Source: a bacterium (GTDB taxonomy: Bacteria; Zhuqueibacterota; Zhuqueibacteria; Zhuqueibacterales; Geothermadaptataceae). From it: a stretch of DNA of 64,000 nt. The stretch covers positions 1 to 64,000 of the forward strand of contig JAJRYV010000085.1 of NCBI GenBank assembly GCA_024275575.1, in the 5' to 3' direction. Below the pieces are notes generated by a model. It made no database searches. It had not been told where the DNA came from and saw only the letters and a list, made by a program, of their open reading frames with translations. Below are positions 1-64,000 of this stretch, one piece after another. A program made the position numbers and the translations under genes. Positions within the stretch are counted from its first letter, which is position 1; every line of letters begins with the position of its first letter.

Positions 1-356
1 AATGCAATATTCATTTGTTTCCCTGCAATTTATAAAAGGGATTGGCTCTATTAAAGGAACAAGTTGATTTTTGGCTCCCAAATTAAACTGCCGGCGACAA
101 CTCGTTCCCAGTCTCCGACTGGGAATGCCGAGTGCGTGGCTCCAGCTACCAGTCAAACATGCATACTGCAGGCAGAGCCTGCGCACAGGGCATTACAAGG
201 CAGAGCCTTGTAACGAGGTAATCTTCAACTCGTTTCTTAAACAGGGCCAAGGGATTTAATGATAATAAAACTATCTCGCAGGGTTTAAAATAAAAAATCG
301 GCAAGAGTAAAACAAGAAATTGCAACGAAAAAGCAAAAATAAAATAAAAACCTGGT
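1..356. other. Intergenic region with interspersed-repeat remnant
   Basis: No convincing gene; a 62-codon open frame at 71-259 has no family resemblance and lies in repeat-like sequence. Positions about 105-225 carry short inverted motifs of the type TCCCAGTCTCCGACTGGGA, GCAGGCAGAGCCTGC and CAAGGCAGAGCCTTG. Each is a small imperfect palindrome, typical of dispersed non-coding repeats. The response-regulator gene ends at 357, so this is its 3' flank. Confidence 0.5.
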
Positions 357-1712
357 CTATTTCGAGATCCCTAGTGTATTCATCTTTTTATGCAAATTTG
401 TACGGTCAATCCCCAGCACCCGTGCACACTGACTGATATTCCAGCCATGCTTTTCCAGTGTGAAACGAATATAGTTGCTCTCGATTTTATCACGCAATTC
501 TTTGAGGGATAAACCTTCACTAAAATCGTCTTTTACAATTTCAAATTTTTCCTGCAAATGATCCGGCAAATCAGCCGTAGTGATATGGCCAGCGCTCGTC
601 ATGATCACCAGCCGTTCGATAATATTTTTCAATTCCCGGATATTTCCCGGCCAGCTATAGTTTTGCAAAACTTGCATCACTTCCGGCGCCGTTGTTTTAT
701 GCGTATAGCCGTATTCATCGCAAAAACGTTTGATAAAATGTTCGACGAGCACAGGAATATCCCCGGTTCTGCGGCGAAGCGGAGCTGAGTGAATCGGCAC
801 TACATTGAGCCGGAAAAACAAATCTTCACGAAAATGCCCCTGGCGCACTTCTTCCTCAAGGTTTTTATTTGTTGCCGCCAGAATACGCACATTCACGGAT
901 TCGGTTTTCTGAGCACCCACTTTTTCAAACTCGCCCTCCTGCAAAACACGCAGCACTTTTGCCTGAACTTTCAGGCTCATATCACCAATTTCATCAAGAA
1001 AAAAAGTACCGCCATCGGCCTGGCTAAATTTGCCCTGACGTGTTTCAGTGGCACCGGTGAAAGCGCCTTTGACACATCCGAAGAGCTCGCTCTCGATCAA
1101 TTCTTCGGGAATAGCGGCGCAATTGAGTTTGATAAACGGATGCTCCCGGCGCCGGCTGTGCTGATGAATAGCGCGGGCGATCAATTCTTTGCCGGTGCCG
1201 CTTTCGCCTAAAATCAGCACCCGTCCGTCTGTTGGGGCGACTTTTTGTATTTGTTCAATTATTTTTTGGGCCGCCAGGCTCTGGCCGATCATCTCCGTTT
1301 CACTAAGCATTTGTTTTTTAAGCAGGATATTCTCTTTTTCCAAAGATTTAACCTGCAATGCATTTTTCAAGGTGAGCAATAGTTTTTCTTTAGAAACCGG
1401 CTTCTCAAAAAAATCGTAAGCACCGCGCCGGGTTGCCTGTACTGCATTGTCGATCGTTGCAAATCCGGTAATCATGATAACGATTATTTCGGGAAATGAC
1501 TTTTTGATAACGGATAAAATCGCCAGCCCATCTTCTCCAGGCAAATTGATATCAAGCAGCACAAGGCTTATGGGTTTTTGCTGCAGGATTTGTAATGCTT
1601 CCGTACCGTCTACAGCGGTTTCCACTGCATAACCGGCTGAAGTACAAATCATTTTTATGGATCGGCGTATATTTTTCTCGTCATCGACAACGAGCAGATT
1701 GTGGCCAGTCAT
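357..1712 (-). CDS. NtrC-family sigma-54-dependent response regulator (NtrX-like)
   Basis: A 451-residue cytoplasmic transcription activator. Residues 1-120 form a receiver domain with the acidic pair D10/D11, phospho-acceptor D54 (LVLLDINLPG) and the conserved Lys in EKPVSKEK. Residues about 140-370 are an AAA+ sigma-54 interaction domain with Walker A GESGTGKE, the GAFTGA loop that contacts sigma-54, and Walker B GGTFFLDEIGD. The last 30 residues are a Fis-type helix-turn-helix (ISQCARVLGIDRTNL). It follows the NtrY-like kinase at 83 nt and is presumably its partner; together they should switch on sigma-54 promoters in response to an envelope or nitrogen-related signal. The target genes cannot be read from this window. 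Full family length, no defects seen. Confidence 0.95.
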   Translation of the reverse strand: MTGHNLLVVDDEKNIRRSIKMICTSAGYAVETAVDGTEALQILQQKPISLVLLDINLPGEDGLAILSVIKKSFPEIIVIMITGFATIDNAVQATRRGAYDFFEKPVSKEKLLLTLKNALQVKSLEKENILLKKQMLSETEMIGQSLAAQKIIEQIQKVAPTDGRVLILGESGTGKELIARAIHQHSRRREHPFIKLNCAAIPEELIESELFGCVKGAFTGATETRQGKFSQADGGTFFLDEIGDMSLKVQAKVLRVLQEGEFEKVGAQKTESVNVRILAATNKNLEEEVRQGHFREDLFFRLNVVPIHSAPLRRRTGDIPVLVEHFIKRFCDEYGYTHKTTAPEVMQVLQNYSWPGNIRELKNIIERLVIMTSAGHITTADLPDHLQEKFEIVKDDFSEGLSLKELRDKIESNYIRFTLEKHGWNISQCARVLGIDRTNLHKKMNTLGISK

Positions 1713-1795
1713 TTTGCCCTCAACTAAGAATAAAGTCCGTTACCGGAAAAAAATAAAATCTGAAATAATGATATTCCATCGACTTTTTTTACACT

Positions 1796-3319
1796 TCAGG
1801 TTGGCAGAATAATGGAAAACCTTGTGCCCTTACCAGTTTGACTTTCAACAGAAATTGAACCGCCGTGCTCGAGAATGATACGTTTCACAATAGCCAGGCC
1901 AAGCCCCATGCTCTGTTTTTTGGTTGAATAATGAGGCTCGAAAATGCGCGGTAAAATCTCATCTTTGATGCCCATGCCGGTATCGGAAAAGCCGATCAGG
2001 ATTGTCTCGTTTTGAAAAACGGTGCTGATTGAAATTCGCCCGGCGCCTTTTTCCTTGATGCTATCGAGACTGTTTTTAAACAGGTTTTTTAAAATACGGC
2101 GAAATTGCTCATCATCGAGTTTGATCAACGGTAAATTTGAAGACAAATCCAAATCGACATCGGCATCTTTGTACAATTTGCGAACATCGCGAATCAGCTC
2201 GTTTAAATCTGCCTGTACAAGCTGCATTTCCGGCATGCGGGCGAACTCGCTGAAGGTACGTACGAGTTTTTGTAATGCGGCTATTTCATCGGAAATGATT
2301 TCCGTACATTCTGCCAGCACTTTGGAATACAGCGGATCATCACCCTTGTATTCATCGCGTAATTGCTGCACGGTAAGTTGCATCGGTGTTAGCGGATTTT
2401 TAATTTCATGCGCCAGGATGCGGGCCATTTCGCGCCAGGCTGCTTTTTTTTCCAGCTCGACGACCTGCTCTTGTTTAGTTTTAACCTTTTCGATCATCGA
2501 ATTGAATGAATCGACGAGTTTACCGATTTCATCGCCGGACTTGACCTGCATGCGGTAATCCAGATCGCCGGCTGCGACCTTTTCGGTGCCCGCGGCAAGG
2601 GCGATCAACGGTCGTGAAATACGCTGGTAAAACAGATAACCCAGTACGATAATCAAAACAGTGAAACTCAGATAGATGACGAAAAAAGCAAGAATAAAAC
2701 TCTTCTCCAGATCGCCACGCAAAATACCGATTGCCTGAAACATTTGGTTGACTTCGATGACTTGCCGCGACTGTTCCACAAATGCTGTTGGCAGCGGTCG
2801 CGTCACCACCATGGCGCCTGTTTTTTCGTTTGAAAAAATGGCCGGCACATAAACGGAAATAAACGCCGGTTGCGGATTTGTTTCGAAAAAAGAAAGTGCC
2901 GTTTTCACCTGAAAAGCATGCAATTGTGCCTCATAGATAGCGGGATAAACAAGCACAGCACCGGAAAAATGCTGCCGCAAAAATACACCTTTTTTATCGT
3001 AAAACTGAAGCCGGAACGCACCATACTTCTTCTCGATTGGCGTAAAATTGAATTTTATCCGGCCAGCCGATTTAAATAGAGATGGGCTGCGAATCGATCG
3101 TTTGAGCGCTCGACACAAATCGAGGGTTTCTTCACGAAATTGTGAAAAAACGATTTGCGACAATCCGGAGGCATTTTCCAGCGCTTCTATTACTTTTTCG
3201 TTAAATCCAACTTCGAGACTGCGGGAGAAAAAGTCCTTAACGAGATGATAAAGCGGATACACCGGCAATAAAGTGATGATCAGCAGAGCGAGCAAGAGCT
3301 TGGTTCGTATGCTGCGCAT
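1796..3319 (-). CDS. NtrY-like membrane sensor histidine kinase
   Basis: A 507-residue inner-membrane kinase. There is a transmembrane segment near residues 7-27, a periplasmic sensor stretch of roughly 175 residues, a second transmembrane segment near 209-232, a HAMP linker (ISRPLIALAAGTEKVAAGDL), a HisKA helix with phospho-acceptor His in LAHEIKNPLTP, and an HATPase_c domain with N-box NLFKNSLDS, G1 DTGMGIKDE and G2 MGLGLAIVKRI. The HEIKNPLTP form is characteristic of NtrY-type kinases. Its ATG overlaps the stop of the DUF4390-like gene by one base (TGATG), indicating translational coupling. The likely cognate regulator is the NtrC-family gene downstream. The ligand is unknown; co-transcription with outer-membrane genes suggests an envelope signal, which is inference. 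Confidence 0.94.
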   Translation of the reverse strand: MRSIRTKLLLALLIITLLPVYPLYHLVKDFFSRSLEVGFNEKVIEALENASGLSQIVFSQFREETLDLCRALKRSIRSPSLFKSAGRIKFNFTPIEKKYGAFRLQFYDKKGVFLRQHFSGAVLVYPAIYEAQLHAFQVKTALSFFETNPQPAFISVYVPAIFSNEKTGAMVVTRPLPTAFVEQSRQVIEVNQMFQAIGILRGDLEKSFILAFFVIYLSFTVLIIVLGYLFYQRISRPLIALAAGTEKVAAGDLDYRMQVKSGDEIGKLVDSFNSMIEKVKTKQEQVVELEKKAAWREMARILAHEIKNPLTPMQLTVQQLRDEYKGDDPLYSKVLAECTEIISDEIAALQKLVRTFSEFARMPEMQLVQADLNELIRDVRKLYKDADVDLDLSSNLPLIKLDDEQFRRILKNLFKNSLDSIKEKGAGRISISTVFQNETILIGFSDTGMGIKDEILPRIFEPHYSTKKQSMGLGLAIVKRIILEHGGSISVESQTGKGTRFSIILPT

Positions 3320-3987
3320 CAGTCTTTTCCCGGGACCAAGAGCGGGAATTCTTGCCAGCGTGTATCGCCGTTTTTATCCGGTGAATTGCCCATAAAAAGT
3401 GCGACGAGTGTGCTGAAATTCAAACGAAAGCCGCTGCTGCTTTCGTCGCTGGAAATCGTTTCGTTTGCCTGATACGATTGATCGAGCCAGCCTACCAGTT
3501 TCCGGCTTTGCGACGAACTGATCAAACGCAAACGAGCGCGGGCGAAAATTGTCACCGCAGGTGATGAGTTGATCTTTTCGACAGGCAGAAACGGCCGGGA
3601 TTTGGGCAGCAGGCATCGATTCTGCAATGCTGCAAATTGCTTAAAAAACATAGAAGTATCCGGACTGTCTATGCGGTATTTTTCTTCCCAGATATTGTAT
3701 GAAATTCGTCGAAAAATCAAACGCCGGGATAGAATTTTATTCTGCTTATCTTTTACAAAAAATTCAATTTCGAGGACGGAAGGCAAACCGCTTTGAATTG
3801 TGCCGCTCACCTTTGCGGAGAAAAACGGCGATAGAACGAACTGTAGACCAACGATATTACGTTCGTTATAGGGTCGCACTTCAAGAATCTTTATTTTGTT
3901 GGATTGAGCTGCGAGAGGGGCGCCAACAGTCAGTAAAAAGATGAAAAAAGCGATCATCCCGGCAAATTTAAAAATCCTGGCGTTCAT
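3319..3987 (-). CDS. DUF4390-like secreted protein
   Basis: A 222-residue protein with an N-terminal hydrophobic signal (residues about 8-27, ending in LAAQS) followed by a beta-rich domain. The pattern (early I-x-V segments, then LSRRLIFRRISYNIWEEKY, then FARARLRLISS) resembles DUF4390, a periplasmic family commonly found beside NtrY-type kinases. No catalytic residues are apparent. It is joined by one-base TGATG overlaps to the Omp85 gene before it and to the kinase after it, so all three are probably translated together. A role in presenting an envelope signal to the kinase is plausible but not shown by the sequence. The family assignment rests on residue pattern and context. Confidence 0.7.
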   Translation of the reverse strand: MNARIFKFAGMIAFFIFLLTVGAPLAAQSNKIKILEVRPYNERNIVGLQFVLSPFFSAKVSGTIQSGLPSVLEIEFFVKDKQNKILSRRLIFRRISYNIWEEKYRIDSPDTSMFFKQFAALQNRCLLPKSRPFLPVEKINSSPAVTIFARARLRLISSSQSRKLVGWLDQSYQANETISSDESSSGFRLNFSTLVALFMGNSPDKNGDTRWQEFPLLVPGKD

Positions 3988-5336
3988 CAGAATGTTTGTC
4001 CCAGCGAAATGTGAAGTTGAAAGTCTTCATCGTTCAAAACAGTGGTGGGGAAGGCAAAATCGACACGGGTCAGGCCAAGAACTGGCAGCCTGAAACGCAA
4101 GCCAAATCCCAGGGATTTGAACATACTGTTATTACTGATATCTTCACCATTTTGCCACAGCCCACCCTGACTGTAAAAAAGCACTGCAAAAACCGGCGGT
4201 TCCATCCTTTTTTTCTGAGTCAGCGGAAAACGATATTCGACGTTTGCCAGCAATAGTTTTGTTCCGTAGCCAACAGGGGTCAGGCGGCGCTCGGCAAAAC
4301 CACGCAAAGAATTAGCGCCACCGAGATAAAATCGTTTAAAAAATGGCGTTCCCCTGCTCGCGAAAGCACTTTTGACGTTTATGGCGAAAACATGATTTTT
4401 AAAAATTCTCTGATAATAACGGCCATCGATAAAGGTGCGGTTAAACTGGAAATCCGAATTGAGCTCAGTCGTTGCTTTTTCATAAATTGCAGCCCCCCAA
4501 AACCCACGCTGCGGGTAATAAAGATTGTCCCGGCCGTCATAACCGAGTGTCAGTGAAAAAGCCGCCACACGATTAAATTGCTCCAGAGGACGCAGGTTTG
4601 CCGGGATAAAAAAACCCGTAATTACCGAGTCGTTTTTGCTGAATTTAAGCCAATCGTCAGGAAGAAATTCTTCTTTTTGAATTCCCAGTTTGATAAAACG
4701 GAAGATTCCCTCATTGCCCTCAAGCGTCAGCTTTACACCGCCAAAATCGACATTTTGCTGCGCTTCGAGACCGTTTAAATAATGGATATATTGCCGCCCT
4801 CCGCCATATAATTCCGCCTGTAGATTGGCGCTGCCGTCGAACAAAAACGGATAAGCGTAATGGATAGAAAATTTACTGGTGCGGTCGCTCAGGTAAATTT
4901 CCGCAGCCAGAAGATTGCCGCGGCCGATAAGGTTATCGAAACGAAAGCGCGCCGGCACGAAGTACCAGCCGTCGAGATCGCTGTGTCCTCCGGCAAACTG
5001 AAAATAGGGCCATCGCCTTTCTTGCACTTCAATAACGGCGATGATCGCCCCCTTTTTACTGCCGGGTTTCGTGTAAATCTCAACTTGTCTAAAAAAATTA
5101 ATCGCCGCAAGTTGTTTCCTGCTGGCTTCGATCGCTTCCGGGGTGATCGGATCGTCTATTTTAAAAGTCAAGTAATTGTAAATGACATTGGGACGGGTTT
5201 TTGAATTGCCTGTTATTTCAATATCCTGTACGATTAATTTCTGTTCCTGTTCTGTTTGGCGGGCAGAAAGGCCAGGCAACAGGCTGGACAAAACCGAGAA
5301 CAGCAGCATGGCGCGTATTGTGTTTTTCATCTTCAT
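3987..5336 (-). CDS. Omp85/BamA-TamA family outer-membrane protein
   Basis: A 449-residue outer-membrane beta-barrel. A signal peptide (residues about 1-25, ending SARQ) is followed by a single POTRA domain (IVQDIEITGNSKTRPNVI ... INFFRQVEIYTKPG) and a surface-antigen barrel with the conserved lid-loop motif GGANSLRGFAERR, the hallmark of Omp85 proteins. The last residue is Phe (SLGQTF), as expected for a barrel beta-signal. One POTRA instead of the five of BamA points to a TamA/FhaC-like or minor Omp85 paralogue and not the main assembly factor. It is first in an apparent four-gene operon with the DUF4390-like protein, NtrY-like kinase and NtrC-type regulator. Confidence 0.9.
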   Translation of the reverse strand: MKMKNTIRAMLLFSVLSSLLPGLSARQTEQEQKLIVQDIEITGNSKTRPNVIYNYLTFKIDDPITPEAIEASRKQLAAINFFRQVEIYTKPGSKKGAIIAVIEVQERRWPYFQFAGGHSDLDGWYFVPARFRFDNLIGRGNLLAAEIYLSDRTSKFSIHYAYPFLFDGSANLQAELYGGGRQYIHYLNGLEAQQNVDFGGVKLTLEGNEGIFRFIKLGIQKEEFLPDDWLKFSKNDSVITGFFIPANLRPLEQFNRVAAFSLTLGYDGRDNLYYPQRGFWGAAIYEKATTELNSDFQFNRTFIDGRYYQRIFKNHVFAINVKSAFASRGTPFFKRFYLGGANSLRGFAERRLTPVGYGTKLLLANVEYRFPLTQKKRMEPPVFAVLFYSQGGLWQNGEDISNNSMFKSLGFGLRFRLPVLGLTRVDFAFPTTVLNDEDFQLHISLGQTF

Positions 5337-5540
5337 TTTTCAAATTTTTTTTGAGAATGCGCCCTGAAACGCTTCATTTGGAGTCACGATAAAAAAACGA
5401 CCGGTTTAAGGAAAACTCTTTCGAGACAGCGGTCCGATCAGGCTAACTCTAATTTAAACTAAATATTATACCGGACAAGATATTTTCTGAGAACGGCGTA
5501 ACCCGAAACCTGAAAAAGCAAATTTTGGTGCGCATAAATA

Positions 5541-5573
5541 CGCCCGGGGTGTATTGGATGGACACCCCGGGCG
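5541..5573 (-). terminator. Strong 12-bp hairpin after the lipoprotein gene
   Basis: CGCCCGGGGTGT at 5541-5552 is perfectly complementary to ACACCCCGGGCG at 5562-5573, with a 9-nt loop. It is the second of two hairpins downstream of the minus-strand lipoprotein gene ending at 5630. The following minus-strand sequence is only moderately T-rich, so it may act as an RNA-end stabiliser or a weak intrinsic terminator. Confidence 0.55.
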
Positions 5574-5583
5574 ATGGGATACA

Positions 5584-5614
5584 ACAGCGGTGATAAGCTC
5601 CCCGTCACCGCTGT
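5584..5614 (-). terminator. 10-bp hairpin directly after the lipoprotein gene
   Basis: ACAGCGGTGA at 5584-5593 pairs perfectly with TCACCGCTGT at 5605-5614 around an 11-nt loop, 15 nt beyond the stop codon of the gene ending at 5630. Without a T-run it is not a textbook terminator, but the pair of hairpins in tandem probably defines the 3' end of that transcript. Confidence 0.45.
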
Positions 5615-5629
5615 CTGAGCTGGAGGAGT

Positions 5630-7024
5630 TTAATCGGTAATCGTCTGGCTGCCGTCTGCATTAATCGTCACATTATATGATCCGTTGCCGTCTTCCGCAG
5701 TACCATTCCCGGAGCCGTCGGGGTTGAAGTTAAAGATACCGCTGATAACAGGAGCATCGCCGTTATTGAATGCTTCTTCGGAAGTATAGACTTTGAACTC
5801 CATGCGGGCGCTGCCGTCAGGATAAAAATCCGTCTCCGAAAGGATATAGGCGCCATCTTTTTCTGTCCAGACGCCGGAGACATGGCTGCCGCCGTCATTC
5901 TCTTTAATGGTCACCGTGCCGTGGCTGCCATCCTGATTGCTAACGGTCAGCACCGTCGTTTTGTAGCCATTCTCATAGCTCTCGGAAATTGAGATGCTTT
6001 CTTTGCTAACAGTGCCGTTTCTGAATCGCAGTTCTTTTTCGAATGAACCTGTCAGCGTGGAATCCTGCAAATTCATCGTGAATTGACCGGATTCATAAAT
6101 CGACTCCAGGGCGCCATCTCCGGGGAACTCAGTCAGTTTGGTAAAGCTGCCCGATCCGTCATCATCAGCGCTGTCAAAGGTGCCGCTGGTTTTTACACCA
6201 GAGCGGCGTTCTTCCTGAAAAGTGCCTGTGCCGTCAGCATTAAATGTGACCTGTTCATGACTGGTGCTGCCATCGACATATTCGATTTCTTTTGACCAAC
6301 TGCCGCTGCCATCCTTAAAACTGGCTTGCTCATTCTTTTTACTGATCATGCTGCCTTCGGGATAAGAGGTTTCCGTCTGCAAGCGTGCCGAGGTCGGCTC
6401 CGTTCCCGGCGCATAGGGATCGATTTCAATATTGGAAATTTCCTGGCTGATAAAATGACCTTCTTTATAAACCTTTTTACCGTACAGTTTCTCGATTGTG
6501 TCATCGGAATCGTCTTCTAATGTTCCGGCAAGATCAGCAAAAACACGCGCAGAATCAAGCACCAGCCAGTGGCGATCATCAAAATCGTATTTGACGTTTT
6601 CGATCACGGCTTTTCCGCTGCTGAAATCATAATAAACACGTGTGCGTTCGGTGAATCCGAGAATTTCCCGACGGATAGTCATTTCCCAAAGCAGGGAATC
6701 GGAAAGCGTGCTGCTGCGTTTTTTCATATTCCCGGCACGAAGCTGGGCGATTGCTTTTTTGGAGATTTGCGCGGAAAATGCGGCTGCGCTTTGCGGATTG
6801 GTGATATCGGCGTTGCCGATTTCAATCTTCGCTTCCGGGCCTCGCAACACATTACCGATTTGATCAACAGATGCAAGGGTGTTAAACAACGCAACGTTTT
6901 GCGCCGAGGCGTTTTCAATCGATGCGTTGTCGGTGGTTCCGGTGGGATCGGTGGGCGCTTGTTCGCAAGCCATGACCAGCAAACCTGCAAATAGCAAAGT
7001 GAGTATCACTCTTGTTGGTTTCAT
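5630..7024 (-). CDS. Repeat-rich acidic lipoprotein, function unknown
   Basis: A 464-residue predicted lipoprotein: an N-terminal signal with lipobox LLVMAC (Cys20), then a low-complexity Thr/Asp linker. Residues about 215-464 consist of degenerate repeats of about 20-35 residues built round DGSGSW, DGTGTF, DDGSGSF, DGSHGTV, DGSARM and DGSGNGT, alternating with charged beta-like strands such as KEIEYVDGS. This resembles a MORN- or YD-like repeat stack, although I cannot assign a family. A good AGGAG site lies 6 nt before the ATG at 7024. The gene stands alone and ends in two strong hairpins. Anchoring in the outer membrane with the repeats exposed is inference; no enzyme motif is visible. Confidence 0.75.
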   Translation of the reverse strand: MKPTRVILTLLFAGLLVMACEQAPTDPTGTTDNASIENASAQNVALFNTLASVDQIGNVLRGPEAKIEIGNADITNPQSAAAFSAQISKKAIAQLRAGNMKKRSSTLSDSLLWEMTIRREILGFTERTRVYYDFSSGKAVIENVKYDFDDRHWLVLDSARVFADLAGTLEDDSDDTIEKLYGKKVYKEGHFISQEISNIEIDPYAPGTEPTSARLQTETSYPEGSMISKKNEQASFKDGSGSWSKEIEYVDGSTSHEQVTFNADGTGTFQEERRSGVKTSGTFDSADDDGSGSFTKLTEFPGDGALESIYESGQFTMNLQDSTLTGSFEKELRFRNGTVSKESISISESYENGYKTTVLTVSNQDGSHGTVTIKENDGGSHVSGVWTEKDGAYILSETDFYPDGSARMEFKVYTSEEAFNNGDAPVISGIFNFNPDGSGNGTAEDGNGSYNVTINADGSQTITD

Positions 7025-7590
7025 TTTTAACTCCTGTTTTGTTTTGTAAATGTGAATTCGAGACTTTTAGATTGTCGTCAATTAAGCTAATTCTTGTGAA
7101 TCGTTGCAAGATGCGCTTCCCGGCAACTCACGAATTCGTGAAACAATTGTCAGCACGGGTGTGTCAATTGCCGTGCCAGAGTAATACTCACAGGGCTAAC
7201 CAGTTGTTTTTATGGAAAATTTCACATAATATTAAAACGAAAAAATAGTTTGAAGGTGTGAATAAAAACCACTACTGTGGCGCTATAGCAACAGGTAAAA
7301 CATGGATTGACGGATTGTTAGGTTAAGATGATGCCGGTGGCTATTTTTGAAAACTCGCCTGCTGGTGGCGCAATTTTCTGCCTGCTTAAGCAGGCTTTTA
7401 AGTGACTAAAAAGTCGATCTGATTGTATCGCGGGCATCTTGCCTGTAGGTTTTGGCAACGGAAATTGCACAATCCGAAAAACTAGTTTCCATTGTACAAT
7501 TTATTTTTATTTTATTCAGTCAAAAAAATTGTACAAACGGCAATTTCGATGAGGCAAAAAACAAATATTATATTTATTGGAAATCTAACG
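7025..7590. other. Intergenic region with palindromes and repeat remnants
   Basis: No gene is evident. The region holds a perfect 16-bp palindrome GCCTGCTTAAGCAGGC at 7380-7395, the phrase GCGGGCATCTTGCCTG near 7432, which looks like a dispersed repeat, and a near-perfect inverted repeat at 7462-7502. The open frame of the acyltransferase extends back to 7492, but its start is better placed at 7591. Confidence 0.5.
7462..7502. repeat. Inverted repeat upstream of the acyltransferase gene
   Basis: AAATTGCACAAT (7462-7473) and ATTGTACAATTT (7491-7502) are reverse complements with one mismatch, and AAATTGTACAA recurs at 7527-7537. The spacing of 17 bp and location about 90-130 bp before the acyltransferase start would fit an operator or a repeat end. 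No protein partner can be named. Confidence 0.4.
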
Positions 7591-8211
7591 ATGTCAAAAC
7601 ATAAAATTCTTCATAACGGGCCGACTTCAGGCCTGATAAAATACTGGTTCGCATATCTGTGGATGAAAATGACAGGGTGGAAAATCGTTGCCGATATACC
7701 GCCGGATAAAAAGTTTATCATCGTTGGAGCGCCCCATACCAGCAACTGGGATTTTCCCCTCGCACTGCTCACCTGTTTTGCTCTGCGCCTGAAAATCGCT
7801 TGGATCGGAAAACACTCTCTTTTCAAAAAACCCTTCGGTGGTTTCATGCGTCGACTTGGCGGCATCCCGGTTAATCGCGAATGCAGCAGCGGTATTGTAG
7901 AACAAATGGCAAAAAAATTTGCTAATTCGGAAAAACTGGTAGTGGCAATTGCGGCCTCGGGAACCCGCAAAAAGAGCGACTATTGGCGATCAGGATTTTA
8001 CTGGATTGCGCACGAAGCCCGCGTCCCCATTCTCTGCGGCTACCTCGATTATACGCACAAAGAAGCCGGCTTTGGATTAACCTTTCTTCCGAGCGGCGAC
8101 ATTCAAAAGGATATGGCGCGCATTCGCGAATTTTATCGAAACGTCACCGGAAAATTTCCAGAGAAAACCACCCCTGTGCGTGTTCGCGATGAAACCGGCA
8201 ACAAAAAATAA
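7591..8211 (+). CDS. PlsC-like 1-acyl-glycerol-3-phosphate acyltransferase family protein
   Basis: A 206-residue acyltransferase of the lysophospholipid acyltransferase (LPLAT/PlsC) superfamily. The catalytic HX4D motif is present as HTSNWDF near residue 45. Further on are the substrate-binding block GGIPVNR and a degenerate third block (AASGTRKK in place of the usual FPEGTRS). HTSNWD with VPI(L)CGYLDY is typical of a small subfamily related to acyltransferases of lipid or glycolipid synthesis. I start it at the ATG at 7591, which has a GGA about ten bases upstream; the in-frame ATGs at 7492 and 7549 lack ribosome sites. It probably acts at the inner membrane transferring an acyl chain from acyl-CoA or acyl-ACP. 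The acceptor is unknown. Confidence 0.85.
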   Translation: MSKHKILHNGPTSGLIKYWFAYLWMKMTGWKIVADIPPDKKFIIVGAPHTSNWDFPLALLTCFALRLKIAWIGKHSLFKKPFGGFMRRLGGIPVNRECSSGIVEQMAKKFANSEKLVVAIAASGTRKKSDYWRSGFYWIAHEARVPILCGYLDYTHKEAGFGLTFLPSGDIQKDMARIREFYRNVTGKFPEKTTPVRVRDETGNKK

Positions 8212-8259
8212 ATCTATGGCCGTTTGGGTGCATTCACGCGACTATCAATTGTGCCGGCG

Positions 8260-9579
8260 CTATTCCTGAAATGGAAATTTTGATTTGCCGAATGCCGGCT
8301 TTAGTTCATCGAGCCAGATGGCCTGCTCGTCAAATTCTGCAAAAAAAGGATTGAATGCCAACCCTGGATTGCGCGATTGCAGCATGGTAAGACAGAAATG
8401 CTTCTTGCCCTGAATCTCGACGACGCCGTTAATTTGCACCTTGCCTGGCGTTGCCGACATGCTCGGCCCGCGAACGGTGCGCGCCAGACCGCTAATCTGT
8501 TGACAGGCTTGTTTGAAGATTTCGCAGGTTTTCGCCAGGGGTATGCTGAAATAATGCCGGGCGCCGGTATTTCGCATGATAAACATATAATAGGGGATAC
8601 AACCGAGCCGCACCTGTTTTCTCCACATTCGTGCCCAGATAGCAGGATCATCGTTTATTCCGTGTAAAAGCGGCGCCTGTGTGCGAATCTCCGCTCCCGT
8701 CCGGCGAATTCGCTTGATGGCCAGGCGTACGGCTTTTGTGCTCAATTCCCGGGGATGAGAAAAATGTGCCATGATGGCGAGATGTTTGCCGGAATCGACG
8801 ATTTTACGAAAGAGCGAGAGCACTTCATCTGCCTCGCTGCCTGCGAGATATTTATAAGGCCAGAACGAAAGCGATTTCGTACCGATCCGGATATTTTGCA
8901 GGCCAGGCAATTCCGTTTTGATCAGCGGTTCAAGGTAATAAAGTAAACTCTTTGCTTTCATAATCATCGGGTCGCCGCCTGTTATCAGGACATCTGAAAT
9001 TTCCGGGTGCCGGCGTAAATATCTGATCAAGTTTCCGGTTTCCCGCGAAGCGAATTTATAAGCATCATCACCAATAAATTGCGGCCAGCGAAAACAAAAT
9101 GAACAATAGGCGTGGCACGTCTGCCCGCGGCTGGGAAAGAAAAGAAGTGTTTCACGATATTTATGTTGAATCCCCGACAGGCGTTCGCCATCGAGTATGG
9201 CGATATTTTGATCCATTTGTCCGGCGGGGTGTGGGTTGAGTTCGGCATGAATTTCTGTGACTGCTGCAGTGATTTCTTCTTTTTCCGCATTTAGTTGCAG
9301 CAGGTTCGATATCCGCTGAAAATGCTTTGGCAAAAGCATTTGCTTTTGCGGAAATGTAAGTTTGAAGATAGGGTCGTTGGGGATTTTATGCCAATCGATG
9401 AGTTCGTTGAGTATGTAGTTATTCGTTTTAAATGGAAATACTTGCCCGACGACTTCAATATCGAATTTCAACTGATTTGATAAACGACTGATTTGGGGGA
9501 TTTTGCGGAAGTTGTATAAATTGTAGGCTTTGTACTGGTATTTTTCCTCGGTAGCACGGGAGAAATCAAACATCGCCAT
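8260..9579 (-). CDS. KamA-family radical SAM protein (lysine 2,3-aminomutase-like)
   Basis: A 439-residue radical SAM enzyme. The iron-sulfur cluster motif CxxxCxxC occurs as TCHAYCSFCF near residue 155. It is followed by the SAM-binding strand DVLITGGDPMI and the barrel segments LRIGTKSLSF-like and THFSHPREL-like, all as in lysine 2,3-aminomutase. Near residue 370 the sequence ATPGKVQINGVVEI occupies the place of the PLP-binding PGGGGK segment, so a candidate PLP lysine is kept but in an altered context. The family interconverts alpha- and beta-amino acids using PLP and a 5'-deoxyadenosyl radical; the substrate here is uncertain, because several KamA-like subfamilies act on glutamate or on EF-P lysine. 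An AGGAGA site precedes the ATG at 9579. Confidence 0.85.
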   Translation of the reverse strand: MAMFDFSRATEEKYQYKAYNLYNFRKIPQISRLSNQLKFDIEVVGQVFPFKTNNYILNELIDWHKIPNDPIFKLTFPQKQMLLPKHFQRISNLLQLNAEKEEITAAVTEIHAELNPHPAGQMDQNIAILDGERLSGIQHKYRETLLFFPSRGQTCHAYCSFCFRWPQFIGDDAYKFASRETGNLIRYLRRHPEISDVLITGGDPMIMKAKSLLYYLEPLIKTELPGLQNIRIGTKSLSFWPYKYLAGSEADEVLSLFRKIVDSGKHLAIMAHFSHPRELSTKAVRLAIKRIRRTGAEIRTQAPLLHGINDDPAIWARMWRKQVRLGCIPYYMFIMRNTGARHYFSIPLAKTCEIFKQACQQISGLARTVRGPSMSATPGKVQINGVVEIQGKKHFCLTMLQSRNPGLAFNPFFAEFDEQAIWLDELKPAFGKSKFPFQE

Positions 9580-9963
9580 GCAGTTCTCCTTTGGTTTTTT
9601 TAGTCCCTTTGTTCGAAATAATTTCGTTCATAGCTGCAGTCTCCATGGTGGTCTGGGTATCCAGTTAACAGCGTTCTTAAGTTTATCTAAAAATAGCTGT
9701 GATGCTGCCCGCTTCATATTGAAACAGGCAGCGACGTAAAGCGAACTCGCTGAAACGAGCTTGATCATTGAGTCACCTTCAGGCGATTTTTTATAAAATA
9801 GCGCAAATTAAGCAAAAAACCAAATCGAAAGCAAAATGCAGCTAATATGAAGAGCATGGAATCCTACTGTTTTTCATCATAAAATTATTCAATAGCAATT
9901 CAAAATGAAATCCGTTATCTTGGTAAAATCTCAAAAAACTGACCGAAAAAGGACTGAACGCAA
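9580..9963. other. Intergenic region between divergent genes
   Basis: This 384-bp stretch separates the divergently transcribed KamA-like gene and the nickel/cobalt transporter gene, so it must hold both promoters. I see no strong consensus promoter, riboswitch fold or repeat. In particular no cobalamin riboswitch boxes were recognised upstream of the transporter. An AAGGA lies about ten bases before the transporter ATG. Confidence 0.4.
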
Positions 9964-10740
9964 ATGACGATGCTTATGATTTTGTTCTCCAGCCAATCTA
10001 CCACCGTTGAAGTCGGGATTTGGGCCATCTTGTCTCTGGGTTTTTTTCTCGGGCTAAAACATGCGCTCGATGCCGACCACCTCATCGCCGTCTCGACGAT
10101 TGTCTCGCAAACGAAAGATTGGAAACAGGCTTCAAAAGCGGGGATAATCTGGGGGTTGGGACACACTTCCGCCCTGCTTTTTCTCGGTATTTTCGTTATC
10201 GCATTTCAGTACCAGGTGCCGGAAAAACTGGCCTTGCTGCTGGAATTTCTCGTGGGGATCATGCTCGTTTATCTCGGCGTCGCGCTGATTTTTAAAATCT
10301 ACCAACGAGCTTCATTCCATTTTCATGAACACACGCATGACGGCTATCGCCATGTTCATCCGCATTTTCATACTGAGAAAGAAATACACCAGCATGACGC
10401 GGAAAATAAAAACGACTGGCATCACGACCCCAAATTCAGAGGTCGTTCTTTGTTCATCGGTTTGGTGCATGGTTTTGCCGGCTCTGCTGCGCTTATGCTC
10501 ATGGTACTGGCAACAATTTCCTCGAAACTTTGGGATGTACTCTATATCGTCGTATTCGGCGTTGGCTCTGTCGGTGGTATGATGTTTATGAGCGCCCTGC
10601 TCAGCGTGCCTTTTCTCGTCGCCCATAAACGCTATGAAAAATGGTTTAATTATGTACAGATGACTGCGGCGATCGTCAGCATCATATTCGGCTGTGTTTT
10701 GATGTATGAGATCGGTTTTGTGGAAGGAATTATTGAATGA
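9964..10740 (+). CDS. NiCoT/UreH-like nickel or cobalt transporter
   Basis: A 258-residue inner-membrane protein with about six transmembrane helices. The first helix carries the family signature HALDADH (LGLKHALDADHLIAV), where the HX4DH residues bind Ni(II)/Co(II). A second signature GLVHGFAGSAAL follows the central loop. Between them, residues about 118-160 form a very His-rich cytoplasmic loop (HFHEHTHDGYRHVHPHFH), a likely metal-binding segment. UreH/NiCoT proteins take up or export nickel or cobalt for urease, hydrogenase or cobamides; none of those genes is nearby, so the metal is undetermined. The gene is single and converges on lgt, with a shared hairpin between them. Confidence 0.9.
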   Translation: MTMLMILFSSQSTTVEVGIWAILSLGFFLGLKHALDADHLIAVSTIVSQTKDWKQASKAGIIWGLGHTSALLFLGIFVIAFQYQVPEKLALLLEFLVGIMLVYLGVALIFKIYQRASFHFHEHTHDGYRHVHPHFHTEKEIHQHDAENKNDWHHDPKFRGRSLFIGLVHGFAGSAALMLMVLATISSKLWDVLYIVVFGVGSVGGMMFMSALLSVPFLVAHKRYEKWFNYVQMTAAIVSIIFGCVLMYEIGFVEGIIE

Positions 10741-10742
10741 TT

Positions 10743-10776
10743 TTCACATGTTGCACCGTGCGATGCAACATGTGAA
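10743..10776. terminator. Bidirectional terminator hairpin between the transporter gene and lgt
   Basis: TTCACATGTTGCA at 10743-10755 pairs perfectly over 13 bp with TGCAACATGTGAA at 10764-10776, with an 8-nt loop. It fills the 37-bp gap between two convergent genes. The T-rich tracts beyond the stem are short, but position and symmetry suit termination from both sides. Confidence 0.7.
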
Positions 10777-10777
10777 T

Positions 10778-11575
10778 TTATTGCGTGCTCCCATGTATTT
10801 TTAAAGCCCGTCGGACAAAATAGCTTCCCATCAAAATAGCCGGAATGCTTAAAATTTGCCCGACACTCAATGCCGCACCCACACCGTAGGCAGCCTGGTG
10901 CATCTTAAAGAATTCCATCAGAAAGCGCCAGCCGAAAATCGTCAGGAAAAAAGTGCCGAACAATAAACCTTCCGGAATTTTTCCATCATATTTTTTATAT
11001 AAATAACCCAGCAACAAAAAGATCAGTAAATAACCAAAAGACTCGTAAAGCATTGTCGGGTGGCGGGGAATCATATCGATGCGTTTAAAAATAATCGCCC
11101 AGGAAACATCTGTCGGTGTTCCGAGAATTTCTGAGTTGAAAAAATTACCCAGGCGGATAAAAAAACCAGCCAGTGCTGAGGGGATAACCAACCTGTCGAA
11201 AACCCACATCAACGGTTGGTCGTCGCGTTTTCTTGCATAGAGCCACAGGGAAATTAAAATACCGATAGCGCCGCCGTGGCTGGCGAGCCCTCCCTCCCAT
11301 ACTTTCAAAATTTCAATCGGGTGACTAAAGTAAAATGCCGGGTCATAAAAAAGACAATGTCCCAGCCGTGCGCCGATGGCCGTGCCCAGCATCATATGAA
11401 TGAAAAGCGGATCGACATCGAGCAGGTTTTTACCCTCTTTGACAAAAATCTTGCGCATGATAAACAGCCCGATCAAAAATGAAAGCATAAAACACAGACT
11501 ATACCAACGCAGACTTAACGGTCCGATCGAAGTGATCTCCGGACTGACATCCCAAATAAAATATTGTGGTTCCAT
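10778..11575 (-). CDS. lgt: Prolipoprotein diacylglyceryl transferase
   Basis: A 265-residue multi-pass inner-membrane enzyme that transfers diacylglycerol from phosphatidylglycerol to the lipobox cysteine of prolipoproteins, the first step of lipoprotein maturation. The family signature is visible as RLGNFFNSEILG near residue 143, preceded by the conserved GGLASHGGAIG block near residue 98 and followed by HPTMLYESFGY, which holds conserved His and Glu residues. Seven transmembrane segments are expected and the hydrophobic pattern fits. It is essential in most Gram-negative bacteria, and the many lipobox proteins in this window are its presumed substrates. It is monocistronic, ending at the shared hairpin with the metal transporter gene. 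Confidence 0.96.
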   Translation of the reverse strand: MEPQYFIWDVSPEITSIGPLSLRWYSLCFMLSFLIGLFIMRKIFVKEGKNLLDVDPLFIHMMLGTAIGARLGHCLFYDPAFYFSHPIEILKVWEGGLASHGGAIGILISLWLYARKRDDQPLMWVFDRLVIPSALAGFFIRLGNFFNSEILGTPTDVSWAIIFKRIDMIPRHPTMLYESFGYLLIFLLLGYLYKKYDGKIPEGLLFGTFFLTIFGWRFLMEFFKMHQAAYGVGAALSVGQILSIPAILMGSYFVRRALKIHGSTQ

Positions 11576-11631
11576 TATTCCTCTTTTGAAAAAATCCGGT
11601 CAAGATGACAATTGCTAATAACTATCGCTGT

Positions 11632-12168
11632 TTAACTCTTCAATGCCTGAAATTTCTTCTGTGCCTCAATAAATTGCTCCTCAGCACGATTGAGATATTC
11701 GCGGCATTCATCGATATAACCATCCGTTGAGGCAGACCAGACGCGGTTGATATAGCGCTCACCCGCAGCGAAACAGCTCATAATATCAGCATAAGTATGC
11801 AGGCCATAGACATGCCCCAGGCTCTCCCTTGCTTCCACAAAAGCATTCAAATAATTGGGTAGATTAACATCGATCTTTTCGTGCAAATCATAAGGGTTCG
11901 CAGGCCCGTCGTCCGCATTGAGTTGCTTGATTTCAGTGACGATATTCTCCAGACTCTCGCTGATGCCCTGGATATTACCGGCGAGTTTGCCTTCGGAAGT
12001 GCTTTCCTTTGCAATTTCCCGCCGCACGAGAAAAATACCTGACAAAGCGATAACAACCGTTCCGGAAAAATGAAGCCACTGGATTTCCAATACATCGAGT
12101 ACGGTGATCAAAGAACCGCCGAGCACGCCGATGGTGAATAGAAAATAGCCGATCATTTTAGTATTCAT
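11632..12168 (-). CDS. Small membrane protein encoded with the OPT transporter
   Basis: A 178-residue protein with two N-terminal hydrophobic helices (residues about 5-22 and 31-48) and a soluble, helical, acidic C-terminal part containing repeated Glu/Leu heptads. I do not recognise a family. The open frame runs back into the OPT gene, but the ATG at 12168 is the likely start: an AGGAG lies at 12176-12180, just downstream of the OPT stop, and the resulting intergenic gap is 10 nt. That spacing implies one operon with the OPT transporter. A role as an accessory subunit is inference from position only. Confidence 0.7.
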   Translation of the reverse strand: MNTKMIGYFLFTIGVLGGSLITVLDVLEIQWLHFSGTVVIALSGIFLVRREIAKESTSEGKLAGNIQGISESLENIVTEIKQLNADDGPANPYDLHEKIDVNLPNYLNAFVEARESLGHVYGLHTYADIMSCFAAGERYINRVWSASTDGYIDECREYLNRAEEQFIEAQKKFQALKS

Positions 12169-12178
12169 TTCTTTTCTC

Positions 12179-13924
12179 CTATGCCATGCCGCCAACGATA
12201 ATATAATAGATTGCAAATCCAACACCGACGAGCGCTTCGCCAACGATGAGGCCGGCAGCCACCGGGATGCCCACTTCTTCACCCACCCGGTGGCCAAATT
12301 TCCAATCGGTAAAAACACGAAGCAGGCTGCCGATGCTGTAGGTGAGCACGATATTGAACGGCAGATAAAAACCAAGTCCGACGAGCACACCCAGCCCGCC
12401 GACGCCACTCATGCTCAAAATAGCGCCCAACCCTGCCCCGGCGACATACTTTTGCACAGGGACTTCACCGCCGAGGATACCGTTGATCATCGAAGCGAGG
12501 GCCTGGCCTTGCGGCGCCGGGAGGCGATCGCTGCCCAGGCCATAGGCGTTGTGCAAGACGAAAATCAAAGCCATAATCACGATCGGCCCCAGCCAGGTTC
12601 CGAGGAATTGGCCGGTTTGCTGCTTGCGTGGCGAGGCGCCGAGCAAATAACCCGTTTTCAAATCGAGCATCAGGTCCGTGGCCTGCGACATGGCGACACA
12701 GGCTGCTGCGCCAACCATAATCGATGAAATGATGGCCGCTTTGTCACCCAGGCCGGAGCTGATGATAATGAGGATGGTCACTGCGATCAACGTCATTCCG
12801 CTAAGTGGTGACCAGTTCGTCCGCCCGATGCATTCGGATAAAATCACCCCCGCAACCCAGATCCACAAGGTGCCGAGCAGCGCCATCAGCGAACCGCGAA
12901 TTATACCCATTTCGGCAGTCGAATTAATGGCGATGACAAAAAGCAGCAACGTCGCACCGGCGATTGCCATAAAGAGCAGCTTGATGGGCATTTCGTCTTT
13001 TGAAATTGCAGATTTGACCTTTGAGGCCATTTGCATACTTTTGACGGCGCTGACGATGAGCGGCAAGGCGAGCACAATTCCGGTTAAAGCACCTCCGATG
13101 AGCATACCGATACCAACCGGGCGAAAGAGTGACAATCGCAGATAACCCGGCATGCTCTGCCCGGCGGCAGCCAGGGTGTCCGGTGTAGGTAAAAGTCCAA
13201 GTCCGGAAAGTGCAGGCGCGAGAATCCAGTAGCAGATATAACCACCGACGATAAAAAAGACACCGCCTTTACCGGCAATAAAACCAACACCGATGGTCAT
13301 CAAGGAAATATACCAGATACCGTTCATATAATCCGGCAAACTTAAAAGTGTGCCGACATCCCAATTTTCGAATCCGCTGGTTTTGCTGATGAAATGCACG
13401 AGAGCGCTCAAACCCGCCCCGGCGATGAGATAAATAGCTTTGCGAATCCCGGCGCCCGGCGATTTGAGAATCGTCGCCACCGCAACACCGCCGGGATAGG
13501 TCAGGCGTTCAAAATCGATCATCTGTTTACGCAGGGGGATAATGAACGCCACACCGAGAATACCACCAGCGATGCAGGAAAAAACCATAACGACGGCGTT
13601 GAAATCCGTTTGATCGAGGATAAACAGAGCAGGCACCGAAAACATCATTCCAGCAGAGGCGCTGTTAACCGCGCTGGCCACCGTCTGGTTGATATTATTC
13701 TCAACGATGCTAGAGCGATTCATCAGGCCGCGCAAAATACCAAAACCGAGAATCGCTGCCAGCTCCGAACCTTCGATTGAAAAGCCGAGAATGAGCGCAG
13801 CGTAACCAATACTCAAGGCGATGAGCACGCCAAGAAAATAGCCGACAAAAACTGCATGAGGTGTGAGTTCGGGATAGGGCCCAGTGCGGATGATGCGTCC
13901 CTTGCTGTCAGTTAACGCAGACAC
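12179..13924 (-). CDS. OPT-family oligopeptide/metal-chelate transporter
   Basis: A 581-residue inner-membrane transporter with about 14-16 hydrophobic helices, of the bacterial branch of the oligopeptide transporter (OPT/YSL) family. Visible family features include the N-terminal TPHAVFVGYFLGVL helix, IPLRKQMIDFERLTYPGGVAVA and the Gly-rich C-terminal helices. Family members import small peptides or metal-nicotianamine-like chelates driven by protons; the substrate here is unknown. An ATG at 13951 is possible, but AGGAGG lies 7 nt before a GTG at 13924, and that start removes a Gly-rich non-family tail, so I use the GTG. It is followed by a 178-residue membrane protein gene. Confidence 0.9.
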   Translation of the reverse strand: MSALTDSKGRIIRTGPYPELTPHAVFVGYFLGVLIALSIGYAALILGFSIEGSELAAILGFGILRGLMNRSSIVENNINQTVASAVNSASAGMMFSVPALFILDQTDFNAVVMVFSCIAGGILGVAFIIPLRKQMIDFERLTYPGGVAVATILKSPGAGIRKAIYLIAGAGLSALVHFISKTSGFENWDVGTLLSLPDYMNGIWYISLMTIGVGFIAGKGGVFFIVGGYICYWILAPALSGLGLLPTPDTLAAAGQSMPGYLRLSLFRPVGIGMLIGGALTGIVLALPLIVSAVKSMQMASKVKSAISKDEMPIKLLFMAIAGATLLLFVIAINSTAEMGIIRGSLMALLGTLWIWVAGVILSECIGRTNWSPLSGMTLIAVTILIIISSGLGDKAAIISSIMVGAAACVAMSQATDLMLDLKTGYLLGASPRKQQTGQFLGTWLGPIVIMALIFVLHNAYGLGSDRLPAPQGQALASMINGILGGEVPVQKYVAGAGLGAILSMSGVGGLGVLVGLGFYLPFNIVLTYSIGSLLRVFTDWKFGHRVGEEVGIPVAAGLIVGEALVGVGFAIYYIIVGGMA

Positions 13925-14310
13925 GAAATTTCCTCCTGTTTCTCCAGACAAACTTTTGACATAGTCTACGATTCACTCAATTACGACTAAAATCGCAAAC
14001 AAGATGTAGAGTATAAGTCACTTTCTGCAAAAAAACAAAGGTAGAATGACAGAGTTTCGCCAAATTTGGCATTTTTTTCAATTCTCGGAGAAGCGATAAA
14101 GTAATTACAGGAATGGAAAGTGACGTATCCGGTTTTAAAAATGCGGATTTACTTTATCCTAAATCAGTTGACATTCCCTGCAAACTTACTTATTTTAATG
14201 ACTTGCCAAGAAAAAACCTGAATAAAACGCGACAGACATGTGTAACTAACCGCACAGCCTGGCCGCAGGACAATAAATCAGTTCATTAACTTTCACAAGG
14301 AAGCCCCACG
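13925..14310. other. Divergent promoter region before the PspA cluster
   Basis: The region separates the minus-strand OPT gene from the plus-strand stress cluster. Apart from the sigma-70-like promoter at 14168-14196 I see no gene, no long repeat and no sigma-54 (GG-N10-GC) site in the expected spacing. Confidence 0.45.
14168..14196 (+). promoter_or_regulatory. Sigma-70-type promoter for the PspA-type cluster
   Basis: TTGACA at 14168-14173 and TATTTT at 14191-14196 are separated by exactly 17 bp, 115 bp before the first ATG of the cluster. This would give a leader of about 105 nt. Housekeeping-type expression, not PspF/sigma-54 control, is therefore suggested. Confidence 0.6.
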
Positions 14311-14856
14311 ATGAGTTTTTTCGATCGATTTAAAAAACAGGAAGATGATTTTGATCCCTTAGCCGATCTTGAATTATCCAAACTCCGGGTCGGCTTTTTT
14401 TTGGATTACGACCTCAAAACCTGGGAAGTCAAAAGCTACCGGCGTTACGAGTTTGATGGCGGCTATGAGAGCGAAGAATGGGAGCTGGAAAGCGGTCGCG
14501 AAAAAATCTACCTTGAGCGCGCTGAAGATGATGACGTGGAATGGTCCGTCAGTAAAAAAGTGCCCATCGGCGCCCTTGGCGGCCATATTAAAAAGCATAT
14601 CATCGACAATGAAGACCCGCCTGCTGAAATCGTCTATAAAGATGTGACGTATTATCTCGACGAATCGGGCCCTGGGCTGATGTATGTTGATAATTCAGAC
14701 GAAGGCCGGGAATTTATCGTTTGGGATTTCGTCGATGAAGATGATGAAAAATTTCTCAGCATCGAGCAGTGGGGGGAAACGGAATTTGAGGCGTCATCCG
14801 GTTTTTATGTCGAAGAATATCAATTTATCAATATTTTGCCGGGATCAGATATTTAA
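14311..14856 (+). CDS. DUF4178-like protein of the PspA cluster
   Basis: A 181-residue soluble, strongly acidic protein without a signal peptide. Its pattern (a beta-rich N-terminal part VGFFLDYDLKTWEVKSYRRY, then EEWELESG and later FIVWDFVDEDDEKFLSIEQWG) matches DUF4178, a small all-beta domain seen next to PspA, DUF350 and spermidine-synthase-like genes in many bacteria. AAGGAAG precedes the ATG. It is the first gene of the run and is followed at 21 nt by a lipoprotein gene. Molecular function is unknown; a membrane-adjacent regulatory or scaffold role is inference from the conserved neighbourhood. Confidence 0.65.
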   Translation: MSFFDRFKKQEDDFDPLADLELSKLRVGFFLDYDLKTWEVKSYRRYEFDGGYESEEWELESGREKIYLERAEDDDVEWSVSKKVPIGALGGHIKKHIIDNEDPPAEIVYKDVTYYLDESGPGLMYVDNSDEGREFIVWDFVDEDDEKFLSIEQWGETEFEASSGFYVEEYQFINILPGSDI

Positions 14857-14877
14857 CCAATTTAAAGGGAATGTATC

Positions 14878-15624
14878 ATGAAACACTTGCAAAAAACCCT
14901 CACACTCGTTCTTCTGGTATCATTCAGCGTCGCTTGCGGGTCTTCGACACCGTTGGAGCGCATAAAGAAAAACCTGAAGAACTATCCGGAGTATTCAATC
15001 ATTCTTGAAGACATGCGGGAGGATGGCAACTTTTTCAAAGACTTTTATCATCGCTATAAACTGGTCGTCGGAGAGCGCGAAAAGGGTTTGGATTCTCTTG
15101 TCTTCCGCAGTGATCTGACAGACTGGATAAAAGTCACAGAGCACCAATATAAAAAATATGCTGATTATCTCGGCATGGTCGTGGCATCCAAATCGGCCGA
15201 TGGCAAAGTGAGTAATGATAAATATGCGCCCGGTTATCAATATGTGGGCAATTCGCGCTACGGCCAATGGCGCACCGACAGCCACGGCAGCTCGTTCTGG
15301 GAATGGTACGGCAAGTATGCGATGATGAGTTCGGTTTTCGGCATGTTCAACCGGCCGGTCTACCGCAACGATTGGAATTCTTACAATGACTACCGGCGGC
15401 GCGGCGCACCCTACTATGGTGACGGCCGTTTCTATGGTTCAAGAGGTAATATGTACGGCACCAGTGGCCGGGTGACAAAACAAAGTAAACCGAATTTTTA
15501 CCAACGAAAGCTTGCTAAACAACGATCCAGTTCGTCGCGTTTTTCCAATAAAGTGAGAAGCCGGGTCAGTCGCAGTAAAATGAGCAATGTCCGGCGGCGA
15601 GGGTTCAGCCGCGGCGGCAAATAA
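14878..15624 (+). CDS. Lipoprotein with Tyr/Gly- and Arg/Ser-rich C-terminus
   Basis: A 248-residue predicted lipoprotein: signal peptide with lipobox SVACGSS (Cys20). Residues 25-110 are a compact domain (PEYSIILEDMREDGNFFKDFYHRYKL). The middle is rich in Tyr, Gly and Trp (QYVGNSRYGQW, FWEWYGKYAMM), and the basic tail after residue 195 is dominated by Arg, Ser and Lys. Its position among DUF4178 and DUF350 genes parallels the lipoprotein-like YjfM of the E. coli yjf cluster, although I see no certain homology. The basic tail could bind acidic lipids or cell-wall polymers; that is inference. Confidence 0.7.
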   Translation: MKHLQKTLTLVLLVSFSVACGSSTPLERIKKNLKNYPEYSIILEDMREDGNFFKDFYHRYKLVVGEREKGLDSLVFRSDLTDWIKVTEHQYKKYADYLGMVVASKSADGKVSNDKYAPGYQYVGNSRYGQWRTDSHGSSFWEWYGKYAMMSSVFGMFNRPVYRNDWNSYNDYRRRGAPYYGDGRFYGSRGNMYGTSGRVTKQSKPNFYQRKLAKQRSSSSRFSNKVRSRVSRSKMSNVRRRGFSRGGK

Positions 15625-15673
15625 TCGAGTACAAAAAACATAACTGTTCACTTTTATCAACCGGAGGATTGAT

Positions 15674-16516
15674 ATGTCCCTGGATCAATTTGTCACAGCG
15701 CTTGTTTACCTGGTGGCGACTTTTATCGTTTTTCTGCTCGGGAAATGGGCTTTTAATAAATTCAACCGCCGATTCGACCTGCATCACGAACTACTAAAAA
15801 AAGATAATTTTGCACTTTCTCTTGCTGTTGTCGGTTATTATCTCGGTTTGATTTTCGCCATTGGTGGTGTGCTCGATGGCCCCTCGCACGGCTGGGTTGA
15901 AGATGTCATCGATATTCTTTTCTACGGAATCTGTTCCATTATTTTGCTGAATGTTGCCGGCTTAATTAATGAGAAACTCATCCTCAGCAAATTCAGTCTC
16001 GAAGATGAAATTATCCGTGATCAAAATGCCGGTGCCGGCACAATTTCCGGCGGCAATTATCTCGCTGCCGGTCTCGTTGTTGCCGGCGCTATTCATGGTG
16101 AGGGTGATTTGATTACCGGTATCGTTTTCTGGCTTATCGGCCAGGCGGCGCTCATTGTCGCCAGCCGGATTTATGACCTCATCACCCCATTTAACATTCA
16201 TGAACAAATCGAAAAGGACAATATCGCTGTGGGTGTGGCTTTTGCCGGTGTGCTCATCGCGTTTGGCAATATCATTCGCATCAGCATCGAAGGAGATTTT
16301 ATTTCATGGCAGCAAAACCTGACGGAATTCGCTGAATTTGTCGTGTTTGGTTTGATCATGCTGCCGGTCGTACGCTTCATTACCGATAAATTGCTGCTGC
16401 CAGGTGAAAAACTCACAGATGAACTGGTCAATCAGGAAAAACCGAACGTCGGCGCCGGTTTAATTGAAGCGTTTTTTTATGTTGCGGCTTCCATGCTTCT
16501 CGGCTGGGTGGTATAG
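15674..16516 (+). CDS. Double DUF350 (YjfL-like) membrane protein
   Basis: A 280-residue inner-membrane protein made of two DUF350 repeats (residues about 1-145 and 146-280), each with several hydrophobic helices. The repeats share internal motifs: DNFALSLAVVGYYLGLIFAIGG in the first aligns with DNIAVGVAFAGVLIAFGNIIR in the second, and the second repeat starts after the Gly-rich GGNYLAAGLVVAGAIHG. E. coli YjfL has one such unit. The ribosome site GGAGGATTG is clear. DUF350 proteins occur widely with PspA-family genes; function is unknown, and a channel or membrane-stress sensor role is speculative. A MITE-like insertion follows the gene. Confidence 0.85.
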   Translation: MSLDQFVTALVYLVATFIVFLLGKWAFNKFNRRFDLHHELLKKDNFALSLAVVGYYLGLIFAIGGVLDGPSHGWVEDVIDILFYGICSIILLNVAGLINEKLILSKFSLEDEIIRDQNAGAGTISGGNYLAAGLVVAGAIHGEGDLITGIVFWLIGQAALIVASRIYDLITPFNIHEQIEKDNIAVGVAFAGVLIAFGNIIRISIEGDFISWQQNLTEFAEFVVFGLIMLPVVRFITDKLLLPGEKLTDELVNQEKPNVGAGLIEAFFYVAASMLLGWVV

Positions 16517-16575
16517 TAAGTTTCTCAAGATTGAAACTGGAGTGTGTGCAGGAACAGTATATCCTGAAAATATTT

Positions 16576-16751
16576 AGTGTCTGAACGAAAACGTATTCCC
16601 ACATGCTATTCGTGGGGGCCACGTCCGTTTGAGGCTGAAAAGCGATGGATTTTACTTCGTGGCTGCTGAGAAGTGCAATTGCTTCGCCGAACTTCGCTTC
16701 GTCTAAAAGCATGACGGAATGACGAAAATCGAGTGTTTTCGTTCAGGCACT
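16576..16751. mobile_element. Probable 176-bp MITE (non-autonomous element)
   Basis: The ends AGTGTCTGAACGAAAAC (16576-16592) and GTTTTCGTTCAGGCACT (16735-16751) are reverse complements over 17 bp with one mismatch. The flanks show a possible target duplication: TATTT or ATTT immediately left (16571-16575) and ATTT immediately right (16752-16755). There is no transposase frame inside. It lies between the DUF350 gene and the spermidine-synthase-like gene. No second copy was seen in this window, so mobility is inferred from structure alone. Confidence 0.65.
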
Positions 16752-17079
16752 ATTTAATCATCAGCGATGTTGTGCTTTTTTTTCAAGCATCACCGGCGGG
16801 ACGCAATACTGTTTAGACTCTTTAACTACCGATAAATCATTGGGCTATTTTCATCCATCCCTGCCGGGATGGGCAGCGTTGCTATACTAAACTTGCAGGC
16901 AGGTAATACCACTTGGCGTATTATCACAAACTTAGAACTTTAAAAGGAAGATTCTTAATTTTACTATGGAGCTATATAAGTTGTTTTAACCATCGATGTT
17001 TACCGTTTAAACGCTGCTAAAATCTCCATATTCGATCTGTGTTAATCAGTGGCTAAATAATTGATACAAAACCCCTAAA
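16752..17079. other. Intergenic remainder after the MITE
   Basis: No gene is apparent. It contains the small hairpin CATCCCTGCCGGGATG near 16855, a dispersed-repeat type also seen in altered form near 32145. There is no obvious ribosome site immediately before the ATG of the following gene at 17080, and no consensus promoter was identified. Confidence 0.4.
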
Positions 17080-18627
17080 ATGACCAAAACAATTTCCAAA
17101 AACTTCACTCTCAAAGCCTGTATCTTTGCCACCGGACTTGCCGGTATCGTTGCCGAATACGTCATGTCGACACTGGCCAGTTACCTGCTTGGAAATGCTG
17201 TGGTCCAGTGGACGCTGACGATTTCTCTGATGCTGTTTGCCATGGGTATCGGCAGTCGGCTGAGCAAATCATTGCAGCACCATCTTCTGGATTCTTTCAT
17301 TGCCGTGGAGTTGCTCCTGTCCTCGCTCTGCGCAATCAGTGCCGTGGCGACTTATTGGCTTTCCATCTACATCATGACCATCGATATGGTCGTTTATTCT
17401 TTCGCACTTGGCATCGGTTTGCTCATCGGTATGGAGCTACCACTGGCAACGAGACTGAACGCCTATTTTGAGGAATTGCGCATCAATATTTCGTCGGTGA
17501 TGGAAAAAGATTACTACGGTGCGTTACTTGGCGGAGTGTTATTTGCGTTTGTTGCCCTGCCCTATCTCGGGCTCACCTATACGCCTGTTGTGCTCGGCGC
17601 CGTCAACCTCATCGTTGCCGCACTACTCTTCTGGCAACAGCGGCAAAATATAACTTATCGCAAATGGCTCGGTTTTGCATTTATCGTCGTGCCCTTGTTT
17701 CTGGCCTGGCTGGCCTGGTTTGCCAAACCGATTGTGCAGTATAGCGAACAGCGAAAATACCGTGATACCGTCGTTTACAGCAAACAAACACCCTATCAGC
17801 AAATTACCATCACAACATGGCGCAACGATTTCTGGCTCTATCTGAACGGCAATCAGCAATTCAGCACTTATGACGAAGCGCGTTATCACGAGCCACTAGT
17901 CCACCCTGCTTTTGCGCTTTCGCCCTCACACAAAAAAATACTTATTCTCGGTGGTGGCGACGGCATGGCAGTGCGCGAAATATTGAAATATCCCGATGTT
18001 GAACACATCGACCTTGTCGATATCGACCCGGCTGTGACTGCTCTTGGTCTAAACAATGCACTGTTTTTAAAAGCAAATCAGGCCTCGTTGAAATCAGCAA
18101 AAGTAAAAATCCACAATACCGACGCCGCTATTTTCATTCGCGATTGCAGGCAAATTTACGATATCGTGCTGATCGATTTGCCGGACCCGAAAAGCGTTTC
18201 ACTCTCCCGTTTGTACAGTCTTCAGTTTTATCAGCAAATTAGAAAGGTTACTGCAAAAGGCGGTCTTTTAGTGACCCAGGCCACCAGCCCGTTTTTTTCA
18301 CGAAAAGCTTATCTATCCATTTTAAAAACAATGCGAGCCGCAGGATTTACTGCTATCCCCTATCACAATCAAATCCCGACCATGGGGGAATGGGGTTGGG
18401 TACTCGGGATAAATCACGACCGTTTGACCGTTGATCAGATAAAACAGAAATTGATAAAAACCGATTTTTCGGTTATTGACACGCGTTTTCTCAATAATGA
18501 CGCCATGTTGGCCATGCTACATTTCGGTAAAGGTATTTTTGCTGATTTTGAAAAGATTGAAATTAATAGTGAATTCAATCTTGTTTTGTATAGATATTAC
18601 GATAAAGGCGACTGGGATTTTTACTAA
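17080..18627 (+). CDS. Membrane-embedded spermidine/spermine synthase-like protein
   Basis: A 515-residue protein with an N-terminal membrane domain of about seven helices (residues 10-215) and a C-terminal Rossmann domain of the polyamine synthase family. The nucleotide-binding loop ILGGGDGMAVREIL (near residue 287), the acidic strand end HIDLVDIDP and LIDLPDPKS-SLSRLYS all match spermidine synthases; DLPDP stands in the place of the usual catalytic D-x-D/P loop. Such fusions use decarboxylated SAM in aminopropyl transfer, and recur beside PspA, DUF350 and DUF4178. A polyamine made at the membrane might tune lipids or the adjacent channel; that is inference. Two genes further on are a potassium channel and a J-domain protein. 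Confidence 0.9.
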   Translation: MTKTISKNFTLKACIFATGLAGIVAEYVMSTLASYLLGNAVVQWTLTISLMLFAMGIGSRLSKSLQHHLLDSFIAVELLLSSLCAISAVATYWLSIYIMTIDMVVYSFALGIGLLIGMELPLATRLNAYFEELRINISSVMEKDYYGALLGGVLFAFVALPYLGLTYTPVVLGAVNLIVAALLFWQQRQNITYRKWLGFAFIVVPLFLAWLAWFAKPIVQYSEQRKYRDTVVYSKQTPYQQITITTWRNDFWLYLNGNQQFSTYDEARYHEPLVHPAFALSPSHKKILILGGGDGMAVREILKYPDVEHIDLVDIDPAVTALGLNNALFLKANQASLKSAKVKIHNTDAAIFIRDCRQIYDIVLIDLPDPKSVSLSRLYSLQFYQQIRKVTAKGGLLVTQATSPFFSRKAYLSILKTMRAAGFTAIPYHNQIPTMGEWGWVLGINHDRLTVDQIKQKLIKTDFSVIDTRFLNNDAMLAMLHFGKGIFADFEKIEINSEFNLVLYRYYDKGDWDFY

Positions 18628-18680
18628 TCAACGAATTATATTGATTCATCCGGGCGTAAAATTATATTGAAAGAACAATA

Positions 18681-19706
18681 ATGCTGAAACCGGTCAAGCA
18701 TCCACTGCTGCGTTTTATCAATTTCCTGCAGCGAGAGAATATTCTGCGTATAATATTGGTCCTGGTTATCCTGGTCATTTTCAGCGCTGCAGGTATGGCC
18801 TATTTCGAGGAAAATCGTACGTTTAAAGATGCGCTGTGGTGGAGTGTGGTAACGATGACGACAGTCGGCTACGGCGATATCAGCCCGGTGACGCTTGGCG
18901 GCCGTATCATCGGTACGATTATCATGGTTCTCGGCATCGGTATTCTCGGCACTTTTACGGCGACTATCGCCAGTGTTTTTGTTGATAAAAAATTAAAGGA
19001 AGATCGCGGCATGGGTTCTTTTGCTTTTGAAAATCATATTATTGTCTGCGAATGGTCGAACCGTACGCGGGAAATTCTCGCCGAGCTACGCAGTGATGTC
19101 CGCTGTCAAAAAACACCAATCGTTCTGATTTCCTCACTCGAAACGAAACCGCTGGATGATGAGAATCTGCATTTTATTCAGGGAGAAGTCAACGATGAAA
19201 ACCTGATCCGGGCAAACGTACATAAAGCAAAAACCGTGATCATTTTGAGCGATGACAATATCGACGAAAGCGCCCGCGATGCGAAAACTGTATTGACGAC
19301 ATTGACGGTGGAATGCATGAACGAATCAGCCTATACCATCGTCGAGCTGCTCGATGAAAGCAACGTACAGCACTGCTACCGCGCCAAAGCCGACGAAATA
19401 ATTGTCGGTGCTGAATTCAGCTCAAAACTCATCTCCAGGGCAGCGCTAGAGCACGGCATTTCAAAGGTGATCTCGGAGTTATTGAGCTCACAGTTCGGTA
19501 ATGATTTGTATAAAATTCCGGTTCCTACAGCACTTGGCGGTAAAAAGTTTATCGATGTTTTTTCAGCAATGAAACGAAAACATCAAAGCATCGTACTTGC
19601 GGTGCAGCGCCATGCAAAAGTGCTTTCCAATCCTGATGTTGATTTCATTGTCGATCCGGATGATGCGTTGATCGTCATCGCAAAATGCAGACCGGTTGAT
19701 CCCTGA
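18681..19706 (+). CDS. RCK-gated two-helix potassium channel
   Basis: A 341-residue channel of MthK/Kch layout: helix 1 (about residues 21-41), pore loop with selectivity filter TTVGYGD, helix 2 (about 73-93), then a cytosolic RCK (TrkA-N) domain starting near residue 112 (HIIVCEWSN) and a TrkA-C-like C-terminal domain (residues about 270-341). The usual GxGxxG nucleotide loop is replaced by CEWSNRTRE, so the ligand may not be NAD. It follows the spermidine-synthase-like gene by 53 nt. Potassium channels of this type recur in PspA/DUF350 neighbourhoods. It probably releases K+ under a cytoplasmic signal. Confidence 0.92.
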   Translation: MLKPVKHPLLRFINFLQRENILRIILVLVILVIFSAAGMAYFEENRTFKDALWWSVVTMTTVGYGDISPVTLGGRIIGTIIMVLGIGILGTFTATIASVFVDKKLKEDRGMGSFAFENHIIVCEWSNRTREILAELRSDVRCQKTPIVLISSLETKPLDDENLHFIQGEVNDENLIRANVHKAKTVIILSDDNIDESARDAKTVLTTLTVECMNESAYTIVELLDESNVQHCYRAKADEIIVGAEFSSKLISRAALEHGISKVISELLSSQFGNDLYKIPVPTALGGKKFIDVFSAMKRKHQSIVLAVQRHAKVLSNPDVDFIVDPDDALIVIAKCRPVDP

Positions 19707-19729
19707 TTTATTTTCGTTTTCAAAAACCT

Positions 19730-20089
19730 ATGGCACATTCACTTTTTAAAAGATTGGCTCGCATCGCCCGCGCTGAATTTGACCTGCACCGGCAAAAGAA
19801 ATACAACGATCCGGTCGAGCAGAAATCATACGATGATTCTTCTTCAAATTTTGGGGCGAACACGGGATTCGCTTCGTCGCAGGATGCGAAAATTGCAAAT
19901 TATTATGCAAATTTGGAAATTCCATATGACTCAGATTTGGAGACGGTGACAAAAGCGTGGAAAAAGCTGCTGCGCAAATACCATCCGGATATGCATTCAA
20001 CTGACCCGGAAAAAGTGAAAATCGCTAACGAAATCGTTCAGGTTTTGAATAACGCCTATAATGAATTGCAAAAGTACTTAGCAAAATGA
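19730..20089 (+). CDS. Small J-domain protein
   Basis: A 119-residue cytosolic protein with a C-terminal J domain (residues about 58-119): helix II KAWKKLLRKYHPD, the HPD motif that stimulates DnaK ATPase, and the following helix IANEIVQVLNNAYNELQKY. The first 55 residues are basic then polar and have no zinc finger or G/F region, so it is a class III co-chaperone. It lies 23 nt after the channel gene, so it likely belongs to the PspA-type operon and may recruit DnaK to the membrane complex. That role is inference. Confidence 0.88.
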   Translation: MAHSLFKRLARIARAEFDLHRQKKYNDPVEQKSYDDSSSNFGANTGFASSQDAKIANYYANLEIPYDSDLETVTKAWKKLLRKYHPDMHSTDPEKVKIANEIVQVLNNAYNELQKYLAK

Positions 20090-20213
20090 ATAATTCAAAT
20101 GATAATGTGTAAACCCAATATTCATTTCATCACCGGGAGATGATTGCGGTCGAATACCTGGAAAATTGTCAATAAAATCGTAAATAACACTCAAACTCTG
20201 CAGGAGGACACTC

Positions 20214-20612
20214 ATGTCAAAAAACCTCGATAAGGTCAAAGCCTATCTGCTTGATCTTGAAGTAACAATAACCGATGAAGATGAAGCGGAAGAGCTTATC
20301 GTCATCGAAGATGAAGACCGTGGCATTCAAAATATGGTCATCGATTGCGAAGACCCGATTCTCATCATCGAACAACCGATCATACCTTTACCAAAAGACG
20401 GACGCGATGTACTGTATAAAAGATTGCTGCAGATGAACCGTGAGCTGGTGCACGGCGCTTTTGTCATCGATGAAGACGAAAAAAATGTTTTCTACCGCGA
20501 TACATTACAGTTGGAAAACCTCGATAAAAATGAACTGGAAGCATCTGTACTGTCGCTTTCGCTGGCCCTGGCTGAAAATGCCAATGAATTGATTGAATTT
20601 GCAAAAAAGTAA
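20214..20612 (+). CDS. YbjN/YjfI-like protein upstream of pspA
   Basis: A 132-residue acidic cytosolic protein. The C-terminal half (LLQMNRELVHGAFVIDEDEKNVFYRDTLQLENLDKNELEASVLSL) has the strand-helix pattern of the YbjN and type III secretion chaperone-like fold. By position, directly before pspA with a 15-nt gap and GGAGG ahead of pspA, it matches E. coli YjfI, which precedes the PspA paralogue YjfJ. A chaperone or partner of PspA is the natural guess. The exact subfamily (YbjN or DUF2170/YjfI) is not decided by eye. Confidence 0.7.
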   Translation: MSKNLDKVKAYLLDLEVTITDEDEAEELIVIEDEDRGIQNMVIDCEDPILIIEQPIIPLPKDGRDVLYKRLLQMNRELVHGAFVIDEDEKNVFYRDTLQLENLDKNELEASVLSLSLALAENANELIEFAKK

Positions 20613-20627
20613 CCGGAGGACATTCAA

Positions 20628-21335
20628 ATGGCAAGTGTATTTAGCAGAATTTTCAAAGTCGGCCAGGCACAGGCACATTCCGTTGTCGACAAACTGGAAG
20701 ACCCCATCAAGATGACGGAACAGGGAATCCGTGATATGAAGAAAGACCTGCAGGGCGCCATGCAAAGCCTGGCTCAGGTAAAAGCGCTGGCTATCCGCAT
20801 GCGCAAAGATGCCGATGACAAGAAGAAGCTGGCCGGTGATTATGAACGCAAAGCCATGCTGCTGCTGCAAAAAATGCAGGACGGAGACCTCGATGCCGCA
20901 CAGGCCGAGCGTCTGGCAACCGAGGCGCTAACTAAGAAGGAAGAAGCCGCAAGCCGGAGTGTACAACTCACGAATGATTGGCAGGCACAGCAGAAAATGG
21001 CTGATCAGTTACAGCATAAAGTGGAGAAACTGAAAACCACGATTTCCCGCTATGAAAATGAGCTGGTCACCTTAAAAGCGCGTGCGAAAACCGCCTCGTC
21101 GATGAAAAAGATCAACCAGCAATTATCGAACGTCGATTCATCCGGTACCGTCGCCATGCTGGAACGCATGAAAGATAAAGTCAACGAAGAAGAAGCCCTT
21201 GCCGAAGCCTATGGTGATATCGGCCAGGTCGGCAGTTCCCTCGATGATGAAATCGATGCTGTGTTAGATACTCCGGCCGCATCGGCAGGCAGTGATTCTC
21301 TCGCCGCCCTGAAGGCGAAAATGGGTATTCAATAA
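20628..21335 (+). CDS. pspA: PspA/IM30 (ESCRT-III-like) membrane-stress protein
   Basis: A 235-residue, almost entirely alpha-helical protein of the PspA/Vipp1 family, which polymerises on the inner face of the cytoplasmic membrane and stabilises it under stress. The N-terminal helix MASVFSRIFKVGQAQAHSVVDKLEDP is amphipathic, the following DPIKMTEQGIRDMKKDL is the standard family start, and residues 30-190 form long coiled coil. The C-terminal linker DDEIDAVLDTPAAS-LAALKAKMG is typical. CCGGAGGA precedes the ATG, and a clear intrinsic terminator follows. Within this cluster it is expected to be the effector. Confidence 0.96.
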   Translation: MASVFSRIFKVGQAQAHSVVDKLEDPIKMTEQGIRDMKKDLQGAMQSLAQVKALAIRMRKDADDKKKLAGDYERKAMLLLQKMQDGDLDAAQAERLATEALTKKEEAASRSVQLTNDWQAQQKMADQLQHKVEKLKTTISRYENELVTLKARAKTASSMKKINQQLSNVDSSGTVAMLERMKDKVNEEEALAEAYGDIGQVGSSLDDEIDAVLDTPAASAGSDSLAALKAKMGIQ

Positions 21336-21342
21336 ATACTTT

Positions 21343-21371
21343 AAAAGCACCGTTCGGCGGTGCTTTTTTTT
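21343..21371 (+). terminator. Intrinsic terminator of the PspA cluster
   Basis: A GC-rich stem, AAAGCACCG (21344-21352) with CGGTGCTTT (21358-21366) around a TTCGG loop, is followed by a run of T residues. It lies 8 nt after the pspA stop codon. Confidence 0.92.
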
Positions 21372-21475
21372 CTTACTCCTGTTTGCGCTTGCATTTCAAA
21401 TCTTAATTTATATAACATCCCGCCGGTCTTCGAATTGAACCAATAATCAACAATAGCATGATTCAGGGGTTATTC

Positions 21476-24054
21476 ATGTTAACAAAGATAAATGCAGTTT
21501 TACCGGTGCCTGTGTATGTTCTTCTTTCCGCTTTTCTTCCCGCTCTGATTTACGCTCAAAGCTTTAAATTAAAATCGAACGGTAAACACCGATTGCGCAC
21601 CACAACCCAAACTTCCGGCTCAATAGTCCTGATGAATGCCGGTAATCTGATCATGCCGGTTTTCTCAATTGGTGAATTTAGTGAAACCGTTTATTTCCAT
21701 CTGGGGTCAGGTGAGTTTAAACCGGATTCACGACTATATGTATTGTATGAACATGAATTGATTTTCGGCGGCGTACTGCATGATAAAGATACATCGGAAG
21801 TGCGGGTGCGCGGCGGTTTTTACCAGTCAGGCATGCAACCGGGAGCTATTCTTGCACAGGGAGTGGCTGAGAGCCCGGAGAATTCTGAGGTTGATCATGT
21901 GTGGCGCATAAGGCGCGACATTTACGAAAACAGCTACGACATGGAAGAACTCCTGCGGCAAGATGCAGCCAGTACGTACAATATAGCCATCGATGAGGTT
22001 ACTAATACCGAAATCAATGAACTGCGGGATCGCTACAAAGAGGGCCGGATCGATTGGCCGGCTCAGAAAGGTGCTCCGTTTTATGATGTCGATGGTGACG
22101 GAGTTTACATTCCCGGGTTCTATGTGGGTGGGGATGGAATTGAATATCCAAAATTGCGCCCGGCCCCCGGTGAAGAATTTGATCCCGGCCGGCACGCAGA
22201 TGAACCGGGTTTGCTCAATGCTGATCAAGTCATTTTTTTTGTGACCAATGATTTGACGCCAGCCGACACCACTTTCCCGGAAAATATGTCGCCGCCAGTT
22301 GGACTTGAACTGCAGAATACTTTGTGGTGTTACAGCAGCTATTGGGCTCCATCAAATCCGCTTATGAATATCATTTATCAGCGCTCACGTTTTATTTTTA
22401 AAGGTACAGAAGACATAACGACCTCCGCACGCTTCGATAGCATGTTCGTCGGTATTTTTGCTGATATTGACAATGGTTTTTTTGCAGATGATCTCACTGG
22501 TTTTAATCGGGATTTGCAGTTGGGATTCAATTATAATGCGGATATTGATGATAGCAACTTTCGCCCGGAAGGTTTGGCGCCTCCGGCAGCGGGATATGTT
22601 TTCTTAGCAGGTCCATTGTCAGCGGCCACAGGAGAACAGGCTTACTGGGGCACGGATAAAAAGAATGGTTTTAAAAATTTAGAGATGAGTGCTTTTACGC
22701 ATCGTGGTGGGCCATTTAGTGCTTTTCATGTTTATAGTCCATATGAAGATCCTCCAAGGTATTCTCATTATCTACGGCGTTGGAACCTCTTGCGCGGCTT
22801 TTATGACCTCTCGGAATTCCCCCTACCCCCATTTTTACCCCGGATGGTATAGAAACAAAATTTACCATCACCGGCGACCCCATCGATCAAACCGGATGGC
22901 TCGATGAAGAAGGCGGCGACCGGCGCTTTCTCATGTCTGCCGGACCCTTTTCCATGGCTTTGGGCGATAGCAACGAAATCACTTACGCGTTAGTGGCCGG
23001 ACAGGGTTTTGACCGCATGATCAGTTTAAGAAATACTTTCAAACATGCAGAAATCGCCCGCAGCTACCACCGAAATAATTTTCAAATCCCTGAGCTGCCA
23101 CCCAATCCTGCAGTCACCGCCAGTGTTATTGGTGACAGTATTTTGTTGACCTGGGGTTATCCTGATAAACCATTGGATTATATCGATACCTGGGAAAGTG
23201 CCGGACATAAAATAGAAGGATTTATTATCTACCAATGGGATGATCCTCGTTCCTGGGAAAAGAAGAAAATTGTTACTTACGATAAAAAAATGATCTCTCT
23301 TCCATCGTCGGGTTGGCTTACGATCCCGCTGCCATGATTTACACAGAACAATTGCTTGTTGCAGACGATAACCAGGGGTTGCAATTCCACCACATACTCT
23401 CACAGGACATGTTTAGCCCGGGCAACAGGCCATTTGATCAGGAAAAAGAGTACTATTTCGGTGTAGCAGTTTACAGTGTTTCAGCCGATCCCACTGCAAT
23501 ACCCCGCGCTCTCGAGCGTTACCCCGAATCGATCCGAATAAGAGTTTCTCCTTTGCCGCTACTGCAGAAGCTGAACAGAATGTATTCCCCCTGATTGGCG
23601 ATTCTCTGCTCACAGGGCTTTTAGCATGGGATTTCGACCTAATCGGCATTCCCCGATACCGGGCTCAATCATCCGTTTCTTCACCGAATGCCCGTTCACT
23701 GATGCGGATGTTTTTACTTTCAGCACCGCCGGTTTGGCGCCGACGCAATCCGATGATCTCGCTAAAACCGACGCCTTCCTAAATCCATATTACGGCATCT
23801 TCAATTTGCAGGAAGAACGAACCAACCGGTTTATCACTTTTACCCACCTGCCGGAAAAAACAATCATTCGCATTTTTAATCTCGCAGGCATTCTCGTACG
23901 CACCTTGGAAAAAAGTGATGCATTGCAGCATGTGATCTGGGATTTGAACAATGAATCCGGCCGGCTGGTGAGCAATGGGTTATTTATCGCAAGAATAGAG
24001 CTTCCGGATTTAGGTGTTGAAAAAAATCTCAAGCTGGCGATTGTTCATAAATAA
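21476..24054 (+). pseudogene. Frameshifted secreted protein with T9SS-type C-terminal sorting domain
   Basis: A gene for a secreted protein of about 850 residues is split among three reading frames. Segment one (from an ATG at 21476 with AGGGG before it) has a signal peptide ending IYAQS and continues to a stop at 22850-22852. The protein then resumes in another frame near 22820 (TPDGIETKF ... GDPIDQTGWLD), shifts again near 23300-23315 and once more between about 23520 and 23640. The last 80 residues (FTHLPEKTIIRIFNLAGILVRTL ... NGLFIARIEL) form a T9SS/Por-type sorting domain typical of the FCB group. At least three shifts in one gene suggest real decay, although clustered sequencing errors cannot be excluded. 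Function of the body is unknown. Confidence 0.8.
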
Positions 24055-24104
24055 ACAGAAAAACGAAGATCTTTTCTCACGCAATGACTCAAAAACGCTG
24101 AGAT

Positions 24105-24176
24105 ACGCAAAGAAAGACTGAATTTGCTTTGCGTGAAACAAATGATTTTAAATCGGTGATAAACTAAAAACGGGGG
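24105..24176. repeat. Degenerate dispersed repeat, copy A
   Basis: Contains ACGCAAAGAAAG ... CTTTGCGTGAAA, an inverted arrangement, followed by ATGATTTTAAATCGGTGATAAA. The same order of words, with changes, is found at 24709-24798 on the other side of the tRNA cluster, so the two look like copies of one short repeat. Confidence 0.55.
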
Positions 24177-24201
24177 ACCTTGAGAAATCCTGAAAATAAT
24201 C

Positions 24202-24229
24202 TTGACATTCTTTCGAAAAACACTATCTT
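24202..24229 (+). promoter_or_regulatory. Promoter of the tRNA cluster
   Basis: TTGACA at 24202-24207 and TATCTT at 24224-24229 with 16-bp spacing, 50 bp before the tRNA-Pro gene. No other strong promoter is seen before the four-tRNA group. Confidence 0.65.
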
Positions 24230-24278
24230 ATATATCTTGTCTGGTTGGCCCGGACGAGTTCGTTCTGAAAAATTGAAA

Positions 24279-24353
24279 CGGGGCATAGCGCAGTCCGGTT
24301 AGCGCACCTGGTTTGGGACCAGGGGGTCGCAGGTTCAAATCCTGCTGCCCCGA
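24279..24353 (+). tRNA. tRNA-Pro (anticodon TGG)
   Basis: A 75-nt cloverleaf: acceptor CGGGGCA pairs with TGCCCCG, the anticodon stem CCTGG/CCAGG holds loop TTTGGGA with anticodon TGG, and the T arm contains GGTTCAAATCC. It is the first of four tRNAs. No encoded CCA. Confidence 0.96.
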
Positions 24354-24371
24354 CATTCTCATTTTTCAAAA

Positions 24372-24445
24372 GCGCCAGTAGCTCAACCGGATAGAGCAAC
24401 GGCCTTCTAAGCCGTAGGTTATGGGTTCGATTCCCCTCTGGCGTA
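24372..24445 (+). tRNA. tRNA-Arg (anticodon TCT)
   Basis: A 74-nt cloverleaf: acceptor GCGCCAG with CTGGCGT, anticodon stem ACGGC/GCCGT and loop CTTCTAA with anticodon TCT reading AGA, T arm GGGTTCGATTCCC. It lies 18 nt after tRNA-Pro. Confidence 0.95.
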
Positions 24446-24474
24446 CTCAGTTGGAAGGCATAGCCGTTCATATC

Positions 24475-24547
24475 GTGGGCGTAGCTCAGTAGGTAGAGCG
24501 CCAGATTGTGGCTCTGGTGGCCGCGGGTTCAAGTCCCGTCGCTCACC
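24475..24547 (+). tRNA. tRNA-His (anticodon GTG), no encoded G-1
   Basis: A 73-nt cloverleaf: acceptor GTGGGCG pairs with CGCTCAC, anticodon stem CCAGA/TCTGG with loop TTGTGGC and anticodon GTG, T arm GGGTTCAAGTCCC. Position -1 in the DNA is C and position 73 is C, so the usual genome-encoded G-1:C73 pair of bacterial tRNA-His is absent. Confidence 0.93.
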
Positions 24548-24568
24548 CTCCTTTTTCGAAGAGTTTTT

Positions 24569-24640
24569 GGCCCCTTCGTCTAGTGGTTAGGACTCAGGAC
24601 TTTCATTCCTGCAACAGGGGTTCGAGCCCCCTAGGGGTCA
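24569..24640 (+). tRNA. tRNA-Glu (anticodon TTC), copy 1
   Basis: A 72-nt cloverleaf: acceptor GGCCCCT with AGGGGTC, anticodon stem CAGGA/TCCTG with loop CTTTCAT and anticodon TTC. It ends the first transcript and is followed at once by an intrinsic terminator. An identical copy lies at 24871-24942. Confidence 0.96.
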
Positions 24641-24644
24641 CTTT

Positions 24645-24678
24645 AAAAGACCGCTCAAAATAGAGCGGTCTTTTTTTT
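24645..24678 (+). terminator. Terminator after the first tRNA-Glu
   Basis: GACCGCTC (24649-24656) pairs with GAGCGGTC (24663-24670), extended by A/T pairs and followed by eight T residues. It lies 4 nt after the tRNA. Confidence 0.93.
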
Positions 24679-24708
24679 ATAACCAACCGAAAACTATGAT
24701 CTCATCAC

Positions 24709-24798
24709 ACACAAAGAAAGGCTGGCTTTTCTTTGCGTGCATAGCGGCTTTGTGTGAAATAAACGATTTTAAAACGATGATAAAGTAAAAAAACAGGA
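24709..24798. repeat. Degenerate dispersed repeat, copy B
   Basis: ACACAAAGAAAGGC ... CTTTGCGTG ... TTTGTGTGAAATAAACGATTTTAAAACGATGATAAAG parallels copy A at 24105-24176 in order and wording. It lies between the two tRNA-Glu transcription units. Confidence 0.5.
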
Positions 24799-24820
24799 TA
24801 CATTTAGTTCAATTTTTTAA

Positions 24821-24849
24821 TTGACATTAATTGTAATTTTATTTATAAT
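24821..24849 (+). promoter_or_regulatory. Consensus sigma-70 promoter of the second tRNA-Glu
   Basis: TTGACA at 24821-24826 and TATAAT at 24844-24849 with 17-bp spacing, which is the full consensus, 21 bp before the tRNA gene. Confidence 0.88.
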
Positions 24850-24870
24850 TATCGTTCTTGTTTTAGCGAT

Positions 24871-24942
24871 GGCCCCTTCGTCTAGTGGTTAGGACTCAGG
24901 ACTTTCATTCCTGCAACAGGGGTTCGAGCCCCCTAGGGGTCA
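24871..24942 (+). tRNA. tRNA-Glu (anticodon TTC), copy 2
   Basis: Sequence identical over 72 nt to the tRNA-Glu at 24569-24640. It forms a separate one-gene transcript with its own consensus promoter and terminator, consistent with a local duplication that raised tRNA-Glu dose. Confidence 0.96.
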
Positions 24943-24945
24943 TAT

Positions 24946-24975
24946 AAAAAAGCCACTCATTTCGAGTGGCTTTTT
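24946..24975 (+). terminator. Terminator after the second tRNA-Glu
   Basis: AAAAAGCCACTC (24947-24958) pairs with GAGTGGCTTTTT (24964-24975) round a 5-nt loop; the T-run completes it. On the minus strand the same stem could end the aromatic operon, whose last gene stops at 25037. Confidence 0.9.
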
Positions 24976-25036
24976 ACTTTTATTCTTTGATGGTGTTCGT
25001 TTTAATACAATCGCGCGATCACCCCTATAAACCCGC

Positions 25037-25900
25037 TCATTTCCACATCTGCCCGATCGATGCGGCGACTTTTTCCAAAAAACTGCAATCATGCTTTTTA
25101 AAAGCATCCAGTCTGTGGCTATCGATATCGATCTCGCCGATAATTTCGTTGCCTGCATAAATCGGCACGACGATCTCAGACTTCGTTTCAATACTGCATG
25201 CAAGATAACGCGGATCCGCATTCACGTCCGGCACGATGATCGAATCTTTTTCCGCTGCCGCAGCGCCGCAAATGCCCTGCCCGATGGGAATACGCACGTG
25301 TGGCGAAGGCGCACCATGATAATTATGCAAAACGAGTTCATCCCCATCGACTAAATAAATTCCCGTCCAGTCATACTTTGGAAAAGCAGTCTGTAAAATA
25401 TCGACTGTTTTGCGCAGCACTTCATCCTGATTTCCACCGCTTTCACAGACCGTTTTAATGTGTCGCAAAGCAACGTGTGCGACCAACGCTTCGACGCCGA
25501 ATACATAGCTATCTTTGCCAAATCCACTGATCTGATCAATGCAGACATCAGCTATGACCGACTTTTGCCGGAACGGTTCCCGCTGTGTTATATCTGATAA
25601 ATGCACTTCGACAACAGGTGTTTCAACGGCAGTGACGGCATCGCGGATGGCGATACTGTAATGCGTATATGCCGCAGGATTAATGATGATTCCATCAACC
25701 GTCTGCCGCGAATCATGAATACGTTCGATAATCTCACCTTCATGATTCGATTGAAAAAAATGCAGTTCAACCCCATATTCAGCGGTCCGTTGTGCGATAT
25801 ACTCATTGATCGGCGCCAATGCATCATTGCCGTACATTTCAGGTTCTCGTGAACCCAGCAGGTTGAGATTGGGCCCATGAATGATGTCAATTGTTTTCAT
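25037..25900 (-). CDS. aroQ: Type II 3-dehydroquinate dehydratase fused to an fRMsr-like GAF domain
   Basis: A 287-residue two-domain protein. Residues 1-145 are a complete type II dehydroquinase: GPNLNLLGSREPEMYG carries the catalytic Tyr and Arg, INPAAYTHYS the substrate Asn and His, and VEVHLSDITQREPFR the catalytic His. It removes water from 3-dehydroquinate in the shikimate pathway. Residues about 155-287 form a GAF domain very like free methionine-(R)-sulfoxide reductase (YebR): RIPIGQGICGAA, a second Cys in YLACSIETKSEIVVP and IIGEIDIDS. Two of the three redox cysteines of that family are kept. It is the last gene of the aromatic operon; its start overlaps the end of aroK by 14 nt with GGAAGGA ahead. 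Confidence 0.93.
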   Translation of the reverse strand: MKTIDIIHGPNLNLLGSREPEMYGNDALAPINEYIAQRTAEYGVELHFFQSNHEGEIIERIHDSRQTVDGIIINPAAYTHYSIAIRDAVTAVETPVVEVHLSDITQREPFRQKSVIADVCIDQISGFGKDSYVFGVEALVAHVALRHIKTVCESGGNQDEVLRKTVDILQTAFPKYDWTGIYLVDGDELVLHNYHGAPSPHVRIPIGQGICGAAAAEKDSIIVPDVNADPRYLACSIETKSEIVVPIYAGNEIIGEIDIDSHRLDAFKKHDCSFLEKVAASIGQMWK

Positions 25901-26432
25901 TTTTTCCTTCCAGTAAATTGATCAATCGCTCGGCTGTTTCTTCTACATCCCAACTATCTTCACAAGGAAAAATATAATCAGCCCGGCGATACCAGGGATC
26001 GCGATCGTGCAACAAATTTTCGATATGCAGCTGCATATCTTCATCACCGCGCTGCAAAACCGGGCGGTGATTTGAGTGGCGAACATGTGTGTAAAGTTGA
26101 TCCGGCGTTCGCTGCAGATAGATCGTCCTTCCACTGGATTGCAGCAACGGCCACGCTTTTTCGCGAACCGGTGTGCCTCCTCCGAGGGCAATGACTTTGC
26201 CATGCGCGCAATCTGCGGCGAGTCCGGCGAGTACTTCCAGCTCCAATTCCCGAAACCGCTTCTCCCCGAGCTGTTCAAATATGGTTAAAACAGACATGCC
26301 CATTTTAACTTCGACGAGCACATCGGTATCTGCAAAAGGTCGCTTCAGGATGTTGGCCAAAAAACGGCCAAGAGTGGATTTACCGCAGCCCATGAATCCG
26401 AGGAGATAGATATGCTGACCTTGCTTTTTCAT
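25887..26432 (-). CDS. aroK: Shikimate kinase
   Basis: A 181-residue cytosolic kinase that phosphorylates shikimate at the 3-OH with ATP. It shows Walker A GFMGCGKST near residue 12, the shikimate-binding DTD (FADTDVLVE), a conserved Arg in FRELE, the GGG loop (ALGGGTP) and a lid region with R in HSNHRPVL. I start it at the ATG at 26432, which forms an ATGA overlap with the aroC stop codon; an ATG 24 bases earlier is possible but lacks this coupling. Neighbours aroC and aroQ confirm the pathway role. Confidence 0.95.
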   Translation of the reverse strand: MKKQGQHIYLLGFMGCGKSTLGRFLANILKRPFADTDVLVEVKMGMSVLTIFEQLGEKRFRELELEVLAGLAADCAHGKVIALGGGTPVREKAWPLLQSSGRTIYLQRTPDQLYTHVRHSNHRPVLQRGDEDMQLHIENLLHDRDPWYRRADYIFPCEDSWDVEETAERLINLLEGKNENN

Positions 26433-27622
26433 CGGTTTTTTGTATACTCCAGCCATTGATCATAACGCTGTTTCACTTCTGCCAGCGAATCGCCGCCGAA
26501 TTTATCCAAAACCGAATTAGCCAAAACGAGCGCCAGCATGGCTTCACCGATAATCGCTGCTGCGGGAACCGCAGTTGTATCCGATCTTTCCACATGCGCC
26601 CGGGCATCTGATTTGCTTGCCAAAACGATGGAATCCAATGGCTGCATTAAGGTGGCAATAGGTTTCATTGCCACCCGGATAACCAGCGGCATACCGTTGC
26701 TCATCCCGCCTTCAAGGCCGCCGGCATTGTTTTGTTTACGATAAAAAGCCCGCCGGTTTTTATCGTAATAGATGGCATCGTGAACCTGTGAACCCCGGCG
26801 TCCGGCACCACCGAATCCGTCACCGATCTCCACCCCTTTCATCGCCTGTATGCTCATCATCGCAGCTGCGATCCGGGCGTCGAGCCGGCGATCCCAATGC
26901 ACATGGCTGCCGAGTCCGACAGGTAAATTATAGGCGACGACCTCAAAAATGCCGCCACAGGTATCGCGTTTTTCCTGACTCATATCGATTGCTGTGATCA
27001 TTTTTTCTTCAGCGATTTTATCGAGACAACGAACCGGAGAAGCATCGGCCTTTTCGTTTAATGAATTGAGATCGATATCGAATTCCGGCATCCCGAAATG
27101 GACCAGTGAAGTCGCTGCCCTGACATCGAGAATTTGAATAACGTGACTGGCGATACCGATATTTAATTCGGCCAAAAACTGCCGCGCAATCGCGCCGAGA
27201 GCGACTCGCATTGTAGTTTCCCGGGCGGAGGCGCGCTCGAGAATATTGCGCATATCTTCCTGGCCATATTTGATGGCGCCACTCAAATCCGCATGTCCGG
27301 GGCGCGGGATTGAAACGACTTTTTTGTGCGGGTCTTCGCCGTCCGCAGCCATTATTTTCTGCCAGTTTTTCCAGTCGCGGTTTTCGATGAACAGACTGAC
27401 GGGGCTGCCGATGCTTTTCCCATGCCGAACACCGGTGAGAATTTGCGCCTGATCCGATTCAATTTTCATACGCCCGCCGCGGCCATAACCCTGTTGGCGG
27501 CGATAAAGTTGGTGATCGATTTGCTCAACACTCACAGGAACATCGGCCGGCAGCCCCTCCAAAATCCCCACAAGCCCCTTGCCGTGTGATTCTCCTGCGG
27601 TAAAAAAACGTAATTCAGACAT
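26429..27622 (-). CDS. aroC: Chorismate synthase
   Basis: A 397-residue enzyme converting 5-enolpyruvylshikimate-3-phosphate to chorismate with reduced FMN as a catalyst that is not consumed. Recognisable blocks are the N-terminal GESHGKGL, then GYGRGGRM, RPGHADLSGAIKYG with DMRNILERASARETTMRVA, and late in the protein GGLEGGMSNG; these are family signatures. Length is normal for the family. A gap of 63 nt separates it from aroE upstream, and aroK overlaps its stop codon. Confidence 0.97.
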   Translation of the reverse strand: MSELRFFTAGESHGKGLVGILEGLPADVPVSVEQIDHQLYRRQQGYGRGGRMKIESDQAQILTGVRHGKSIGSPVSLFIENRDWKNWQKIMAADGEDPHKKVVSIPRPGHADLSGAIKYGQEDMRNILERASARETTMRVALGAIARQFLAELNIGIASHVIQILDVRAATSLVHFGMPEFDIDLNSLNEKADASPVRCLDKIAEEKMITAIDMSQEKRDTCGGIFEVVAYNLPVGLGSHVHWDRRLDARIAAAMMSIQAMKGVEIGDGFGGAGRRGSQVHDAIYYDKNRRAFYRKQNNAGGLEGGMSNGMPLVIRVAMKPIATLMQPLDSIVLASKSDARAHVERSDTTAVPAAAIIGEAMLALVLANSVLDKFGGDSLAEVKQRYDQWLEYTKNR

Positions 27623-27685
27623 TTATTTTCAACTTTTCGATATTTGTTTTTATTAAAGTATGCAACCTGTCAGAATCTGATTGCA

Positions 27686-28519
27686 TTAATGGTGATTCAT
27701 TTTGTCAATTAGTAATTGCTGCAATGGTGGCCAATTTTGCTTCCGGTTTATCTTCAACCCCGACCAGATTTCCATTCCCATGATACCCTGAAAAATCAGC
27801 ATGCCCAACCCTCTAACGGTTTTTGCGCCGGCAGCTTTTGCATGTTGCAGAAACAAGGTCTCCTGGGGGTTATAAACGATGTCGATATAAATAAAATTTT
27901 TTCTGAAAGCCGCTTTTGGCAGTGGTGTCTCATCGATATCGGGAAACATGCCCACAGATGTTGCATTGATCACGATGGCATTATCGAATGAGTGTGTTAT
28001 ATCGTCAATATCGATGCTCCTGCAGGCAGATTTTTTAGCGAGTGTCTCGGCTTTTTCTCTTGTCCGGTTGCAAATATTGATCGATCTGGCTGATTCCTTT
28101 TTTGCTGCGCTAATAATCGCACAGGCCGCTCCTCCGGCGCCGAGCACGACGACGTCACGATCAGTCATGCAAACATCTGCGAGACGCAGACTATCGAGAA
28201 AACCAAACAAATCGGTATTATAGCCCGTGGCGACGCCGTTGCTGAACAAAACGGTGTTGACAGCGCCGGTTTCAAGAGCAAAAGCATCAATTTCATCAAG
28301 CAGTGGCATGATTCGCTGTTTGTGTGGCAAGGTAACATTCAATCCGCGAAATCCCAACGCTTTTGCCCCTTCAATTGCGGCGTTAAGATCATTTTTGGCC
28401 ACTTCAAACGCCGAGTACTGGAAGGGTAAATCGAGTTTTTCGATCAGATAACTTTGCAGTACTGGGGAGAGAGAATGTTTGATCGGCGAGCCGATGATAC
28501 CGAGCTGTTTTTTAAGCAT
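27686..28519 (-). CDS. aroE: Shikimate dehydrogenase
   Basis: A 277-residue NADPH-dependent enzyme reducing 3-dehydroshikimate to shikimate. The N-terminal substrate domain has GSPIKHSLSP and NVTLPHKQ with the catalytic Lys, then TGYNTDLFGF with the catalytic Asp. The cofactor domain shows VVLGAGGAACAI. Conserved INATSVGM and the C-terminal QG(I) segment are present. Its start codon lies 8 nt inside the end of aroA, with AGGATC ahead of it, showing coupled translation. Confidence 0.96.
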   Translation of the reverse strand: MLKKQLGIIGSPIKHSLSPVLQSYLIEKLDLPFQYSAFEVAKNDLNAAIEGAKALGFRGLNVTLPHKQRIMPLLDEIDAFALETGAVNTVLFSNGVATGYNTDLFGFLDSLRLADVCMTDRDVVVLGAGGAACAIISAAKKESARSINICNRTREKAETLAKKSACRSIDIDDITHSFDNAIVINATSVGMFPDIDETPLPKAAFRKNFIYIDIVYNPQETLFLQHAKAAGAKTVRGLGMLIFQGIMGMEIWSGLKINRKQNWPPLQQLLIDKMNHH

Positions 28520-29798
28520 GACGAGATCCTGCGTTTAACGCGGATAAAGTGGAATAGAAGTCAGGAAATGAAACATCGGCAATCCCGGAGTTCATTATTT
28601 CGGTGGTGCCGCTGGCGATAAGTGCAGCGATGGAAAAAGCCATGGCAATACGGTGATCGCCAAAAGTTTCTATTGGCGCCGCAGTTAAATATTGTTGCCC
28701 GGCAACAGCAAATCCATCCTGCCAGACTTCGATGGTGGCGCCCAATCGTCGAAGATTCTGCGTTACGGCATCGATGCGGTCGGATTCTTTCACTCGCAAT
28801 TCGGCCGCATCTTCAAACCGGCTTTCTCCAACCGCCTGCGTCGCCAGCACCGCCAGTACGGGAATTTCATCGATGAGCAAAGGGATCTCATCGCCTTTTA
28901 CGGTAAAACCTTTGATTTTGCTGTGCTGAATTTGCAAATCTGCTACCGGTTCGCCGTTGACGTTGCGCATATTTTGGCAATCAATTTTGGCGCCCTGGCG
29001 CTGCAGCAAGCGCACAAGATAGCATCGAGTCGGGTTCATTCCAACATTTTTAATCAGCAGCTCACTTCCAGGCACAATCAAGCCGGCGATGATAAAAAAC
29101 GCTGCAGCCGAGATATCTCCCGGTACGGTGAGGTCAATTGCTTGCAATCGCTGTGATTTCAGGCTAATTTCAGTTTTCATTTGTTGAACGTCAACGCCCA
29201 TTGCCCGCAGCATGATCTCCGTATGATCCCGTGTTACTGCCGGTTCAACGACGCTCGTCTGTCCTTTGGCAAACAAACCGGCCAGCAGCACCGCGGATTT
29301 GACTTGTGCGGAAGCGACAGGCAGAACATATCGTCGTCCGGTGAGTTTTTTCCCGAATATTTTGATCGGTGCGGTTCCGGCGTCGGATAATTCGATTGTG
29401 GCGCCCATCACAGTCAGCGGTGCGACGATGCGGCCCATCGGGCGTTTGCACAGGCTCCCATCGCCGGTCAAAATCGAATCGAACGGTTGACCGGCGAGCA
29501 CACCGGCGAGCAAGCGCATCGTCGTGCCGGAATTGCCGCAATCGAGAGCATCTTGCGATTTCTGCAAACCATATAACCCGGCGCCATGCACAATGTTGAT
29601 TTCACCGGCATTTTCGATTTTTATGCCCAATTGCTCAAGGCAGGAAAACATGCTGCACACATCACCGGCCGCGGAAAGACCCGAGATACGGCTCACGCCT
29701 TGCGCTAGCGCAGCAAAAAGCAAAGCCCGCTGTGAAATCGATTTATCCCCCGGAACAGTTATCACCCCGGTTAATTTCGCTGCTTTTTTTAGCTTCAT
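28512..29798 (-). CDS. aroA: EPSP synthase (3-phosphoshikimate 1-carboxyvinyltransferase)
   Basis: A 428-residue enzyme that joins phosphoenolpyruvate to shikimate-3-phosphate. Signatures are PGDKSISQRALLFAAL (phosphate-binding Lys, Ser, Arg), LDCGNSGTTMRLLAG, GDGSLCKRPMGR, and the late RVKESDR and GDHRIAMAF blocks. A Gly near residue 95 (CGNSGTT) follows the usual form. I place the start at the ATG at 29798, with AGGGAG in front, and not at the TTG 18 bases earlier. It begins 2 nt after the tyrA stop. Confidence 0.97.
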   Translation of the reverse strand: MKLKKAAKLTGVITVPGDKSISQRALLFAALAQGVSRISGLSAAGDVCSMFSCLEQLGIKIENAGEINIVHGAGLYGLQKSQDALDCGNSGTTMRLLAGVLAGQPFDSILTGDGSLCKRPMGRIVAPLTVMGATIELSDAGTAPIKIFGKKLTGRRYVLPVASAQVKSAVLLAGLFAKGQTSVVEPAVTRDHTEIMLRAMGVDVQQMKTEISLKSQRLQAIDLTVPGDISAAAFFIIAGLIVPGSELLIKNVGMNPTRCYLVRLLQRQGAKIDCQNMRNVNGEPVADLQIQHSKIKGFTVKGDEIPLLIDEIPVLAVLATQAVGESRFEDAAELRVKESDRIDAVTQNLRRLGATIEVWQDGFAVAGQQYLTAAPIETFGDHRIAMAFSIAALIASGTTEIMNSGIADVSFPDFYSTLSALNAGSRHA

Positions 29799-29800
29799 AT

Positions 29801-30922
29801 TTACCGCTCCCTGCAACTATGGCCCCTGGCCTGCAAGATTTTCTTTGCCTGTGTCCTGGCCTGCTCTGATTCAAAGGAAAGCCGCAGCGTACCACCCTCG
29901 TCTTCCCGCACTTTCAAAACTTCGATGTCGCGAATATTGATATTTTCTGCTGCCAGCAGATTCGCGATACTGGCGATAACGCCGGCATGATCCTGCACAT
30001 CGACGGACAGGTCGAAATGCGGCGTCATAAATCCACGTGTATCCGTCGGAATAGCGAGACGGCTGCGCGCTGATCGGGCAAAGCTTGATTCGAGATCACC
30101 CTTGGCGAGCAAATTTCTGGTGTGCGTCAATACCGCCATAAAACAATCAATTTCCGCCAGAATTTTTGCCCTGTTACCGATGCAGATATCCCGCCAGATG
30201 GTAAACGGGCTTGAGGCAATGCGTGTCATATCGCGAAACCCACCGGCCGCCATTTTCAGGTAGATATCATTTTCCTCGTTTTTTCCAGCGATGTAGAGCA
30301 TAAGGGTAACGGCAAGCATTTGCGGCAGATGGCTCACACCAGCGGCGATTTTATCATGCTCATCCGCTGCCAAAACCAAGATGTGTGCTCCAAGCTTTTC
30401 CAAAAGTGAAGCGAGCTTTTTGACAGCATTCTGTGATTCAAAGCCGTTGGGGGTTAATATATAGATCGCATTTTCAAAAAGATAAGGATCAGATGATTCG
30501 ATGCCCGGTTTTTCGCTACCCGCCATGGGATGCCCGCCGATAAAGATACCGTTCGATTTATCGAAATATTCCCGGGCACACCGCATCATCTCATTTTTAA
30601 TACTGCAAACATCTGAAACGATGGCGCCGTTTTTACACATTTTCGCGACTTGCGGCAGAAGTTTAACAGCCACAGCCGACGGAGTCGCGATAAAAATATA
30701 ATCAGCATCTTTGCAGGATTCTGCCAATATCTCCGGGATAAAACTGTGATCGATGATTTTTTCAGCCAGCGCAAATTCCAACACGTCCAGTTGATCCACA
30801 CCGGTGATCTTTGTTTGCGGGATAAACTTTTTAATCGCCCGGCACAAGGAACCGCCGATGAGCCCAACGCCGATGACTGTTATTTTAATATCCATTTGAA
30901 TAATCGGTTTTAAATATTGCAT
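29801..30922 (-). CDS. tyrA: Prephenate dehydrogenase with C-terminal ACT domain
   Basis: A 373-residue enzyme that oxidatively decarboxylates prephenate to 4-hydroxyphenylpyruvate, the tyrosine branch. The NAD site is VIGVGLIGGSLCRAIK near residue 16, and substrate residues occur in GGHPMAGSEKPGIE. Residues about 295-373 form an ACT regulatory domain (FDLSVDVQDHAGVIASIANLLAAENI), usually the site of tyrosine feedback. A second possible ATG 27 bases downstream (MDIKITVIG) would begin right at the Rossmann fold and may be the true start; neither has a good ribosome site. It lies between DAHP synthase and aroA. Confidence 0.93.
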   Translation of the reverse strand: MQYLKPIIQMDIKITVIGVGLIGGSLCRAIKKFIPQTKITGVDQLDVLEFALAEKIIDHSFIPEILAESCKDADYIFIATPSAVAVKLLPQVAKMCKNGAIVSDVCSIKNEMMRCAREYFDKSNGIFIGGHPMAGSEKPGIESSDPYLFENAIYILTPNGFESQNAVKKLASLLEKLGAHILVLAADEHDKIAAGVSHLPQMLAVTLMLYIAGKNEENDIYLKMAAGGFRDMTRIASSPFTIWRDICIGNRAKILAEIDCFMAVLTHTRNLLAKGDLESSFARSARSRLAIPTDTRGFMTPHFDLSVDVQDHAGVIASIANLLAAENINIRDIEVLKVREDEGGTLRLSFESEQARTQAKKILQARGHSCRER

Positions 30923-30928
30923 TTGAGA

Positions 30929-31942
30929 TTACATGCTTTTATTGATTGCACCGGCGATCAAACGGCATTCGGTCATCAATTGCGCAAACTGCTCCGGATA
31001 GAGCGATTGCGCACCATCGGAAGCCGCGTGATCGGGATCGTTGTGCACCTCGATTTGCAGCCCGTGCGCCCCGGCCGCAACCGCTGCCCGGGCCATTGGC
31101 GCCACCTTGTTTCGGATACCTGTGCCGTGGCTGGGATCAGCGATGATGGGCAAGTGGCTCAACTTTTGAATAACGGGAATCGATGAAATATCCATCGTGT
31201 TGCGCGTATATTTTTCAAATGTGCGAATGCCACGTTCGCAAATGATCACTTGATAATTACCGCCGGCCATGATGTATTCTGCAGACATCAGCGTTTCTTC
31301 GATCGTTGCAGACATGCCGCGTTTGAGTAAAATCGGGGTATTGATTTTTCCCAGACTTTTGAGTAGATCAAAATTTTGCATATTGCGGGCGCCGACTTGT
31401 AAAATATCACAGTATCCCACCATGAGTTCCACCTGCGATTGATCCATGATTTCGGAAACGACAAGCAAAGCATGATCGTCCGCTGCTTTGCGCATTATTT
31501 TCAAACCTTCTTCCCCCAGGCCCTGAAATGAATAAGGAGATGTTCGTGGTTTGAAAGCGCCGCCGCGCAAGATTTTCGCACCCGAAGATTTTACCGCAGA
31601 GGCTATTGCCTGAATCTGTTCCGTACTTTCCACAGCACAGGGACCGGCCATTACAATCACTTCATCGCCGCCGATTTTAACGCCACTGATTTCGATCACT
31701 GTATCCTCCTGCTGAAAAGTGCGGCTCGCGAGTTTGTAGGGCTCGGTAATGCGTACGACCTCGCTGACACCATCAAGAACGAGAAACTCACGCTCATCAA
31801 AGGCATGTTTATCGCCGATGGCGCCGATGACTGTGCGACTCACTCCGGTGGAACGGTGCACATCAAAATTCTTGTCGATCAATGCAGCCACGACATGCTC
31901 TATTTGAGCTGGTGTCGCATTTTTATTCATCACGATGACCAT
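30929..31942 (-). CDS. aroF: DAHP synthase (AroF/AroG type I-beta)
   Basis: A 337-residue first enzyme of the shikimate pathway, joining phosphoenolpyruvate and erythrose-4-phosphate. The N-terminal 75 residues (MVIVMNKNATPAQIEHVV ... HRSTGVSRTVIGAIGD) are the ferredoxin-like regulatory extension of the Thermotoga-type enzymes. The barrel follows, with AGPCAVES, GGAFKPRTSPYSFQG, KRGMS and DPSHGTG. The open frame runs 180 bases further upstream, but GAGGAG seven bases before the ATG at 31942 and the family N-terminus fix the start. It is preceded by a 357-nt gap with repeat-like sequence. Confidence 0.96.
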   Translation of the reverse strand: MVIVMNKNATPAQIEHVVAALIDKNFDVHRSTGVSRTVIGAIGDKHAFDEREFLVLDGVSEVVRITEPYKLASRTFQQEDTVIEISGVKIGGDEVIVMAGPCAVESTEQIQAIASAVKSSGAKILRGGAFKPRTSPYSFQGLGEEGLKIMRKAADDHALLVVSEIMDQSQVELMVGYCDILQVGARNMQNFDLLKSLGKINTPILLKRGMSATIEETLMSAEYIMAGGNYQVIICERGIRTFEKYTRNTMDISSIPVIQKLSHLPIIADPSHGTGIRNKVAPMARAAVAAGAHGLQIEVHNDPDHAASDGAQSLYPEQFAQLMTECRLIAGAINKSM

Positions 31943-32299
31943 TTTTTTCTCCTCAAAAGTAAACCATTTGAAAACAATGGTAATATAACAATCGCTGCTG
32001 AGTTGTGGGTATCCAGTTAACTCCGCAAACAGCAAATATGCCACCCCTCCGGGGTTCCCGATTTTATTTGAGTTCGCAGGGTTATAGTCATTGTACCCCT
32101 TCGGAGTTTTATTGAAAAACAAAGCAGATTTGATTTTTTAATCCCGAAGGGATGGTATAGCTTTGTCAATTTTCCAAAAAGACAGAATTTTCATAAGCCA
32201 TGTAAAGCTTTGCTTTAGGTAAAGGTTGAAAACACTGTGTTAACTCGACAATCAAAGCTGCGACAAAGCAAAACACTTAATTTCCTACGGCTTATTTGC
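31943..32299. other. Repeat-bearing gap within the aromatic operon
   Basis: This 357-nt gap between chorismate mutase and DAHP synthase has no gene. It holds short palindromic words such as CCCCTCCGGGG near 32045, ACCCCTTCGG near 32094 and ATCCCGAAGGGAT near 32142. They look like a cluster of dispersed repeats inserted within the operon. No terminator with T-run was recognised on the minus strand, so read-through is possible. Confidence 0.45.
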
Positions 32300-32599
32300 T
32301 TAGCTATTACTGGACATATCATCACCCAGCCCAAGACTTGCATGTTTTTCCAACAAGCGCGACTCATCGATAATACGTTCGAAAAGCCTTTGAATCGCGC
32401 TTTCCGACAAGGGCCCGGGATTTTTTTCGGCCAGCGCCTGTAAAATCTGTTTCTCACGCTGTGGATCGTAAATCGGCATTGCATGCGCCCGTTTGATGTG
32501 GCCGATCGCCACAGTGTATCCGGCACGGCGGTTGAGCAATTCCAGCAACTCCGTATCCACCGCATCTATTTTTGCCCGCCACTCGGCTATTTCTTTCAT
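32300..32599 (-). CDS. AroQ-class chorismate mutase
   Basis: A 99-residue all-helical enzyme that rearranges chorismate to prephenate. The pattern is typical of monofunctional AroQ-fold mutases: helix 1 WRAKIDAVDTELLELLNRRAGYTVAIGHIKR with the catalytic Arg and Lys positions, then YDPQREKQIL and the helix 3 AIQRLFERIIDESRLLEK. It overlaps the trpA stop by an ATGA junction. No prephenate dehydratase domain is attached, so the phenylalanine branch must be completed elsewhere in the genome. Confidence 0.93.
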   Translation of the reverse strand: MKEIAEWRAKIDAVDTELLELLNRRAGYTVAIGHIKRAHAMPIYDPQREKQILQALAEKNPGPLSESAIQRLFERIIDESRLLEKHASLGLGDDMSSNS

Positions 32600-33399
32600 G
32601 CAATTTCTCCCAAACTGTCTTTGATCATCCAGACAAAGGCTTTTACTTTTTCACAGGCTTCGCCGGTATTTTTAGATTCCGCGATAAGCCGGATTATGGC
32701 GCTGCCGATGATGACGCCATCGCTTTCTGCAGCCAGAGATTTCGCTGTTTCCTGGTTTGAAACACCGAAACCCACGAGAACGGGATGGCGGCTTGTCTTG
32801 CGCAAGCGGCGTAGAAATTGTATCGTCTCCAGCGGCAATTCCCGGCGTTCACCCGTGACGCCGGTTATGGAAACTGCATAAATAAATCCGCTTGTCAAGC
32901 TGTTGATCAACTCGATTCGCGTCACCGGCGTCACCGGCGTGATCAGGTAGATCTGATCGAGGCCATTCGTCCGGCAAAGTCGAGTTAAATCCCCACTTTC
33001 CTCAGGCGGCAGGTCAGGAATGATAAAGCCGTTTGCACCGGCAGCAGCCGCTTCTTCGGCACAGCGTCGCCAACCATATTTCATAAACGGATTGGCATAA
33101 CCCATGAGAATGACCGGGACAGTCGAAAAACAGCGAAATTCCTGCAAAATCGAAAAGACTTTCGCCACCCGCATACCGGCATCCAACGCTTTTTGTGATG
33201 CTTGCTGAATCACCGGGCCATCAGCCTGAGGATCGGAAAACGGCACGCCGAGTTCGATTAAATCTGCGCCGTTCTCTGCGATGGCGCGCAGCAGTGAAAC
33301 CGTGCTGTCCGCTTCCGGAAAGCCGGCCGTCAAATAAATGGAGAGAATTTTTTGTTTTTTCGAGATTTTCTCCACAAGTCTTTCCCGCAAATCATTCAT
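32596..33399 (-). CDS. trpA: Tryptophan synthase alpha subunit
   Basis: A 267-residue TIM-barrel subunit that splits indole-3-glycerol phosphate into indole and glyceraldehyde-3-phosphate. The catalytic Glu is in [17 protein letters not shown], with a second catalytic Asp in the same block, and the loop [10 protein letters not shown] and GFGVSNQE are present. I begin it at the ATG at 33399, with GGGGGAG four bases ahead and an 8-nt overlap with the end of trpB; an open frame extends 54 bases upstream without support. Confidence 0.96.
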
Positions 33400-34621
33400 C
33401 TGCTCCCCCTTTTTGTGCCAGGTCAAACACCGATTCCATGTCTTTATCCCCACGGCCGGAGAGACAGATAACCAGCGATTCTTCTCTCCCCATTTTTCCG
33501 GCTAATTGCACAGCCAAGGCGACGGCATGGGCACTTTCAAGCGCGGGAATAATGCCTTCAGTGCGCGCAAGCAGCGCCATCGCTTCCAATGCCTGTGCAT
33601 CATCGACAGCAGTATAGCAGGCGCGACCGGTATCTTTGAGCCATGAATGCTCCGGCCCGACGCCGGAATAATCCAGACCGGCGGAAATAGAATGCACATC
33701 GGCCACCTGTCCGTCCTCGGTTTGTAGCATATAAGTAAACATGCCATGCAATATTCCCGGTTCGCCGAGGGAAAGCGTTGCTGCATGTTCGCCCTCGTCG
33801 TTGCCACGGCCTCCGGCTTCCACACCGAATAATTTTACTTTTTTATCATCAAGAAATGGATAAAACATGCCCATGGCGTTGGAGCCACCGCCAACACAAG
33901 CGACTACTGCATCTGGCAGGCGGCCTTCCGCTGCCTGGTGTTGTTGCCTCGTTTCTTGCCCGATTATCGACTGAAAATCGCGCACGATCATCGGGTACGG
34001 GTGCATGCCGACCACCGAACCGATACAATAAAAGGTGTTTTTGACATTCGTCACCCAGTCGCGGATAGCTTCGTTGATTGCGTCTTTCAAGGTACGGCTG
34101 CCGGTTTTTACCGGAATGACTTCGGCGCCGAGATATTGCATGCGGAAAACATTGAGCCGCTGTCGCAATGTATCGACTTCGCCCATGTAGACATGGCAAT
34201 CGAGGCCAAATTTTGCCGCCACCGTGGCTGTCGCGACGCCATGCTGCCCGGCGCCGGTCTCGGCGATAATGCGTGTTTTGCCCATGCGCTGGGCGAGCAG
34301 CAACTGGCCCAACACATTATTGATTTTATGCGCTCCCGTATGGTTCAAATCTTCCCGCTTGAGATAGATTTTCGCACCACCGGTTACTGCGGTCAGACGA
34401 TCGGCAAAAGTCAACGGATTAGGCCTGCCGCTATATTGCGAATGCAACTGCGCCAGTATTTTGATAAACTGCAGATCATTTTTCACTTTTTCGTATTCCT
34501 GTGTGAGCTCGGTCACCGCCGGCATGAGAATTTCAGGCACATAGCGCCCGCCGTATTTGCCAAAGCGACCGAATTCGTCAGGAAAACGGGAAGCTTTTAT
34601 TTTGCTCAAATTGCCGTCCAC
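33392..34621 (-). CDS. trpB: Tryptophan synthase beta subunit
   Basis: A 409-residue PLP enzyme that condenses indole with serine to tryptophan. Signatures are [13 protein letters not shown] at the start, the PLP lysine in [22 protein letters not shown], the GGGSNAMG phosphate loop and [10 protein letters not shown] at the end. Both the family length and order fit the TrpB1 type that works with TrpA. The start lies 44 nt inside the end of trpF. Confidence 0.97.
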
Positions 34622-35243
34622 TGCGTTTGTCCTTCACTAAATTAAAAATAAATTCAAGTTTATTGTGATCTTTGATTCCCGGACGCGATTCGACGCCACT
34701 GTTCAAATCGATAGCGTAGGGATTGACCTTCTCCAAAGCCTGTAACACATTGTCGCTATTCAATCCTCCGGCCAGTACGATCCGTAAGTCTGAATTGATA
34801 TTTCCGAGCAATCCCCAATCAAAAACCTCACCCGTGCCGCCATGGCGGTCTTTTTTTTTCGTATCAAACAAAACAGCGCCCGACCTTGTTTTCAGGGCAA
34901 ATAGGTGTTCATCGGAAAATCCGGCGCCGATCTGCGCTGCAGGCAGCACGGTGTATCTATCGAGCGTGTTTAAATATTCGGGCGATAATTCACCGTGAAT
35001 CTGCACTACATCAAATGGAAAAATACGATCTATTGCCTCAATCGTCTGTAAATCAGGCCGGACGCAGACTGCCACCCGGGTGATATTTTCCGGCAAATCT
35101 GCGGCGATTTCAGCCGCTTTTTGTGGCGCTATAAAACGCGGGCTTTTTTCGTAAAAAATAAAACCGAGTGCATCAGCGCCGAGCTGCGCAGCAAACATCA
35201 CATCTAACCTGCGTGTCATGCCGCAAATTTTGATTCTCAGCAT
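34578..35243 (-). CDS. trpF: Phosphoribosylanthranilate isomerase
   Basis: A 221-residue TIM barrel catalysing the Amadori rearrangement of phosphoribosylanthranilate. The catalytic Cys is in IKICGMTR, with [15 protein letters not shown] and the catalytic Asp in [14 protein letters not shown], then [10 protein letters not shown] and [15 protein letters not shown]. The C-terminal tail after the barrel overlaps trpB. The start overlaps the end of trpC by 7 nt. Confidence 0.96.
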
Positions 35244-36034
35244 GATTGGATATAGCTTTTAAATTCAGCCAGCGCCACCCCGGGATCAGGCTGGCGCATA
35301 AAATGACTGCCCACCAAAACGGCATCGACGCCGGCTGCTGCCATGCGCTGCACATCTTCTGCGTTCATTACACCGCTTTCACCCACAAGCACGACACCGG
35401 GCGACACCAGCGGCGCCAGCTTTTCCGTCACTCCGAGGTCGGTGCTGAATGTTTCGAGATTCCGGTTGTTGATGCCGATAATTTGCGCGTTCGCCTGCAG
35501 CGCCCGCTGCATTTCATTCTCATTATGCACCTCGACGATGGCCTGCATGTGCAGGTCGTAGGTGACCGAAAGAAGATTGTGCAATTTATCCGGTGTTAAG
35601 GCCGCCACAATGAGTAAAATCGCATCGGCGCCGGCCGCACGTGCTGCAATAATCTGATAGTCGTCGATGATAAAATCTTTACGCAGAACAGGAATATTGA
35701 CGTTGGCATGTATTTCTTTAATAAATCCAAGACGGCCTTGAAAAAAATGTTCATCGGTGAGGATCGAAAGGGCGTCAGCGCCGTTGCTTGCATACTGTTG
35801 TGCGATTTCCTCGGGGTTGAAATTCTCGCGAATAATACCGGCTGAGGGTGAGCCTTTTTTTATTTCTGCGATGACCGCCACTTCGGAAGAAGCAGTCAGA
35901 GCATCGGCAAGGGAACGGGTATTACGAATATTTTCAAGCTGTGAACAGAGCTCACTAACAGGTTCTTTTTGGCGCTGTTCAGCAATTTCTTTTTGTTTGT
36001 GAGCGAGAATTTTGTGGAGGATGTTGTGGTTCAT
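35237..36034 (-). CDS. trpC: Indole-3-glycerol-phosphate synthase
   Basis: A 265-residue TIM barrel that closes the indole ring. Conserved blocks are AEIKKGSPSAG with the catalytic Lys, DALSILTDEHFFQG, PVLRKDFIIDDYQI, IIGINNRNLETF, LVGESGV and a final VLVGSHFMR. It is monofunctional, separate from TrpF. Upstream, at 23 nt, is an unexpected lipoprotein gene between trpD and trpC. Confidence 0.97.
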   Translation of the reverse strand: MNHNILHKILAHKQKEIAEQRQKEPVSELCSQLENIRNTRSLADALTASSEVAVIAEIKKGSPSAGIIRENFNPEEIAQQYASNGADALSILTDEHFFQGRLGFIKEIHANVNIPVLRKDFIIDDYQIIAARAAGADAILLIVAALTPDKLHNLLSVTYDLHMQAIVEVHNENEMQRALQANAQIIGINNRNLETFSTDLGVTEKLAPLVSPGVVLVGESGVMNAEDVQRMAAAGVDAVLVGSHFMRQPDPGVALAEFKSYIQSC

Positions 36035-36057
36035 GTTTTTTGTCTATTCAGATATAA

Positions 36058-36429
36058 TTAAAAGATTAATGTCGTATCGACCGATGCGCTGTCCGATTGC
36101 CAGAAATGAAAGGTGATTTCACCTTTTTGCTGTAAATAAAATATGGCAGGTAATTCTCGCTCATCAATCACAGTCGGGCAAATATTGACGTCTTGCCTTT
36201 TAAAAAAGAATTTTAAATAACAATGATTATCAGCCCAATCGATAACTATTTGCTCGAAATCCCAACAAGGGTCAATCAGGTAGACAAGAGCTTTAAATGT
36301 TACTGTTTCCGTATTAGATTCTGTCACTTCAACTTCATAAACTCCAAAAGCTTGTATCCTGCGCTCAGGCTCATTTACACCGCATTGCCAACACATCAAA
36401 CAAATGAAAATACTTAATAAAAACTTCAT
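36058..36429 (-). CDS. Small lipoprotein of unknown function inside the trp operon
   Basis: A 123-residue predicted lipoprotein: N-terminal hydrophobic signal and a candidate lipobox MCWQC with Cys16, then a beta-rich acidic domain that contains further Cys residues (DPCWDF, NHCYLKFF, NICPTV). I recognise no family. It has 23-nt gaps to both trpD and trpC, the same strand and no sign of its own promoter or terminator, so it should be co-transcribed with tryptophan genes although its product leaves the cytoplasm. Either it is a recent insertion or it serves uptake or sensing; the sequence does not decide. Confidence 0.7.
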   Translation of the reverse strand: MKFLLSIFICLMCWQCGVNEPERRIQAFGVYEVEVTESNTETVTFKALVYLIDPCWDFEQIVIDWADNHCYLKFFFKRQDVNICPTVIDERELPAIFYLQQKGEITFHFWQSDSASVDTTLIF

Positions 36430-36452
36430 ACTTCACCCCGGATTTTTACTTC

Positions 36453-37466
36453 TCAAAATTTTTGTGAGATAGAAACAAGCTTTTGTAATTTTTCATTAGC
36501 CGCACCCGAATCGATACTCAGCGCCGCTTTTTGCGCGCCATCGGCCATGCTTGTCACCCTGCCGCTGACGTATAAACCCGCGCCGGCGTTGGCCAAAACG
36601 ATGTCCCGCGCCGGGCCTTTGGCGCCAGAGAGGACATCGTTCGCCATACGTGCATTTTCCACAGCATCGGCGCCGATAATGCTGCCGGAAGATGCAGTTA
36701 AACCTAAATCTTCCGGAGTGATTTTGTATTCAGTTATTTCACCATTTTTCAATTCCACGATTTTTGTCGGCGCCGAGATGGAAATCTCATCCATGCCGTC
36801 TTCGCTGTGGACCATGAGAATGTGTTCGGAGCCGAGCGCCTGCAGCACTTCCGCCAAAGGGTACAAGAGTGCGGCGACGTAAACACCGATCACCTGCCGT
36901 TTCACTGCGGCCGGGTTGGTGATGGGGCCAAGAATATTGAACACCGTTCGCGCTGCCAATTCCCGCCGCGGCCCGACGGCGTATTTCATCGCCGGGTGCA
37001 GCTTGGGCGCAAAAAGAAATGCGATGCCGGCTTCGTGCACGCAGTGCGACATTTGTCCGGCGGTTAAATTAGTGTTAACGCCGAGTTCGGCCAGTACATC
37101 AGCGCTGCCGCATTTGCTGGAGACCGAACGGTTGCCGTGTTTTGCCACAGGCACACCGGCACCAGCGATGACAAATGCCGAGACCGTTGAAATATTAAAG
37201 GTATGTTTTCCATCACCACCGGTACCGACGATATCAACGGGATCGGTGCTTAAGTCGACGGGCACTGGCGTTGCATTTTTTCGCATGCAGGCTGCAAAAC
37301 CGATTATCTCGTCGACGGTCTCCCCTTTCATACGCATGGCGACGAGAAATGCTGCTATCTGCATCTCGGAAGACTGGCCGGACATGATGATCTGCATGGC
37401 CTCGAAAGCTTCTTCGCGGCTGAGATTTTGCCGTTCCATCGTTTTTTTTAGCACTGTTTTGAGCAT
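36453..37466 (-). CDS. trpD: Anthranilate phosphoribosyltransferase
   Basis: A 337-residue enzyme that adds phosphoribosyl to anthranilate. The PRPP-binding signature is DIVGTGGDGKHTFNIST, followed by KHGNRSVSSKCGSADVLAELG and FLFAPKLHPAMKYAVGPRRELA, all standard for TrpD. Normal family length. It lies 40 nt after trpG, which encodes the glutaminase of anthranilate synthase as a separate polypeptide. Confidence 0.97.
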   Translation of the reverse strand: MLKTVLKKTMERQNLSREEAFEAMQIIMSGQSSEMQIAAFLVAMRMKGETVDEIIGFAACMRKNATPVPVDLSTDPVDIVGTGGDGKHTFNISTVSAFVIAGAGVPVAKHGNRSVSSKCGSADVLAELGVNTNLTAGQMSHCVHEAGIAFLFAPKLHPAMKYAVGPRRELAARTVFNILGPITNPAAVKRQVIGVYVAALLYPLAEVLQALGSEHILMVHSEDGMDEISISAPTKIVELKNGEITEYKITPEDLGLTASSGSIIGADAVENARMANDVLSGAKGPARDIVLANAGAGLYVSGRVTSMADGAQKAALSIDSGAANEKLQKLVSISQKF

Positions 37467-37506
37467 TTTTGCTCCATAGATTTGAAGTTAAGAAACATCC
37501 GGCAAC

Positions 37507-38100
37507 TCAACGGTTTTCAGCATTAAATTTCTCTGCAAGATCAAGGAAATTCTGCAGCAATATTTTACCGCAATCCGTCAAAATCGATTCCGGGTGAAAC
37601 TGTACACCGTAAACCGGAAAATGTTCATGCTGCAGCGCCATGATGATGCCATTTTCAGTGCGTGCGGTAATTTTCAGGCAATCAGGTAGCGACTCTTGTT
37701 CGATGATCAGCGAGTGATAGCGCGTGGCGATAAACGGGCTGGGGATATCGGCAAAAATCGTTTTATTGTTGTGAAATATCTCAGAGACTTTGCCGTGCAT
37801 CAATTCCTGCGCCTGCACAACTTTGCCGCCAAAGACCTGGCCGATGGCCTGATGCCCGAGACAAACGCCGAGAATTGGGATTTTTCCTGCAAACTGGTGA
37901 ATTGTCTCCAGTGTGATGCCGGCATTGTCAGGCACACCGGGGCCCGGGGAAAGGAGAAGCGCCGCAGGATTTTTTTTCGCAATACCGGCAATATCGATTT
38001 GATTATTGCGTAGCACCTCCAGTCGGGCGCCAAGTTCCCCGAGATATTGCACGATGTTGAAAGTAAAACTGTCGAAATTGTCGATGACCAGTATTTTCAT
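37507..38100 (-). CDS. trpG: Anthranilate synthase glutaminase subunit
   Basis: A 197-residue class I glutamine amidotransferase that delivers ammonia to TrpE. It has NFDSFTFN at the start, LSPGPG, the nucleophile Cys in GVCLGHQAIGQ and the catalytic His and Glu in GVQFHPESIL. An N-terminal MKILVIDNFDSFT is usual. In many bacteria such a subunit also serves para-aminobenzoate synthase. It is separated from trpE by a 273-nt non-coding gap. Confidence 0.97.
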   Translation of the reverse strand: MKILVIDNFDSFTFNIVQYLGELGARLEVLRNNQIDIAGIAKKNPAALLLSPGPGVPDNAGITLETIHQFAGKIPILGVCLGHQAIGQVFGGKVVQAQELMHGKVSEIFHNNKTIFADIPSPFIATRYHSLIIEQESLPDCLKITARTENGIIMALQHEHFPVYGVQFHPESILTDCGKILLQNFLDLAEKFNAENR

Positions 38101-38373
38101 TTTTACTCTTGTTAATTTGATATGCCACAGAATCTCAGCTCGTTCTTTGCTGCTGCCCTTCCTTATTTACACCTATCGTTTCAAACATGTAGTACAAAGC
38201 TGAGGGAATTACCCCAGATTGACACGGATCAAACACAGACACCATTTACCCATGTTCAATCTGTAACAATCAGGGGCTTATTATATCCACGCATCTGCAT
38301 GCAAATTATCTTTTTACCTCATCATGTAAAACTTGCTTTTCAAGAGCCACCTGACAATACATTGGGACTGACA
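38101..38373. other. Non-coding gap between trpE and trpG
   Basis: This 273-nt gap interrupts an operon in which most junctions are overlaps or under 65 nt. On the minus strand there is a TATAAT-like word near 38279-38284 but no well-spaced -35 box, so an internal promoter is possible but weak. No hairpin with a T-run and no open frame of interest were found. Confidence 0.4.
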
Positions 38374-39858
38374 TCAAAGGCTATCGAGTCCGCCTTCAGC
38401 CATAGCGATAGCGGAGCGAATTGCGTTCGATTTATGCACCGTTTCTTCGAATTCACGTTTGGGAACGGAATCAGCAACGATGCCCGCTCCCGCCTGAAAA
38501 TGTGCTTTTCCGGTACGTAATTCAACCGTGCGTATGGCGATGCAGGTATCAAGATTGCCGGACAAATCGATATAACCCAACGCACCGCCATAGACACCAC
38601 GACAGTCAGGTTCCAATTCATCGATGATTTCCATGGCGCGAATTTTCGGCGTACCGGAAAGCGTGCCTGCAGGGAAACAGGCTTTCAAAGCATCGATGGC
38701 GTCAAATTCCTGTCGTAATTTTCCCCGCACTTCCGAGACGATGTGCATCACATGACTATAGCGCTCAATTTTCATCTTCTCGGTGATTTTAACACTGCCG
38801 AATTCCGCCACCCGGCCGATATCATTTCGTCCCAAATCCATCAGCATGACATGTTCTGCACGTTCTTTTTCGTCAGCGAGCAGCTCTTGTTCCAGACGCA
38901 AATCATCTTCAATGGATTTTCCACGCGGGCGCGTTCCAGCGATGGGGCGTACGGTGATCTCACCATCCTCAATGCGCACAAGCAATTCCGGGCTGGCGCC
39001 GACGATTGCCTGCTTCTGATTGTGCAGATAAAACAAATATGGTGAGGGGTTGACTAAACGCAAAGCACGGTAAATATCGAAAGGTTTTGCCGCCACAGGG
39101 CGAGAAAAACGTTGCGATAGCACTACCTGAAAAATATCACCGGCGCGGATATATTGTTTTGCTCTTTGCACGGCTGAAAAAAAGTCTTTTGGGGTAAAAT
39201 TAGCTTCTACGGTAGCATGGGAATTGGCGGTAACGCTCTTCGCGGAAACCTTGCGACGCAAAGCTTCACGGGTTTCTCGCAAGCGGTGCAGGGCGTCATC
39301 GTATGCTTCGCGAATAATAGCTCCATCCTGCAAAAAAGCGTTGGCGATGATGATAACCTGCTGCCGCAGATGGTCAAATGCGATGATCGTATCGTACAAA
39401 CCAAAAGAGGCGAGAATACGCTTTTCCGGCACCGGGTTTTTCTGCGGTAGTTTTTCAATCAGCCGCACTGTATCGTAACCGAAAAACCCGACAAAACCAC
39501 CACAAAAACGGGGTAAATCGGTACGGGAAACGCATTTGAAATTTTTCAATTTGTGTTGCAGATACGTAAAAATATCCATTTCAAGGATAACCTCGCCGAC
39601 CTCGCTGCTGACAGAAACTGTTTGCCCATCGGTTTCGATCCACTCACGAGGATTGTGACCCAGAAATGAATAGCGTGCCACCTTTTCACCGCCCTCGACC
39701 GATTCCAGTAAAAAACTATCTTCATCGTTTGCACACAGGCGTAAATAAGCGGCGACAGGTGTAAGCATGTCGGCCAAAATGCTTTCAGCCACCGGGATGA
39801 CATTGCCATGCAAAGCTTGTTGTTGAAATTCTGCGAAGGTTTGTGGTTGAATGAGCAT
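38374..39858 (-). CDS. trpE: Anthranilate synthase component I
   Basis: A 494-residue enzyme that converts chorismate and ammonia to anthranilate. The N-terminal LLESVEGGEKVARYSFLG is the tryptophan feedback site of TrpE. The chorismate-binding half carries FQVVLSQRFSRP, PSPYLFYLH, RPIAGTRPRG, HVMLMDLGRNDIGRV and the C-terminal TLSGTPKIRAMEIID and GAGIVADSVP. It is the first structural gene of the aromatic supraoperon. Its ATG has no strong ribosome site and lies 113 nt after the T-run of the leader terminator. Confidence 0.97.
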   Translation of the reverse strand: MLIQPQTFAEFQQQALHGNVIPVAESILADMLTPVAAYLRLCANDEDSFLLESVEGGEKVARYSFLGHNPREWIETDGQTVSVSSEVGEVILEMDIFTYLQHKLKNFKCVSRTDLPRFCGGFVGFFGYDTVRLIEKLPQKNPVPEKRILASFGLYDTIIAFDHLRQQVIIIANAFLQDGAIIREAYDDALHRLRETREALRRKVSAKSVTANSHATVEANFTPKDFFSAVQRAKQYIRAGDIFQVVLSQRFSRPVAAKPFDIYRALRLVNPSPYLFYLHNQKQAIVGASPELLVRIEDGEITVRPIAGTRPRGKSIEDDLRLEQELLADEKERAEHVMLMDLGRNDIGRVAEFGSVKITEKMKIERYSHVMHIVSEVRGKLRQEFDAIDALKACFPAGTLSGTPKIRAMEIIDELEPDCRGVYGGALGYIDLSGNLDTCIAIRTVELRTGKAHFQAGAGIVADSVPKREFEETVHKSNAIRSAIAMAEGGLDSL

Positions 39859-39971
39859 GTCTGGCGTTTAATCCGATTTTGTGTTGACATTTTTTAAGTT
39901 TGTTCGGCAGGTTCCCGCTTTAAACTCGGCGTTCGCCTGGCACGCGGAATAGATATGAATCGAAAAAATGC

Positions 39972-40010
39972 AAAAAAAAATCCCACCAGGTGAAACCAGA
40001 ATGGGATTTT
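39972..40010 (-). terminator. Attenuator terminator in the trpE leader
   Basis: On the minus strand AAAATCCCA (40010-40002) pairs with TGGGATTTT (39985-39977), with inner pairing GGT/ACC, followed by nine T residues (39980-39972). It lies 22 nt after the stop codon of the aromatic leader peptide and 113 nt before trpE. Its 5' arm is also complementary to a segment of the leader reading frame, giving an antiterminator alternative. Confidence 0.85.
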
Positions 40011-40066
40011 TATCTATTTTATTTTTTTATTTTCAGTCGAGTTTTGATAGACGTTTCCCACTTCTG
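39997..40066 (-). promoter_or_regulatory. Antiterminator pairing of the trpE leader
   Basis: On the minus strand CAGAAGTGGGA (40066-40056), lying just after the last aromatic codon, is complementary to TCCCATTCTG (40006-39997) with one bulged G. TCCCATTCTG includes the 5' arm of the terminator, so the two foldings exclude each other. A competing early pairing, GTTTTCC (40117-40111) with GGGAAAC (40059-40053), would sequester the antiterminator and leave the terminator free. Confidence 0.7.
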
Positions 40067-40119
40067 CGGTAATAATACCAGATAAAATACCAATAAAAGT
40101 TTTTGGTCATGGAAAACAT
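40033..40119 (-). CDS. Aromatic leader peptide of the trp/aro supraoperon
   Basis: A 28-codon reading frame between the promoter and the attenuator terminator. Codons 8-17 read FYWYFIWYYY, so nine of ten residues are aromatic; Phe2 adds a third Phe (three Phe, five Tyr and two Trp in all). The start is ATG at 40119 with AGGA eleven bases ahead; an in-frame ATG at 40110 would give 25 codons. It ends with a TGA at 40035-40033. The product is expected to have no function of its own: ribosome stalling on these codons when charged tRNA-Phe, -Tyr or -Trp is scarce should favour the antiterminator. Too small to have a family; the evidence is composition and position. Confidence 0.82.
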   Translation of the reverse strand: MFSMTKNFYWYFIWYYYRRSGKRLSKLD

Positions 40120-40167
40120 CAGCGCTGAAATCCTGTAATTTCTATTTTTTTGTATTTATTTTCGCTG

Positions 40168-40196
40168 AAGATAATAATTATTCATTTTCGTGTCAA
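40168..40196 (-). promoter_or_regulatory. Promoter of the aromatic supraoperon
   Basis: Minus strand TTGACA (40196-40191) and TATCTT (40173-40168) with 17-bp spacing. A transcript from about 40161 would start about 40 nt before the leader ATG at 40119 and carry the attenuator. Confidence 0.78.
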
Positions 40197-40299
40197 GCGA
40201 TAAAAAGAAAAACAGATCCTATCGGGGAATAATTTTCTGAAAAAAAATGTATCCATGTCATAAATAAAACCACTCCTTTACCCATTGCAGGATAAAAGA

Positions 40300-41199
40300 A
40301 TGAAATATCGTTTGATGGTTTTTCTGATTTTAATATTTACGGTAACGCAATTATCTGCCGGAGCATGGAACCGCCGACCCGGCAGCTTTTATCTAAAAAT
40401 CTCATCATCATATTTATCAACTTCAAATGAATTCAACTATCTCGGGCAGGAGCGAAAGCTTTTTTTTCCACTCAAAGAAACCTATCCCGAGGCATCCTTC
40501 ATCGATCGCTATTCCAGTGCTTATTTTGAATATGGCCTGCACCCACGGTTCACGCTTATCAGTCAGATCGCTTTCAAATCGATGACGGCCAGCCGCAGAG
40601 AAATCTCCGGCGGCGGGTTGATACAATCTGATATTGAATCACGAACGTTCGGTTTTTCTGATTTGGATATTGGATTGCGTTATGGTTTACATTCCTCGCG
40701 GCTGATTTTTGCCAGTGAGAGCATGGTCAAAATTCCTTTGAATTATGAAAACGACCCCACCGTCGACGCCCCGCCGCTGGGCACGGGTGAAGTCGATTTT
40801 ACCGAAAAACTGTTGATTGCCAAAGGATTTCATCCCGGATATTTTAACGCCTCAATCGGCTACCGCTTTCGTGGCGGCGATCGCTTTAACGATCAAATTG
40901 TCTGGGATGCGGAAACCGGTCTGACACTCGGCAAGGCATTTTTAAAGTTCTTCATTGAAGGGCTGCAAAGTACCAAAACGCCGCCTGATATCTATGGGGC
41001 GCCACGGGTTTCAACGGTTGGCGGGGCGTTACCCACAACGATCACCGGAGATCAGGATATCTACAAAATCAACCCGTCCATCACTTATCAAATCAGCCCA
41101 GATATCGGCATTTCACTCGATATGATTCATATTTTTGCCGGAAAAAACACCATCTCTGGAACCAGTTTTGCACTCGGTTTCGTTTGGGAGAAAAAATAA
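40300..41199 (+). CDS. Outer-membrane beta-barrel-like protein, function unknown
   Basis: A 299-residue protein with a cleavable signal peptide (residues about 1-22, ending LSAGA) and alternating beta-strand pattern with aromatic belts (FYLKISSSYLS, IDRYSSAYFEYGLHPRFTL, DLDIGLRYGLH, FNASIGYRFRGG, GISLDMIHIF) ending in GFVWEKK. This fits a 12-16-strand outer-membrane barrel of the transporter/phenol-degradation-like type. The ATG at 40300 has AGGA seven bases ahead and is preferred to the TTG at 40285. It is divergent from the aromatic operon and its role is unknown. Confidence 0.72.
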   Translation: MKYRLMVFLILIFTVTQLSAGAWNRRPGSFYLKISSSYLSTSNEFNYLGQERKLFFPLKETYPEASFIDRYSSAYFEYGLHPRFTLISQIAFKSMTASRREISGGGLIQSDIESRTFGFSDLDIGLRYGLHSSRLIFASESMVKIPLNYENDPTVDAPPLGTGEVDFTEKLLIAKGFHPGYFNASIGYRFRGGDRFNDQIVWDAETGLTLGKAFLKFFIEGLQSTKTPPDIYGAPRVSTVGGALPTTITGDQDIYKINPSITYQISPDIGISLDMIHIFAGKNTISGTSFALGFVWEKK

Positions 41200-41721
41200 A
41201 AAGACAATGAAATTCATCTCAACACCCGGCCATTATCAGCATTGATATCATCGTCTCCAAATACACTAAAAAATCGACGAAATAAATATGAAGCGAGAAT
41301 GATTATCGGAATGATAGTCGGTATTGTTCGAATATACCCGGCTATTCTTACCCCGCACCAGGCTGCAAATATATTATAAATCCCCCCCGGCGGAAATTCC
41401 ACGCGAACTTTCGTTTTCTGAAATGTAAAAATTCATAATTCACGATTTTATTTAAATTTATTTTCCTTTCCGTAAATAATGTGATTGCCTGTATATAATA
41501 ATACTTTTTCGCTGGTTTATTGTCTATTTTATATCGGGCGGAAGACTGTTTTCTTATGCATTTAGAGGATGCATCCAGATTGGGGTGAGAGTACATTCGC
41601 TTGCTCTTAGTGTTTTCCAGAATAAATTGTATTAATTGGTTTAGCAGGTGACGTTTGCAAATACATGCGCCATTGTATTATCTTTGTTGATGCAATAAAT
41701 CGCATGATTTTTGGAGGAAAA
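41200..41721. other. Intergenic region before the exopolysaccharide locus
   Basis: No gene is supported; two short minus-strand open frames at 41214-41402 and 41348-41596 overlap each other and have no family features. The palindrome-like GCATTTAGAGGATGC near 41558 is minor. The promoter of the flavoprotein gene should lie here but no consensus was seen. Confidence 0.4.
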
Positions 41722-42996
41722 ATGAAAATTGGCATCTTGGGGGCCGGGATTGCCGGCCTGGGAGTAGGACACTCTTTAATAAATGAAGGATGCGATACTT
41801 TTACGATTTATGAAGCATCTGATAAAGTTGGCGGACTGGCGCGCAGTTTTAAATGGCACGGTTTCGACTGTGATCTTGCACCACACCGGCTCTTTACTGA
41901 AGATAATGAAATTCGCGAACAAATGCTGGCTTTAACACCGATGCACAAACTGCGGCGGCGGAGCGAAATTTATATTCGTGGAAAATGGATTCAGGACCCG
42001 GTAAACGGTCTTGAAGTCATCATGAAGTTTTTTCCGGCCGAAAGCATGCGCATTGTCTGGTATTATTTATTTCGTGATAAACACCCGGAAACCAGTTTTG
42101 AAAGCCTGGTTTTAAATCAATTCGGCAAAGGTTTAAACGAATTCTTTTTCAAACCCTATTCTGAAAAATTATTCGGCGTTCCAGCAGACCAGATTTCACC
42201 CGTTTGGGGCAGAAGAAAAATTCGCGTTGGTGGTTTAAAAGATATGCTGCGTCGGAAATCACGCCTTTATTTCAAAGAGTTTTATTACCCGGATCAAAAC
42301 GGTTATGGTGCCATCACTAACGCACTTTTTGCTAAAGTTAAGAATTATGTTCAGCTGGAAACAAGGCTCATCGGTTTGGAAAAAATGCCAGATTCAGACG
42401 GCTATTATTGTACGTTCCAACGGGGTGATGAAATCATCAGCGAAGAATACGATGCTCTCGTTTCTTCACTACCCATCACAATACTGCTGCAAATGCTGGG
42501 GAAACCGCTAAACCTCAGCTTTCGGCCGGCGATCCTGACTTATTTACTGATCAACAAACCACGGATCACCAAAAACCACTGGTATTATATCGCTGATGGC
42601 GAACACAAAATTAATCGTGTGGCTGAGTTTAAAAATTTTGCAGTGTGCGATTTGCCGGAGGATAAGACAGTAATCTGTTGTGAAATCACCAATACGGCCG
42701 GCTATTCCGTCGAAGCCGTCATCAATGAGCTGAAAGATGTCGGGCTTGTCGATCCAAAGGATATTCTGGATTCAAAAGTTGTGAAAATCCCGGAGGCCTA
42801 CCCTATTTATGATTTGCAATATGAGAATCAAATGGAGGTTATCAGAGATTTTTGTTTAACACAGCCAAACTTGTTTTTAATTGGAAGAAACGCTCAGTTT
42901 TTACACCAGGATGTGGATGAGATTTTCGCTACAGGGCTAAACGTAGCGCAGCAACTTCTTCAGCAGAAAGAGCCGGTGAGCGTCAGTATTTCGTAA
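41722..42996 (+). CDS. FAD-dependent UDP-galactopyranose-mutase/amine-oxidase-like protein
   Basis: A 424-residue flavoprotein. The dinucleotide-binding motif GAGIAGLGVG is at residue 7, followed by YEASDKVGGLARSF and an FAD-binding C-terminal end (NLFLIGRNAQFLHQDVDEIFATGLNVAQ). It belongs to the large group of protoporphyrinogen-oxidase/UGM-like proteins common in capsule loci, some of which isomerise nucleotide sugars. The conserved His-rich LAPHRLFTED follows the position used by UGM for substrate. GGAGG five bases before the ATG at 41722 sets the start. It is the first gene before the sugar transferase, so a role in making a sugar donor is likely. Confidence 0.8.
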   Translation: MKIGILGAGIAGLGVGHSLINEGCDTFTIYEASDKVGGLARSFKWHGFDCDLAPHRLFTEDNEIREQMLALTPMHKLRRRSEIYIRGKWIQDPVNGLEVIMKFFPAESMRIVWYYLFRDKHPETSFESLVLNQFGKGLNEFFFKPYSEKLFGVPADQISPVWGRRKIRVGGLKDMLRRKSRLYFKEFYYPDQNGYGAITNALFAKVKNYVQLETRLIGLEKMPDSDGYYCTFQRGDEIISEEYDALVSSLPITILLQMLGKPLNLSFRPAILTYLLINKPRITKNHWYYIADGEHKINRVAEFKNFAVCDLPEDKTVICCEITNTAGYSVEAVINELKDVGLVDPKDILDSKVVKIPEAYPIYDLQYENQMEVIRDFCLTQPNLFLIGRNAQFLHQDVDEIFATGLNVAQQLLQQKEPVSVSIS

Positions 42997-43158
42997 CTTG
43001 GTTGAAAATAATAAAGCAACCCGTTCTAAAGCCCTTGCAAGCGGAGCATTGTGCAAGGTAGTAAATGGCGACCACAATTTTATCTGAAACTATAATTTGA
43101 TCAAACTACGGTCGTACATTTTCATATCCAATTACATCATTTCTAGCAGGGGATAAAG

Positions 43159-43890
43159 ATGGAATGCATCGGGGAAAAACCAGCAAATGGAGCCATCCTT
43201 ACACCTCCTGAGCCGCTCTGGCAAACAACTCTCCGCCGAATCAATGCCACCCACGACCGGCAAAAACCGTATTACCGTTTCTGTAAACGACTGATGGATA
43301 TCATCATTTCACTTTTATTCATCATTTTGCAATTGCCGGTGATTGTCATCATCGCCTGCCTGATCAAGCTCGATAGCTCCGGGCCGATTTTAATCCGGCA
43401 GAGGCGCATCGGCAGGAACAGACGCCGACACAGAATGAGCAACGGTTTTATCGACCGCCGCAAAAGGGATTTGCGCGGTCAACCATTCGTGATGTATAAA
43501 TTCCGCAGCATGCGCTGTGATTCAAAGCTTTATGATGTGAAACCCACATCGATTCATGATGCACGCATCACACGAATCGGGTGCTTTCTACGCCGTTCCT
43601 GCCTTGATGAGCTACCACAATTGATCAACGTATTGCGTGGTGATATGTCACTGGTCGGCCCTAGGCCAGAGCTTGAATTTATCGTCAGGCAGTATGATTA
43701 ATATCAGCAATTGCGACTTGAGGCAAAACCCGGCATTACCGGATTGTGGCAATTGCACGGGTCACGAGCAAAACATATTCATGAAGACGTGCACCTGGAC
43801 CTCGCTTATATCCAAAATCAGTCGTTGCGCATCGATTTAACAATTTTAGTCAAGACGTTAAAATTTGCCGTCTTTTTACGAAATCTATAA
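43159..43890 (+). pseudogene. Undecaprenyl-phosphate sugar-1-phosphate transferase with in-frame TAA
   Basis: A polyprenyl sugar transferase (WcaJ/PglC family) that starts polysaccharide repeats on the lipid carrier. It has one N-terminal membrane helix (KRLMDIIISLLFIILQLPVI), FVMYKFRSM, and the catalytic block SCLDELPQLINVLRGDMSLVGPRPE. A TAA at 43699-43701, after VRQYD, stops the frame. The sequence resumes in the same frame with the conserved C-terminus (YQQLRLEAKPGITGLWQ ... NLF-like end) to a TAA at 43888. The family usually has Glu or a similar residue at the stop position, so one base change (GAA to TAA) explains it. The gene is either recently inactivated, read through, or a sequencing error. 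Confidence 0.85.
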
Positions 43891-44058
43891 CCAGTTAAAA
43901 CGAAATTGCACCAGATTTTGCAGTTTTACCATTTTTTTAGCGAAATAAATATAAACATGTGCGAATTTTCGCAATTCTCCTAATTCGATTGTATTGCTTT
44001 AGTTAAAGCTTTTTTACAAAAAAAGAGAAAATGAACTAAACAGGGATGTCGTTTCTCT

Positions 44059-44778
44059 ATGAAAAGTAAAATTCAAATCTTGCCGTTATTGCTACTGCTT
44101 CTTCAACTGTCTTATTCATGTTCGAAGAATACCCGGAAATCCAGCCCGCTGGACGATAACCCAACAGAACCGGTGCACTCCGATCTGCCGATGTATCAGC
44201 TTGGATACGGAGATACCATCGAAATTCGTTTTTTCAACAATCGTCAATATAACATCACTGTGCCGGTAAGACCGGATGGCCGCATTACACTGGAAAAAAT
44301 CGGTGATGTTTATGTCGACGGTAAAACTCCGGCATATGTGGATTCGGTGATTACAGCCGAGTTTTCCAAATTTCTTAAAATTCCTGAAGTGACGGTCATC
44401 GTAACCGAATTTGGTAATAATCACTTCTATGTTCTCGGCGAAGTCGAGACACCCGGCCGTTTTGAAATTGCGAAAAATATGACAGCATTTCAAGCCATCG
44501 CGACAGCGGGCGGCACCACAAAAGACGCTCAACTTACCAATGTATTATTGATTCGCGATGCAGCTTCGGAGCAACCCGGCGTTCGTGTGTTAAATCTCAA
44601 AAACGTGCAACAACGTTCGGCTGATCTCGCTTACCGGCTCGGTTTGAAAGCAAATGACATCATCTATATACCCAATACGAAAATTTCGGATTTTGCCGGT
44701 TTCATGACCAATATTTACAGCACGATATTGCCGCCGATCGACTCCTATTTAAGAGCAATATTCTGGAGCCGGCTGTAA
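44059..44778 (+). CDS. Polysaccharide export outer-membrane lipoprotein (Wza-like)
   Basis: A 239-residue predicted lipoprotein: signal with lipobox YSCSK, Poly_export domain (YQLGYGDTIEIRFFNNRQYNITVPVRPDGRITLEKIGDVYV) and one SLBB domain (FYVLGEVETPGRFEIAKNMTAFQAIATAGG). Wza-type proteins form the outer-membrane pore for capsule or exopolysaccharide. It is shorter than E. coli Wza, having one SLBB copy instead of two and a short C-terminal end. The Wzc-like and ATPase genes follow. Confidence 0.92.
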   Translation: MKSKIQILPLLLLLLQLSYSCSKNTRKSSPLDDNPTEPVHSDLPMYQLGYGDTIEIRFFNNRQYNITVPVRPDGRITLEKIGDVYVDGKTPAYVDSVITAEFSKFLKIPEVTVIVTEFGNNHFYVLGEVETPGRFEIAKNMTAFQAIATAGGTTKDAQLTNVLLIRDAASEQPGVRVLNLKNVQQRSADLAYRLGLKANDIIYIPNTKISDFAGFMTNIYSTILPPIDSYLRAIFWSRL

Positions 44779-44837
44779 AATACAATTCAGTGATCCGAAA
44801 AATAAAAATGATAATATAACCCGCACCAGGTTTAACA

Positions 44838-46313
44838 ATGAATATTTTGCCTGAAACACCAAAAACACCCGGGAAAAGTATTATTTACCCGCACATTTCC
44901 CGGGAAGAACACCCTAAAAAACAGGTTCTTTATATGCGGCGCGCTTTACAAGTTTTATTCAAATACAAATTTTTTATCGCAGTGCTTTCCCTGCTTGTTT
45001 TTACAATGGTTGCGGTTGCAACTTTTCTTCTGACGCCGACTTATCGCGCTCAATCGACGATCATCATTGAACGCCATGTGGAAACAGAAAAATCGATTCT
45101 ACTCGGTATCGATTCTCAACAAATCCGTGACCTCAAGGATTGGCTCATAGCAGAAATTAAGATTTTGCAGAGCAACCCGGTTCTCGATCGTGTCGTCGAA
45201 GATTTAAATCTCATAGCTATCATTTGTGATTCCAGCGATAGCAGAGAAAAACAACGGTTGAAAGCAATCGATTTTCTCAGACAGAGGTTGAATATCGACA
45301 ATCCACGCAAGAGCAATGTCGTCAATTTGCAATTTGAATATTCCAATGCCGGGCTCGCAGCGCAAATAATCAATTCAATCGTTGCCAATTATCAAAAATA
45401 TCGTAATGAAGTGTACTCTGAATCCAACTCGTACCGTTTTTTTGTCGATCAGATTCGGAATGCAGAATCTGAATTGATTGCCCGGGAGACAAAATTTGCG
45501 CAATTTAAAAAAGAACATGGCATCGTTTCCCCGGATGCGCAAACAGAGATCATTCTGCGCAAACTCAGTGAATATGAACAGTCGCTGACACGAACACGCA
45601 CCTCTCGTATTGGCAAACAGGCTAAACTGGCAATAATTCGCAAAAACCTCGGCAAGGGTAAACTGATCAATATTCCTGTGCTTGAGAGTACGGATGTGCA
45701 GAACCGCTACATGTACTGGGCACGTATTCGTATCGAGTTGCTCCATTTGGAAATGCAGCGCGATAGCTTGCTGATAAAGTACACCGCGGAATATCAGGGT
45801 GTAAAAAATCTGACTACCCAGATTAACGCCACCAAGGAAAAGATGTATGCCGAGGTCAGTCAAATTCTGGAAGAAGAAGATGGGCGAATTGAGGCGCTAA
45901 AAGCGGAAGAAGTTGCGTTGCGTGCGGCTATTAAAGAAATACAAAAAAATTTAACCGACCTTTCTGAAAAGGAAATTAAATTTACCGAGCTCGATCGCGA
46001 AATCGAAAACAAACGTGATATCTATTCACTCCTGCTGAAACAACGCGATGAGGCTGGTTTGTCGCTGGCAAAAGGCCTGCATGGCATTGCAGTGCGACTT
46101 ATCAGCAAAGCAAGCGTACCGCTTGAACCGGTTAAACCGGTCAAAAAACTCAATCTCATACTCGGGTTTTTTCTCGCTATTTTCATCGGACTCGGTGTTG
46201 CCCTGTTGCGCGAATTTTTTGACAACTCTATCGATACGCCTGAAAAAGTTGAGCGCTATGTCGGTATTGCGGTTTTGGCAACCGTCACCGATTGCAGTGT
46301 AAAAGCAAAATAA
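44838..46313 (+). CDS. Polysaccharide chain-length/co-polymerase (Wzc/GumC-like)
   Basis: A 491-residue inner-membrane protein: transmembrane helix at about 45-65, a periplasmic Wzz domain with long coiled coil (residues about 200-400) and a second helix near 440-460 with the Pro/Gly-rich VPLEPVKPVKKLNL entry. It controls chain length and bridges to the Wza pore. The cytoplasmic tyrosine kinase domain is separate, in the next gene. N-terminal basic segment HPKKQVLYMRRALQ is cytoplasmic. AGG stands before the ATG. It follows wza by 59 nt. Confidence 0.9.
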   Translation: MNILPETPKTPGKSIIYPHISREEHPKKQVLYMRRALQVLFKYKFFIAVLSLLVFTMVAVATFLLTPTYRAQSTIIIERHVETEKSILLGIDSQQIRDLKDWLIAEIKILQSNPVLDRVVEDLNLIAIICDSSDSREKQRLKAIDFLRQRLNIDNPRKSNVVNLQFEYSNAGLAAQIINSIVANYQKYRNEVYSESNSYRFFVDQIRNAESELIARETKFAQFKKEHGIVSPDAQTEIILRKLSEYEQSLTRTRTSRIGKQAKLAIIRKNLGKGKLINIPVLESTDVQNRYMYWARIRIELLHLEMQRDSLLIKYTAEYQGVKNLTTQINATKEKMYAEVSQILEEEDGRIEALKAEEVALRAAIKEIQKNLTDLSEKEIKFTELDREIENKRDIYSLLLKQRDEAGLSLAKGLHGIAVRLISKASVPLEPVKPVKKLNLILGFFLAIFIGLGVALLREFFDNSIDTPEKVERYVGIAVLATVTDCSVKAK

Positions 46314-46347
46314 TATGTTACTTTAAAATAATAGGGTTATCAGAGCC

Positions 46348-47193
46348 ATGGAATCGAAAACGATGAAAGAATCAAGTTACGATTGGCGATTGACCCGGGA
46401 GTTAAGGCGCCAGGCGCTGGACCTTGAACCCGAAGTCAAAGCTATTTCAGTACATGATTTGGGGGCGATTTTAAGATCATTGCCTGCAGATTTTGTTGCA
46501 GATATCCAGCAATTAAAGAAAAAACTCGCTTATGTGCCGCCGAATCAGGGAGCGCAGATTTTCGCCTTTTGCAGCAGTGTGGCGCGCGAGGGTTCCAGCA
46601 CACTTGCCCATGCGTTAACGCTTGCTTACGCCCTCAACAGTGCTGAATTTGAAGAAAACAACGAAGGTAATTCCGGACAATTCAAAAACGGCGCAGGCAA
46701 AAGCGTGATGACGGCGAATCGCGGCAAAACATTGCTTGTCGATACGAACCTGCATTCACCGGCCTTGCACGAATTTATGAATGTACCACGCGATATGGGG
46801 CTGGTGAATTATGTTGAAGACAGCCTGACCTTAAGCAAAGCCATCAAATGGATCGTACCTGATCGTCTGGCATTGCTCACAGCGGGCAGGGATTCTGAAT
46901 ACAAAGTTGAATTGTTCAACAATCCCCGTTTCAAAGCGCTGTTCCCTGAGTTGCGCAAAAAATTTCAAACAGTTGTTTTTGATTGCCCGCCCGTTTCCAC
47001 TTATCCAGACATCATCTCCTTTCTCGTTGAAATCGACAGCGTCATCCTGGCGATTAAATCGGGCGAGACTAAAGTCAGCGATGTATTGCAAAGCAAACTT
47101 ACCCTGGAAACAAACGGGGCTAAAAATATCGGTGTCGTGCTCAACCGGTTTCACCAAATCATCCCAAAAGGATTGAACCGGCTATTTGAATAA
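46348..47193 (+). CDS. BY-kinase/CpsD-like ATPase with altered P-loop
   Basis: A 281-residue protein of the bacterial tyrosine kinase/MinD-like superfamily found with Wzc-like partners. Walker A' LLVDTNLHSP and Walker B VVFDCPP are recognisable, but the Walker A loop reads AREGSSTLA: the Lys of the usual GEGKST has become Ser. There is no Tyr-rich C-terminal cluster. The protein is therefore probably catalytically weak or inactive and could act as a regulatory partner. There is also a 20-residue insertion (NSAEFEENNEGNSGQFKNG) just after the loop. It lies 34 nt after the Wzc-like gene. Confidence 0.88.
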   Translation: MESKTMKESSYDWRLTRELRRQALDLEPEVKAISVHDLGAILRSLPADFVADIQQLKKKLAYVPPNQGAQIFAFCSSVAREGSSTLAHALTLAYALNSAEFEENNEGNSGQFKNGAGKSVMTANRGKTLLVDTNLHSPALHEFMNVPRDMGLVNYVEDSLTLSKAIKWIVPDRLALLTAGRDSEYKVELFNNPRFKALFPELRKKFQTVVFDCPPVSTYPDIISFLVEIDSVILAIKSGETKVSDVLQSKLTLETNGAKNIGVVLNRFHQIIPKGLNRLFE

Positions 47194-47334
47194 AACTTTT
47201 TATTCGAAATAAAACCTTGTGATGGCAATTTGATAACAACCGGTCACTCACCGTTTCTAATAGTTGAGGGGTGTCTTTTCTCATACCCACGGTACCCCTC
47301 CGGATTAACATCAATTTCAAGTGTTCGAGTTACC

Positions 47335-48861
47335 ATGCATTCTATTCAGCAAGCAATCACCAATAACAAATCCCGGGTGATCCTGGCCGCAACCGGCCTT
47401 ATTGCACTTTTTTTGCGCTTATTTAATCTCGATTCCCAAAGTTTCTGGCATGATGAAATCCTTTCATTAATGCTTGCAGAAAGTTCCTGGTCCCAGGTTT
47501 TTAGCGATTCCTATCTCGTGACCAATGTCTCGCCTTTTTTTTATTTACTGATAAAACCCCTCGTTAATTTTCATAATCCGGAATTTGTAACGCGTTTACC
47601 TTCCACTCTCTTCGCTTTGCTGAGTTTTTATTTTTTCAATAAAATAGCTCAAAAGCTCACTTCGGAATCTACAGCGTTCACAGGAACTTTATTATTTTCA
47701 TTTTCAGCGTTCCACATATGGTATTCGCAGGAAATGCGACCTTACAATATGCTCATATTTTTAAGTTTGCTTGCAGTTTATCTCCTGCTGAAAATTCTTT
47801 TTAATGGCAGAAAAAAAAATCGGCTCATCGGCTTCATAATCACCACGGCAGCTATTTTTTATTGTCACACCCTGGGCATAGCTTTTATCGGCTTTCTGTT
47901 TTTCGCTGCTTTGATCTATAGCCCGCGGGATGAATGGCTGCAGTGGTGCGCGGTTTTTGGGGTGGTCGCCTTGCTGCTCATTCCCGGTTTGTGGGAGATC
48001 TTAAGCCTGCCCAAATTCCGTTCTGCAGATTCCTACCGCAGTTTTCAAATCATGTCATTACCCTATAGTTTCTGGGTTTTCCTTGCCGGATATTCTCTCG
48101 GCCCTTCTGTGAGCGAATTACACACCAGCGCCGGATTAATGCACCTCAAAAGCAGTTTGTATTTTATCGTGCCAATCGGACTGCTCTTTGGCAGCTTAAC
48201 ACTTTATGCACTCAACAGTTTACGAAAAACGCGTTTTAAACATTTCCTGCTCTTAACGGCATGGGCGATGATTCCGGGTTCCTTTGCGTTTTTAGGTTCA
48301 ATATTTTCGAATCAACCATTCAACACGCGATATATTCTTCTCGCTTTCCCGGCTGTGATTTTGCTTTGGGCAACAGGCATCAGCCTAATCCCGCATTCAA
48401 CCTGGCGTTTTGTCTTGCTGGCACTATTTATTACGGTGAATGGGTTTTCTCTGAACAATCATTATTTCAATCCTCGTTACGCCAAGGAAGACAATCGCGG
48501 TGCCGGCACATTTTTCTTACAGCACGCATCGAAAGATGATTTAGCCGTCTGCAGCGCATTTTATGCGAAAAAAGGTTTGGCATATTATGCACGTCATCCG
48601 GAAAAAAACCTGATCGGATACCGGCCTGACAAGCATGAATCACGGGAGGAAGTTATCTTCGCCGATCTGCAAAAAATCATCGGCAGGAGGCAAAGTTTCT
48701 GGCTTTATTTAAGCAGAAATTTTAATGCGAAACAGGTCGCTGAAATTCGCAAATATTGTGATACCCATTTCATTCGCGCAATTGATAAACATTTTTCCGG
48801 CGTCGAGCTCACGTATTACAAAAAGCCGAAACTCATCACTAAAAATCTGCGAATCGAATGA
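47335..48861 (+). CDS. GT-C/ArnT-like membrane glycosyltransferase
   Basis: A 508-residue inner-membrane protein with about ten hydrophobic helices, of the dolichyl/polyprenyl-phosphate-sugar glycosyltransferase (GT-C, PMT_2) type. The first periplasmic loop has the catalytic Asp-Glu pair in LDSQSFWHDEILS, then FNKIAQKLTS and SGSFS(A)FHIWYSQEMRPYN, which is typical. It transfers a sugar from a polyprenyl carrier to periplasmic glycan or lipid. The ATG at 47335 is chosen because the first hydrophobic segment follows; upstream open frame lies in repeat-like sequence. The downstream GT2 gene overlaps by ATGA. Confidence 0.85.
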   Translation: MHSIQQAITNNKSRVILAATGLIALFLRLFNLDSQSFWHDEILSLMLAESSWSQVFSDSYLVTNVSPFFYLLIKPLVNFHNPEFVTRLPSTLFALLSFYFFNKIAQKLTSESTAFTGTLLFSFSAFHIWYSQEMRPYNMLIFLSLLAVYLLLKILFNGRKKNRLIGFIITTAAIFYCHTLGIAFIGFLFFAALIYSPRDEWLQWCAVFGVVALLLIPGLWEILSLPKFRSADSYRSFQIMSLPYSFWVFLAGYSLGPSVSELHTSAGLMHLKSSLYFIVPIGLLFGSLTLYALNSLRKTRFKHFLLLTAWAMIPGSFAFLGSIFSNQPFNTRYILLAFPAVILLWATGISLIPHSTWRFVLLALFITVNGFSLNNHYFNPRYAKEDNRGAGTFFLQHASKDDLAVCSAFYAKKGLAYYARHPEKNLIGYRPDKHESREEVIFADLQKIIGRRQSFWLYLSRNFNAKQVAEIRKYCDTHFIRAIDKHFSGVELTYYKKPKLITKNLRIE

Positions 48862-49700
48862 AAATGATTGTTAAAAAAAAATCGTCCCGGCGAATTCATA
48901 CGCCAAAACTGCCAAAAGTATCGATTTTAATCGCCTCCTATAACCGCTTGCCGGCCTTGAAAAACGCTATTAAAAGCGCTTTGCAACAGGATTATGCAGA
49001 GACAGAAATCATCATCATCGACGATGGTTCGGGATTCGCCACAACTGAATATTTAAAGAGGCTCGAGCGGCTATCGAAGAACATCACCATTTATTTTCAA
49101 CGCAATCAGGGACCGGCAGCGGCCAGAGCAAGCGGTGTTGAGAAAGCTGAAGGGGATTATATCTGCATTTTGGATTCCGACGACGTCCTGCGTCAAGACG
49201 CCCTGTCGCAGGTCATGCGATATTTTTTGCAGGATGATGAATTGGAAATGGTTTATGTCAACAATCGTAAAATCTTTCAAAACAAAGTTATCGGCGTGAG
49301 CCGCTATCAGCATGAGGAAGACCGGCAACGCCTGATGCGACAGGTTTTCCTCTCCCCGGTTGTGCCGTTTAAACATTCAGGTATGACTTTCCGGCGTGCG
49401 ACAATCATCGAATTGGGCAATTACGACAAACATCTCGCACGAAAGGTCGATATCGATATCTTTCTTCGGTTTTTGAAAAATGATAAAAAAATCAAACTGC
49501 TGGAAAAACCACCTCTGGTCGACTTTGTGCAGAATTCGGGTTCCATCAGCCGTTCGCGTATCAAAGGTATTCAATGCTGGTTTAAAATCATCGATAAATA
49601 CGAACATCGCTTTTTTGCGCGTACATTATATAAAAGTCTGCGCACCGGCAGCGAAATCGGTAAAATGCTGGTGGAAATGCTGCGTTATAAAACCTGTTGA
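48858..49700 (+). CDS. Family 2 glycosyltransferase
   Basis: A 280-residue cytosolic inverting glycosyltransferase of GT2 (GT-A fold). It has VSILIASYNRLPALKNAIKSAL at the start, IIDDGSG, and the metal-binding DSDD in CILDSDDVL near residue 98; the later segment DIDIFLRF aligns with the acceptor region. The basic N-terminal segment may contact the membrane. ATGA overlap with the GT-C gene implies coupled translation. The transferred sugar cannot be inferred. Confidence 0.9.
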   Translation: MKMIVKKKSSRRIHTPKLPKVSILIASYNRLPALKNAIKSALQQDYAETEIIIIDDGSGFATTEYLKRLERLSKNITIYFQRNQGPAAARASGVEKAEGDYICILDSDDVLRQDALSQVMRYFLQDDELEMVYVNNRKIFQNKVIGVSRYQHEEDRQRLMRQVFLSPVVPFKHSGMTFRRATIIELGNYDKHLARKVDIDIFLRFLKNDKKIKLLEKPPLVDFVQNSGSISRSRIKGIQCWFKIIDKYEHRFFARTLYKSLRTGSEIGKMLVEMLRYKTC

Positions 49701-49733
49701 CACCGTTTAATCAAATGACGGGATAAAATAAAA

Positions 49734-51044
49734 GTGTATTATTTTTTACCATACCGGAATGCTCCGGCGCATGAAATATTAGAAAAAAAGCAGAATGCAA
49801 AAGCCTGGATTTATCTGACGCCGATTGCCGTTATTCTTGCCTATATTTTACTGCAGCCACTTTTTTCATCCAATTTTGAAGGCCTCGACCTCAGCGAAAT
49901 TGCCGCCAGTGATAAACTCGATGTGCAGCAGGGCAGCAATATTTTCCGGCAACTGACCATGGCGCTCGCAATGATTTTCTCAGGCGTCGGCCTGATTATA
50001 CAAAATAAAAATAAACGCTATCGATCAGCCAATTTAATTCTGATCACACCGTTTATTTTGTATTGCTTTCTCTCAGTTCTGTGGTCGCCGGTGCCGGTTA
50101 TCACCCTCAAACGGTGCATCGAAATTTTAGGCCTGCTGGCAATCGGGCTCTATGCCGCGCAGACTGATGAGCCGGCAGCAAAAATTCTGAAAATCATTCG
50201 CACAGTGCTGGCTATGACGATTTTGCTCAATCTCATCATAATCCTGTTATTTCCCCAAATTGGCATCACTCCGGGACTGGGCTTCTGGCGTGGATTTCTG
50301 CAACATAAAAATTCACTTGGCGCCGTTACGTTGTTAACCGTCGCGATTTGGTTGCCTGCGATTTTGGAAAAACAAATTCTGCGCAGACGGTTATGGGCAT
50401 TGTTCATCACCGCCCTGTCATTTTTTATGTCGATAAAAAGCAATTCAAAGACCGCAATCATGATCAACCTCGTTTTGATTGCATTGTGGCTTTTTATCGT
50501 CATCCCTTTACCCGGCACCGTTAAATCATTAATGCTCGGCAGTGGTGTGTTGCTGCTTGCTTTGTGGTTTTTCAATTTTCAATTCGTTTCACTGGATCAT
50601 CTCGCACAGATCGCTTTCGAACGCTCGGCTGATTTATCCGGCAGAACACAGCTTTGGCGCCTTGTTTTTGAAGAGTTCCAGCGACATCCGTGGTTAGGAA
50701 TAGGCTACAACGGTTTCTGGACTTCCAGGATAATCGATTCAGACTGGGTGACTTTTCAGGCACATAATGCATATCTTGACATTTTCAATGAGCTCGGCAT
50801 CATTGGCGCTGTTCTGTTTTTTGCCTCTTTTATCGGTTTAATTATCAAATCCTTACAGGCGGTGCGGCATGAGCCCTTTAAATATTTGCCCTATTTTTTA
50901 TTACTTGCTGGCATCGCTTTTCATAATCTCATGGAATCCAATCTTTGTCGCGCTATGACACGCGGCTGGTTGCTCTATTTATTGATTTATGTTATCATTT
51001 TCTCAATACCGAGTCATAAAACAAATGCAGTGCGGGAAAAATAA
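49734..51044 (+). CDS. O-antigen polymerase/ligase-like membrane protein (Wzy/WaaL)
   Basis: A 436-residue inner-membrane protein with about 11-12 helices and a large periplasmic loop. The Wzy_C motif RTQLWRLVFEEFQRHPWLGIGYNGFW followed by AHNAYLDIFNELGIIGAVLF is characteristic. It either polymerises repeat units or ligates them to a lipid acceptor; sequence alone does not separate the two, but the nearby Wzx flippase favours polymerase. The start is a GTG at 49734 with GGGA ahead. Confidence 0.88.
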   Translation: MYYFLPYRNAPAHEILEKKQNAKAWIYLTPIAVILAYILLQPLFSSNFEGLDLSEIAASDKLDVQQGSNIFRQLTMALAMIFSGVGLIIQNKNKRYRSANLILITPFILYCFLSVLWSPVPVITLKRCIEILGLLAIGLYAAQTDEPAAKILKIIRTVLAMTILLNLIIILLFPQIGITPGLGFWRGFLQHKNSLGAVTLLTVAIWLPAILEKQILRRRLWALFITALSFFMSIKSNSKTAIMINLVLIALWLFIVIPLPGTVKSLMLGSGVLLLALWFFNFQFVSLDHLAQIAFERSADLSGRTQLWRLVFEEFQRHPWLGIGYNGFWTSRIIDSDWVTFQAHNAYLDIFNELGIIGAVLFFASFIGLIIKSLQAVRHEPFKYLPYFLLLAGIAFHNLMESNLCRAMTRGWLLYLLIYVIIFSIPSHKTNAVREK

Positions 51045-51048
51045 TTCA

Positions 51049-52338
51049 ATGAGCCGTATTTCCCGCATCTTCAACAACAAGTTTTTCAAAGAAACAAGCA
51101 TTACCATCCTCGATCAGGGGTTGCTCAGCGCGACAAATTTCACCATCAATTTGCTGCTTATTCGTAATACCGCGCCCAATGAATATGGCCTTTATGCACT
51201 GGCATTTTCCACAATCCTGCTTTTTATCGGCGTACAAAACGCAATTGTGACGACGCCGATGACGGTTCTCGGGCCGAAAAAAAACGAGAGGGATCGTGCC
51301 CGTTTTGTCGGCGAGCTTTTGCCCGGTCAATACGTCATTTGGCTGCCGATGCTTTTACTCGCGCTTATTTTCTCAGAATTATTACTTCGTTTCGGTTTTG
51401 ATGATTTTGAAGTTGCTGTTGTACGGATCATTTGCTTCACCGTCTTTTTTGTCCTTTTGCGCGAATTTTTTCGCCGCGTTTTTTTTCTTTACTTGCTTCC
51501 CCAATTCGTCCTGTTGCTCGATTTTATTTATGCAGTCACTTTCATCGGCGGCGTTCTGCTGGCGATAACAGTTTTCAAAATATCTGCAATTACAGCATTA
51601 TCCGCTATGAGTACGGCCTGTTTCCTTCTCGTGCCGGTCGCTCTCGCGACCGGTAAAAAAAAATTGACTTTGCAAATTCGCTTTCGTCCCGGCGTTTTGC
51701 GGGAAACCTGGGTACACGGCAAGTTTGCCCTGATGGGCGTCATTTTCACCTGGATTCATAACCGCGCTTTCCTGTTTCTGTTGAGCGGTATTAAAGATAA
51801 CGCCGCTGTCGCTGATATCGATTCGATCCGGCTCGTATTCATGCCCGTGCAAATCGTCATGACTAGTATTTCAGCCATCTTAAAACCACGCGGCGCAGCG
51901 ATTCTGGCGACAGGCAACAAACGACGTTTTTTTAAAATTGCTAGTATTTATATGCTTTTAACCTGTACCGCTGCGATAATTTATATCATCGGCATGCTTT
52001 TGAGCTTCAATTTTTTCAGCTTGTCTCTGTTTAAGCGGGAGATTGCCAATAGCGCTGAGATTCTGGTTTTATGGGGAGTCAAATTCGGCTTGCAGGCGTG
52101 CATGCTGATTTTAACGGTTTCCTACCAGGTGCTCGAACAATTCAAACAGCTTTTTAAAATTGGTGCTATCGCTGCTTGCGTTTCTATTTTTTCAACTTAT
52201 TACGGTATCGGTTTTTTGGGTGCGCCGGGCAGCCTGTTCGGGCCGATTGCCGGAGAAATCTGCTACATCCTTTTGTTGCTTTATTTTGCGCGGCGTGAAA
52301 TCAGCAAAGGAATTCAAACTTTTGATATACGGGCTTGA
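51049..52338 (+). CDS. Oligosaccharide flippase (Wzx/MATE-like)
   Basis: A 429-residue inner-membrane protein with about 12 helices, of the polysaccharide transporter family that moves lipid-linked repeat units to the periplasm. The N-terminal KETSITILDQGLLSATNFTINLLLIRNTAPNEYGLYALAFST is a typical Wzx opening, and the C-terminal end is basic. I use the ATG at 51049, 5 nt after the polymerase stop; an earlier in-frame start would overlap that gene by 56 nt. Confidence 0.87.
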   Translation: MSRISRIFNNKFFKETSITILDQGLLSATNFTINLLLIRNTAPNEYGLYALAFSTILLFIGVQNAIVTTPMTVLGPKKNERDRARFVGELLPGQYVIWLPMLLLALIFSELLLRFGFDDFEVAVVRIICFTVFFVLLREFFRRVFFLYLLPQFVLLLDFIYAVTFIGGVLLAITVFKISAITALSAMSTACFLLVPVALATGKKKLTLQIRFRPGVLRETWVHGKFALMGVIFTWIHNRAFLFLLSGIKDNAAVADIDSIRLVFMPVQIVMTSISAILKPRGAAILATGNKRRFFKIASIYMLLTCTAAIIYIIGMLLSFNFFSLSLFKREIANSAEILVLWGVKFGLQACMLILTVSYQVLEQFKQLFKIGAIAACVSIFSTYYGIGFLGAPGSLFGPIAGEICYILLLLYFARREISKGIQTFDIRA

Positions 52339-52340
52339 GC

Positions 52341-53261
52341 ATGGCGACTGAGCAGCAAAATTTCGATATATCTATTTGCATCGCGACTTTTCAGCGGCCG
52401 CAGAAACTAGCTCGTTTGCTGCACAGTCTTGCAGTCGCTGTTAAAAACTGCCCAGCTGCGGTTGAAATAATCGTTGTAGACAACGATAGTCGCAAATCCG
52501 CAGCGCAAGTCGTTGCTCAATTTGGCTGTAATCATTCCACGGTGCAATACCTCGTCGAACCACGACAAAATATATCACACGCCCGCAATCTCGGCGTTTC
52601 CAGAGCAAACGGAAAATGGTTTGCTTTTGTTGATGACGATGAAATCGTCGCCGAAAACTGGCTGCAATCCTTTTGGCTGTTCAAAATATCACGGCCTGCA
52701 GATGGTTATTTTGGCCCGGTACTGCCTCGTCTCGAACAGGTGGCACCGGTCTGGTTTGATGCAGAGCTCTTTTTTTTCCGTCCAAGATTTACCACTGGCA
52801 AACGGCTGCAGGAAAAGATGCGCACCGGCAATGCTTTTATCAGTCATCAGGTTTTTTCAAAACAAAAATTCGATCCCAAATTTGGCTTAAGCGGCGGCGG
52901 GGATACCGCTTTTTTTGAAAGCAGAGCACAAAACGGCGCCTGTTTTTTGTGGAATGACGAGGCCGTCACTTATGAGTTTTATCCACTGGAGAGAACAAAA
53001 ATGAAGTGGCTCATACAGCGTTACTTTCGCTCCGGTCTGGCTTACAGCAAAATCCGTATTCAAAAAAACAGGCGCTGGTTGCGGGCGAAAATTCTTTCCA
53101 AAGCGTGTATCGTCATATTATTTTTGCTGCTCTCATTGATGTTTCGCTTCGCACAATCACCCGCACGCGGGGTACTGAACATTCTACGGATTTGCCTGCA
53201 GGTCGGGCATATTGCTGCCTGTTTTAATTTAAACTATTACGAATATAAAAATAACTCATGA
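52341..53261 (+). CDS. Family 2 glycosyltransferase with C-terminal membrane segment
   Basis: A 306-residue GT2 enzyme: DISICIATFQRPQKLARLL start, VDNDS, the metal motif FVDDDE near residue 95, and GGGDTAFFE in the acceptor region. Near residue 250 the hydrophobic segment KACIVILFLLLSLMF anchors it in the membrane. It starts 2 nt after the flippase stop and ends in an ATGA overlap with the following GT4 gene. Confidence 0.9.
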   Translation: MATEQQNFDISICIATFQRPQKLARLLHSLAVAVKNCPAAVEIIVVDNDSRKSAAQVVAQFGCNHSTVQYLVEPRQNISHARNLGVSRANGKWFAFVDDDEIVAENWLQSFWLFKISRPADGYFGPVLPRLEQVAPVWFDAELFFFRPRFTTGKRLQEKMRTGNAFISHQVFSKQKFDPKFGLSGGGDTAFFESRAQNGACFLWNDEAVTYEFYPLERTKMKWLIQRYFRSGLAYSKIRIQKNRRWLRAKILSKACIVILFLLLSLMFRFAQSPARGVLNILRICLQVGHIAACFNLNYYEYKNNS

Positions 53262-54412
53262 ATGACAAAAAAACGATCTGTTTTATTTCGAAATACGCGA
53301 CCTGGCAGGACTACCGCAACGAAGTTTTGACCTGCCTCGGGCGCCGCTTTTCCGCGGACGTTGAAATGTTAACGACCGGAAAATTAAAACCCTATTTGCA
53401 TGATAACGATATCGTAAAGTATAAATTTTTTCGTTCGTGGGTGCCTCTTGCGGCAGAGAAATTAGGCTTTTTCCCGGGAGCGGTTTGGCATATTTTCAAA
53501 AACCGGCCGCATGTGGTTTTATGTCAGAACGATACTCGCCAGTTCACCGAATACCTAGCATTTTTGATCTGCAAGATATTGCACATACGTTTCGTCTGGT
53601 GGACTCATTCACACATGCCCTCGGTGCTCTACCGGTCATATTTAAGAAAATGGCTGCGACAGAAATATGCGCTGCACTTTCTTAAAAAAGCAGACGCCGT
53701 CATCACTTATTGTGAAATCGGACGAAATTACCTTTTGGAAAACGGTCTCGATAAACGTAATATTTATTGCGCACCCAACACGCTGGACACCGATAAACTT
53801 TTAACGCAAGCAGAAGAAATTCGTCGAAATTTCACCAGGAGGCAACTTGTGGAAAAATTAAACTTGCCCGAATCTGCGCATTATCTGCTTTATATGGGCC
53901 GGCTTACAGCACGAAAAAACATCGATCAGGCAATTCGACTTGCGGGGAAATTAAATGAAGATCAAAGCACAAGATATCACATCATCATCATCGGTGATGG
54001 CCCTTTTCGACAGGAATTGGAGAATTATGCACAAAAAAAAGCGGCTGGGTGCGTCACATTCACCGGCGCAATTTTTGAGGACAAACGCAAAGCCCTTTAT
54101 TTTTCCATCGCTGATTTGTTCGTCATCCCTGGTGCGGTAGGATTGGCCATCATTTATGCATTTGCCTTTCGCCTGCCGGTATTGACAACCAATGTGCCTC
54201 ATCACGGACCGGAGATCATCTATCTGAAAAATGGGAAAAATGGATTTATCTGCGACCGGGAAAATATCGGACAAATGGCGGCGCATGCAACAGAGCTTTT
54301 GCAAAACCCTGAACAGCGCGAAAAAATGGCGGCATGTGCCGAGCGCACGTTACGTCAAAAAGCCGACATTCAAATGATGACCGCGCAGATGGCCAAAGCA
54401 CTATCCCTGTAG
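53258..54412 (+). CDS. Family 4 glycosyltransferase
   Basis: A 384-residue retaining glycosyltransferase with GT-B fold. The C-terminal donor domain has YMGRLTARKNIDQAI, IIIGDGPFRQEL and VTFTGAIFEDKRKALYFSIADLFVIPGAVGLAIIYAFAFRLPVLTT; the first Glu of the usual EX7E is replaced by AVG, although PEIIYLKNGKNGF retains the second region. Transfer of a sugar to the lipid-linked repeat unit is the expected role. It converges on the BNR-propeller gene with a 4-bp gap. Confidence 0.87.
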   Translation: MNDKKTICFISKYATWQDYRNEVLTCLGRRFSADVEMLTTGKLKPYLHDNDIVKYKFFRSWVPLAAEKLGFFPGAVWHIFKNRPHVVLCQNDTRQFTEYLAFLICKILHIRFVWWTHSHMPSVLYRSYLRKWLRQKYALHFLKKADAVITYCEIGRNYLLENGLDKRNIYCAPNTLDTDKLLTQAEEIRRNFTRRQLVEKLNLPESAHYLLYMGRLTARKNIDQAIRLAGKLNEDQSTRYHIIIIGDGPFRQELENYAQKKAAGCVTFTGAIFEDKRKALYFSIADLFVIPGAVGLAIIYAFAFRLPVLTTNVPHHGPEIIYLKNGKNGFICDRENIGQMAAHATELLQNPEQREKMAACAERTLRQKADIQMMTAQMAKALSL

Positions 54413-54416
54413 TTAT

Positions 54417-55859
54417 CTATTTTTTCTCGATTGCTTTTATGTTTGTGGGAGGCTGTGGTGGCGTCCTGTCTTGATCGCCAGTAGGGAATCTTACCGTATA
54501 AATTCTGATTTTCGAATTCTCACCGTTTTTCTGCATCCCCATAAAACGAATCGCATCGGAATGCATAATAAAATTATAGTCGATGACGATGTTAAAAGGC
54601 CCGCTCAGATCGATCTCATAGTTTTCCCATGTCTTTCCATTATCCCGACTGCGATGCATGCGAATGCCGGAGGAAATCACCGTGATGGTTCCGTGAGAAT
54701 CGATCACCATATCTTCCCCCCCCCAGGGCAATGCTGTGGGCGCTGACCAACCACCCGACCACCACAAAAATGATTTTCGTACCGTTGGTTTGGATTCGGT
54801 GCGTGGAAATACAAGAACGAAAGGTTTGCCGTCGGGCGCTGCAGTTATCTCTGTGTATCCCCAAAAATATCCATTTTCCTGCGGATTCCGAATCCAGTCA
54901 GGGTGAATAACGGGAGAAGACTCGGCAAAATCGATGGGCAGGGAGAGCGCTTTTCCATCGGCATTGAAGAATGATTCGCCACCGTCATCTGAATAAACAT
55001 AACAAGGGAAATTCGGGTTGAACCAGAAGGCATCGCTACTCTGCTCCGGAGTGTAGTGTTTTCCCCAGACCCAGGAAACATGCATGCGATTCGAACGATC
55101 GAAATAAAAGTGCAATCCTTGCGTCGAATACACTGAATCCGTCGCCCAGGGACGTGCGCCGCCGATACGTTGCCATTTTCTACGCCCGGCATCGTACACG
55201 GCAATGCCGCCGGAACGTTGTCGCTGATGGTAACTGTTGCCGCAAAAATTACATTCCCGGAAAGCAGCGTAGAGCCTGCCATTACGGTCGTTCGCAAGAA
55301 ACATATAGCCAATTTGATTTCCCGGAATATCTGCAATCCCCTGCCCCAGCCAGTTATCGAAGCAATCGCCCTCGCAGCGGGAATCCTTCGCTGTCGAAAA
55401 ACCGGGATTCTCACCCGCATATTGTCCGCGAAATTGCCAATGGCTGATATCATCAGATTGGGTAGACATTTTATATTGCCATGGGGTTGCATGCATGTTG
55501 TAGAGCACATGAACAAATCCTAACTCATCAACGCCGAGGGATGGCGCATTGTGGTAGGGGTTCTCCTGTGTGATATTCGAGATAATAGCAGTACTCCAGG
55601 CGTTATTTTTCTTTTGCGCGACAATTGTTTTCATCTCCGGAGAAATGAAAGCGACATATATATTATCATTGAAAGATGTCAACGGTGAATTGAAACGGGC
55701 AATGTTTGAAGGGTGAACAGCAAATTCTCCTTCAATTTTGATATCAGGCCCGGATTGAGCGCAACATATGTTCACCGCAGCCATTAAAATTATGAGGGAT
55801 TTCAATAAGCGGTTGAGTGATACCGAGGCGAATTTAGCGAAAGATTGACTGCTCATCAT
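54417..55859 (-). CDS. Secreted BNR/beta-propeller protein (BNR-4-like)
   Basis: A 480-residue secreted protein with a signal peptide ending CCAQSG and a seven-bladed propeller-like body (repeated D-x-x-G-x-x-W-type strands, for example DDGGESFF and RDNGKTWENYE, which are classic Asp-box BNR motifs). BNR-4 proteins include ulvan and other polysaccharide lyases. The last residues (DRTPPQPPTNIKAIEKK) look like the beginning of a fibronectin type III domain that is cut off by the stop. A role in processing the polymer made by the adjacent locus, or an environmental polysaccharide, is inference. Confidence 0.78.
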   Translation of the reverse strand: MMSSQSFAKFASVSLNRLLKSLIILMAAVNICCAQSGPDIKIEGEFAVHPSNIARFNSPLTSFNDNIYVAFISPEMKTIVAQKKNNAWSTAIISNITQENPYHNAPSLGVDELGFVHVLYNMHATPWQYKMSTQSDDISHWQFRGQYAGENPGFSTAKDSRCEGDCFDNWLGQGIADIPGNQIGYMFLANDRNGRLYAAFRECNFCGNSYHQRQRSGGIAVYDAGRRKWQRIGGARPWATDSVYSTQGLHFYFDRSNRMHVSWVWGKHYTPEQSSDAFWFNPNFPCYVYSDDGGESFFNADGKALSLPIDFAESSPVIHPDWIRNPQENGYFWGYTEITAAPDGKPFVLVFPRTESKPTVRKSFLWWSGGWSAPTALPWGGEDMVIDSHGTITVISSGIRMHRSRDNGKTWENYEIDLSGPFNIVIDYNFIMHSDAIRFMGMQKNGENSKIRIYTVRFPTGDQDRTPPQPPTNIKAIEKK

Positions 55860-56077
55860 ATTCCAGATTCATATTTGTAATTCATCGCATGAAAAGTGAA
55901 CCGATTTCTGGTTGTGCGAATTGCATGCCAGATAATTATCGGCTCATTGCAATAATCAGTGATTTGGCAAAACTATTGTGCCCAAGCAGGACAGGCTTTG
56001 CATCAGTGATAACAGCAAACTTTTGACCTTTATTATTCTCGCCGGGTTGTGACTTTTCTCCCATGCGAACAGCTGTT

Positions 56078-57538
56078 TTATTTTGCGAATATTCTTTTTT
56101 TCAGATAACGCAAGCGGGCTGATTTCTTTAAAACAGGCTGTACTCTGCTGTGTGTGAGCTGTGGATTGATCGGTTCATTTAAAATTTCCGGCCACATCTC
56201 TTTGATCAATCGAACGAAAAAGGAATGTGCCGGACCACTCCGAATCCTGGCGGGCAGCAAAATTTGGCTGTAAAGCAGTGCGCGATTATTAAACGGAGAA
56301 AACTCTTCGATAGCAATATCCTGTTCAAAGGGATATTGCGGAGCCCAGTTCCCGGTGCGGTTTTCCCAGTAAAAGAGATCGAGCAGTGAAATACGTGAAC
56401 AGGCAGCATATTTTTTGGCGGTTGTATACCAGTTTTTGATCTCTTCGTTAACAAATTCGCTTTGATTCAAATAAGGCGTAAAATAGGATAATTCGGCTGC
56501 GGTAAATGCATGTCTGGAGTAACCGTAATGGCAGCGACTGATGGCACCACAATTGCCGTTAATATTGACGATGTTTTTACGACGGTGGTGATCGTAGTGA
56601 TATTGGATTCCGGCAGTTTTCGGCAAGATGCGCGGTAAAATATGTTCATTTTCGAATTTATCTAAAAAATCCGGCGAGAGTGGTTCCGGTCTGATCACCC
56701 GGAAAGGCAGCCCCGTTTTTCTGGTTAATTTTTGTGAAACAAGCAAATCAGGATGGGAGACGGCTAAAGTTTTGTGATGAAAGATATAAAACTGAATCTC
56801 AGCCGAAACATCCCTGGATGCGGCCAGCAGCATGCGTGTATCCCACCCGGCTGTCAGCGCCTGCATTAAACTAAACCTTCTTATGGCTGCTTTGAACGCA
56901 CCTCTGAGCAGGTTCGCTGAAAAGTTAAGAACTTCGTCGACGCTGGTTTTTTTCCGATTAATAAACGGGATGCGTCGAATTATTTGCTGCCGTAAATCGA
57001 GATAATGATTCGGCAGTATTTTTTCCAGACGGTCATCGATTGTCTGTGTACCGAACCACGAATGCTCACAATTTTTAAATCTGGGAGAATTGATAAAGGT
57101 TTTTTTTATCATGGAAATTTGCAGCTCACCACCATAGCATTGTAAATACAACTTCGGCGATGATGTCAGCATTAGCTTCCCTGCTGTGCGGCTGAAATAC
57201 ATTTGCCTTAAACAACAAGCATCCCCAACAATCAGGAATTCCTTGTTTGAATAAAAAATGAGGACAAACCGCCCGGTGAGATGCTGAATACGCGCGAAAA
57301 AATCTTCCTGCCCGCAACAGCCGTCAACGATGGATTGTAACACTTGCAGGTCATTTTTTTCAGGAGAAAGAGGGTCGATGATAAAACCCAGTAAAAATAT
57401 TGAGCACCATTCCTTTTCGAACACTGCCGAGTTCAGGTCTCGATGATGGTAGACAGACAAACCATGAAATGCCGCCTCTATGAATGCAGCAGGTGGGACA
57501 ATTTTAAAATTCGCTAAAAAATATTGATTTTGGAACAT
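56078..57538 (-). CDS. Asparagine synthetase-like protein lacking the glutaminase cysteine
   Basis: A 486-residue protein of the asparagine synthetase B family. The ATP pyrophosphatase loop reads ALTAGWDTRMLLAA near residue 225 (compared with the usual SGGLDSS), and the N-terminal half resembles the Ntn glutaminase fold, including GRFVLIFYSN and LMLTSSPKLYL. However, the protein begins MFQNQY, so the Cys2 nucleophile that hydrolyses glutamine is missing. Such proteins in capsule loci are thought to use ammonia or an amine to form amides on sugars or peptides. The exact reaction is unknown. It is separated from the BNR gene by 218 nt. Confidence 0.82.
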   Translation of the reverse strand: MFQNQYFLANFKIVPPAAFIEAAFHGLSVYHHRDLNSAVFEKEWCSIFLLGFIIDPLSPEKNDLQVLQSIVDGCCGQEDFFARIQHLTGRFVLIFYSNKEFLIVGDACCLRQMYFSRTAGKLMLTSSPKLYLQCYGGELQISMIKKTFINSPRFKNCEHSWFGTQTIDDRLEKILPNHYLDLRQQIIRRIPFINRKKTSVDEVLNFSANLLRGAFKAAIRRFSLMQALTAGWDTRMLLAASRDVSAEIQFYIFHHKTLAVSHPDLLVSQKLTRKTGLPFRVIRPEPLSPDFLDKFENEHILPRILPKTAGIQYHYDHHRRKNIVNINGNCGAISRCHYGYSRHAFTAAELSYFTPYLNQSEFVNEEIKNWYTTAKKYAACSRISLLDLFYWENRTGNWAPQYPFEQDIAIEEFSPFNNRALLYSQILLPARIRSGPAHSFFVRLIKEMWPEILNEPINPQLTHSRVQPVLKKSARLRYLKKRIFAK

Positions 57539-57683
57539 CCTTTTTCCAGTTCTGGGCTTTAGTTTTATCCTTGTGCTAAAAGATTGCTGCAGCCGGCAGT
57601 TTTACCTTTTATTTAGCCCCATTCGTTTAGAATGAAGAAAAGGTGATCCGATTATTTTATAATTTCCAACTCATGCAAATTGC

Positions 57684-58406
57684 TTATTTTGCTGAGGGCA
57701 TGGCAAAGGTTGCATCCGGAATATCGATATTGATCTGAATATCATCGAAGACAAAATCCATTTTTTGAGCACCGAGAATCTCCAGAGAATGGGGATATAA
57801 AAGCCCGTCAATTTCTTCATAATCGCCTAATCGGATGATCACCGTGCTTTTTGCCTGCGGCGTATTCACCGGGACCTCGGTACCGATAAGCAATTGACTC
57901 TGCTTGTCGATATAAAAAATGACTTGCTGGCTGTCAATACGTATGGCGCGTAATTTATAACAATCGACGCCTTCAAAAGATTCACTACCTTCCAGCTGGA
58001 TTTTTGTGCCGTTGTTTTTATAACTCACCAGATCGCCATCAAAATTCGCCTGCCGAATAACCTGTTCCGCCTGTTCGCCTGTGAGTGCTGTCGGTCTTAC
58101 CATGCCAAGCATCGGATTTTGCATCCATGCGACAGTGCCGTCATAGGCCTGTATTATTTTCTGTCCCTGAATTTCCATCGTCGAAATCCATTTATTCGGT
58201 CGTTTTTTCTTAATCGTGATCTGTAACTCGACTTCGGCAAGCGCTGTGGAAAAGACGCCTTCCTGCATAATTGTTTTGACCGATTGCAATTTTTCAAGAC
58301 CGCCGAGCGCATCGTAATATTTTTTCAGAATATCATCGACGGATTGCGCATTGGCGGTAAAAACCAGGGTTAAAAAAAAGAACAGCATTACGGCACATTT
58401 TTTCAT
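57684..58406 (-). CDS. LolA/outer-membrane lipoprotein-sorting-like periplasmic protein
   Basis: A 240-residue periplasmic protein. The signal peptide ends TANAQS; the mature part (DDILKKYYDALGGLEKLQSVKTIMQEGV ... DFVFDDIQINIDIPDATFAMP) has the LolA/LolB-like half-barrel pattern that binds lipids, typical of proteins annotated as outer-membrane lipoprotein-sorting-like. The ATG at 58406 with AAGG ahead is used; a TTG 18 bases earlier is less likely. It is divergent from the DUF3179 gene. A lipid- or lipoprotein-carrier role is inference. Confidence 0.8.
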   Translation of the reverse strand: MKKCAVMLFFFLTLVFTANAQSVDDILKKYYDALGGLEKLQSVKTIMQEGVFSTALAEVELQITIKKKRPNKWISTMEIQGQKIIQAYDGTVAWMQNPMLGMVRPTALTGEQAEQVIRQANFDGDLVSYKNNGTKIQLEGSESFEGVDCYKLRAIRIDSQQVIFYIDKQSQLLIGTEVPVNTPQAKSTVIIRLGDYEEIDGLLYPHSLEILGAQKMDFVFDDIQINIDIPDATFAMPSAK

Positions 58407-58661
58407 TTTTATGACCTTTTTCAAAGTAACTGCATTATGGCTTACCGATTAAATTAACTAATTAATTGCAACTTGCCAATACATTTCAGCAATAAAATCC
58501 CGGATTTCGTTTGAGTGCGATACCACTGGTCTTTGAACCAGCCGGCATCGGCTGATCCCGAGACACGGCGGTTGCATCTTTTCGCAAGCGGAATATTTAA
58601 AATAAAGAGGTGGTTTAAACCGGTAACACTTGTAAATCATGGTGCAAAAAAAGGAGTTTCG

Positions 58662-59360
58662 ATGCGAAGCATGAAAGTATTCTTATATCTTCTCGGATTG
58701 CCAATCCTGATCACGGCGTGTAATTCCGTTAGCGAGCCTGGCAGCAGCACGAATTCGCCGGTTGAAGTCGTCGAAAAAGAAGAAAAAATCTTGATTAAAG
58801 ATTTAACAGGCAAAGAGTGGGATATCACCCACGCGGTGAAAGAGTATGGTTTTGTCGCCAACCAGTTTCAGTACGGTCTTGGCCCTTTCGCCATTCAACC
58901 TATCATGGACCCGGTTTTTGCGCAGAGCGGCGAAAATGGTTTCCCTTCATCGCAGAGTTCGGCTTTGATCATGGGCACAACAATTGTTGGTGATACTCGT
59001 GCTTATTCCATCGGTGTAATGAGCAGGTTCGAAGTCGCAAACGACAAATTCGGCACCAATTACGTTGCCGTCGCTTACTGACCGCTGGTGCAATTGGCTG
59101 GCGTGTACAGCCGCGTTATCGACGGTAAAACATTAACCCTTTCCGCCAGTGGGTGGACTTACCGCAATACGTTTGTGCTCTACGATTATGAGACGGAGAG
59201 TTTGTGGTATCACCTTGAAGGCGAGCAAGGATTGCGCTGTATCAGTGGTAAATATCAAGACCGGCAATTAAAGGAATGGACATCCGAAGTCTCAGCATGG
59301 AATAAATGGTTGGAAAAACATCCAGATACCAAATATTTAATCAGCGGCAGCGGTTTATAA
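58662..59360 (+). CDS. DUF3179 lipoprotein, candidate selenoprotein (in-frame TGA at codon 140)
   Basis: A 232-residue predicted lipoprotein: AAGGAG six bases before the ATG, signal peptide with lipobox LITAC, then a DUF3179 domain (SALIMGTTIVGDTRAYSIGV, YVAVAY-x-PLVQLAG, GKTLTLSASGWTYRNTFVLYDYETESLWYHL). The codon at 59079-59081 is TGA and stands exactly where the family has Cys in its YCPL motif; the frame continues for 92 conserved codons to TAA at 59358. A hairpin starts 15 nt after TGA: GGCTG (59096-59100), loop GCGTGTA, CAGCC (59108-59112), with G as the first loop base, which meets the bacterial SECIS rules. Sec140 is therefore proposed; a nonsense mutation is the alternative. DUF3179 function is unknown; in the family the Cys is near-invariant. 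Confidence 0.75.
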
Positions 59361-59483
59361 CTTTTTCCCAGTGCTTGCAGAAAATTCAAAAAGGATGTGG
59401 CAGAGATGTCACTCCCTTTTTAAATGTCACTTCCGTTTTAAAAAAGGAAAAAAAAGAAGGTGTTTGCGGGAGATTTCCACAGG

Positions 59484-60008
59484 TCAGGATTCAAATTCGA
59501 TAATTAATTGATCTTTATCCACCGACTGGCTTTTTTGTACATGGATTTTTTTTATGCAGGCATCATTTGGTGCTTTGATGATATTTTCCATTTTCATGGC
59601 TTCCAGGATTAACAGTTGTTCCCCTTTTTTCACAGCATCACCAGCTTTGAAAAACACGTCAACGATCAGGCCGGGCATGGGTGAAAGTAGCTGCTTTGCC
59701 CGAGAATCTCCCTCATCACCGCCGATTTTCAGTTTTTGAGCATAGATAAAATGATCATCGATTTGTGATGATGCATTTTTATTATTAAAAGTTACGGTAT
59801 TTGATTCTCCCCCAGCTTCAAAATAAAACGCTTTTACCCGATTATCAATTCGTAAAAGACAATGATTTGCTGTCATTTTCAATACTTCGACTGTTTGGCA
59901 ATTATTGTTGTTCGTCGTAATGAAACGTTCACCTTTTTTATTGATCAGCAATTCAACAGCATCACCATTAATCGTTGCAACGAATTTTCGTTCAAAAGAT
60001 AAATTCAT
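59484..60008 (-). CDS. Biotin carboxyl carrier-type protein
   Basis: A 174-residue protein ending in a biotinyl domain (residues about 100-174) with the attachment Lys in LEAMKMEN and the preceding LLSPMPGLIVDVFFKAGDAVKKGEQL. The N-terminal 95 residues resemble the linker region of biotin-dependent acyl-CoA or oxaloacetate carboxylases. No carboxylase subunit lies in the window, so its partner enzyme is unknown. It lies 30 nt after the Asp-rich gene on the same strand and may be in its operon. Confidence 0.9.
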   Translation of the reverse strand: MNLSFERKFVATINGDAVELLINKKGERFITTNNNNCQTVEVLKMTANHCLLRIDNRVKAFYFEAGGESNTVTFNNKNASSQIDDHFIYAQKLKIGGDEGDSRAKQLLSPMPGLIVDVFFKAGDAVKKGEQLLILEAMKMENIIKAPNDACIKKIHVQKSQSVDKDQLIIEFES

Positions 60009-60038
60009 TGATTACCCGGTTTAAAATTGAGTATTTAA

Positions 60039-60446
60039 TCACTCCCAATCATCCGTCTGCCAGTCATCACTGTCCTCCAGCGGATTTGGGTCTTCACCAT
60101 CACCCGAGTCATCATCATCGTCATCCCAGTCATCGTCATCATCATCGTCATCCCAGTCATCATCCCAATCATCATCAAGGTCATCATCAAGGTCATCATT
60201 GAGATCATCATCAAGTTCATCATCAAGTTCATCATCAAGTTCACTATCTAAACCGGGTTCGGTGTCATCCCAATTATCATCATCGAATTCATCGGAATCA
60301 TGGCATAGAAAGCCTAAGAACAGGCTATCGAGCAACTCATCATTCTCTTTTACAATATTCGTTCCCGCAACCGTGACGAGATGATTTGGATTTCCGTGAA
60401 ATATTGTATCAGTGTTGATGGTTTCAAAGTTAAACTTCAAACTCAT
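60039..60446 (-). CDS. Small extremely Asp- and Trp-rich protein
   Basis: A 135-residue protein. Residues 1-55 are a normal-composition head (MSLKFNFETINTDTIFHGNP ... LGFLCHD) and the rest is a tail of Asp, Glu, Leu and Trp in short tandem units (SELDDELDDE, DLDDDLDDD, DDDWDDDWDD). It has a very low predicted isoelectric point. The DNA is a degenerate GAT-rich tandem array, so copy number could vary. GGGAG seven bases ahead supports the ATG at 60446. It has no signal peptide. Metal or mineral binding, electrostatic mimicry or a modified-peptide precursor are all possible; nothing in the sequence decides. Confidence 0.7.
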   Translation of the reverse strand: MSLKFNFETINTDTIFHGNPNHLVTVAGTNIVKENDELLDSLFLGFLCHDSDEFDDDNWDDTEPGLDSELDDELDDELDDDLNDDLDDDLDDDWDDDWDDDDDDDDWDDDDDDSGDGEDPNPLEDSDDWQTDDWE

Positions 60447-60818
60447 AAGATCTCCCGTGGAATACATATGTTGCTTTAACCCAAGAGCGTGAAACTCTTA
60501 CCAAATAATTCGATGGAATTCGATTCTAAACCGTGATTTGGCAGAACAGCATTCCGTATACAACCGCTAACATCAAGAATAATAAGAATAAGCAACCAAA
60601 CTTGAAGCTATCCCGCAGTTAAAAATTTGCTGAAGAAAATAAACGATACTATTTTTAAAATCAAGTTTTTTTCTCAGCTGTAGAGATAAATATTCTAACA
60701 ATAGAAAAGTTAGATACTTACAAAGAAAAATCAAACTGAGTATTCGATAGCCTTCAGCAATTATTTTCAACTCACCTAATCTTAATAAATGCAATTCAAA
60801 CGGTTGCAGAAAAACTGC
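60447..60818. other. Intergenic region before the Asp-rich gene
   Basis: No gene is supported. A 73-codon minus-strand open frame at 60573-60794 has no ribosome site or family feature. The sequence is AT-rich with no repeats or terminators recognised. It should contain the promoter of the Asp-rich gene and biotin carrier gene. Confidence 0.4.
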
Positions 60819-61409
60819 TCAACGATAGAGACTGAAAGTTGCGATTATCTTGCCCACTTCTTCCGGGACAAATTGTGAAATATCCTGTCCGGCTCGCACC
60901 ATTTGTCTGATTTGTGTTGAAGAAACCTGAAGTATTTCTGCGTTGACAGTGATCAAATCTTCAGGCCCAAGAAATGAAGGGCACTCAAAGCGATCATCAC
61001 TCCTGGGATAGACGATCAACTTTGCATATTGACTTAACTTCGCCGCATACCGCCAGCTTGCAAGGTTTTCCAGGCTGTCCTGGCCCATGATAAAAAAGAA
61101 ATCCGCTGTTCGTCCGAGTGCTGAATGATAAAAATGTCGCAGCGTCTCAATCGTATAGCTTGGTGTTTTTCGATTCAAATCAAAATCTGAACAGGAAAAA
61201 AAAGGGTAAGTCGCAATTGCAGCTTCAACCATTTTCTGGCGAATGAGGTTGTCGGAAAGTTGTAAACCGGTTTTGTGAGGGGGGATGCCGCTGGGCAGGA
61301 AAATAATTCCATCCAACTGCAATTGCCGATGGATGGTCTCGGCAATTTTAACATGCCCCAAATGAATGGGATCGAATGTTCCCCCGAACAATCCGACTTT
61401 TCGTCTCAT
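60819..61409 (-). CDS. nadD: Nicotinate-nucleotide adenylyltransferase
   Basis: A 196-residue cytosolic enzyme of NAD synthesis that adenylates nicotinate mononucleotide. It shows GLFGGTFDPIHLGHVKIAE with the HxGH motif, SGIPPHKTG, and the C-terminal ISSTQIRQ-like segment (VSSTQIRQMVRAGQDISQFVP). Family length is normal. It lies 17 nt after bamD and is likely in the same operon. Confidence 0.96.
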   Translation of the reverse strand: MRRKVGLFGGTFDPIHLGHVKIAETIHRQLQLDGIIFLPSGIPPHKTGLQLSDNLIRQKMVEAAIATYPFFSCSDFDLNRKTPSYTIETLRHFYHSALGRTADFFFIMGQDSLENLASWRYAAKLSQYAKLIVYPRSDDRFECPSFLGPEDLITVNAEILQVSSTQIRQMVRAGQDISQFVPEEVGKIIATFSLYR

Positions 61410-61426
61410 CGCATGACCAGGTTTGG

Positions 61427-62200
61427 TCAGTTCTCTTTTTTATTTAAATCAGCCGCGATCTTTGAAGCAAGGTCTTTCGCTCTATCTTTTAGTTTTGTAT
61501 CTCTATATTTTTTTAACAAAACATTGATCGCATTGCGAGCTTTTTCCGGTTCGCCGACTTCATAATGACAGAATGCTTTCCAGAACAGACTGGGCTCAGC
61601 GTATTTGGTATCGTAAAATTTCTTTAAAACTTCATCAAACGAGATGATAGCAGCCCTGTAGTGTTGCCCTTTTTTATATAATATTCCGGTAGAAAATTCC
61701 TTTTCAGCCAGTTTGGTGCGGCAGTTTTGCAGTTTATCGGTAACATCTTTCACATGTTCGCTGTTGGGGAATTCATCCATAAACTGTTGAAAATAATCGA
61801 TTGCCTGATAAGTATATTTCTGGTCAAGCTGGGCTTTTGGAGATAATTTATAATATGCATAGCCGATTTTATAAGATGAATCATCGAGATATTCACTGTT
61901 GGGATAGCGGTTGATCAATCGTTCGTATTCAGCGGCTGCGGTAATATATTCTTTCGTGGCGAAGAAGGTTTCTGCATAATAAAACTGCGCTTCATCGATA
62001 ATACGGCTGCCGGGGTTATTGAGAATCAAAATCTGGAATTGATTTTTGGCTTCGAAATATTTGCCGTCCTGATAAAGCTTTTTAGCATGCTCCAATCTTT
62101 CCCGGACGGTCATATTTTTCAGATTTTTACCGCCACCACACGACTGTAAAAATAAAGCTGATAAAATCAGAAATGAAATTAGCGCAATTCTGGGATTCAT
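61427..62200 (-). CDS. bamD: Outer-membrane assembly lipoprotein BamD
   Basis: A 257-residue outer-membrane lipoprotein with lipobox LQSCGG (Cys21) and about five TPR repeats, for example AKKLYQDGKYFEAKNQFQIL, AAEYERLINRYPNSEYLD and YFQQFMDEFPNSEHVKDV. BamD is the essential lipoprotein of the barrel-assembly machine, linking to BamA. The family's central pattern of aromatic and Pro-Asn-Ser turns is clear. It is followed by nadD on the same strand. Confidence 0.92.
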   Translation of the reverse strand: MNPRIALISFLILSALFLQSCGGGKNLKNMTVRERLEHAKKLYQDGKYFEAKNQFQILILNNPGSRIIDEAQFYYAETFFATKEYITAAAEYERLINRYPNSEYLDDSSYKIGYAYYKLSPKAQLDQKYTYQAIDYFQQFMDEFPNSEHVKDVTDKLQNCRTKLAEKEFSTGILYKKGQHYRAAIISFDEVLKKFYDTKYAEPSLFWKAFCHYEVGEPEKARNAINVLLKKYRDTKLKDRAKDLASKIAADLNKKEN

Positions 62201-62230
62201 TTAACTTACTGTCCTTTTTATAATTCTTTA

Positions 62231-62881
62231 TTATTGGCTGCGAAAACTGTACAACAACAAAACGGTGCTCAAAGACGCCCCGGCAATCAATGCCGTCTGA
62301 AAGAAATCCCACATGTCATATTTTTCAGCCGGAGGCTGATGCTGAAAGCCGAATTCCGACGATTGGACAGCTTTTAATACTTTCCGGTTTTTGAGTGAAC
62401 GTTTGAAACAATCCGGCTTGATGAAACTTGCCAATACACGTTCTTTTTCATTTTTAATCTGAACATGTAATTCACAGCAAAATATCTGCTTGTAGGCATG
62501 CTTCCCGGATGGTTCAACCCTTAAATGCCATTCAAATAATGTACTCGTAAAGACGAGAAAATTTCCACCTAATTTTTCATTTCGGCTTTCATTTTTCCTG
62601 TAAACCATCATTCCACTATCAAGTGCTTTTTCGGCCAGAATTTCTTGCCAGAAATTGAGAAGCGTATTTTTCGCCCCGGGGACTGAGGCCAATACAACGA
62701 CGTCATATTCTTCGACGAAAGGTAACGCAAAACAGGCTTCTGCTTTTTTTAAAAGTTGCTGCCGGATAAAACTTACATTTGATACTGCTCGAGTTTCCTG
62801 CGCAGCGCCTGAACAAACGCCGAATATAATAAAATAAATATAAAAAGAAAATATCTTTCGCAGTTTCATTGATGGACTCAT
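62231..62881 (-). CDS. Exported protein of unknown function next to bamD
   Basis: A 216-residue protein with an N-terminal signal (residues about 5-27, ending SGAAQE) and a C-terminal hydrophobic segment (FFQTALIAGASLSTVLLLYSF). The body contains beta-strand segments and several Cys residues (FALPFVEEYDVVVLASVPG, FEWHLRVEPSG). I recognise no family. The gene is 30 nt upstream of bamD, so it may be an accessory to outer-membrane assembly. An alternative start four codons later gives the same signal. Confidence 0.65.
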   Translation of the reverse strand: MSPSMKLRKIFSFYIYFIIFGVCSGAAQETRAVSNVSFIRQQLLKKAEACFALPFVEEYDVVVLASVPGAKNTLLNFWQEILAEKALDSGMMVYRKNESRNEKLGGNFLVFTSTLFEWHLRVEPSGKHAYKQIFCCELHVQIKNEKERVLASFIKPDCFKRSLKNRKVLKAVQSSEFGFQHQPPAEKYDMWDFFQTALIAGASLSTVLLLYSFRSQ

Positions 62882-63084
62882 TAGAATTTATATCGTATCA
62901 ACCAGCATCACCTGGCTTTTTTGCCTGTCACTCATAAAATCATACCGTCGATTCAATCGGGGGCCTTGCTGGGCGAGCCTGCAGGTTTAATCCCCTAATG
63001 AACATACCTGGACTGAAAAGAGAACCTGATTGATGCAGGCTGCTGAAACACTTCCTTTTACCCCTTGATCCGTGAAAGTCCAAT

Positions 63085-64000
63085 TCAAAGATGAATCGTA
63101 AAAGAAAAAGAATGGATAGCATATTTTTTGTTTTGAAACGTATTAAAGATGACGGCATAATTGAGCAAATAGTTGTTATGATTCAATTTATATTTCGTTG
63201 TGTGGTAACTATTTGAGTTCAACAGACCAAGTCCAAATGAAAAACCCGGGCGCGCGGCAAAATCAACTACCTTTAAACCGCTGCGTAATGCCACATGCTT
63301 TATCACTTGACTTTCCAGACCGAATAAATATTTTTCCCGTTTCGCGATTCTGTCTAATGCCAAGTTACGAATATCAAAACTGAACGTGGTTTTAAAAGGA
63401 AAAAAAATCGCTGTACCAATGCCGATGGCCTCATTGCTGATGTCATCATAAATTTCACGGCCTTCCTCGACTTCTTTTGGCAGATTGAAAATATTTATGC
63501 CAACACGAAAATATGATTTTGGTTGCATCATAATCCCATAGGAATTCGCATAAGCATAGTTTCTTCTATTTCCCTCACTAAAATAAATAAGATGAAGTCC
63601 CGCACCAATTGCCACCTGATCAGCCAATTTAAAGTTTAGCATTAGAGAGTTGGTGTGATTCCAATAAAGCGAATTGGCGTTGATAAGCTGTTTACTTTCC
63701 GAAAATTCAGGCACTAAAAATGTTGGTTCGCCGAGGACAACACCAATATTAAGATTGCGGTAATTAATATTTACAGATTTTATTAACGAAATAATGGCAG
63801 CATATGCTTTAATATTATCATCAAATCCTGCCTGGCCAAAAAACTGCTCCGGGTATTTGAGTACTATGGCCGGCATCAGGGGTGAGATAGACATCGTTAA
63901 CCGAAAGCCATCGCGGGTTGAATAAAAGTCATAATTTCCGGGGTTGAAAGCGCTCGCACCGAAATTATCCGGCAGGGCTGTAACAGCACCTCCGATGCCG
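63085..64000 (-). CDS. Partial FadL/OmpP1-like outer-membrane protein
   Basis: A gene that runs off the right edge of the window; 304 codons are visible. The frame is open past 63894 to the edge, reading GIGGAVTALPDNFGASAFNPG, a motif typical of PorV/FadL-type barrels. Later strands such as FRLTMSISPLMP, NYLLNYAVIFNTF and the C-terminal SFTIHL fit an outer-membrane beta-barrel. Such proteins take up hydrophobic substrates or serve as T9SS-associated barrels. The start lies beyond 64000. It is separated from the next gene by 203 nt. Confidence 0.7.
   Translation of the reverse strand, partial: GIGGAVTALPDNFGASAFNPGNYDFYSTRDGFRLTMSISPLMPAIVLKYPEQFFGQAGFDDNIKAYAAIISLIKSVNINYRNLNIGVVLGEPTFLVPEFSESKQLINANSLYWNHTNSLMLNFKLADQVAIGAGLHLIYFSEGNRRNYAYANSYGIMMQPKSYFRVGINIFNLPKEVEEGREIYDDISNEAIGIGTAIFFPFKTTFSFDIRNLALDRIAKREKYLFGLESQVIKHVALRSGLKVVDFAARPGFSFGLGLLNSNSYHTTKYKLNHNNYLLNYAVIFNTFQNKKYAIHSFSFTIHL

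Follow-up and report, generated by a model that had tools for sequence, protein, structure and literature searches.

In the trp operon of E. coli, a short translated leader, trpL, carries its control codons ahead of region 2 of an RNA that can form 1:2, 2:3 and 3:4 hairpins. These control codons are Trp codons only (WW), and the genes controlled are trpEDCBA without any aro or tyr genes. The pheA gene of the same organism is likewise preceded by a Phe-rich leader (pheL) and a terminator, one amino acid and one gene being concerned. Enterobacterial ilvGMEDA and thr attenuators read, in a single leader, several amino acids of the pathways sharing the operon, with branched-chain or Thr/Ile codons and thus for another pathway than the one discussed here. 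An aromatic leader, Phe-Tyr-Phe, lies upstream of aroF in the DAHP synthase operon of Corynebacterium glutamicum (the AroR attenuator; Neshat et al. 2014, cited after PMC11802643); as far as that report goes, it names neither Trp codons nor trp genes, and the response is to Phe but not to Tyr. Here we describe a leader with the hairpins of trpL which is very probably a ribosome-mediated transcription attenuator heading a fused trp and aro/tyr operon and sensing a shortage of any of the three aromatic amino acids.

An attenuator with a Phe/Tyr/Trp leader peptide at the head of this supraoperon had been put forward in an original prediction, and anatomy, folding, covariation, the trpL control and the relatives all support it. 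The elements follow each other on the minus strand of the window (the whole 64,000-nucleotide stretch of DNA analysed) in the order promoter, leader ORF, terminator (40010-39972) and trpE:

40168-40196, minus strand: predicted sigma-70-type promoter TTGACA-17-TATCTT, with TTGACA at 40196 and TATCTT ending at 40168
about 40161, minus strand: predicted transcript start, from the position of the promoter
40033-40119, minus strand: leader peptide ORF MFSMTKNFYWYFIWYYYRRSGKRLSKLD, ATG at 40119, 28 codons and TGA at 40033
40069-40098, minus strand: control codons 8-17, F Y W Y F I W Y Y Y
40109-40120, minus strand: region 1 GATGTTTTCCAT, pairing with 40061-40050 as protector 1:2
40050-40066, minus strand: region 2, with an antiterminator side CAGAAGTGGGA (40066-40056) and a protector side GTGGGAAACGTC (40061-40050)
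39997-40006, minus strand: region 3 TCCCATTCTG, the arm common to antiterminator and terminator
39972-40010, minus strand: intrinsic terminator AAAATCCCA...TGGGATTTT, arms 40010-40002 and 39985-39977

The TTGACA/TATCTT promoter with its 17-nt spacing, the 28-codon frame and the run FYWYFIWYYY at codons 8-17 were all found directly as first described. The run comprises 2 Phe, 5 Tyr, 2 Trp and 1 Ile codons and is unique, at least nine aromatic residues in ten codons being found nowhere else in the six frames of the window. Between the promoter and the first structural gene there is, then, a short ORF in which codons for the end products abound, and between this ORF and trpE an intrinsic terminator; as seven of the nine aromatic control codons stand for Phe or Tyr, the leader is not that of a Trp-only attenuator. 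The terminator itself was correctly predicted, but its description as TGGGATTTT plus nine T was wrong, since the T tract (39980-39972) holds nine T in total, four of them inside the stem. An antiterminator, mutually exclusive with the terminator and having one arm in common with it, is also present, its detail now amended to 10 bp with one bulged A (40066-40056 with 40006-39997). What had been missed in an otherwise accurate anatomy is the protector hairpin 1:2, which also masks the start codon of the leader ORF. The gene 5′ of the leader (40285-41199) points the other way, which means that no upstream gene on the minus strand can own the terminator. A second aromatic stretch of the window, EYHYFRFYFFP near 1776, was rejected as a leader for having no terminator downstream; it is flanked by histidine-kinase-like and response-regulator-like genes.

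Downstream of the leader, the supraoperon reads trpE-trpG-trpD-(unknown small ORF)-trpC-trpF-trpB-trpA-aroQ-aroF-tyrA-aroA-aroE:

38374-39858, minus strand: trpE, the first gene of the operon (TIGR00564 over cut-off)
37507-38100, minus strand: trpG (TIGR00566 over cut-off)
36453-37466, minus strand: trpD (TIGR01245 over cut-off)
35237-36034, minus strand: trpC (NF001377 over cut-off)
34578-35243, minus strand: trpF (best match NF002298, 202 bits, cut-off 215)
33392-34621, minus strand: trpB, start codon uncertain (TIGR00263 over cut-off)
32596-33453, minus strand: trpA, start codon uncertain (TIGR00262 over cut-off)
32300-32599, minus strand: aroQ, chorismate mutase (TIGR01807 over cut-off)
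30929-31942, minus strand: aroF, DAHP synthase (NF006421 and TIGR01361 over cut-off)
29801-30922, minus strand: tyrA, prephenate dehydrogenase (NF005107, E 3.6e-94, under the curated cut-off)
28512-29816, minus strand: aroA, EPSP synthase (PF00275 and TIGR01356 over cut-off)
27686-28519, minus strand: aroE, shikimate dehydrogenase (TIGR00507 over cut-off)

It is plausible that the leader controls the whole supraoperon, two larger internal gaps being noted. The gap between trpE and trpG (38101-38373, about 270 nt) is single-copy in the genome and measures about 50 nt in the same-genus relative L055, and the aroQ-aroF gap (about 360 nt) is absent from this relative; neither of the two gaps holds a convincing promoter or terminator. 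Within the aroQ-aroF gap lies a repeat (31965-32215, minus strand) with eight more partial matches in the genome. The small ORF between trpD and trpC (36058-36429, minus strand) encodes 123 residues with a lipoprotein-like start and had no Pfam match. Beside the operon, at 41665-46313, are putative genes for making and exporting polysaccharide (FAD-dependent mutase-like, sugar transferase, Wza-like and Wzc-like).

The leader RNA is structured beyond what its composition would give. Its 190 nt have a folding energy of -40.0 kcal/mol; dinucleotide shuffles give -29.3 ± 3.9 (z -2.7), and 198 of 200 are less stable. The two-state folding check that had been proposed bore out the predicted switch, alternative 2:3 and 1:2/3:4 states being computed. 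In the free RNA, the computed probability is 0.997 for the protector 1:2 and 0.998 for the terminator. With the A site of a ribosome at any of codons 1-16 and region 4 not yet made, the antiterminator 2:3 reaches 0.81-0.98, and from codon 17 onward the calculated ribosome covers region 2. Thus, by computation, a stall at the control codons frees region 2, and a ribosome beyond them does not. When the full-length RNA is taken at equilibrium, the terminator prevails even with a stalled ribosome; antitermination therefore has to work kinetically. In the control, E. coli trpL behaves in the same way: region 3 is sequestered at 0.71 with a Trp-stalled ribosome and at 0.01 both in free RNA and with the ribosome at the stop codon, and at full length the terminator stands at 0.94-0.96, the same equilibrium behaviour as that of the window leader. 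Over 11 fused-operon leaders, mean sequestration of region 3 is 0.88 when stalled vs 0.29 at the stop codon. That the locus is instead a known device working without a leader peptide, such as a T-box, a TRAP-type site or one of the leader families established in Rfam, has a negligible chance in our judgement: an Rfam search returned a weak alignment of 20.8 bits to RF01859 (Phe_leader), but with E = 1.1 this is far under the gathering score of 55 bits, and no other relevant family, Trp_leader included, was among the matches.

On these grounds we infer that the ribosome stalls in vivo, that a shortage of any one of the three amino acids is answered and that the whole operon is read through, by the following steps. 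Transcription would begin near 40161. If Phe-, Tyr- and Trp-tRNAs are all charged, the ribosome would pass codons 8-17 fast and cover region 2 or be released, leaving region 3 free for the terminator, and transcription would end near 39972. If one of these tRNAs is scarce, the ribosome would stall at codon 8, 9 or 10, where it would cover region 1 and expose region 2, so that 2:3 could pair before region 4 exists and RNA polymerase would continue into trpE and the operon. An untranslated leader would fold into 1:2 and the terminator. Phe, Tyr and Trp make their first appearance in three adjacent codons, 8, 9 and 10; starvation for any of them should therefore stop the ribosome at nearly one place, which would make the leader an "any of three" sensor. 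Over evolution, the codon content would have been adapted to the genes controlled. It had also been suggested that the closing Tyr triplet may weight the response. This is probably not the case, since a stall at codon 17 would cover region 2, Tyr starvation would stop the ribosome first at codon 9 and the closing Tyr codons would be reached only after the earlier ones have been passed.

Comparison with relatives, which had been proposed as a check, gave the expected outcome on both counts, the aromatic run being kept in the same genus and the antiterminator covarying more widely. L055 (genome G069) keeps both promoter hexamers and the distance between them, the run (here NFYWSFIWYY), regions 2 and 3 and the terminator, and in its protector 1:2 a G-C pair has become C-G by compensatory change; the stretch from promoter to ORF is not conserved between the two, nor is the position of the leader start codon. 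For covariation, a hand-anchored alignment of the six-pair core in 10 distinct sequences was used. The antiterminator covaries: the 2:3 core has 91.7% standard pairs and 7 double-sided changed cells (score 0.307), a score equalled by none of 500 shuffles, and the terminator 3:4 core has 5 double-sided changed cells, with 7 of 500 shuffles as high. The combined p for 2:3 complementarity over shuffles is 1.5e-9 in fused-operon leaders, 1e-13 in trp leaders and 1e-12 in aro leaders.

We then consider the leaders of the whole phylum, sampled in 82 genomes, 48 of which gave TrpE matches. Aromatic leaders followed by terminators precede 31 of the 34 trpE-first loci with upstream sequence; L062, L067 and L068 have no leader. 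Fused trp and aro operons occur in the window and at L055, L056, L058, L059, L063, L064 and L066, with leaders such as YFWRNWYWYYY, AYWFWYWYYY and RFYWSYWYW; every fused leader has Tyr as well as Trp codons, and L060 is the single one that lacks Phe. Leaders of trp-only operons read, for example, NFWWWW, WWWW or CWWRQWW. Where trp and aro genes stand in separate operons, aroQ-aroF-tyrA-aroA-aroE has its own leader and terminator, with runs such as NFYNYYYFYFYF, FFYYFYFCF and SSFYYFYF in which Trp is nearly absent. Counted in the densest 12-codon window, the totals are F16 Y38 W30 for the fused class (10 leaders, that of the window excluded), F13 Y14 W75 for the trp-only class and F78 Y85 W3 for the aro class. 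Among complete operons, 8 are fused with F-Y-W leaders vs 14 trp-only with Trp leaders, with zero exceptions where a leader is present. Moreover, in all 14 genomes having both a trp and an aro leader the Trp share is higher in the trp leader, so that genome base composition cannot be the cause. By sequence, the specificity of the leaders agrees with the make-up of their operons throughout the phylum. One exception is L089-L091, where an aroF-like gene lies behind trpA and the leaders are Trp-only. In family f3, a TrpB-like gene (NF009057) lies inside the aro operon and the leader WFWYWYYHISGG carries Trp codons; no close TrpE was seen in this family (L179, L198, L199). The nearest named TrpE, at 54%, is that of a 'Candidatus Latescibacterota' MAG, in which (L004 and L024, pieced from two contigs) a leader GYWWYW stands with trpE-trpG-trpD-aroF-trpC; this arrangement is possibly an intermediate state. 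Separately, pheA of family f4 has Phe-rich leaders with terminators of the E. coli pheL kind, SSFYFSFFFFGPRSGARRL and HFRFFFFYFFGSEPGS, at L196 (6996-7160) and L197 (G027). A leader candidate for the window genome's own pheA, the Phe-rich ORF FFKRRFFIFFFK, was rejected: no terminator lies between it and pheA, and its codons apparently come from the T tract of a terminator further upstream.

The survey bears on whether all three amino acids are sensed. A real attenuator could effectively respond to one or two of them, for instance to Trp as the rarest codon or Tyr as the most numerous, the remaining aromatic codons being bystanders. In fact, the Phe-Tyr-Phe leader of C. glutamicum answers Phe and not Tyr in the available account (PMC11802643), hence the presence of a codon need not equal sensing. 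According to theory, sensitivity drops with a falling fraction of regulatory codons, so that mixed control regions are less sensitive to each amino acid (PMC1183508), and a mixed run is predicted to trade sensitivity for breadth. Nevertheless, Tyr and Trp persist in all fused leaders and Phe in all but one, Phe/Tyr versus Trp content tracks operon content phylum-wide, Trp codons are nearly absent where there are no trp genes and Phe/Tyr codons are few in leaders of operons without aro genes. We therefore hold a sensor of one or two amino acids to be unlikely, about a quarter of the weight being left to it. The same data weigh against a leader that does not sense charged tRNA at all, whether through nascent-chain arrest, a trans-acting peptide or an untranslated ORF arising incidentally from a U-rich leader whose terminator is constitutive. 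Leader peptides with functions in trans are known (peTrpL, PMC7298713), and the window leader is AT-rich with a weak and distant ribosome-binding site. Yet the peptide sequence is not conserved aside from its aromatic content, TGG (Trp) codons are not U-rich, codon content follows the operon genes inside single genomes, and the placement of region 2 and its pairing with region 3 are maintained, which makes such a mechanism very improbable. The attenuator sensing all three amino acids remains our reading; its anatomy, alternative pairing, conservation, covariation and codon-to-operon match are observations from sequence and computation.

How the leader acquired its codons may be read from the TrpE tree, where operon type and leader type each switch twice, on identical branches; an independent-pairs test on this tree has two pairs only and hence no statistical power. 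Genus g4 (family f2), with a trp-only operon that lost its aro genes and a Trp-only leader, is nested within a fused clade. An HMM built from the part after the run in two g4 leaders found two fused sister leaders at 29 bits, shuffles reaching at most 4. The g4 leader is thus recognisably homologous to the sister F-Y-W leader, with the same RNA switch and other codons. An HMM of 18 Phe/Tyr aro leaders gave 21-35 bits for the five fused leaders of f4 and 21-26 bits for the three leaders of f3; held-out aro leaders scored 9-42 bits, a range that takes in both. The f4 and f3 leaders accordingly scored as aro leaders do and most likely, judging from this resemblance, descend from one, with Trp codons gained. 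Among the Trp-only leaders of the other families, only those of f16 matched this HMM, with no more than 11 bits. A descent of f1 leaders, that of the window included, from aro leaders was dropped, the HMM evidence (3-12 bits) being too weak. As regions 2, 3 and 4 repeat one word, shared HMM scores could partly be convergence. A fairly likely scenario, then, is that one attenuator scaffold has been re-tuned by codon replacement as operons fused and split: a separate aro operon would have a Phe/Tyr sensor and a separate trp operon a Trp sensor, fusion would give a three-amino-acid OR-gate (in f4 apparently by Trp codons entering an aro leader), and loss of aro genes would leave Trp only with the RNA switch retained.

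These relatives form a natural experiment, in which the same kind of switch occurs with codons for Trp, for Phe and Tyr or for all three, matched to the controlled genes. Two questions thereby become open to direct test: in what way regulator specificity changes as operons join and split, and what a multi-input attenuator costs in sensitivity per input. Moreover, a leader of 30 codons can predict operon content in uncultured and fragmented genomes.

A search of open-access literature brought up no account of an attenuator that reads Phe, Tyr and Trp jointly. The uORFC-13-1 motif (PMC8632094) is also a predicted upstream ORF with a terminator on aroF; it differs in coming from Acholeplasma and environmental sequences, in having at least one Phe codon only and in having no trp operon. 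C. glutamicum AroR, as far as its published account describes it, resembles the Phe/Tyr leaders of the phylum's separate aro operons. As in E. coli trpL, the terminator of the window leader lies ahead of trpE and the stall profile is equal in the same calculation, whereas the stop codon comes soon after the Trp codons in trpL and 11 codons past the run here. On this reading the mechanism is classical leader-peptide attenuation with a predicted specificity for three amino acids, and its wider interest lies in the phylum-wide matching of leader to operon.
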